Positions 1-24,397 of a stretch of 24,397 nucleotides of DNA are shown one piece after another. A model generated the notes under the pieces. That model worked only from the letters and a program-made list of their open reading frames with translations, was not told where the DNA came from and searched no databases. Origin of the DNA: a virus. Location of the stretch: positions 1-24,397 of IMG/VR virus record IMGVR_UViG_3300037427_002125, one strand, 5' to 3'. Both the position numbers and the translations under genes were made by a program. Position 1 is the first letter of the stretch; each line of letters opens with the position of its first letter.

Positions 1-138
1 GTCTGATAACTTCGCGTCATCTTCAAATCCAACTGATGCATCAATGGGTGTATATGTATTCTCTATATGACTAGTGAAGTTATTAACCCATTCATCATTT
101 AGATTTGCTCTAAAGAATAGCCATTGTTCATGTCTCAT
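1..138 (-). CDS. Partial CDS, N-terminal 46 residues, unidentified
   Basis: An open frame starts with ATG at 138 and runs off the left edge without a stop. Its ATG overlaps the TGA of the lipoprotein gene to its right (ATGA), which is the usual coupling in this operon. The visible residues begin MRHEQWLFFRANLNDEWVNN and later contain PIDASVGFEDDAKLSD. The aromatic start and this acidic segment loosely recall the N-termini of phage 2OG-Fe(II) oxygenases (prolyl 4-hydroxylase-like). The catalytic HxD motif would lie outside the window, so that family call is only a guess. It is the last visible gene of the primase-RNR operon. Confidence 0.6.
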   Translation of the reverse strand, partial: MRHEQWLFFRANLNDEWVNNFTSHIENTYTPIDASVGFEDDAKLSD

Positions 139-440
139 GCTGTATTCTTCACTCGTTCTAATAGTTGTCTTCGTCTTTGTTCATTCATGATACATTGCAT
201 CCATGCTTCTCCACTATGTGACTCCCAATCAGCACAAGCTTCATAGATAGGCTCAAGTTCTTCCATGTCTCTCTCATAGTCTTCTTCTGGACACATATAA
301 GTTCCATGCCTGTCATTATAACATAGGCCTGGTAGTATCTCTTTATGGCTACAACTAACTAGAAAGAGTAGAATTACTCCTAGTATTAATGTTCCTATAG
401 TAAAGTCAATGTATTGACTCAGGTTCTTCTTCTTCTTCAT
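135..440 (-). CDS. Small putative lipoprotein, unknown function
   Basis: This is a 101-aa protein with a lysine-rich start (MKKKKN), a hydrophobic stretch at about residues 13-29 and a lipobox-like L-V-S-C, so it is probably exported and lipid-anchored. The mature part is acidic and has four further cysteines, giving possible disulfides in the periplasm. The start is supported by an AGGAGATT Shine-Dalgarno about 9 nt upstream. The first 35 nt overlap the end of the zinc-ribbon gene, and the end overlaps the next gene by ATGA. I do not recognise a family. Its place at the end of a nucleotide-metabolism operon does not explain its role. Confidence 0.7.
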   Translation of the reverse strand: MKKKKNLSQYIDFTIGTLILGVILLFLVSCSHKEILPGLCYNDRHGTYMCPEEDYERDMEELEPIYEACADWESHSGEAWMQCIMNEQRRRQLLERVKNTA

Positions 441-603
441 AATCTATAATCTCCTCTTCTCGATATATTTCTGCTCCACAAAATGTACAATAATGTGGTA
501 TATACTGTAATCCCATTTCATGTTCTATCGAAAAGTCTGCTCCACATTCGTCACAAAACATCTCTATACAATTCTCGTCATGATGTTCTATTGTGTTCTC
601 CAT
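406..603 (-). CDS. Small zinc-ribbon protein
   Basis: This 65-aa acidic protein has two CxxC knuckles (CDEC at 17-20 and CTFC at 39-42) spaced as in a zinc ribbon, then an E/D-rich tail. The ATG follows directly on the TAA of the glutaredoxin gene (TAAATG), so translation is probably coupled. The 3' end overlaps the lipoprotein gene by 35 nt. Small zinc ribbons of this kind are common in T4-like phages and usually have no assigned function. It could bind nucleic acid or a host protein, but the strong negative charge argues against simple DNA binding. Confidence 0.7.
   Translation of the reverse strand: MENTIEHHDENCIEMFCDECGADFSIEHEMGLQYIPHYCTFCGAEIYREEEIIDYEEEEEPESIH
436..454 (-). repeat. 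Duplicated translation-initiation site, copy 1
   Basis: GGAGATTATAGATTATGAA, covering the Shine-Dalgarno and ATG of the lipoprotein gene, is repeated exactly at 1069-1087 before the 70-aa membrane gene. In copy 1 the bases also encode the end of the zinc-ribbon protein. Confidence 0.7.
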
Positions 604-864
604 TTATGCACCTTTAATATCCTTAATATAAGCTTCAAATTCTTGATACCCACCGATAGACTTATGATCTATCTTTATTTGTGGAAATGTTCTTGCCGTT
701 GGGAACTTTTCCATAAGTTCCTCTCTAGTAAAATCTCTGTCTAATTGATAATAGTTATATGTATGATATCCTTCTTGCGAGGCTTCTTTACATACTTGCT
801 TTGCTAGTCTCTTGGCCATATCACAATATGGACATTGTGTTTTTCCGTATATATCTATTCTCAT
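604..864 (-). CDS. nrdC: Glutaredoxin (NrdC/Grx type)
   Basis: This 86-aa thioredoxin-fold protein has the dithiol active site C-P-Y-C at residues 11-14, the cis-proline segment T-F-P-Q at about 59-62 and the glycine pair (IGGYQEF) that contacts glutathione. Glutaredoxins of this size reduce the C-terminal cysteine pair of class I ribonucleotide reductase, which is encoded a few genes upstream in the same operon. It probably acts in the cytoplasm as the electron donor for phage dNTP synthesis. The start overlaps the upstream membrane gene by ATGA. The family call is firm. The gene symbol follows T4 usage by analogy. Confidence 0.9.
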   Translation of the reverse strand: MRIDIYGKTQCPYCDMAKRLAKQVCKEASQEGYHTYNYYQLDRDFTREELMEKFPTARTFPQIKIDHKSIGGYQEFEAYIKDIKGA

Positions 865-1073
865 AACTTTACTGCTAATAAGATGAATATGCCGAACATG
901 ATGATGTTAGCGAAGAACATCAATCCTGCTAATATAGTGTGATACCATATCCATCTTGTCTTATATGCGTTCTCTATTGTTAAATCTGCAGGGTCAGGTG
1001 AATCGTCTATTTGTTTTTGTACTAAATCGTCTTCTTCTCTTGAGCCCCATAGTATTTGATACCATTTTTTCAT
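861..1073 (-). CDS. Small membrane protein, one transmembrane segment
   Basis: This 70-aa protein has a charged, acidic N-terminal half and one long hydrophobic segment at about residues 44-68 ending in a lysine, consistent with a single-pass inner-membrane protein. A GGAGA Shine-Dalgarno lies about 10 nt before the ATG. The 19 nt covering this initiation site are identical to those of the lipoprotein gene at 440. The gene sits between the tiny 41-aa ORF and glutaredoxin. No family is recognised. Confidence 0.7.
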   Translation of the reverse strand: MKKWYQILWGSREEDDLVQKQIDDSPDPADLTIENAYKTRWIWYHTILAGLMFFANIIMFGIFILLAVKL

Positions 1074-1087
1074 AATCTATAATCTCC
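1069..1087 (-). repeat. Duplicated translation-initiation site, copy 2
   Basis: Exact 19-nt copy of 436-454, covering the Shine-Dalgarno and ATG of the 70-aa membrane protein gene and the last codons of the 41-aa ORF. Both genes it precedes encode small membrane-linked proteins. Confidence 0.7.
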
Positions 1088-1202
1088 AGTAATTCATTCC
1101 GAATGGTTCTTCATTTCGGATCCTTTTATTAGAAAGCTTCTTATTCAATTTCTTCTCTTTTCTTGATAAAGAATCTATAGTCTTTTCATGTCGTTTTACC
1201 AT
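1077..1202 (-). CDS. Tiny basic protein (41 aa)
   Basis: An ATG at 1202 opens a 41-codon frame ending in TAG at 1077-1079. The product is highly basic and hydrophilic (starts MVKRHEKTIDSLSRKEKKL, ends GMNYWRL) and probably forms a helix. Its ATG overlaps the stop region of the 22-aa ORF upstream, and the next ATG follows three bases after its stop, so it fills an otherwise empty gap in a tightly packed operon. Its end also carries the GGAGA site of the next gene. The function is unknown. It could bind nucleic acid or a protein partner. Confidence 0.5.
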   Translation of the reverse strand: MVKRHEKTIDSLSRKEKKLNKKLSNKRIRNEEPFGMNYWRL

Positions 1203-1264
1203 ATCAACATCAATCCAATTAGTAAGATGATTGATAGGGCCATGTACTTACGATTCTTTATCAT
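1196..1264 (-). CDS. Tiny hydrophobic peptide (22 aa), possible
   Basis: An ATG at 1264 overlaps the nrdB stop codon (ATGA) and reads 22 codons to a TAA at 1196-1198. The peptide is MIKNRKYMALSIILLIGLML followed by IW: a basic head, then an uninterrupted hydrophobic helix, typical of very small membrane peptides. The support is the coupling to nrdB, the coherent hydrophobic composition and the lack of any other use for the space. The length is too short for certainty. Confidence 0.4.
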   Translation of the reverse strand: MIKNRKYMALSIILLIGLMLIW

Positions 1265-2358
1265 AATTTGAAATCTCCAAATGTGTTTTCTTCTATATCT
1301 TGTTTAATTCCCCCAATAATATAAGACTCAATTTCAGTCTCTTGTGGGGCGTTTTGTTGGCCTCTTGATGATAGCCAATGTTTCGTCCACGGCAGTGGAT
1401 TATTTCTACTTGATATATCGTATATAGGGTTTAAACCAATTCCCCTTAGTCTCTTATTTGCTATATATTCAACATAATTACCAAGTAGTGTTTCAGATAG
1501 TCCAATCATGGAGCCCTCTCTGAATAGGTATTTGGCCCACGCCTTTTCTTCTTCAACAGCAGACCTATACATCTCGTAAACTTCTTCTTCACATTCATTC
1601 ATTATTGATAACATTTCTTTATCTTTCTCAAACTTTTGATAGTTCTTAATAATGTGTTGTGTGATTCCGAGATGTTGAGACTCATCTCGAGCAATCAATG
1701 AAATGATCTTCGCAGATCCTTCCATGAGTCTCAACTCCCCAAATCCAAATGTACAAGCAAATGATACATAGAATCGAATGCCTTCTAGTATATTGATAGA
1801 TATCAACATCAAATAGAATCGCCTTTTCAATTCTTTAACATCATTGACTTGTCCTAGTTTCCATCTCATTGCATAATCAATGAAATCATCATATCCCTTC
1901 GTAACAGACTCTGCTCTTGATACAATTTCTTTCGTGTCAAGAATTGTATCGAACACTTCTGTTGGATTGGAATATAAATTTTTAACAATATAGGTATATG
2001 ATCGACTATGTATAGACTCCATAAAGTCCCAGGCTAATATACAACCCTCTAGTTCTGGAATAGAACAATACGGCAGTAGGGCCAAAGCAGGACCACGACC
2101 TTGTACAGAATCAAGTAATGTTTGATACTTGAGATTAGCTGTAAAGATGTGTTTTTGTCCTTCGTCTAGTGATTGATAATCGTTTCGATCTTTCTGTAAA
2201 GACACTTCTTCTGGTCTCCAGAAATATCCTAATTGGGTTTGTGTTAGTTTATCAAATATTGGATATTTGAAATCATCATATCGTTGTGTGCTCAATTCTT
2301 CACCAAAGAACATGGGCTGTTTCAATCGATTCACTTTATTTCTATTAAATATACTCAT
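1261..2358 (-). CDS. nrdB: Ribonucleotide reductase class Ia, small (radical) subunit
   Basis: This 365-aa subunit houses the di-iron/tyrosyl radical that starts ribonucleotide reduction in the partner NrdA. Counting from the ATG at 2358, the expected ligands are present: Asp83 (LLDSVQGR), Glu114 and His117 (FMESIHSRSY), Glu192 (ILEGIRF), Glu226 and His229 (RDESQHLG). The radical tyrosine is Tyr121 in HSRSY. The length and motif spacing match bacterial class Ia NrdB closely. I chose the ATG at 2358 because it overlaps the nrdA stop as ATGA; a TTG three codons upstream keeps the frame open but is less likely. It forms one operon with the primase and nrdA. No intron or HNH insertion interrupts it. 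Confidence 0.96.
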   Translation of the reverse strand: MSIFNRNKVNRLKQPMFFGEELSTQRYDDFKYPIFDKLTQTQLGYFWRPEEVSLQKDRNDYQSLDEGQKHIFTANLKYQTLLDSVQGRGPALALLPYCSIPELEGCILAWDFMESIHSRSYTYIVKNLYSNPTEVFDTILDTKEIVSRAESVTKGYDDFIDYAMRWKLGQVNDVKELKRRFYLMLISINILEGIRFYVSFACTFGFGELRLMEGSAKIISLIARDESQHLGITQHIIKNYQKFEKDKEMLSIMNECEEEVYEMYRSAVEEEKAWAKYLFREGSMIGLSETLLGNYVEYIANKRLRGIGLNPIYDISSRNNPLPWTKHWLSSRGQQNAPQETEIESYIIGGIKQDIEENTFGDFKL

Positions 2359-4706
2359 ATTGTACAAGCCTCACAATCTTCGTCTTCATCAAAATTTTCA
2401 TAACTGTCATTTGCTACTATGTCAACTACATCTTGTTCAGTTTCAGCTTCTATATCTTCATCAGTTTTACTATCGTATGTATTCTGATAATATGAAGTCT
2501 TCCAACCATACTTATATGTGTTCAACATATCTTTGGCCATTTCAGATAATGGTACTTCGTTATTCTCATAGTTCTCAGGATTATAACTCCAATTACCTGA
2601 TATTGCTTGATCAAAGAACTTTTGCATTACTGCAACTACTTTGATATATCCATCATTGTTTGGTTGATCCCATAACAATGTATAGAAATTCTTTAGATGT
2701 GGATATCCAGGGACTATTTGTTTCAATGGACCTTTCTTACTTTTCTTAATTGATAAGTAATCTCTAGGTGGTTCTATACCATTAGTCTCATTTGATACAA
2801 CAGAGGAGCTCTCAGACGGCATCTGTGCCGATAATGTACTGTTTCTCACTCCATACTTAACTACTTCTTCTCTTAATGATTCCCAATCACACTCATATTT
2901 AGGTTTGACTATTTCATCTACATCTTTCTTATAATGATCAATAGGTAATAGTCCTTTATGATATTTTGTCTGACTAATATATCCACATGCACCTTTCTCT
3001 TTAGCTAATTCTACTGAGGTTTTGATTAAGTTGTATTGAAAGTGTTCAGATAATCTATGAACTAGTTTATGAGCTTGAGGATCATCATACTTGACTTTGT
3101 TCTTTGCTAAGAAATGAGCTAATCCGATATATCCTATACCAAGACTTCTTCTATTAATTGTTGAATGATACGCAGCTGGAACAGGATAGTTCTGATAATC
3201 GATTACTTCATCTAGTGCTCTAACAGCTAAATCACATATTTCAGGTAAATCTTTTAAATCTTGAGTCAACTGACCAACATTAATAGCTGATAAAATACAT
3301 AAGGCTATTTCACCATTAGTATCATTTGGACTCTCTAATGGTTCTGTGGGTAATGTGATCTCTTGACATAGATTAGACATATTAATTTTGCCTACATCTT
3401 CTGACGCGTCAAATGATGAATGACTATTACAATGATCGATATTCATTATGTATATTCGACCTGTTTCAGCTCTTTCTTTGAGTAACTCCATGAACAGACT
3501 TTGAGCATTGACTTTAGTTTTGGGTACTGAATAGGCTCTTTCGTACTGTTCATAGAGTTCATCAAATTTATCTGTACCAAATGCTTCATATAAGCCTGGT
3601 ACTTCATGTGGACTGAATAATGATATTTCTTCGTTCTTTAAGAATCTTTCATAGAACAATTTAGATATCTGAATACTATAATCTAACTTTCTGACTCTGT
3701 TGTCTTCTGTTCCTTTGTTGTTCTTGAGAACAATAATGTCTTCAATTTCTTGATGCCAGATAGGGAAGTGGACAGTCGCCGATCCCCCACGAACGCCATT
3801 TTGAGTGCAACAGCGAACTGTTGATTCAAACTTTTTAAGAAACGGTATGACTCCTGTGTGTTGTACTTCACCGCCCCGAATCTTAGAACCCAAACCTCGA
3901 ATTCTACCAGCATTAATACCAATCCCCGCACGCTGTGCAACATACCTACCAATAGCCATATCAGAACTAAAAATACTGTCCAAAGTATCATTAGAGTCCA
4001 CCAAGACACAACTCGCAAACTGTCTAAGAGGAGTTCTAATACCGGCCATAATAGGTGTCGGTATATTGATCTTGAATGTTGATACGGCGTCGTAGTATCT
4101 TTTGACATACGATAACCTCTTTTCTACTGGATAGTTCTTGAATAAGACAGCAGCTATCAGCATGTACATATATTGTGGCGATTCAAATAACTTATCAGAA
4201 CTTCTATCCTGAACTAGATACTTGTCTACTACTTGTCTTAACCCAGCATATGTGAAAAATAAATCTCTGTCATGTTTCATATAGCTGTCTAACTTATCCC
4301 ACTCCTCATCACTATAGTATGTGATAAGTTTCTCGTCATAGACACCATAATTGATATTTCTAGTAACGATATCTTTCAATGGAGGATAAATCTTAGAATC
4401 TTTCCATTTAGTGTTGAATACACTTTTTCTTACCTGAAACAACAACAGCCTCGCAGCCACATATTGATAGTTTGGACTATCTAATGATATAAGATCAGCA
4501 GCACTCTTAATCAGAATACTCTGAATCTCTGTTGATGTTATTCCATCATAAAACTGTAATCCTGAATTCATTTCCACAGCCGACTCTGATACACCTGCAA
4601 CATCTTTGCACGCTGCTTCGACCATTCTATGGACTTTTTGTAAATCTATTGGTTCTAACTCACCGCTTCTTTTAACAATTTTTGTCTGGTTCAATATCTC
4701 ACCCAC
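2355..4706 (-). CDS. nrdA: Ribonucleotide reductase class Ia, large (catalytic) subunit
   Basis: This 783-aa protein reduces ribonucleoside diphosphates to deoxyribonucleotides. The catalytic set is visible: Cys233 (FASCVLV) and Cys470 (EIALCILSA) as the redox pair, and Asn445, Cys447 and Glu449 in SNLCQEI as the radical site. The C-terminal swivelling pair is Cys778 and Cys781 (CEAC). An N-terminal ATP-cone-like region (about residues 8-95) resembles that of E. coli NrdA, and the overall length is near full bacterial size, so allosteric control is probably retained. The start is a GTG at 4706 overlapping the primase stop (GTGGGTGA); the first in-frame ATG would remove conserved sequence. The gene is followed by nrdB with a 4-nt overlap. 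Confidence 0.96.
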   Translation of the reverse strand: MGEILNQTKIVKRSGELEPIDLQKVHRMVEAACKDVAGVSESAVEMNSGLQFYDGITSTEIQSILIKSAADLISLDSPNYQYVAARLLLFQVRKSVFNTKWKDSKIYPPLKDIVTRNINYGVYDEKLITYYSDEEWDKLDSYMKHDRDLFFTYAGLRQVVDKYLVQDRSSDKLFESPQYMYMLIAAVLFKNYPVEKRLSYVKRYYDAVSTFKINIPTPIMAGIRTPLRQFASCVLVDSNDTLDSIFSSDMAIGRYVAQRAGIGINAGRIRGLGSKIRGGEVQHTGVIPFLKKFESTVRCCTQNGVRGGSATVHFPIWHQEIEDIIVLKNNKGTEDNRVRKLDYSIQISKLFYERFLKNEEISLFSPHEVPGLYEAFGTDKFDELYEQYERAYSVPKTKVNAQSLFMELLKERAETGRIYIMNIDHCNSHSSFDASEDVGKINMSNLCQEITLPTEPLESPNDTNGEIALCILSAINVGQLTQDLKDLPEICDLAVRALDEVIDYQNYPVPAAYHSTINRRSLGIGYIGLAHFLAKNKVKYDDPQAHKLVHRLSEHFQYNLIKTSVELAKEKGACGYISQTKYHKGLLPIDHYKKDVDEIVKPKYECDWESLREEVVKYGVRNSTLSAQMPSESSSVVSNETNGIEPPRDYLSIKKSKKGPLKQIVPGYPHLKNFYTLLWDQPNNDGYIKVVAVMQKFFDQAISGNWSYNPENYENNEVPLSEMAKDMLNTYKYGWKTSYYQNTYDSKTDEDIEAETEQDVVDIVANDSYENFDEDEDCEACTI

Positions 4707-5700
4707 TCACTCTGCTCCAATCACTCAAGGCCATCTTTGCTGATAGTCCTGAAAATTTATTCTCATTTATTGTCTGTTCGACAACTTTCCCTGATAGACC
4801 GTTTAGTACCATGTCATTAATGTCTTTCTGTAGTATAGTTTTAGGCCATAAACAGATAGTAAAACCATCATCAATAATCTGATCCATCTTCTTGACTAGT
4901 TCAGGATTTCTTCTTTCATTGTCAAACACCACAACAGCTTGTTCTGTTGGGACATAGGACTTTAATTTAGAGAAATCACTTCCTGCGACAGCAATCGCAT
5001 TCGGGAGAAACAAGCTATCAATAGGACCTTCTGTGACATAAACCTTTTTATTATAATCGACTGTTCTTAAGCCGTAGATGAGACTTTCTTGATCATCAAA
5101 TTTTAGTGTTAGATACCGTAGTTTATTGTCGTTAAGAGCCCTGCCTGAAACTCCAATAAGTTTCCCTTGTCTTGAATAGAAAGGTAAAACTAGTCTTGGA
5201 TCATTTCCAAACACTCTATCTTTATACTTATAATCCAAAGAACTTAGAGATTGACTGCTCTCAATATAGTATAACTCGTCCCATTTATCTTTAGGAACTT
5301 GTCTAATATTAAGATAATCTCTTGCCTGTTGTGCGTCAACAGCTGATACACAACCCACTTTTTTGAGTGGATCATCTTTGAAAATTACTTTAGATTTGGG
5401 TACTTTGATTTCTGTAAATGTAGGATCCTTCTTATAGAACTTTTCTACTGCATATTGTTTCCACAATGAAGTATCTTGTTCTTTTAGGAATTTACCAAAC
5501 GACTTAGATTCACCACAATTATGACATTTATAGATAAATGTCTCTTTCATCTTAAAATGATATCCTCGTGCTTTATGAGGATTCTTTTCAGAATCACCAC
5601 AATAGGGGCACGAATGATTCAAGAGTTCTTCATTCTTCCACTTACTATTGCGAAAGCGAGAACTAACTAAGCGTAAATATTTCTTATCAACCCAAAACAT
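4699..5700 (-). CDS. 61: DNA primase, T4 gp61 type
   Basis: This 333-aa primase makes RNA primers at the replication fork together with the gp41 helicase encoded at 21714-23099. An N-terminal zinc ribbon has cysteines 31, 34, 59 and 62 (CPYC...CHNC). The TOPRIM catalytic domain follows, with Glu224 in VTEGPIDSLF and Asp260 in VVVFDNE. The C-terminal AKMALSDW resembles the end of T4 gp61. The ATG at 5700 lies only 14 nt after the -10 box of a strong promoter and has no clear Shine-Dalgarno, so the leader is very short. It is the first gene of the primase-nrdA-nrdB operon. Confidence 0.95.
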   Translation of the reverse strand: MFWVDKKYLRLVSSRFRNSKWKNEELLNHSCPYCGDSEKNPHKARGYHFKMKETFIYKCHNCGESKSFGKFLKEQDTSLWKQYAVEKFYKKDPTFTEIKVPKSKVIFKDDPLKKVGCVSAVDAQQARDYLNIRQVPKDKWDELYYIESSQSLSSLDYKYKDRVFGNDPRLVLPFYSRQGKLIGVSGRALNDNKLRYLTLKFDDQESLIYGLRTVDYNKKVYVTEGPIDSLFLPNAIAVAGSDFSKLKSYVPTEQAVVVFDNERRNPELVKKMDQIIDDGFTICLWPKTILQKDINDMVLNGLSGKVVEQTINENKFSGLSAKMALSDWSRVSG

Positions 5701-5714
5701 AATGTATAATATCT

Positions 5715-5742
5715 ATTATACTAGCATTTGCTGATTTGTCAA
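5715..5742 (-). promoter_or_regulatory. Strong sigma70-type promoter for the primase-RNR operon
   Basis: On the minus strand a perfect -35 TTGACA (5742-5737), a 16-nt spacer and a perfect -10 TATAAT (5720-5715) lie just upstream of the primase ATG at 5700. The expected +1 is near 5708, leaving about an 8-nt leader. The -10 box is one arm of a short inverted repeat (5705-5720: TATAAT, four bases, ATTATA), which could be an operator or incidental. The only other perfect match of this design I found is at 24277-24304, with the same spacer length and a shared TAGTATAATAG core. Such consensus promoters suit early transcription by host RNA polymerase. Confidence 0.85.
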
Positions 5743-5753
5743 GTTTTTTGGGT

Positions 5754-6347
5754 TTAGTCTTTGAGTTTTACTTGTGCACCAACAGCGGCTTCATCGCCTT
5801 TCGGTGTTTTGATTGTGACATTACGATAATAAACAACTACTTCTTGGACTTCTCTTATATATCGTCTTAGTTCTTGCATGTTATATGTCATAAGTTCATA
5901 GTCTTCTGTTGATATGGCAAAGAATACCACATCACCGTTATTCTTCTTCTTGATGTCATCTAAAAATCTATCTAGATATGTATAATCTTCTGGCCAGTCA
6001 TTTTCTTTACCTAACTTACATACTCTAATGACTTTACCTTTATCATTCAATAAACCATCAGGGTGATCCATCTTCGGTCTTTTAAACTTCTCTTTACCCT
6101 CTTTATCAAACTGTTTAGGTTCATATGATTCTTTTATACATGGATTAACTATTTTAGCTGATGATACTACATGCCATTTGGGATCTTTGAGATCAATATT
6201 TCTAGGCATGACTGGTTGAATGATATCAATCTCTATAGGTTTAGACGAAACTTCAATCTGTTTCGTTCCAAATATTGAACAACCACTAATTGTTAGGATT
6301 AATATCGGTGCTAGGATCGTCCAGCGAATCAAGCTCTTTGCTATCAT
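5754..6347 (-). CDS. Putative outer-membrane spanin lipoprotein (Rz1-like, o-spanin)
   Basis: This 197-aa protein has an N-terminal signal with the lipobox I-S-G-C (Cys23), so it should be a lipoprotein. It begins 62 nt inside the preceding coiled-coil membrane protein gene in another frame. That is the classical overlap of Rz/Rz1 spanin pairs, which join inner and outer membrane and fuse them at the end of lysis. At about 170 residues after the cysteine it is much larger than the short proline-rich Rz1 proteins and has a folded-looking domain (FLDDIKKKNNGDVVFFAIST and on). The role therefore rests on lipobox, overlap and partner, not on sequence similarity. It is followed by the primase promoter. 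Confidence 0.65.
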   Translation of the reverse strand: MIAKSLIRWTILAPILILTISGCSIFGTKQIEVSSKPIEIDIIQPVMPRNIDLKDPKWHVVSSAKIVNPCIKESYEPKQFDKEGKEKFKRPKMDHPDGLLNDKGKVIRVCKLGKENDWPEDYTYLDRFLDDIKKKNNGDVVFFAISTEDYELMTYNMQELRRYIREVQEVVVYYRNVTIKTPKGDEAAVGAQVKLKD

Positions 6348-6681
6348 TTTCTATACTCTCAAATACGGCCTTTGTTTGATCATTGGCCCTTGTTTCTATC
6401 ATACCTGGTTTAGCTATTGCTAATTTATTTAGATTGTGTCTTCTAAATATATCCAGATAACCGTTCATCTCAGCTTCAATCTGAGCGTTCTTAGAAGCCA
6501 TTTGATTCAAGGCGGCACCTTGTTTCTCATAACTTTCTTTTATTGTAGCTATCGCTTCTTCTTGTTGTTTAATAGCAATCTCTAATTGCATATTATTCAT
6601 TGTCAATGTTTGATTCTCTGAGTACAACCACCAACAACCCAATCCAAGAATTGCTATTATTGCTATAAAGAACTGTTGCAT
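6286..6681 (-). CDS. Putative inner-membrane spanin (Rz-like, i-spanin)
   Basis: This 131-aa protein has an N-terminal transmembrane anchor (about residues 3-20, FFIAIIAILGLGCWWLY), then a heptad-like coiled-coil region (about 25-75, rich in Q, E, A, I, M) and a polar periplasmic tail. This is the i-spanin architecture, and the lipoprotein gene overlapping its 3' end supplies the o-spanin partner. The start has GAGGATAA upstream, and the ATG overlaps the stop of the acyl carrier protein gene (TAATG region). No endolysin or holin is visible in the window, so the pair lies apart from the rest of the lysis genes, as T4 PseT.2/PseT.3 do. Confidence 0.7.
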   Translation of the reverse strand: MQQFFIAIIAILGLGCWWLYSENQTLTMNNMQLEIAIKQQEEAIATIKESYEKQGAALNQMASKNAQIEAEMNGYLDIFRRHNLNKLAIAKPGMIETRANDQTKAVFESIENDSKELDSLDDPSTDINPNN

Positions 6682-6896
6682 TATGAGTTATCCTCAACAT
6701 ACTGTCTTAGTTCACCTACAGTATGAAGTGTTTCTGCGTCTTCATCAGGAATCTCTATGTCATATTCTTCTTCAATGGCCATGACTACTTCTACTATATT
6801 CAATGAATCAGCTCCTAAGTCTTTAACAAAATTTGATTCATCTTTAATCATATCTTGATCAATACCTAGATTCTCTGCTATTATTTTTTCTATCAT
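6681..6896 (-). CDS. acpP: Acyl carrier protein
   Basis: This 71-aa acidic four-helix protein has the phosphopantetheine attachment motif G-A-D-S-L with the acceptor Ser31 and the following recognition helix ([20 protein letters not shown]), as in AcpP of fatty-acid synthesis. The length is slightly short of bacterial AcpP (about 77). It would need host holo-ACP synthase for activation, because no AcpS is seen here. A Shine-Dalgarno (ATAGG) precedes the ATG. It sits between an unknown gene and the spanin pair, not in any lipid operon. It may redirect host acyl chains or bind ACP-partner proteins; the sequence does not tell which. Confidence 0.9.
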
Positions 6897-6904
6897 AATT
6901 ATAC

Positions 6905-7183
6905 CTATAATTTTTTATCAAGTGTTTCAGTCATATAATCCATTGGTGTAGATGTTTTGAGTTCTACTTGAGTCCCTTCCATAGTTTTAAAAACCATATG
7001 TTTTGGACCACACTTGTAAAACTTTCTTACTTCAAATTTCTTTTCAAGCACATCAATAATTTCACCTTCTGAGTTATATTGATTATGAGTCACATAAAGA
7101 TATTTATGGTCTTCAAAGAATGAGGTTATCCAGAGCCAAATCTTTTTCAATATCGATTTAAACTTGTCCCACCACTTTTTCAT
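6905..7183 (-). CDS. Conserved-looking small protein with amphipathic N-terminus, unknown
   Basis: This is a 92-aa basic protein. The ATG at 7183 overlaps the stop of the HNH gene (ATGA) and follows a GGAAG site; an in-frame GTG three codons earlier is less likely. The first 22 residues ([20 protein letters not shown]) form a tryptophan-rich, basic amphipathic helix suited to lying on a membrane. A compact beta-rich region follows ([20 protein letters not shown] and [20 protein letters not shown]). It lies directly upstream of the acyl carrier protein with 8 nt between. A membrane-surface role linked to ACP is conceivable, but I recognise no family. Confidence 0.7.
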
Positions 7184-7572
7184 TTCTTCCACTGTCTGGC
7201 TAAAGACTTAATTCTATCTTTCAATAGTTGTTTTTGTCTCTTTTGAACAGCTGCGTTCTTCTTTTTACGAACTACTACTGTTGAAGAATCGTCACCTGTT
7301 CCTGCTATATGTGGTCCAGTAACTGTACCCATATCTTCATTTCTTAGTTTCAATTTCTTCTCTCTCAATCTAGGCTCTTTTCTGTTATAGTGTTGAGTTA
7401 CTACTGAAAGATTATTCTTATCGTTGTTTAGAGGATTGTTATCTTTATGATGTACATCTTTATCTTCTGGTACATCTTTTAAAGACCTGCGAGCAGCATT
7501 TCTAGCTGCTCTTCTAAGCTTTTGCTCAGGTCTTGAATGATAATTATCGTATTCTTTTCTATAGTTTCTCAT
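7180..7572 (-). CDS. HNH-motif protein (putative endonuclease)
   Basis: From the ATG at 7572 this gives 130 aa. An arginine-rich N-terminus (MRNYRKEYDNYHSRPEQK and the following RRAARNAARR) precedes an HNH core: VHHKDNNPLNNDKNNLSVVT then H-Y-N-R. That is the beta-beta-alpha-metal layout of HNH endonucleases (H-H-K-D, N-N, N-L, H..N). The conserved-looking start NYRKEYDNYH argues for this ATG, which overlaps the peroxiredoxin gene by 14 nt. Upstream ATGs at 7578, 7599 and 7608 would extend it by up to 12 residues and place a purine-rich AGGGG before the start. The C-terminus is basic and may bind DNA. It may be a free-standing homing-type nuclease or a phage processing nuclease; no split gene is seen beside it. 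Confidence 0.75.
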   Translation of the reverse strand: MRNYRKEYDNYHSRPEQKLRRAARNAARRSLKDVPEDKDVHHKDNNPLNNDKNNLSVVTQHYNRKEPRLREKKLKLRNEDMGTVTGPHIAGTGDDSSTVVVRKKKNAAVQKRQKQLLKDRIKSLARQWKK

Positions 7573-8032
7573 AAACATTTTCAGGTGTTGAGACTTCATA
7601 AGGATCATCGCCCCTATTGTCCATCATACCTTCCTCGGCGAACATTTGTTCTACTTCACCATTATTTATAACAGCAGCGTATCTCCAACTTCTCATACCG
7701 AATCCAATGTTTGATTTATCAACTAACATACCCATTTTTCTAGTAAACTCACCATTACCGTCAGCCAACAACTTGACATAGTTAGCTCCTTGAGCTTTAC
7801 CCCAAGCTCCCATGACGAATGAATCGTTAACAGAAACACAATATATTTCATTGATTCCCTTTTCTTGGAATTCCATAAACATAGCTTCGAATCCTGGTAA
7901 TTGTTTATTTGAACAAGTTGGTGTAAATGCTCCTGGTAACCCGAATACAATTACTCTCTTGTCTCCGAATAATTCACGGCCATGGTGTGGTGGTAGTGGT
8001 GTGTTGTGAAATGAATGATTTAATAAATCCAT
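7559..8032 (-). CDS. Peroxiredoxin (Prx5-like)
   Basis: This 157-aa thioredoxin-fold peroxidase has the active site P-G-A-F-T-P-T-C, with peroxidatic Cys40 and Thr37, and the conserved arginine in GMRSWRYA (Arg117). VSVNDSFVMGAWGK and LLADGNGEFTRKMGM match the Prx5/type II family order. It should reduce peroxides in the host cytoplasm with thiol donors such as the phage glutaredoxin. The N-terminus is short relative to bacterial Prx5. An AAGGAG site sits well before the ATG. As an isolated stress gene among late genes it looks like an auxiliary metabolic gene protecting the infected cell. The family is firm and the benefit is inferred. Confidence 0.9.
   Translation of the reverse strand: MDLLNHSFHNTPLPPHHGRELFGDKRVIVFGLPGAFTPTCSNKQLPGFEAMFMEFQEKGINEIYCVSVNDSFVMGAWGKAQGANYVKLLADGNGEFTRKMGMLVDKSNIGFGMRSWRYAAVINNGEVEQMFAEEGMMDNRGDDPYEVSTPENVYEKL
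7663..7670 (-). promoter_or_regulatory. Possible internal late promoter (TATAAATA)
   Basis: A perfect TATAAATA lies on the minus strand inside the peroxiredoxin gene, about 90 nt before the HNH start. It would give late expression of the HNH, 92-aa, ACP and spanin genes, which otherwise have no promoter nearby. The same bases encode Val-Ile-Asn-Asn, so it could be chance in AT-rich sequence. Confidence 0.3.
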
Positions 8033-8046
8033 AATATACTCCTTTT

Positions 8047-8616
8047 TTATCTTAGATCATGACCTGAACAGATCATCATTTGGTTTTTATCAATGTTATA
8101 CATCCGAAAGAGGCTCACTCCATACACTTTACCAACAGGCTTTGCACCTGAATGAATTAGTGTATCTCCTCTTTCAGCGTCTACTTCTTCATCTATGATC
8201 ATATTTCGTCTTAGATGAAATGTTTTTTCAGCTTCTAATTTATTGATAGGTGAAAATTCTTCTAAAAGATCATCATCTAAAAATTCACCCTCTTTTAGAT
8301 ACTTGAAAACTTCTTTGTCTAGTTGTGTCCCTTTAAGACCCGTGTGTTCTTTGATAAGGAATAGTGCGGCAGCGTATGAAGCTAATCTAGTCTTACCAAA
8401 TGGTAGCAATTCGATCATTCTTTTTAAATTGAATACTAGTCTATGTAGAAATGTAAAAGATTCTTTCTTTTCTTTACTATCTATTTTGACTGATTTGATT
8501 CTCTTACCCTTTTCATCAATGAGTCCAGCTGCGTATGCTTCTTGATCTACCCATTTTGTGGTTAAGAGTTTTAGTACTCTAAATGTGATAACTGTGTCTA
8601 TAGCTCTACTTGCCAT
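8047..8616 (-). CDS. Conserved T4-like marine phage protein, unknown (189 aa)
   Basis: This 189-aa protein begins MASRAIDTVITFRVLKLLTT and contains FLHRLVFNLKRMIELLPFGK followed by TRLASYAAALFLIKE, a pattern I recall from many cyanophage and marine T4-like genomes, where it is annotated as hypothetical or structural. It is mainly helical, basic in the first half and acidic in the middle (KEGEFLDDDLLEEFSP). The ATG directly follows the TAA of the upstream 123-aa gene, so the two are probably co-translated. Whether it is in the virion cannot be told from sequence. Confidence 0.8.
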   Translation of the reverse strand: MASRAIDTVITFRVLKLLTTKWVDQEAYAAGLIDEKGKRIKSVKIDSKEKKESFTFLHRLVFNLKRMIELLPFGKTRLASYAAALFLIKEHTGLKGTQLDKEVFKYLKEGEFLDDDLLEEFSPINKLEAEKTFHLRRNMIIDEEVDAERGDTLIHSGAKPVGKVYGVSLFRMYNIDKNQMMICSGHDLR

Positions 8617-8988
8617 TTATAACTCTCTCATTCGTTTTGTTACTTCTTCGTCTAACGGAACTTCTTGATTCCAATCTTCATTAATATATCCTAAGTACAA
8701 AAGACAAGTCTTTAATGTAGGCCAAAATTCTTTTTCTAGCTTATACTCTAACATTCTTATGGTGTTTTCTACACCAAACAAGTTACTCAACACAATAAGG
8801 TGATTGAGAATCAATCGTTCCCGTAATTCACCTGTCTTATGATAACGCTTTAGTAATCTTTTCAGATATCTAAATCGTCTAATGTCTTCGTAGAATTCTT
8901 CTGTTGAAGTACATTGTGGATTATCATAATGTCTGATTGCAAAAAGAGTAAAATTTTCCTCGTTGAGTTCTTCAAAAATATCCATCAT
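8617..8988 (-). CDS. Conserved T4-like phage protein, unknown (123 aa)
   Basis: This 123-aa helical protein has the layout (M)DIFEELNEENFTLFAIRHYD, then FYEDIRRFRYLKRLLKRY and RLILNHLIVLSNLFG. It matches what I recall of a conserved family in cyanophages and marine T4-likes, always beside the 189-aa protein above. Two consecutive ATGs open the frame (8988 and 8985). There is no clear Shine-Dalgarno; instead a 7-bp inverted repeat abuts the start. No catalytic motif is seen, and it may be an assembly or adaptor protein. Confidence 0.8.
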   Translation of the reverse strand: MMDIFEELNEENFTLFAIRHYDNPQCTSTEEFYEDIRRFRYLKRLLKRYHKTGELRERLILNHLIVLSNLFGVENTIRMLEYKLEKEFWPTLKTCLLYLGYINEDWNQEVPLDEEVTKRMREL

Positions 8989-9007
8989 GTAAGTATATAG
9001 TACTTAC
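8989..9007 (-). repeat. Short inverted repeat abutting a start codon
   Basis: GTAAGTA, five bases, then TACTTAC form a 7-bp stem with a 5-nt loop directly next to the ATG of the 123-aa gene. It is too AT-rich and lacks the U-tract of an intrinsic terminator. It may fold in the mRNA and affect initiation, or bind a dimeric protein. The gene lacks a recognisable ribosome-binding site, which makes the hairpin worth noting. Confidence 0.45.
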
Positions 9008-9011
9008 AAAA

Positions 9012-9407
9012 CTAGTTCAATTTAGCTGTTATTGAGAATCCACCATTTCCAGATGATTCGTATGAAATATTCATAGATAAGTCTTCTGGTATTGTTGGTA
9101 CTAAAACATGAGTTTCAGCTGGATCCAATTTCTCTCCAAATTGTGTTACAGGTAATGTTAATGTACCTGAATCGCCAGTTATTTCTGGCTTAGTTTCGAA
9201 TGTAAGTCCTAATTGTTGAACTTTCCCTGCTAATTGAGTTAAAGCTGCTTCAACACTCATAAATTCCATACTAGAATGTCCTTCTAACCATGCATTCACT
9301 CTTGTCTTAACATCTTCTTGATCTAGCATATGGAAATCTGCAGGGATATCACTCGATATCCCACCAGATCCATTACTTTCTTTTACAAATGTTCTAAAAG
9401 ATTTCAT
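9012..9407 (-). CDS. Putative internal head or virion protein with capsid-targeting-like N-terminus
   Basis: This 131-aa protein starts MKSFRTFVKE then SNGSGG, very like the T4 internal-protein capsid-targeting peptide MKTYQEFIAE, which the prohead protease cuts after Glu. If cut here, the mature protein would begin at Ser11 after a glycine/serine linker. The rest has a short helical segment (about 30-75) and a beta-rich C-terminal half (TLTLPVTQFGEKL, MNISYESSGNGGFSITAKLN). AGGATAT lies before the ATG. It closes the late structural block. Packaging is inferred; no family function is recognised. Confidence 0.7.
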   Translation of the reverse strand: MKSFRTFVKESNGSGGISSDIPADFHMLDQEDVKTRVNAWLEGHSSMEFMSVEAALTQLAGKVQQLGLTFETKPEITGDSGTLTLPVTQFGEKLDPAETHVLVPTIPEDLSMNISYESSGNGGFSITAKLN

Positions 9408-9419
9408 TATAATATCCTA

Positions 9420-10013
9420 TTAAGCTGTAACTGTGATTGTACCAGCTGCTGTACCGATAGCTGAACTACTAGTAATAGTAGCGTTTGTTGAAGTACCAGT
9501 ATCTTTAATAGTACCTGAATTTAAGTTCATAGCATTAGTTCCAACACTCAATACATCATCAGAATTTGTAGCTGCGTTAGCCGCGGCGATTGCTAATGTG
9601 AATACTAACTCATTACTTCCTGATCCAGAAACATATGGTAAGTTGTGTGGTCCTCTACCTGAACCTGAACCAGCATTACTGTTAGTAATAGCTACATAAG
9701 GTGTTCCACCCGATGTATCTACAGTTACCGCTTCGTTAAAGAATACTCTAACAGAAAGACTAAATCCTTCTGATTTATCTGCTGCTGTTGTAATCCAATC
9801 TATTTCAGTTATATCTGCAGAACCTAAAGAGGTTGCTAGTGAACCGATAGCCACTAATACTTCTGGTGTAGCACTTGTGTTGCCGTTACCAGATTGTGTA
9901 GAGCCGGCTTCAACTACCCAACCGCTTGCGTTCGCATATACTTCTTTTTTCTTTGCAGTTGTCAAGTGTTTAGGTTTTGACTCGTCTGCGTCTGTTGCTC
10001 CCCATAGTGGCAT
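9420..10013 (-). CDS. Virion structural protein with Ig-like beta region
   Basis: This 197-aa protein opens with MPLWGATDADESKPKHL followed by KKKEVYANASGWV, a start I recall in marine T4-like structural proteins. Residues of about 65-197 are beta-rich and low in charge (FSLSVRVFFNEAVTVDTSGG, PYVAITN, ELVFTLAIAA) and resemble bacterial Ig-like/adhesin repeats ending in a Ser/Thr-rich tail. That suggests a surface decoration or tail accessory protein. Expression is late: a perfect TATAAATA lies 37 nt upstream and a strong GGGAG ribosome site precedes the ATG. The exact structural role is unknown. Confidence 0.75.
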   Translation of the reverse strand: MPLWGATDADESKPKHLTTAKKKEVYANASGWVVEAGSTQSGNGNTSATPEVLVAIGSLATSLGSADITEIDWITTAADKSEGFSLSVRVFFNEAVTVDTSGGTPYVAITNSNAGSGSGRGPHNLPYVSGSGSNELVFTLAIAAANAATNSDDVLSVGTNAMNLNSGTIKDTGTSTNATITSSSAIGTAAGTITVTA

Positions 10014-10040
10014 TGTATTATCTCCCGATATTTTATTTAA

Positions 10041-10066
10041 TTCTATATGTATTTATACATTTAGAA
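10041..10066 (-). repeat. Imperfect palindrome centred on a late promoter
   Basis: Twenty-six bases read as TTCTA, A, ATGTAT, AA, ATACAT, A, TAGAA on the minus strand, an almost complete dyad. Its centre is the TATAAATA late promoter, and its loop carries the TAA stop of the upstream 151-aa gene. As RNA it could fold into an AT-rich hairpin that slows read-through or protects a 3' end; as DNA it could bind a dimeric factor. Confidence 0.5.
10050..10057 (-). promoter_or_regulatory. T4-type late promoter (TATAAATA)
   Basis: A perfect match to the T4 late -10 element, which is recognised by the phage sigma factor gp55 with the sliding clamp. It lies upstream of the structural gene starting at 10013. 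The expected +1 is about 6 nt downstream, leaving a leader of roughly 30 nt that carries the GGGAG ribosome site. Confidence 0.75.
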
Positions 10067-10508
10067 TCTTTACATATTGATTGAAAGTCTTTTTATCCTT
10101 TTTCATAGCTTTTTGGACTTGTCCGCGTTGTGCGGGTTTGACTTTCTCCAAATTCTTGAGTATTCGCTCAGCATCTTTTTTAGATATCTTAACTTTACTC
10201 TTATCATCTAATTTAATTTCACCACCTTTAGCTAAATCGGCGGCTCCCTTTATTTGAACAAATACATTTCGATCTGCTGAATCTTGTTCACCTTTATTAC
10301 CTTTTTGGTTAAAGTAATCAACAGCTGCTCTTGTTATTAGTTCATCCTTAGCATCTTTGTATTTACCACCCATTTTGAGTGCTAACTTATCAATCATGCC
10401 AAGTAATTCTTTTTCTGTTTTAGCCTTTTGAACTAAAGCAAATAAAAGATTGTTCCCTGCTTGTGAAGGCATTCCCAAATCTGGCGCTCTTCTTCCTTCG
10501 TTAATCAT
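10053..10508 (-). CDS. Small basic putative head-associated protein
   Basis: This 151-aa lysine-rich helical protein begins M-I-N-E-G-R-R-A-P-D-L-G. The I-N-E/G junction fits the prohead-protease rule (hydrophobic, any, Glu, then small residue), so four residues might be removed on maturation. The C-terminal half (KVKISKKDAERILKNLEKVK, then PAQRGQVQKAMKKDKKTF) is strongly basic and could bind DNA. It lies 1 nt after the 118-aa gene and ends inside the late-promoter palindrome. Its function is unknown. The late block and basic charge favour a packaged or head-interior role. Confidence 0.65.
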   Translation of the reverse strand: MINEGRRAPDLGMPSQAGNNLLFALVQKAKTEKELLGMIDKLALKMGGKYKDAKDELITRAAVDYFNQKGNKGEQDSADRNVFVQIKGAADLAKGGEIKLDDKSKVKISKKDAERILKNLEKVKPAQRGQVQKAMKKDKKTFNQYVKILNV

Positions 10509-10509
10509 A

Positions 10510-10866
10510 TTAAGTATTCTGTACTATTGGGACCCAGTTTTTACCCCAACCAGGTCTATAATCCGTGTAATTTTTGTCTTTTGCAATGTCTTTTCTACCT
10601 TTATCAACAACTGTACCATTAACTTTAATAATTCTTTGTCCAGCAAAATGAGCTGTAACATGCTTAATCGCTAATTTATGTGCTGGTGATAATGGTTCAG
10701 GTGCTTTAATTAAAATAGAATCTCTATCACTAGGACTCCATTCAACTTCCATACCTACGGCAGGTCCTAAACCTACTTGTTTTCCACCCTGCATACGAAA
10801 CTTATACTGTGAGTATTTAGCTCTTTCGTCTAAACTGTATCCTTGTCCTGGTTGAGTCCAATTCAT
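10510..10866 (-). CDS. Small late protein, unknown (118 aa)
   Basis: This 118-aa basic protein contains YSLDERAKYSQYKFRMQGG near the start and RPGWGKNWVPIVQNT at the end. It is mixed alpha/beta with no catalytic motif seen. An AAAGGG-type site precedes the ATG, and the gene starts 3 nt after the 664-aa gene. It is probably a virion or assembly component because it is embedded among late structural genes. I do not recognise the family. Confidence 0.65.
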   Translation of the reverse strand: MNWTQPGQGYSLDERAKYSQYKFRMQGGKQVGLGPAVGMEVEWSPSDRDSILIKAPEPLSPAHKLAIKHVTAHFAGQRIIKVNGTVVDKGRKDIAKDKNYTDYRPGWGKNWVPIVQNT

Positions 10867-10868
10867 TG

Positions 10869-12863
10869 TTATTTACCCTTTATGTATCCCAACTTCCTCA
10901 TTTTCTCACGGAAGTTAGTTCTTCTGGCGTCTATTTTTACTCTAGAAAGATCAAGTTCATCTTCTTTAACAGGCTTTCTTTTATCACCTTCTTTGACTCT
11001 CCTTCTAGTTCCATCTTTAGCAATCCATTCATCAGTTTCTTTCTTACCGTCCCAATTCTTATCTATGTAATTATAGAATTCTTTCTCTTTATCACCTGAT
11101 AATTCAGCTGGTGAACTTACACCAAACTTTTTAAGAACTGACGCGAAAAACTTCTGATACTCTGATTGTTCCTTCTCTGATAATGCATTATAGAATTCGT
11201 TGTTGAATGTCTCATTCGCTAGTCTTAACATTCTTTCTACTTCTGGATCATCTGATAATCCTTTCTTAATTTTTTCGATAGCTTTAACAGCTCCTGTCAT
11301 ATTACCACCGACATATCTCTTATCAAAAGCTATCCCACCAGCCATTCTAACTAGTTTCTTAGGAAATTTAGCTTCAGATATAACTTGATTAAATGTTTTC
11401 ACTTCTTCTTCCTCGATATACTTAAATGTGAAAGACTTACCTGTATGCTTATCTTTAATGTTGTAAGTGTTCTCACACATTTTTAAAATTGGGCCAGCTG
11501 CTTTCATTCCGTCTGGTTTTACAAATTCTATTTCTGTTTCTGTTTCTAACGCTTCATCAATCTGAGCTCTAGAATAATCTATTGCGTCTAAAGGCTCTTC
11601 TGCTGTTACTGATTCTAAAGCTAAAATCATTCTTTGTGTTTCTCTCTCGTCAAATATATCTGTTAGTTCTGATATATTATATGTTAAGAAACCAGATTTT
11701 CCAAGTGTTTTTTGTAATTGTTCTACTTGTAGTTCTTCATCTGTAATCATACCAAATGAATCACATGCTTCTAAAATGTCTTCTCTTTTAGCGTGTCTTG
11801 TTCCATATCCTTCTGTCGCAATACCAACAGCTCTAGGATAAGATTTTGATTTTAATTTGAATGGAGTTTTAGTGACTAAAGTTTCTTCTTTGAAAGGTAA
11901 CATTTTGCCTTTAGGCTTTTTAATATTTCCGCGAGGTCTTTTAACTTCATTTTTTACTGACTTAGTTATAGCTGCTCTTCTTTTCTTTAGATACTTATCT
12001 GCATCGTCTGAATCACCATCGTTGTCAATATCATCATCACCCTTTCCAACAGGATCTAAAGCTTCTTTCATATATGCTTCAGGTGCATGAGTGATTTTAA
12101 ATCCAGATAGTTTGAATCCCCATTCATTCATCCATTGAACTACTGGTATTCTCGCATCTCCAACTTTCTTAACATCATCATATTCAAGAGTCATTTTATA
12201 CCATTCATCCCAAACCCAGTCATTACCTACTAAATTACCAAATAGTTTTTGTGCTTTCTTTTCTTCTTTTTCTGTTTTAACAAGTAACGGTTTTGATAAT
12301 GCTTTTTGAAGTTCTTTAATTTTAGACATTGTATCTGGAACTGCCCATACACCTTCTTGAAGGGTTTCTTCTTCAATTCCTTCTTTATGAAGATCAGCTT
12401 GTTTTATTCTAGCTCTAACAGAATTGAGGTCACTCATTTCTTCTTTACTGAATAATTCGTTGTATGGAAATCCTTTTAATGGTTCTTTATCAAACTCATT
12501 ATGAGCTTTTAATCCCATAACTTTGTGTGCTAATCCTATTAACACATTTAGTTTAGCATTTTCTATTTTCTTTTTGTTAGCATCGTTTACTTTAGCATAT
12601 GCTTTAACAACAACACTTGCTGTAAACATATCGACCATAGTACCTTCGATTTTCTTAGCACCCTTAGTCTTAACAATGTCTTGCATTATTTCAAATGCTG
12701 TAGCTTCATTAAGTTTCTGTTCTAATACAACAGACTTATCTTTAGTATAACCCATCTTCTGTGCTTGTTGAGCGTATCTAGATTTGGCTGGTTGTTTCTT
12801 TGTTACTTCTTCAATAGCCTTTTTCAAGTCTTTGAAGTCATTAATGACTGTTGTATTTTTCAT
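10869..12863 (-). CDS. Large mosaic late protein, possible prohead-processed polyprotein
   Basis: This 664-aa, highly charged protein is built of apparent segments. Residues 278-289 (DIDNDGDSDDAD) match a 12-residue EF-hand/dockerin-type calcium loop and are followed by a basic helix (KYLKKRRAAITKSVKNEVKR). LQE/GVWAVPDTMSKIKEL begins a segment I recall from cyanophage proteins. Five sites fit I/L-x-E before A or G: L51-E53, L168-E170, I363-E365, I435-E437 and I495-E497. The last lies in VKTFNQVISEAKF, which looks like an internal copy of the capsid-targeting peptide. It may be cut by the phage prohead protease into several internal proteins. The ATG lies 7 nt after the 92-aa gene, downstream of the tandem late promoters. 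No enzyme domain is recognised. Confidence 0.8.
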   Translation of the reverse strand: MKNTTVINDFKDLKKAIEEVTKKQPAKSRYAQQAQKMGYTKDKSVVLEQKLNEATAFEIMQDIVKTKGAKKIEGTMVDMFTASVVVKAYAKVNDANKKKIENAKLNVLIGLAHKVMGLKAHNEFDKEPLKGFPYNELFSKEEMSDLNSVRARIKQADLHKEGIEEETLQEGVWAVPDTMSKIKELQKALSKPLLVKTEKEEKKAQKLFGNLVGNDWVWDEWYKMTLEYDDVKKVGDARIPVVQWMNEWGFKLSGFKITHAPEAYMKEALDPVGKGDDDIDNDGDSDDADKYLKKRRAAITKSVKNEVKRPRGNIKKPKGKMLPFKEETLVTKTPFKLKSKSYPRAVGIATEGYGTRHAKREDILEACDSFGMITDEELQVEQLQKTLGKSGFLTYNISELTDIFDERETQRMILALESVTAEEPLDAIDYSRAQIDEALETETEIEFVKPDGMKAAGPILKMCENTYNIKDKHTGKSFTFKYIEEEEVKTFNQVISEAKFPKKLVRMAGGIAFDKRYVGGNMTGAVKAIEKIKKGLSDDPEVERMLRLANETFNNEFYNALSEKEQSEYQKFFASVLKKFGVSSPAELSGDKEKEFYNYIDKNWDGKKETDEWIAKDGTRRRVKEGDKRKPVKEDELDLSRVKIDARRTNFREKMRKLGYIKGK

Positions 12864-12870
12864 AATAATA

Positions 12871-13149
12871 TTAGTTTGAGTTGACTGCTATGCCGACAGC
12901 CATAATCGCTGCATTGGCTGCGAATAATTGATCTGAAGGATCTTTTTGAATGATGGCTTCTTGTTGTCCATCAAGTGAAAATGTTCCAATATCTGTACCA
13001 CCAGATTCTTCTAGTGTTACTAAATATTCTGTTCCGGCCGCTGCGGTGTTCCACAGTCTTACATATCTGCTCTTACCAACATTGGAGGCTGCTCCTGTAC
13101 TTGTACCTAAAGCCGCTTCAGTTGTTATTGGTTTCCATGGGAATGACAT
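12871..13149 (-). CDS. Small beta-rich virion protein
   Basis: This 92-aa protein has no cysteines and a composition rich in A, G, T and S (SRYVRLWNTAAAGTEYLVTL, GTDIGTFSLDGQQEAIIQKD). It reads as a compact beta-sandwich, as in small capsid or tail decoration proteins; similar short proteins occur in marine T4-like phages. Two tandem late promoters and a CGGAGAA ribosome site lie directly upstream, pointing to very high late expression. The structural role is inferred from expression and composition. Confidence 0.75.
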   Translation of the reverse strand: MSFPWKPITTEAALGTSTGAASNVGKSRYVRLWNTAAAGTEYLVTLEESGGTDIGTFSLDGQQEAIIQKDPSDQLFAANAAIMAVGIAVNSN

Positions 13150-13173
13150 TGTTAGTTCTCCGTTATTATATTG

Positions 13174-13181
13174 TATTTATA
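13174..13181 (-). promoter_or_regulatory. T4-type late promoter, downstream copy
   Basis: A perfect TATAAATA on the minus strand, 24 nt before the ATG at 13149. It is the second of two identical boxes offset by 16 bp. The leader would be short but includes the CGGAG ribosome site. Confidence 0.75.
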
Positions 13182-13189
13182 TATTCTTA

Positions 13190-13197
13190 TATTTATA
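13190..13197 (-). promoter_or_regulatory. T4-type late promoter, upstream copy
   Basis: A perfect TATAAATA, 16 bp upstream of a second identical box, in the 57-bp gap before the 92-aa virion gene. This is the densest late-promoter signal in the window and probably drives the 92-aa, 664-aa, 118-aa and 151-aa genes. Confidence 0.75.
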
Positions 13198-13206
13198 AAG
13201 GTTAAA

Positions 13207-13605
13207 TCAGTCAGGTCTATTATCATCAGTGCCTTCATATTTATCCCATAAAGTCTGATATGTGTTAGTATATTCTGAATCTTCTTCTAAAATCATTATA
13301 ATTTGTTCGTGTTTACTATCAAAATCTGTAAATTTTTCTGGTGTTGAACCTGATCTATCAGCTGGTTGAGCTGATGTTTGTAAATTTGTAGGTATGTTCC
13401 AAGTAAAAGCTGCTTTATCTATTGGTGTTATAGTACTATAATCAGGTACTTCATTTGACTTAAAAGTTTCTTCACCTGGTGGATCTCTATAATATACAGT
13501 CTTATTTGAAGGTTCTTTATCATAAACTGAAATTGTACAAATAAGAGAAACAGTTTCACCATTACTTTTCCTTTGAAATTCGTATGTATCTTTTGTACTT
13601 AACAT
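13207..13605 (-). CDS. Small late protein, unknown (132 aa)
   Basis: The ATG at 13605 overlaps the stop of the 299-aa gene (ATGTTAA) and gives 132 aa. An in-frame TTG seven codons earlier is possible but less likely. The N-terminal half is beta-rich (YEFQRKSNGETVSLICTISV, NKTVYYRDPPGEETF); the C-terminal half is acidic and ends TDDNRPD. It is probably an accessory or chaperone-like partner of the fibre-like protein upstream, or a tail component. No family is recognised. Confidence 0.65.
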   Translation of the reverse strand: MLSTKDTYEFQRKSNGETVSLICTISVYDKEPSNKTVYYRDPPGEETFKSNEVPDYSTITPIDKAAFTWNIPTNLQTSAQPADRSGSTPEKFTDFDSKHEQIIMILEEDSEYTNTYQTLWDKYEGTDDNRPD

Positions 13606-14498
13606 GGATTTTGGTTCCAACCCCAATCGTGATCAGCTGAAACCCGACAAGCAACTCTGATTTCAGTATAAGAACTGTTGTATGATCCTCCACCAGGAGA
13701 ACTCGGGAATGTCCAATTAAATCTAACACCAACACCAAAATTCGCTGTAGCTGTTCCACTCGAATATCTTTCTGAAACAGCTGACTGATAAACATTATAT
13801 CCTATTTTAGTTGAACCCAAGTTAGTTGTAGAATTTGAACCGCCTGATATAGTAGCAACAGACCCTCCATGGCCTAAAAATCCTTGGGCCCCACCACTAC
13901 TAGCTTGTGTAGTAGTATAACTCATAGTACAACCTGTCGGTACCATACTTGTGCCACCACTAGTTCCAATTGTACCTAATTGGGTAGTTGACGAGGTATA
14001 AGTAGTTGCACCATTATTTCTATGGGTTACACTTTGGCCTAATCCTGATCTTGGTGCACCATAAATGTATATGACTCCACTAACTTTTGTACACCAAATT
14101 TGTAAACCGGTTGAGACCGATATTTGACAAGCATCGTTTGATACTTCATCAAATGCATATACGACTCCAGAGGTTCCAGTGCTGCCCATTTGCCATTTAC
14201 CAGGAACAGATCCAGGATCATAACCTCCCCACTCCGACATTGAATGTGATGCGGTATTTAATCCTGCAGATCCTGTACCTTGAGCGGAAGTTACTGTGCC
14301 AGCTTCTCTTTGACTATTATATCCACCGTAATTCATAGTATGTTTTACTAATCCATATTGTGAACTAGCACTTGTTCCATCAGCTAAGTTTGTTTTTACT
14401 TCTGCGCTAGATAGTGACCCCAAACTTAAATTAGAAGCACCTATACCTTTCTCTGAAGCTATACTACTCATACTAATATTACTTGTTCCTATCGTCAT
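13599..14498 (-). CDS. Fibre-like virion protein (Gly/Ser/Thr-rich)
   Basis: This 299-aa protein has a composition dominated by G, S and T and almost no lysine. It starts MTIGTSNISMSSIASEKGIG then ASNLSLGSLSSAEV, the Ser-rich beginning seen in phage fibre or receptor-binding proteins that dock to the virion through their N-terminus. The middle and C-terminus are beta-rich with aromatic clusters (SEWGGYDPGSVPGKWQ, GVGVRFNWTFPSS, DHDWGWNQNPC). AGAGG lies before the ATG. A tail-fibre or adhesin role is inferred from composition and location, and a head decoration is possible. Confidence 0.65.
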   Translation of the reverse strand: MTIGTSNISMSSIASEKGIGASNLSLGSLSSAEVKTNLADGTSASSQYGLVKHTMNYGGYNSQREAGTVTSAQGTGSAGLNTASHSMSEWGGYDPGSVPGKWQMGSTGTSGVVYAFDEVSNDACQISVSTGLQIWCTKVSGVIYIYGAPRSGLGQSVTHRNNGATTYTSSTTQLGTIGTSGGTSMVPTGCTMSYTTTQASSGGAQGFLGHGGSVATISGGSNSTTNLGSTKIGYNVYQSAVSERYSSGTATANFGVGVRFNWTFPSSPGGGSYNSSYTEIRVACRVSADHDWGWNQNPC

Positions 14499-15574
14499 TA
14501 CTTACCTCTGATTGCCGCTATTCTTTCTTTCTCTGCTTTCTTAGTTGCGGGTAAAAGTTTCTTAGTTAACTTAGCAATTGCTGCTTTCTTCTTGTCTAAC
14601 TTTTTAGCTACTTGTACTCTCTGTGAAATTGTTAATTGACTTAATGGAATACCACCAGATAATTTCATAGCCATTGCACCTCTGGCCGCCATACCGGCTT
14701 TCTTTAACATATCAGCTGGTCCCTTCATTCTCATTGATTTCTTCTTAGCTGATCTCGCTCTTTTCTTAGCTGTTCGTTTAGCAATACGACCTCTTGCAAG
14801 TCTCTGTTGCATCGTTAAAGCTTCTTGCATTTCTATAAAGTCTTTAAATGTGTCCATTATACTATTATTTATGTCTTCTTTTACCGACGAATCCATACCT
14901 CTTTTAATCATAGCGATCCATTCTATAGCGTTAGTATTTAACTTCTTAGCCCATGTTGTTAATTTACCTGCAACAGAAGTATCTATATTACCAGTATTAT
15001 CATTATTCTCTATCTCATGATAATCTCTAGAACCAACTTGTTTTTTAAGAAGCTTCTTTACTTTCTGAGCTTGCTTCCATGATACTTCTACAATTCTAGG
15101 TGGAATAGTTCTAGCTCTAGCATTATTTCTAGCCATTGCTACATCTAAATCTGTTTGTATGAATATAACTTTAACATCATATCCCGCACCTTGTAATTTA
15201 TCAATTATTTTCTTAGTCTTAGCCTGATCACCAGATGTCGAATCAATTATAACTCCTAATCTTGCATCTAATAATGATGACAATCTTCTATCTGTTAACC
15301 CTTTAGCAGCCTTTCTAACTACTTCTCTTTCACTTTCTTCATCATCAGGCATCTTCAATGAGAGACCTTTCTTTTTCATTATCAGTTCAAAAAAACTATC
15401 TGAGTTTACAACTACTAGTCCTAAAGAATGTAGTCCCAACTTTCTTGCTACAAAAGATTTACCACTACCTGGACCACCTGCTAATACTACAGCTTTAAAA
15501 ATACCAGGATCATGAATACCTTCTTCTATGTCTAGTACTAAATCTTCTTCTTTATAATTAAGTATCGATTCCAT
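14498..15574 (-). CDS. P-loop kinase-like protein with basic DNA-binding-like tail
   Basis: This 358-aa protein has two regions. Residues 26-190 are a P-loop kinase of the zeta-toxin/polynucleotide-kinase-like type: Walker A GGPGSGKS (33-40), NSDSFF after strand 2, IIDSTSGD (109-116) as the probable acceptor or Walker-B region, and an arginine-rich lid (ARNNARARTIPPR). Residues 240-358 are extremely basic (QQRLARGRIAKRTAKKRARS and on), like phage head proteins that bind DNA. The junction MDTFKDFIEMQE/ALT (240-252) looks like a capsid-targeting peptide with a cleavage site, preceded by a CATAAATA box. The N-terminus also has IEE/G at residue 18. AGAGG precedes the ATG. The substrate is unknown: nucleic-acid ends, UDP-sugars and nucleotides are all possible. 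Confidence 0.75.
   Translation of the reverse strand: MESILNYKEEDLVLDIEEGIHDPGIFKAVVLAGGPGSGKSFVARKLGLHSLGLVVVNSDSFFELIMKKKGLSLKMPDDEESEREVVRKAAKGLTDRRLSSLLDARLGVIIDSTSGDQAKTKKIIDKLQGAGYDVKVIFIQTDLDVAMARNNARARTIPPRIVEVSWKQAQKVKKLLKKQVGSRDYHEIENNDNTGNIDTSVAGKLTTWAKKLNTNAIEWIAMIKRGMDSSVKEDINNSIMDTFKDFIEMQEALTMQQRLARGRIAKRTAKKRARSAKKKSMRMKGPADMLKKAGMAARGAMAMKLSGGIPLSQLTISQRVQVAKKLDKKKAAIAKLTKKLLPATKKAEKERIAAIRGK
14866..14873 (-). promoter_or_regulatory. Possible internal late promoter (CATAAATA)
   Basis: CATAAATA lies 8 nt before an internal in-frame ATG (14857, codon 240 of the P-loop gene). That ATG begins a capsid-targeting-like peptide, so the site could yield a separate 119-aa basic protein from a nearly leaderless late transcript. 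The bases also encode Asp-Ile-Asn-Asn, so coincidence is possible. Confidence 0.4.
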
Positions 15575-16433
15575 ATTTCCTCTTTGCCATTTGCATTGCT
15601 GTTCCGTGCATTATTGAATCAGCTTGATCCCCATATCGTTTTACAAAATCATCTCGTTCTTTCTTTAAATCTTTATACATCTTTTCTTTATATTTTAAAA
15701 CTTCTTTAGGTAAATCTTCTGCTTCCTTTATTTTTCTAACATAATCTACTACTGTTTGACCTGGTGTATGATTCTGTGCCCACGCTCTACCTTCATCTGT
15801 ACCCCATTCACCATTATATATTTCATACATAAAGTCTGGAAAATCTTCTGTTACACCCATACCTTTTTGTACTGCTTTATATAATTGTTTACCCAGTCTA
15901 TATCCTTTTGGTAATGCATCAATAAATTCTTTTTCTTGACTCATACTTGCCATTTGTCTCATTTTAGATGCTGACATACCAACATCACCGGCAGCGTCTG
16001 GATCTCTCTCACCAGCTGATATGATATTAATACTTTTAAAATTATAATATCCATGTCTCGCTTTAACACCATTATATTTCTTTAACAAATTATCAAATTC
16101 TCTAATTCTATCTGAACCAACAACCATTTGTATCATTCTATAACCATCATTATATAAATCTACAACTACATCAAAAACTGTTCTGGCTTTAGTTGAAGAT
16201 ACATTGATACCTCTTGGTAACATAGGATTCATAAACTTTCGTATCTGTGCGTTTGTTAAAGGATTCTTTACATCACCTGTTGTATGAGAAGTGTATATTT
16301 TTACATCATGTCCCTTTGAAACTGATTTCATCTTAGCGGCTAACTTCATATGCCCAACAGTAGGTGGATTGAATCTACCAAAACTAAATGTAACTCCTTT
16401 ATCTTTTGCTTCTGTTATGTCTTTAAATTTCAT
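15558..16433 (-). CDS. Nucleotidyltransferase (NMNAT/cytidylyltransferase-like)
   Basis: This 291-aa protein has a Rossmann-type nucleotidyltransferase domain at about residues 12-185. FGRFNPPTVGHMKLA carries the T-x-G-H variant of the HxGH motif, and GMSASKMRQMA matches the ISSTxIR nucleotide-binding motif. Such enzymes transfer AMP or CMP to nicotinamide mononucleotide, pantetheine or similar phosphates. The C-terminal 100 residues are charged and helical, with no known domain. The N-terminus MKFKDITE/AKDKG fits the I-x-E/A prohead-protease pattern, suggesting delivery in the head. A TAGAG-type site precedes the ATG. NAD synthesis or nucleic-acid capping are possibilities, but the substrate cannot be read from sequence. 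Confidence 0.85.
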   Translation of the reverse strand: MKFKDITEAKDKGVTFSFGRFNPPTVGHMKLAAKMKSVSKGHDVKIYTSHTTGDVKNPLTNAQIRKFMNPMLPRGINVSSTKARTVFDVVVDLYNDGYRMIQMVVGSDRIREFDNLLKKYNGVKARHGYYNFKSINIISAGERDPDAAGDVGMSASKMRQMASMSQEKEFIDALPKGYRLGKQLYKAVQKGMGVTEDFPDFMYEIYNGEWGTDEGRAWAQNHTPGQTVVDYVRKIKEAEDLPKEVLKYKEKMYKDLKKERDDFVKRYGDQADSIMHGTAMQMAKRKYGIDT

Positions 16434-16698
16434 GTTTCTCTATTTTTAAAACTAAATCTGTTTTTCCTCTAATTAATCTATGATACATCATCATTGGTAT
16501 AATAAATTTTTGTTCTTTTTTCATTTCAAATGGTAAACTACCATTAAATTGAAATTGCCATCCCTCACCTTCTAATATTATAATCTTTCTTAATTCTTCA
16601 TCACGATGCCAGACTAATTCTTTAATATCTACATTTCTAGAAAAAGTTCTGATATCATCATTATCAATATATGGTTTACCAGAAGAAATTTCCACCAC
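16423..16698 (-). CDS. Small cupin-like phage protein
   Basis: This 91-aa protein, from an ATG overlapping the end of the upstream gene, contains LVWHRDEELRKIIILEGEGW and QFQFNGSLPFEM, then FIIPMMMYHRLIRGKTDLVL. This matches the pattern V-W-H-R-D, W-x-F-Q-F, L-P, I-P, Y-H-R-L-I-x-G of small cupin-fold proteins found in several phages. The two histidines could bind metal, but a complete cupin metal site (H-x-H...E...H) is not obvious. The overlap of 23 nt with the previous gene and 11 nt with the nucleotidyltransferase suggests coupled translation. Function unknown. Confidence 0.7.
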   Translation of the reverse strand: MVEISSGKPYIDNDDIRTFSRNVDIKELVWHRDEELRKIIILEGEGWQFQFNGSLPFEMKKEQKFIIPMMMYHRLIRGKTDLVLKIEKHEI

Positions 16699-17044
16699 CC
16701 TTTAATCCTAAATCTTTAGCGAAGTATGGTAATCTACAACTCCAATATCTAGCTGATAGTTTATCATTAGCAGTATCACAATTATGTCTATCTGCAAAAG
16801 CTTTTCTTGCTTTTGGATCGTCAATCTTTACAGCTAAATTCTTACCACCATCAGCAGCACCAAAAGAAACCTTCTTTACTTTATCTCCATCTTTAACATA
16901 GACATAAAATTTCTTTGAACCACCTCTTTTAGGTTTATTTATTTCTTTATCATCATTTTCTGTTACTTCAACCATTGGACTTTCTAAAGGTACAAATTTA
17001 CCTTCATATTTATCAAATTCTATATGTTCTAAAAATGATTTCAT
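16676..17044 (-). CDS. Conserved phage protein with RHxCD and YWSCR motifs (DUF5872-like)
   Basis: This 122-aa protein has a C-terminal two-thirds (KKFYVYVKDGDKVKKVSFGA, then ARKAFADRHNCDTAND and ARYWSCRLPYFAK) that matches a small family widespread in phages, with the two cysteines and the R-H-N-C-D / W-S-C-R signature; I recall it as DUF5872-like. The N-terminus MKSFLEHIEFDKYEGKF resembles the capsid-targeting start, although the I-x-E cut site is not clear. Its ATG overlaps the stop of the 101-aa gene (TAATG). The conserved Cys, His and Trp could form a metal or nucleic-acid site. The function is not known. Confidence 0.75.
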   Translation of the reverse strand: MKSFLEHIEFDKYEGKFVPLESPMVEVTENDDKEINKPKRGGSKKFYVYVKDGDKVKKVSFGAADGGKNLAVKIDDPKARKAFADRHNCDTANDKLSARYWSCRLPYFAKDLGLKGGGNFFW

Positions 17045-17349
17045 TATTTAACCTTAGCTAATATTTGTGTTAATACTTTCTTAATATCTCTATCAGCAAG
17101 CATCCAATCTTTAGACATATTTCTAAGTTCAGAACTTTTCAGTAATGGTTTAATATCTGATTTCTTTAATCCTGGAAAAGCTTTTACTAATTCCCCGACC
17201 ATTATATGACCTAGTATTGTATCTTTTAATGCCGATATCCATCCACGCCCTACAGAAGAATCAAAATAAGATTTACCTCTTATGTTAGCAGAACCTTTTT
17301 GATCACCACGACCATAATCTTCTAATATAAATGTTTGAAATGTTTTCAT
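17044..17349 (-). CDS. Putative packaged protein with strong capsid-targeting-like start (101 aa)
   Basis: This 101-aa protein begins MKTFQTFILE then DYGRGDQ, the closest match in the window to the T4 IPIII targeting peptide MKTYQEFIAE (same length and same M-K-T-aromatic-Q-x-F-I-x-E pattern). Cleavage after Glu10 would leave a 91-aa basic helical protein. A GATAAATA box lies five bases before the ATG, which would make the transcript leaderless; those bases also encode the end of the upstream gene. No other domain is recognised. Confidence 0.7.
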   Translation of the reverse strand: MKTFQTFILEDYGRGDQKGSANIRGKSYFDSSVGRGWISALKDTILGHIMVGELVKAFPGLKKSDIKPLLKSSELRNMSKDWMLADRDIKKVLTQILAKVK

Positions 17350-17353
17350 ACTA

Positions 17354-18565
17354 CTATTTATCCCAATTCTTAGCTACTGTAAAATTGTTAAAACTGAATT
17401 CTAATTTATCTACTATCTTAACAGCTCCACCACTTTTGTCAATCGCTACATATCCTTCGGGATTAACAACTTTAAAACCATTATCTGTTTTAACGAATGT
17501 CTTAGCGATACCCTTAGCTGAATCAAGTTGACTCAATATCATCAATTTTGCTTCTACCATATACTTGATAAAGTCAACTACATCTTTTAATGTTGTTGTC
17601 GCCTTTCTTATCTCAGCTAAATGTCTTTTTAAATTTTGTTTAGATGTCGGTGAATCACTCTTATTCTTTATCCACCAATCATTAAAGTGTTTAAAATACA
17701 TTTGTACTACTTTGCCAGAATCAGGTAATGTCTTACCAGCTCTCGTATATGTATTTAGATAAGTTTTAAAGCCCGCACCTACTGCTGATGAACCTAAACT
17801 ATCTTGCCATTTAAGAAATGCATTAAACTTACCTGAATTTATTCTTTGAAATTTTTTACCAGCGTTAGATAATACTTTAGTTACTTTCATTGTATCTTTT
17901 GCTGTGAATGTAGCTCTACCTGATACATCTTTAAATGTAGCATCATCTTGCCATACACTAGATGATTTACCTGGTATCTTAGCTCCGAATGAAGCTTTTA
18001 AATTCTCTACTGAATCACCTTTATATGTTGTGTGCCATACTACACCAATTTTAGCCTTGTTAATTTCTTGTCCAATCTTTGAATTGACAGGAACAGCATA
18101 CATAATGGTATTAGGTTGAAATGTATAATGTGATTCACCATCAATGTCTGTTGTTTTTACATCATCTGTAAACATTAGATCACCTTGTAATATTTCACTC
18201 ATACCTAGTTTACTAAACTCTGCTAATGATACTTTAAGTTTGGCCGCAAGTTCACCACCTTTATCATTATCTATATCTTCATCTGTATGATAATATGCTT
18301 CATCTGCCTTTCTTTTCCTGAATAAACTTTTTGTGGCCACAAAGAATTTGCCCGTTTCAGGATGCGGTCCTGCGAACACAGCTGGTGCACCGTCCCATTT
18401 GACTGTAACATTTAATTTCTTACTTGAACTACTAGCGAACATATCTCTTAATGCTTGTAGAAACTGTATTGAACTACGACCACCAGCAATACCAAAGTTT
18501 AGAATCTCATCTTCTAGATGTTCTAAATGTAAATTCTTTCCGGCAGCTTCTGTTAAAAATTCCAT
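17354..18565 (-). CDS. Nucleotidyltransferase/ligase-fold protein (DUF6267-type)
   Basis: This 403-aa protein matches the DUF6267-type family I recall from cyanophages. NVTVKWDGAPAVFAG (52-66) has the K-x-D-G motif I of ATP-dependent DNA/RNA ligases and capping enzymes, with Lys56 as candidate nucleotide acceptor. LQGDLMF (126-132) resembles motif III and IGVVWHTTYKG (173-183) resembles motif IV/V. The C-terminal half is basic and helical. The N-terminus MEFLTE/AAGKN fits the I/L-x-E/A prohead-protease site. AAGGAATC lies upstream, and the ATG overlaps the previous stop (TAATG). It may adenylylate and seal nucleic acid ends. No OB-fold domain is apparent, so the reaction is unproven. Confidence 0.8.
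   Translation of the reverse strand: MEFLTEAAGKNLHLEHLEDEILNFGIAGGRSSIQFLQALRDMFASSSSKKLNVTVKWDGAPAVFAGPHPETGKFFVATKSLFRKRKADEAYYHTDEDIDNDKGGELAAKLKVSLAEFSKLGMSEILQGDLMFTDDVKTTDIDGESHYTFQPNTIMYAVPVNSKIGQEINKAKIGVVWHTTYKGDSVENLKASFGAKIPGKSSSVWQDDATFKDVSGRATFTAKDTMKVTKVLSNAGKKFQRINSGKFNAFLKWQDSLGSSAVGAGFKTYLNTYTRAGKTLPDSGKVVQMYFKHFNDWWIKNKSDSPTSKQNLKRHLAEIRKATTTLKDVVDFIKYMVEAKLMILSQLDSAKGIAKTFVKTDNGFKVVNPEGYVAIDKSGGAVKIVDKLEFSFNNFTVAKNWDK
17355..17362 (-). promoter_or_regulatory. Possible late promoter (GATAAATA) at a start codon
   Basis: GATAAATA ends 5 nt before the ATG at 17349, so initiation at the usual late +1 would fall on the A of ATG. It overlaps the last codons (Asp-Lys-stop) of the upstream gene, so it may be coincidental. 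Confidence 0.35.
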
Positions 18566-20727
18566 TACTTTAATGATTCCTTAAATTCTTTAGAGAAGGT
18601 GGCTAGAAAACTTGGAGCTGATGCGAAATTACCTTTGTATCTTAATTGTACATCACATATTGATGTAGTCCCGATATTTAAATTCATGTGTAACTGAGCA
18701 GCATTTGATCCTTTATCGAAAGCTTGTGTTTTTCTAGAATTTAATTTCATATTAGGTTTGCCGGTTTTAACTAATTCGTCTAATTTAGTGGCCATTACAT
18801 CTACTGATTTATATTCTCCCTTTTCAATTACAAGTCCCCTCTTTAACATTCTACCGATACCTGTTACTAATGCGAAATCAAAATTAACTTTTTGTAAGTC
18901 TTTTAAATCTGTTTTTAATATTAATTGTATTAACTGATCAGCAAATAAGTCAGCATTATCTATTATAACATCAGCCATGGGTTTAAATAATGATCTAGAT
19001 TTCTTTAATTGATAATTGATAAGATCGTTTGGTAATCCTTGTACAAATTTTTTCCAATTCGTTTTATTGATTCCGGCTCCTCTAGGGCCTAAATCGTTGA
19101 TCATCCTATTAGATAACCAACTATTACCAACTTTATCAACCGCTAATTTTGGTTTTCTCTTTTGAAATCTTTGAGCAGTCTTGACAAGTTTTATATAAAA
19201 CACTCCTGATGCTTCATCTAAATCTTCTCTAACTTTATCAAATTCTTCACCTTGTAAAAGTGTTGTAAATCCTTTATTAATTAATGTAGGATCTCCTGTA
19301 TTACCAGATGGTTTTTTCTTTAATGATATTCCAACAAAGTTATCACCTTTTTTGATAATGTAATCAGAAGCGTTAAAGTCTTTCATTCCGTATTTTGTAA
19401 CTTGAAATTGTTTAACATCATCATCCCAAGCCTTACCTGTTAAATAAACTTTATCGGCTCCTTTCCATCCGTTCTTTGCAACAACTTCTGCGGCTGATAT
19501 GGCCATCAATAAATTATCATAATCATTTTCTAATGCTTGTACTTCTAAATCTGAATGACCTATAACTTTACCACCCTTAACAATCTTTTTAACCTGTTCT
19601 ATTAATAAATCTAAATCTTCTATTGTTTCAACTGTCGGTATAGAGTTCATTGTACATAAAGCTGCCGTCATTAATTCATTTGGATCTGCTTTAGCCCCTC
19701 CACCCCTTTTACCATCTGGTCTTGTAGTAACATATATTTTTCTGTCTATGCCTTTATGAAAGAAGGCGAAATCTTTTGTAACTCTCGCTGGAGCTGGATC
19801 AGTAAGTTCTAAATCATCATCACCACGAATAGCACTTCTCGCTAAAGTAGTGAATTTAACTCTTTCATTATCTTTTAATATTATCTGAATTCCAATCTTC
19901 TTAGTATTAGTTCTACCTTTTCTTTCATCAACCATAACATCACCATTAATTGAACTTATTTGTTTATCAATCTCTGCCACAACATCAACTGCAAACTCAA
20001 TTTCATCTTGGTTAGAGTATTCTAGTGACTCAACCATTTCTAATGTTAGATCAGGTTCCATACTTGATTTTGAATAATTATACAGTGCTTCACCCAAACG
20101 AATACCAAACGCAGTATCACTCGGATAATGAGCTCCGGCTATTTGTCTACTCTCACCTATTCTTTTTCCTATCTCTAAGATACCATGTCTATGTTCTAAT
20201 GGTACTTCATCAGCTACTAACAATGATATCAATCTACCTTGTGTAGCATGTCCAGATGGGTATGAAGGTGTTCCTGCTGTTTTTAATGGAAAGTTATCTA
20301 ATGGTAATCCTAATTCTTTAGCTAAAGCTTTAGGCCTTGGTCTGTCATAATGTCTTTTAAGAGACAATATTATAGGATCAGATTGTTCTTTTAATTCTTT
20401 TATTCTAGTAAAATCTATTTCGATACCATATTCATCTAAGTAATCTTTAAATGGTTTAATGACTTTAAGATCATACATTATCATTTCATTTTGCCAATCA
20501 GTTCTAAACTGGCCTAATGAAATTAGAAATTGTATTTCTTTCTTAGTTTTTTCAGATGAGTTTTTAGGATAAGGAAACTGTTGCCAGTCTTCAATATCAA
20601 AATATTTGAATTCAGAATAATCTTTTTTTAGTTGTTTTAATCTCTTAGGATCTAACTTACCATGTCCTAATTTATCTAATTTAGATTCTACTGATTCTTC
20701 TTGGATTGTTTGTAGAAATGATTTCAT
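18565..20727 (-). CDS. PAP2-type phosphatase fused to nuclease-like region
   Basis: This 720-aa protein has the full acid-phosphatase signature of the PAP2/vanadium-haloperoxidase superfamily at residues 124-204: K-x6-R-P (Lys124, Arg131-Pro132), PSGH (157-160) and S-R-x5-H-x3-D (Ser193, Arg194, His200, Asp204). No transmembrane segments are seen, so it resembles soluble class A phosphatases. Residues of about 270-500 contain DPNELMTAAL, then ASDYIIKK and GISLKKKP (Glu351, Asp455, Ser468-x-Lys470), which could be a PD-(D/E)xK-like nuclease core with Ser replacing Glu. The rest is basic and helical. The N-terminus MKSFLQTIQE/ESVES resembles a capsid-targeting peptide. CATAAATA ends 6 nt before the ATG. 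The phosphatase call is firm; the nuclease reading is weak. Confidence 0.85.
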   Translation of the reverse strand: MKSFLQTIQEESVESKLDKLGHGKLDPKRLKQLKKDYSEFKYFDIEDWQQFPYPKNSSEKTKKEIQFLISLGQFRTDWQNEMIMYDLKVIKPFKDYLDEYGIEIDFTRIKELKEQSDPIILSLKRHYDRPRPKALAKELGLPLDNFPLKTAGTPSYPSGHATQGRLISLLVADEVPLEHRHGILEIGKRIGESRQIAGAHYPSDTAFGIRLGEALYNYSKSSMEPDLTLEMVESLEYSNQDEIEFAVDVVAEIDKQISSINGDVMVDERKGRTNTKKIGIQIILKDNERVKFTTLARSAIRGDDDLELTDPAPARVTKDFAFFHKGIDRKIYVTTRPDGKRGGGAKADPNELMTAALCTMNSIPTVETIEDLDLLIEQVKKIVKGGKVIGHSDLEVQALENDYDNLLMAISAAEVVAKNGWKGADKVYLTGKAWDDDVKQFQVTKYGMKDFNASDYIIKKGDNFVGISLKKKPSGNTGDPTLINKGFTTLLQGEEFDKVREDLDEASGVFYIKLVKTAQRFQKRKPKLAVDKVGNSWLSNRMINDLGPRGAGINKTNWKKFVQGLPNDLINYQLKKSRSLFKPMADVIIDNADLFADQLIQLILKTDLKDLQKVNFDFALVTGIGRMLKRGLVIEKGEYKSVDVMATKLDELVKTGKPNMKLNSRKTQAFDKGSNAAQLHMNLNIGTTSICDVQLRYKGNFASAPSFLATFSKEFKESLK

Positions 20728-20733
20728 AAACAG

Positions 20734-20741
20734 TATTTATG
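20734..20741 (-). promoter_or_regulatory. Late promoter (CATAAATA) before the PAP2 gene
   Basis: CATAAATA lies in the 20-nt gap between the coiled-coil gene and the PAP2 gene, 6 nt before the ATG at 20727, with no ribosome site between them. It marks the change from replication genes to late genes. The transcript would carry at most one leader base. Confidence 0.55.
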
Positions 20742-20747
20742 AAGATT

Positions 20748-20957
20748 CTATTTTTGAATTTTGTGTTGACTGAGGAATTCTTCAATCTGAGCGATTGATT
20801 CAGATAAAAATTCCTGTTTTTTAGGTTGTTCTTTTAGTTTTTTTAAGCGAATAAGCTCTTTCTTCAATTCAACCTTTTTGTTGAGAAGATCAACAAGGGA
20901 TTTACTTTTAATAATTCCCTTGTTTTTACTATCTGTTCTAGTTTCCGATGAGTTCAT
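20748..20957 (-). CDS. Small coiled-coil protein, unknown
   Basis: This 69-aa Lys/Glu/Leu-rich protein has heptad-like spacing over residues 20-66 (LVDLLNKKVELKKELIRLKK, then FLSESIAQIEEFLSQHK), consistent with a coiled coil. Its ATG lies 20 nt inside the end of the deoxyribonucleotidase gene, and no Shine-Dalgarno is clear, so it probably relies on coupled translation. It is the last gene before the late block. No family is recognised. Confidence 0.6.
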   Translation of the reverse strand: MNSSETRTDSKNKGIIKSKSLVDLLNKKVELKKELIRLKKLKEQPKKQEFLSESIAQIEEFLSQHKIQK

Positions 20958-21438
20958 TTAACTGTTTAATTGTATCGTCTGCTGTAGTATGTAGTATTCC
21001 TATACCACCAGCTTCTACCCAACAATCAATATTTTTAGGCCTATCGTCTATTAATACTGCTTTACTATGAGCAAACGCAGCTTTTTGACTACCTTTAAAT
21101 GTTGGAATTATGATCCAATGATCTGTACAATACTCTTTAATCCAATCAATTTTGTCTTTAATAACAATAGTTCTGTTAATAGTACCAGCGGCTGTTAATA
21201 TCTCTGTATGAATACCTGAGTTTAAGGCCCAATCGACTAATTTCCAAGCATCTGGTAAAGGCTTTAATCTCCTAAATAGATGTTTGGAAGTAACTTCTCT
21301 TTTTCTATCGTTATAGACATCTTTTACATCAGATAGTCTAACTTTATGGCCTAAAACTTCGGAAAGTCCAGACTCAAAATCAGCTAAAACGCCATCCATA
21401 TCAATAAATAATTGTCTTACTTTTTTATCATTTTTCAT
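20938..21438 (-). CDS. 5'(3')-deoxyribonucleotidase (HAD superfamily)
   Basis: This 166-aa enzyme, counted from the ATG at 21438, has HAD motif I D-M-D-G-V-L-A-D (Asp13, Asp15), motif II LTAAG and motif IV LIDDRPKNI, with a lysine upstream (SQKAAFAHSK). This pattern is typical of NT5C-type nucleotidases that dephosphorylate dNMPs. It may balance phage nucleotide pools with the RNR. The ATG at 21438 lies 6 nt after a TATAAT box, so the message would be leaderless. The longer frame from a TTG at 21480 would include the promoter and is unlikely. Its end overlaps the coiled-coil gene by 20 nt. Confidence 0.88.
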   Translation of the reverse strand: MKNDKKVRQLFIDMDGVLADFESGLSEVLGHKVRLSDVKDVYNDRKREVTSKHLFRRLKPLPDAWKLVDWALNSGIHTEILTAAGTINRTIVIKDKIDWIKEYCTDHWIIIPTFKGSQKAAFAHSKAVLIDDRPKNIDCWVEAGGIGILHTTADDTIKQLNELIGN

Positions 21439-21444
21439 ACTGTT

Positions 21445-21467
21445 ATTATAACAAAAGTGTACCTGCG
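21445..21467 (-). promoter_or_regulatory. Extended -10 promoter for the deoxyribonucleotidase gene
   Basis: TGTTATAAT (extended -10) is preceded by GGTACACTTT. TTGAAA lies 18 nt upstream of the -10 box as a possible -35 (outside these coordinates). The 23 bases are repeated with one mismatch at 21681-21703. The -10 box ends 6 nt before the ATG at 21438, giving a predicted +1 on the A of ATG. The shared GGTACAC block at about -25 may be an activator site. Confidence 0.7.
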
Positions 21468-21470
21468 GTT

Positions 21471-21671
21471 TCAACTCCAATCGTATCTAGCAGAAAAATG
21501 ATCATATCTCCAATTCTTTTCATGATACTTTATACTACATATATGACCACAGAATTTTCTTCGTGGAGTTCTTGGATATTTGAACACTTTACCACTCTCA
21601 AAATCCTCATGATATTCATTACTAAAATTAAACTCTTTTTTACAATTTGTACATATTTCTTTATTTTTCAT
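21471..21671 (-). CDS. Small zinc-finger protein
   Basis: From the ATG at 21671 this gives 66 aa. C-T-N-C (Cys7, Cys10) and C-G-H-I-C (Cys41, Cys45) form a four-cysteine zinc finger, and the protein is rich in aromatic and basic residues (NWRYDHFSARYDWS at the end). In-frame ATGs also occur at 21674 and 21680. The 21680 codon lies against the -10 box and cannot be in a transcript from that promoter, whereas 21674 coincides with the predicted +1. It may be a nucleic-acid-binding regulator. The family is not recognised. Confidence 0.65.
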   Translation of the reverse strand: MKNKEICTNCKKEFNFSNEYHEDFESGKVFKYPRTPRRKFCGHICSIKYHEKNWRYDHFSARYDWS

Positions 21672-21680
21672 CATATACAT

Positions 21681-21703
21681 ATTATAACAAAAGTGTACCC
21701 GCG
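21681..21703 (-). promoter_or_regulatory. Extended -10 promoter for the zinc-finger gene
   Basis: TGTTATAAT (extended -10) is preceded by GGTACACTTT, nearly identical to the promoter at 21445-21467. No good -35 is seen (TGGATA at most), so the extended -10 and perhaps an activator carry recognition. The predicted +1 near 21674 falls on an in-frame ATG. Confidence 0.65.
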
Positions 21704-21713
21704 TTATCCAGTG

Positions 21714-23099
21714 TTAATCATACTTAAAATCTTCTTGTTTTTCTGATGCTATTCTTTTCCCTATAGGAGAGTTATCCATAACAGGCCCAATATCAACTAA
21801 TTCATCTTGTGCAGATTGTTCACAATCATATAGTCTCATTTTAGCTCTATCCACACCTAATACAAACCGCTTATGATATGTTGGATCATTATATCGATTC
21901 TTTAACTGTTTAACCATTACTTGATCTAGTTCTTGCATGTCTTCTGTAGATATTAATGCAAACATGAAATCAGCTGTAGCTGGTAATCCAAATGATTCAG
22001 AAGTATCTTCAAGACCAACATCTGTAGAAACAAAACCTGTTCTATTAGTTTGTGTTGCAGACATAATCGGAACATCAAATTCTACAGCTAATCCTCTCAA
22101 TTCCTCCGCAATAGATTTAACATAGGAATAAGTATTCACATTACTACCTGGCCTGACTCTGAATGAACTACAAATATTAAGATAATCGATATAAATCATT
22201 TCAGGTTTAAAGTCTCTCTTTAAATCTAATTCTTGTAATAAATGTCTGATATGACCACTATGAGCTGTTGCTGTAGGATATTCTTTAATGATTAATTTAC
22301 CTTTAGTCTTCTCTCTAACTCTAGTAATCTTTTTCTCATACATCATCTTAGGTAAATCTTGTAATTCATTCAATGATATATCTAATAGATTAGCATCTAT
22401 TCTTTCAGCGATCTTTTCTTCGGCCATTTCCATTGTAATGTATAATACATTCTTACCTTGAAGTAAAGATGAAGATGCACAATGACACATAAACAAAGAT
22501 TTACCCACTCCTGTACCAGCCATAACAATATTCAATGTCTTATTTGGTAAACCACCTTTTGTGATTTTATTCATAAGTTCTAGATCAAAAGGGATTCTTT
22601 CTTCTTCTCTATGCATAAAGTCATATCTATCATTCCAATCTTCGATAAAATCATGACCTATATTAGAATCAAAAGATACTGATAATGCTTCTCTAAGAAT
22701 ATCAGGTATTTCTCCTTGTTGACCTTGTTTATCTTGAATGATCGCAATGGAATTCATTACACCATTATATACCGCTCTGTCTTTACACCACTTTTCTGTA
22801 GAATCAATTAACCATTCATCAGGTGTTTCTGTAGTATCTTGTTTGATCTCTCTAATTAAAACTGTTGTATCAGATATTAATTGTTGATCCACATCAGATT
22901 TTTCATCAATATCAATGATGAGAGCTTCAGGTGTAGGTGATGCTTGATACTTTAAAAAGTAATCTCGAATTTGTTTAAATAGAAATTCTTCATCTCTTTC
23001 AGAAAAAAATTCTGATTTTATATAAGGTAAAGTTTTCCTAGTAAATTCTTCATTCTGTATCAGATTCTTGAGAATCGTCTGTTCTAATCGCGTTGCCAT
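21714..23099 (-). CDS. 41: Replicative DNA helicase, T4 gp41 (DnaB-like)
   Basis: This 461-aa DnaB-family hexameric helicase has Walker A AGTGVGKS at 194-201, IYIDYLNIC as Walker [10 protein letters not shown] as the H3 sensor and [11 protein letters not shown] near the C-terminus. Many stretches match T4 gp41 closely ([33 protein letters not shown]). It unwinds DNA at the fork and recruits the primase encoded at 4699-5700. The ATG at 23099 lies 50 nt inside uvsX, so translation is probably coupled. Replication and recombination genes are adjacent, as in T4. Confidence 0.96.
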
Positions 23100-24093
23100 A
23101 TAAAAATTCTTGTTTCGCTACTTCGTTAATTTGATCTAGTACTTCTTGAGTAAAGTACTTCTCTGGGTTGTTATTAATAGTTTTACCAAATTGTGTTGTA
23201 CCATCTGGCAATTCTATTCTTGTTGATGATTGTTTGAATATATCATACTTGACTGCTAAGTCTAATAGACCATAATATCTATCTAAACCTGAATCGTATT
23301 TGAGTATAACATCTACCATCTTATTCTCCATAGTAAGTCTTGATTTCTCATTCTTACAATGAATAATATTTCCAATAACATCTTTTCCGTCTTTCTCTTT
23401 TTTCTTAGATAAAAAGATAATTGATGATGCAGCGTATTTGAGTCCACTACCACCACCCATAACTTTCTTAGCGAATAATCCCATTTCATCATAAGTATGA
23501 TTCGTTACGATTAATGGAACTCCTGCTTTACCTAGTTTCAAAGTTAAAACTCTAAATGCACCTTTAACTAACTGAGCTCTAGTCATATCTCTAGTTTCAG
23601 CACCAGATGCAGTATCTTCTATTTCTTTAGTTGTTGATAACATACCAAGAGAATCTAAAACAAATAACATTTTCATATCTGTTTTATCTTTAATATATTG
23701 ATCAAGAATTTTAATAGATTGAGTTCTAAACTCTTGAACTGTTGTTACAGGGACAATTACAATTCTAGAAGAATCAATTCCTCTTTCTTCGATCATGTCT
23801 TTTGTGATTGCACTCTCTGATTCAAAATAGATAACCGCTGAATCCGGATTATCATTTAAGAACTGTTTACACATTCCGAGTGCGAAGAATGTTTTACCTG
23901 TAGCAGATTCACCAGCTAATGCTGTGATCTTGTTATTAGGTAATCCATCATATATTGACCCTGATAATAACGCGTTAAAAATATAAGAACCTGTATCAAT
24001 ATAACCACTGACATCAGCGGCTTGTACACCTTCTTCTACTATCGACGCGAATTCATTACCAGTAGTCTTAATTAAGTTTTTCAAATAACTCAT
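23050..24093 (-). CDS. uvsX: UvsX recombinase (RecA-like)
   Basis: This 347-aa RecA-family strand-exchange protein has Walker A GESATGKT (61-68), Walker [11 protein letters not shown] (Asp147) and the loop-2 region [20 protein letters not shown] that contacts DNA. The acidic C-terminus (DDSQESDTE) is typical of UvsX/RecA. It drives recombination-dependent replication with gp41. A GGAGAT site lies 8 nt before the ATG. It follows the 54-aa membrane peptide gene by 12 nt and is probably transcribed from the strong promoter at 24277-24304. Confidence 0.96.
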
Positions 24094-24105
24094 AATATCT
24101 CCAAT

Positions 24106-24270
24106 TTACTTTTTCGCTTTTATTTCTTTTCTTTTTTTCCTTAAAGTTGAATCATAATCAATATGTAATCTAACTTCTCTTTTGAAAGAATTCAATTCAA
24201 TTAATAGAATGATTAAAAATGCCCAAGTTATTAAATGTAGACATAAAAAGATATAAGAAATTTCATTCAT
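24106..24270 (-). CDS. Small membrane peptide with basic tail (54 aa)
   Basis: The ATG at 24270 opens a 54-codon frame ending in TAA at 24106-24108. The product has one hydrophobic segment (about residues 5-25, SYIFLCLHLITWAFLIILLI) followed by a basic cytoplasmic tail (RKKRKEIKAKK). It sits between a consensus promoter and uvsX and is the first gene of that unit. The -10 box ends 6 nt before the ATG, leaving no leader. The single-span basic architecture recalls early phage peptides that act at the host membrane, but no family is recognised. Confidence 0.65.
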   Translation of the reverse strand: MNEISYIFLCLHLITWAFLIILLIELNSFKREVRLHIDYDSTLRKKRKEIKAKK

Positions 24271-24276
24271 ACTACT

Positions 24277-24304
24277 ATTATACTACCAAATCTTGATCTG
24301 TCAA
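24277..24304 (-). promoter_or_regulatory. Strong sigma70-type promoter for the uvsX unit
   Basis: A perfect TTGACA (24304-24299), a 16-nt spacer and a perfect TATAAT (24282-24277) lie inside the end of the preceding gene, whose TAA stop is part of the -10 box. The spacing and the TAGTATAATAG core are the same as at 5715-5742. The predicted +1 is the A of the ATG at 24270. Confidence 0.85.
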
Positions 24305-24397
24305 CCCTGCTTCTTCATAAGACATTTCAACAACACCTTCATCAATTAATCTCTTACGATTAACCATATGTTGTGATTGAATTTCTTCTTTTGAACC
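24278..24397 (-). CDS. Partial CDS, C-terminal 39 residues, unidentified
   Basis: An open frame enters from the right edge and stops at TAA 24278-24280. The visible part is charged and helical (HMVNRKRLIDEGVVEMSYEE then AGLTDQDLVV). Its last codons overlap the promoter of the uvsX unit, so promoter and coding sequence share bases. Too little is visible to name it. Confidence 0.6.
   Translation of the reverse strand, partial: GSKEEIQSQHMVNRKRLIDEGVVEMSYEEAGLTDQDLVV

Follow-up and report, generated by a model that had tools for sequence, protein, structure and literature searches.

Why should so many proteins encoded by one phage gene cluster, several of them enzyme-like, begin with nearly the same short peptide? 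The window analyzed here, a stretch of viral DNA 24,397 nt long, raises this question on its minus strand, where all seven N-termini listed in the original prediction were located, each at its given position, and where the two internal peptides it named, MDTFKDFIEMQE/A and VKTFNQVISE/A, were confirmed by position within their genes. We put the probability at roughly 0.87 that these peptides belong to a T4-type capsid-targeting system with a large, modular enzyme cargo, for which we infer docking, cutting, ejection and the enzyme activities. The basis of this reading is the peptides themselves, their conservation, a late promoter, modular swapping, and the match to the T4 capsid-targeting sequence (CTS) and to published virion proteomes.

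We posit that the window phage is a marine T4-like phage of the Kyanoviridae type whose late gene cluster encodes head cargo. Aromatic or hydrophobic residues at tag positions 4 and 7 would dock each protein on the prohead core, a gp21-type prohead protease would cut after the Glu of a hydrophobic-x-Glu site to leave the mature enzyme free in the head, and the freed enzymes would then be ejected together with the DNA. The predicted cargo includes a PAP2-domain protein, a KWDG (ligase-like) DUF6267 protein, a cytidylyltransferase/NMNAT-like enzyme, a zeta-like kinase, small basic proteins and the 9407 protein (Table 1); their tags may be N-terminal, C-terminal or internal to a fusion of two modules.

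Tagged proteins of the window and their homologues

The combination of K or R at position 2, hydrophobic residues at 4, 7 and 8, and E at 10 occurs in three genes of the window, 20727, 17349 and 9407, compared with a mean of 0.0085 genes and a maximum of 1 in 2000 shuffles. The same three rank highest by tag score in the window, and remain so under matrices that leave out one family at a time; the 17349 tag still scores 21.8–26.5 when single families are omitted from training. Genes 18565 and 16433 carry shorter forms that fit CTS positions 4, 7, 8 and 10 more loosely. Of the nine peptides claimed as capsid-targeting-like, two are weak. MKSFLEHIEF of 17044 is conserved as MK[ST]FLEHI[DEN][FY], yet lacks an x-E site at the expected place, and we reject it as a full tag. 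MINE/G of 10508 has no tag; homologues keep M-[IL]-x-E/G with x varying freely, and it looks like a bare protease site.

Table 1. Features of the tagged cluster and its promoters (window coordinates)
Feature	Position	Strand	Basis or remark
T4-type late promoter CATAAATACTG, directly upstream of first tagged gene	20731..20741	-	Conserved in relatives
PAP2 acid-phosphatase domain (aa ~15-222) and C-terminal domain of phrog_3060, tagged	18565..20727	-	Domain matches, homologues
Capsid-targeting-like tag MKSFLQTIQE/E	20698..20727	-	Key positions, conservation, shuffles
DUF6267 protein with KWDG (ligase/capping-like motif I)	17354..18565	-	E 1.8e-93
Short leader MEFLTE/A	18548..18565	-	Likeness to T4 Alt leader MELITE/L
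Small basic tagged protein, 101 aa, net +8	17044..17349	-	Tag MKTFQTFILE/D at 17320-17349
Protein with conserved start MK[ST]FLEHI, doubtful member	16676..17044	-	No clean protease site
Cytidylyltransferase/NMNAT-like enzyme	15558..16433	-	Domain matches; orthologues in S-CREM2, S-SZBM1 and S-SM1 virions
Short tag MKFKDITE/A	16410..16433	-	Homologue comparison
Two-module protein: zeta-like kinase (to aa 233), internal tag, Lys/Arg-rich basic module (aa 252-358)	14498..15574	-	Domain match, homologues
Site I-E-E/G, start of kinase module	15521..15529	-	Conserved
VKE/DINNSIMDTFKDFIEMQE/A, tag between two hydrophobic-x-Glu sites	14822..14884	-	Homologue comparison
Two TATAAATA late-promoter-like sites, upstream of gene 13149	13174..13197	-	One present in 22/25 relatives
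664-aa multi-module protein, internal tag VKTFNQVISE/A at 11373-11402	10869..12863	-	Peptide from aa 488
Protein with start M-[IL]-x-E/G (MINE/G), no tag	10053..10508	-	Conserved protease-like site
131-aa protein, tag MKSFRTFVKE/S at 9378-9407	9012..9407	-	19/19 distinct homologues tagged, to 29% identity

Counted over the distinct homologues of each family, the tag is kept in 19 of 22 PAP2 proteins, 34 of 55 DUF6267 proteins, 42 of 70 cytidylyltransferases and every 9407 homologue, while about 17 further families from these loci show it in 0–2 homologues each. About 40% of the DUF6267 and cytidylyltransferase homologues fail our loose rule, partly because of shorter tags or the choice of start. 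The consensus, about 10 residues long, reads M-K-[ST]-F-x-x-[FYTI]-[ILV]-x-E. Pairwise identity over residues 1–10 shows no excess over the rest of the protein in most families, a raw test that is not clean because conservation is confined to the key positions; at those positions the anticipated conservation holds, the residues being kept in homologues that have diverged elsewhere, most fully in the 9407 family. Among 23 homologues of the PAP2 protein, F4 is invariant and E10 is at least 90% conserved. Structure models give pLDDT below 50 at residues 1–13 of 20727 and 1–10 of 18565. Homologues of 18565 without a tag begin where the mature protein is predicted to begin (M+AGKNLHLEH), and homologues of 16433 start MKTFNGFITE/A, MKSFNAFLSE/A or MKKFGKFLTE/A. 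K56 W57 D58 G59 is invariant among DUF6267 homologues; the best matches in a fold search are ligases, weak at E >= 0.087, and being only suggestive they do not lead us to accept DUF6267 as a proven ligase.

A DNA-pattern scan of viral contigs returned at least 234 tagged N-terminal ORFs, versus 3 in a complete control scan for which the residue order was reversed, and some relatives carry many tagged genes on one contig. Most copies of the motif lie at start codons and several read ATGAAATCATTT, as would suit a RegA-like translational operator at the mRNA start that carries no protein signal. Such an origin is scarcely credible, and we reject it on two grounds: the motif is also found internally and at C-termini, and synonymous codons vary at its positions (101 synonymous differences in 612 comparisons for 9407), with codon use broadly as in the remaining genes except for Ile.

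Likeness to T4 head cargo and predicted late expression

T4 internal protein III is targeted to the prohead by MKTYQEFIAE and cut after the Glu by gp21, whose sites follow a hydrophobic-x-Glu form. The positions conserved here are those that T4 genetics ties to targeting (4 and 7) and to processing (8 and 10) (PMC9026906), and by their residues at these positions the peptides of 20727, 17349 and 9407 qualify as putative CTSs. A matrix trained exclusively on marine metagenomic homologues scores T4 IPIII at 18.2 and IPI at 19.1, with the other 12 T4 proteins scored below 3 except gp24 at 9.4, which is a gp21 substrate too. The protease sites in major capsid proteins share the form of the tag end (FLSE/A, ILTE/A, LLTE/A and, in T4, SFLTE/A). 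In cultured relatives the cluster adjoins DNA-replication genes, which would fit a tag that docks proteins to a replication complex, or to the baseplate or tail, rather than marking head cargo. We regard such docking as quite improbable given that the key positions are identical to those of the T4 CTS, that IPI and IPIII were recovered blind, that the hydrophobic-x-Glu ends resemble those of the major capsid protein, and that tagged proteins are detected in virions in published data.

Like T4 IPI, IPII and IPIII, the window cargo has tags of about 10 residues with key positions 4, 7, 8 and 10, a Glu before the predicted cut, small basic members and a probable role as late head cargo; unlike them, it is mostly enzyme-like and unrelated to the internal proteins, its tags also lie internally and C-terminally, and some relatives carry many tagged genes per contig. 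T4 Alt, a packaged ADP-ribosyltransferase with leader MELITE/L and a C-terminal propeptide after LTE-619 that contains DRVDFASFVSS, offers a parallel in enzyme cargo, in a short leader ending hydrophobic-x-Glu and in processing at both ends, which is predicted here. No Pfam match to an ADP-ribosyltransferase domain was found in the window's tagged proteins, which we accordingly do not place in the Alt family; L192 holds a tagged ART-PolyVal protein. In the giant phages phiKZ and SPN3US, ejection proteins are cut at A/S-x-E and internal-protein propeptides are removed by the prohead protease, a protease specificity different from that of the T4-type system. Melnitz and HTVC008M, relatives that share synteny with the window, have the T4-type prohead core, protease and major capsid protein, none of which falls within the 24-kb window fragment.

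Late expression, expected of CTS cargo, is suggested by the conserved promoter before the first tagged gene. A CATAAATACT[AG]-like site stands upstream of 20727 in 17 of 18 distinct relatives, and none stands before the helicase in the same comparison. Promoter evidence is limited to the sites kept among relatives ahead of 20727 and 13149, as a consensus count over the whole window gives no enrichment.

Tagged enzymes in the virions of related phages

In S-CREM2, the top five of 219 proteins by tag score were all detected in virions by mass spectrometry (MS), as were all four that satisfy a strict rule (Fisher p=0.003, the rule having been written after some S-CREM2 N-termini had been seen). 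When the whole set of S-CREM2 virion proteins is compared by tag score, a Mann-Whitney test is not significant (p=0.57); this is expected, as the majority of virion proteins are structural and carry no tag, and the signal lies in the top ranks. Homologous cytidylyltransferases are reported from virions of S-CREM2, S-SZBM1, S-SCSM1 and S-SM1; the enzyme is tagged in S-CREM2 and in the virion-detected forms of S-SZBM1 and S-SM1, and the window's cargo set differs from those of these cyanophages. Of the three best tagged S-SZBM1 proteins, only one is in the 30-protein list of detected proteins, from which the untagged DUF6267 protein of that phage is absent. Published MS supports capsid location for tagged relatives, and the same location is predicted for the tagged proteins of the window phage.

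The S-CREM2 authors caution that proteins present in large amounts might be purified along with the particles, and the detected enzymes could then be abundant late proteins bearing the leader as a hitch-hiking remnant. This is highly improbable, since in S-CREM2 detection tracks the tag and not the enzyme class, the neighbouring Dam and DNA glycosylase being untagged and undetected, and since leaders occur on at least 128 families in the pattern-scan loci versus 1 match in a residue-reversed null. The available parts of the cyanophage virion papers report the presence of enzymes and no targeting peptide, and the literature searched yielded no description of a CTS in a cyanophage. Together with tag conservation, the tagged enzymes in these proteomes support the original prediction of a packaged, partly enzyme-like protein set.

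Internal and C-terminal tags in modular proteins

In the 15574 gene the tag (aa 240, base 14857) links the kinase and a basic protein whose counterparts in other phages are separately encoded and have an N-terminal tag of their own, and kinase relatives that lack the basic module end in a C-terminal tag, EDINNNMIKRFKEYTSWR or IMKTFQEYRV, each directly followed by the stop. The site at the kinase-module start reads LSE/G, LQE/G, IQE/G, LKE/G or ITE/G elsewhere in phages. A single internal tag with two cut sites would load both the kinase and the basic protein. In L112 and L028, relatives of 12863 carry one more module, with DIQE/G at its end, after the tag and before the conserved C-terminal module, and boundaries of module swaps fall exactly at hydrophobic-x-Glu sites. 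The internal and C-terminal placement of these putative tags is new relative to the T4 rule.

We lean towards the broader reading that one docking-and-release tag, N-terminal, internal or C-terminal, is a general loading code of T4-like phages in the ocean and elsewhere, by which dozens of unrelated effector families, among them kinases, nucleotidyltransferases, ADP-ribosyltransferases, HD hydrolases, a Cas9-like nuclease and a SAM hydrolase, would be swapped as tagged modules and polyproteins that can be listed from sequence alone. Since the tagged enzymes are those found by MS in related virions, the tag may mark the proteins that accompany the DNA into the host. With a sequence rule for ranking packaged proteins, marine T4-like cargo becomes testable genome by genome, and the tag offers an explanation for virion enzymes that have lacked one, such as the Cas9-like nuclease, SAM hydrolase, APH-like kinase and NMNAT-like enzymes. 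The T4 rule would be widened by tags that lie internally or C-terminally between protease sites, and such tags would point to a way of designing fusions for protein delivery. Many proteins of unknown function would be assigned to the opening minutes of infection.

Positional conservation of the tag

Every N-terminus listed in the original prediction is present in the window, where three genes named by start coordinate (20727, 17349 and 9407) combine K/R at position 2 with hydrophobic residues at 4, 7 and 8 and E at 10, a number that residue shuffles never reach (mean 0.0085 such genes, maximum 1 in 2000 shuffles). With one-family-left-out matrices the same three rank highest among the 36 window genes. 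Among distinct IMG/VR homologues, the tag rule holds for 19/22 PAP2, 34/55 DUF6267, 42/70 cytidylyltransferase and 19/19 9407-family proteins, and for 0–2 members in each of ~17 other families of the same loci (helicase 0/34, RecA 0/22). The 9407 family keeps F4, F/Y7, I/L/V8 and E10 with the rest of the protein down to 29% identity, and DUF6267 relatives without the tag begin exactly at the predicted mature residue (M followed by AGKNLHLEH). Model confidence is low for residues 1–10 of DUF6267 and 1–13 of the PAP2 protein, which on these models are probably unfolded segments. The expected conservation of the peptide in homologues was borne out at the key positions, but not in plain identity, which in most families is no higher in residues 1–10 than elsewhere; tag conservation is therefore positional. 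The positions conserved in marine homologues are those that T4 genetics assigns to targeting (4 and 7) and processing (8 and 10) (PMC9026906).

The closest cultured match to the window, an IMG/VR fragment of 24.4 kb, is Methylophilales phage Melnitz (DUF6267 protein, 53%), with Pelagibacter phage HTVC008M next, and helicase and primase/ribonucleotide reductase genes flank the cluster alike in all three. In 17 of 18 relatives the first tagged gene is directly preceded by a predicted late promoter, CATAAATACT[AG]; no such promoter was found before the helicase in the relatives compared.

Features by coordinate in the window and in compared loci
Sequence	Coordinates	Feature
Window	5754-6681	A gene for a small membrane protein that overlaps a lipoprotein gene; possible Rz/Rz1-like spanin pair
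Window	6681-6896	Phage-encoded putative acyl carrier protein, named from sequence
Window	7559-8032	Phage-encoded putative peroxiredoxin-like protein, named from sequence
Window	10869-12863	EF-hand-like Asp-rich motif DDDIDNDGDSDDADKYL at aa ~270-310, of a kind known from phage families phrog_4359, 38880 and 22379
Melnitz (L125)	15585-16037	Annotated phage tmRNA gene
S-CREM2 (L133)	7704-10313	Cas9-like virion protein gp12
S-SZBM1 (L141)	7612-8426 (record 122311-123125)	Two adjacent, strongly tagged small genes, MKSFKSFLSE/S and MKTFKQYITE/A, near terminase genes; absent from the published proteome list
T4 (L143)	3455-5503	Alt
L309	1226-1783	Tagged protein with HD_4 domain, like (p)ppGpp hydrolases

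Tags across viral contigs and in T4

Scanning viral contigs with two DNA patterns (ORF cut-off ≥45 aa) gave at least 253 tag matches, at least 234 of them at ORF starts, vs 22 and 3 in the complete scan with a control pattern of the same residues reversed. Among the matches listed, 205/238 loci have T4-like protein matches vs 6/21 control loci, the matrix finds at least 321 tagged N-termini in at least 128 families vs 1 null match, and at least 73 loci carry two or more tags. One 14 kb viral contig (L192) holds seven tagged genes, one with an ADP-ribosyltransferase (ART-PolyVal) domain; recognisable domains of the putative cargo among the loci listed include ADP-ribosyltransferase, HD_4 hydrolase, adenylate kinase, RNA ligase, zeta-like kinase and cytidylyltransferase. 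A 10-position matrix trained solely on metagenomic homologues of three window families scores T4 IPI at 19.1 and IPIII at 18.2, and among the other twelve T4 proteins scored gp24 (9.4), a gp21 substrate, alone exceeds 3.

Virion proteomes and protease sites

When all 219 proteins of cyanophage S-CREM2 were scored, the best five (cytidylyltransferase, APH-like kinase, SAM hydrolase, gp13 and gp136) were all among those given as virion-detected in Table 3 of PMC10665884, the chance of 5/5 from 52/219 being ~0.0006 by our own arithmetic. A strict text rule, written after some of these sequences were known, gave 4/4 virion-detected (Fisher p=0.003). The authors of that proteome consider co-purification possible (PMC10665884). 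The Cas9-like gp12 of S-CREM2 carries tag-like peptides at both ends, LRFASFMAE/A (slash, predicted cut) near the N-terminus and KTFRDFLN at the C-terminal end, and virion cytidylyltransferases are tagged in S-SM1 (MKKFSAFLNE/A) and S-SZBM1 (MRFRQFIIE/A). Absent from the published S-SZBM1 list of 30 virion-detected proteins are its untagged DUF6267 protein and two strongly tagged proteins, the latter counting against the tag as a sign of packaging.

In these phages the protease sites of the major capsid proteins take the same form as those ending the tags (FLSE/A, ILTE/A, LLTE/A; T4 SFLTE/A), and the Melnitz protease leader is MKLIAEQIQEVEYITE/A. DUF6267 MEFLTE/A resembles the leader of T4 Alt, which is cut at ITE-6 and also at the C-terminus (PMC5694885); the Alt C-terminal propeptide, after LTE-619, contains DRVDFASFVSS, a tag-like stretch that may be a C-terminal targeting peptide.

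Internal tags and predicted cargo

Gene 15574 encodes, in order, a kinase, SSVKE/DINNSI, MDTFKDFIEMQE/A and a basic module. The tag forms the C-terminal end of the kinase in at least 10 relatives (final residues EDINNNMIKRFKEYTSWR or IMKTFQEYRV), precedes a different 144-aa module in L037, and stands at the N-terminus of a separate basic-module gene in L044 and L149. Kinases with their own N-terminal tag occur in L229, L301, L348 and Melnitz, the junction always being hydrophobic-x-E/G before DPG or DPN. In the multi-module 12863 protein VKTFNQVISE/A precedes the C-terminal module; L112 and L028 carry a further module, with DIQE/G at its end, between these two. In the literature searched, no report was found of the tag being used internally or at a C-terminus.

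The PAP2 domain of the 20727 protein is supported; DUF6267 has an invariant KWDG and weak fold-search matches to ligases, and the cytidylyltransferase could be NMNAT-like. The enzyme activities of the cargo are predictions. Packaging under a T4-type tag, as originally proposed, stands for most of the listed peptides but not the whole list. The cluster very probably belongs to a capsid-targeting system of T4 type, with a new set of cargo that would dock, be cut and be ejected.
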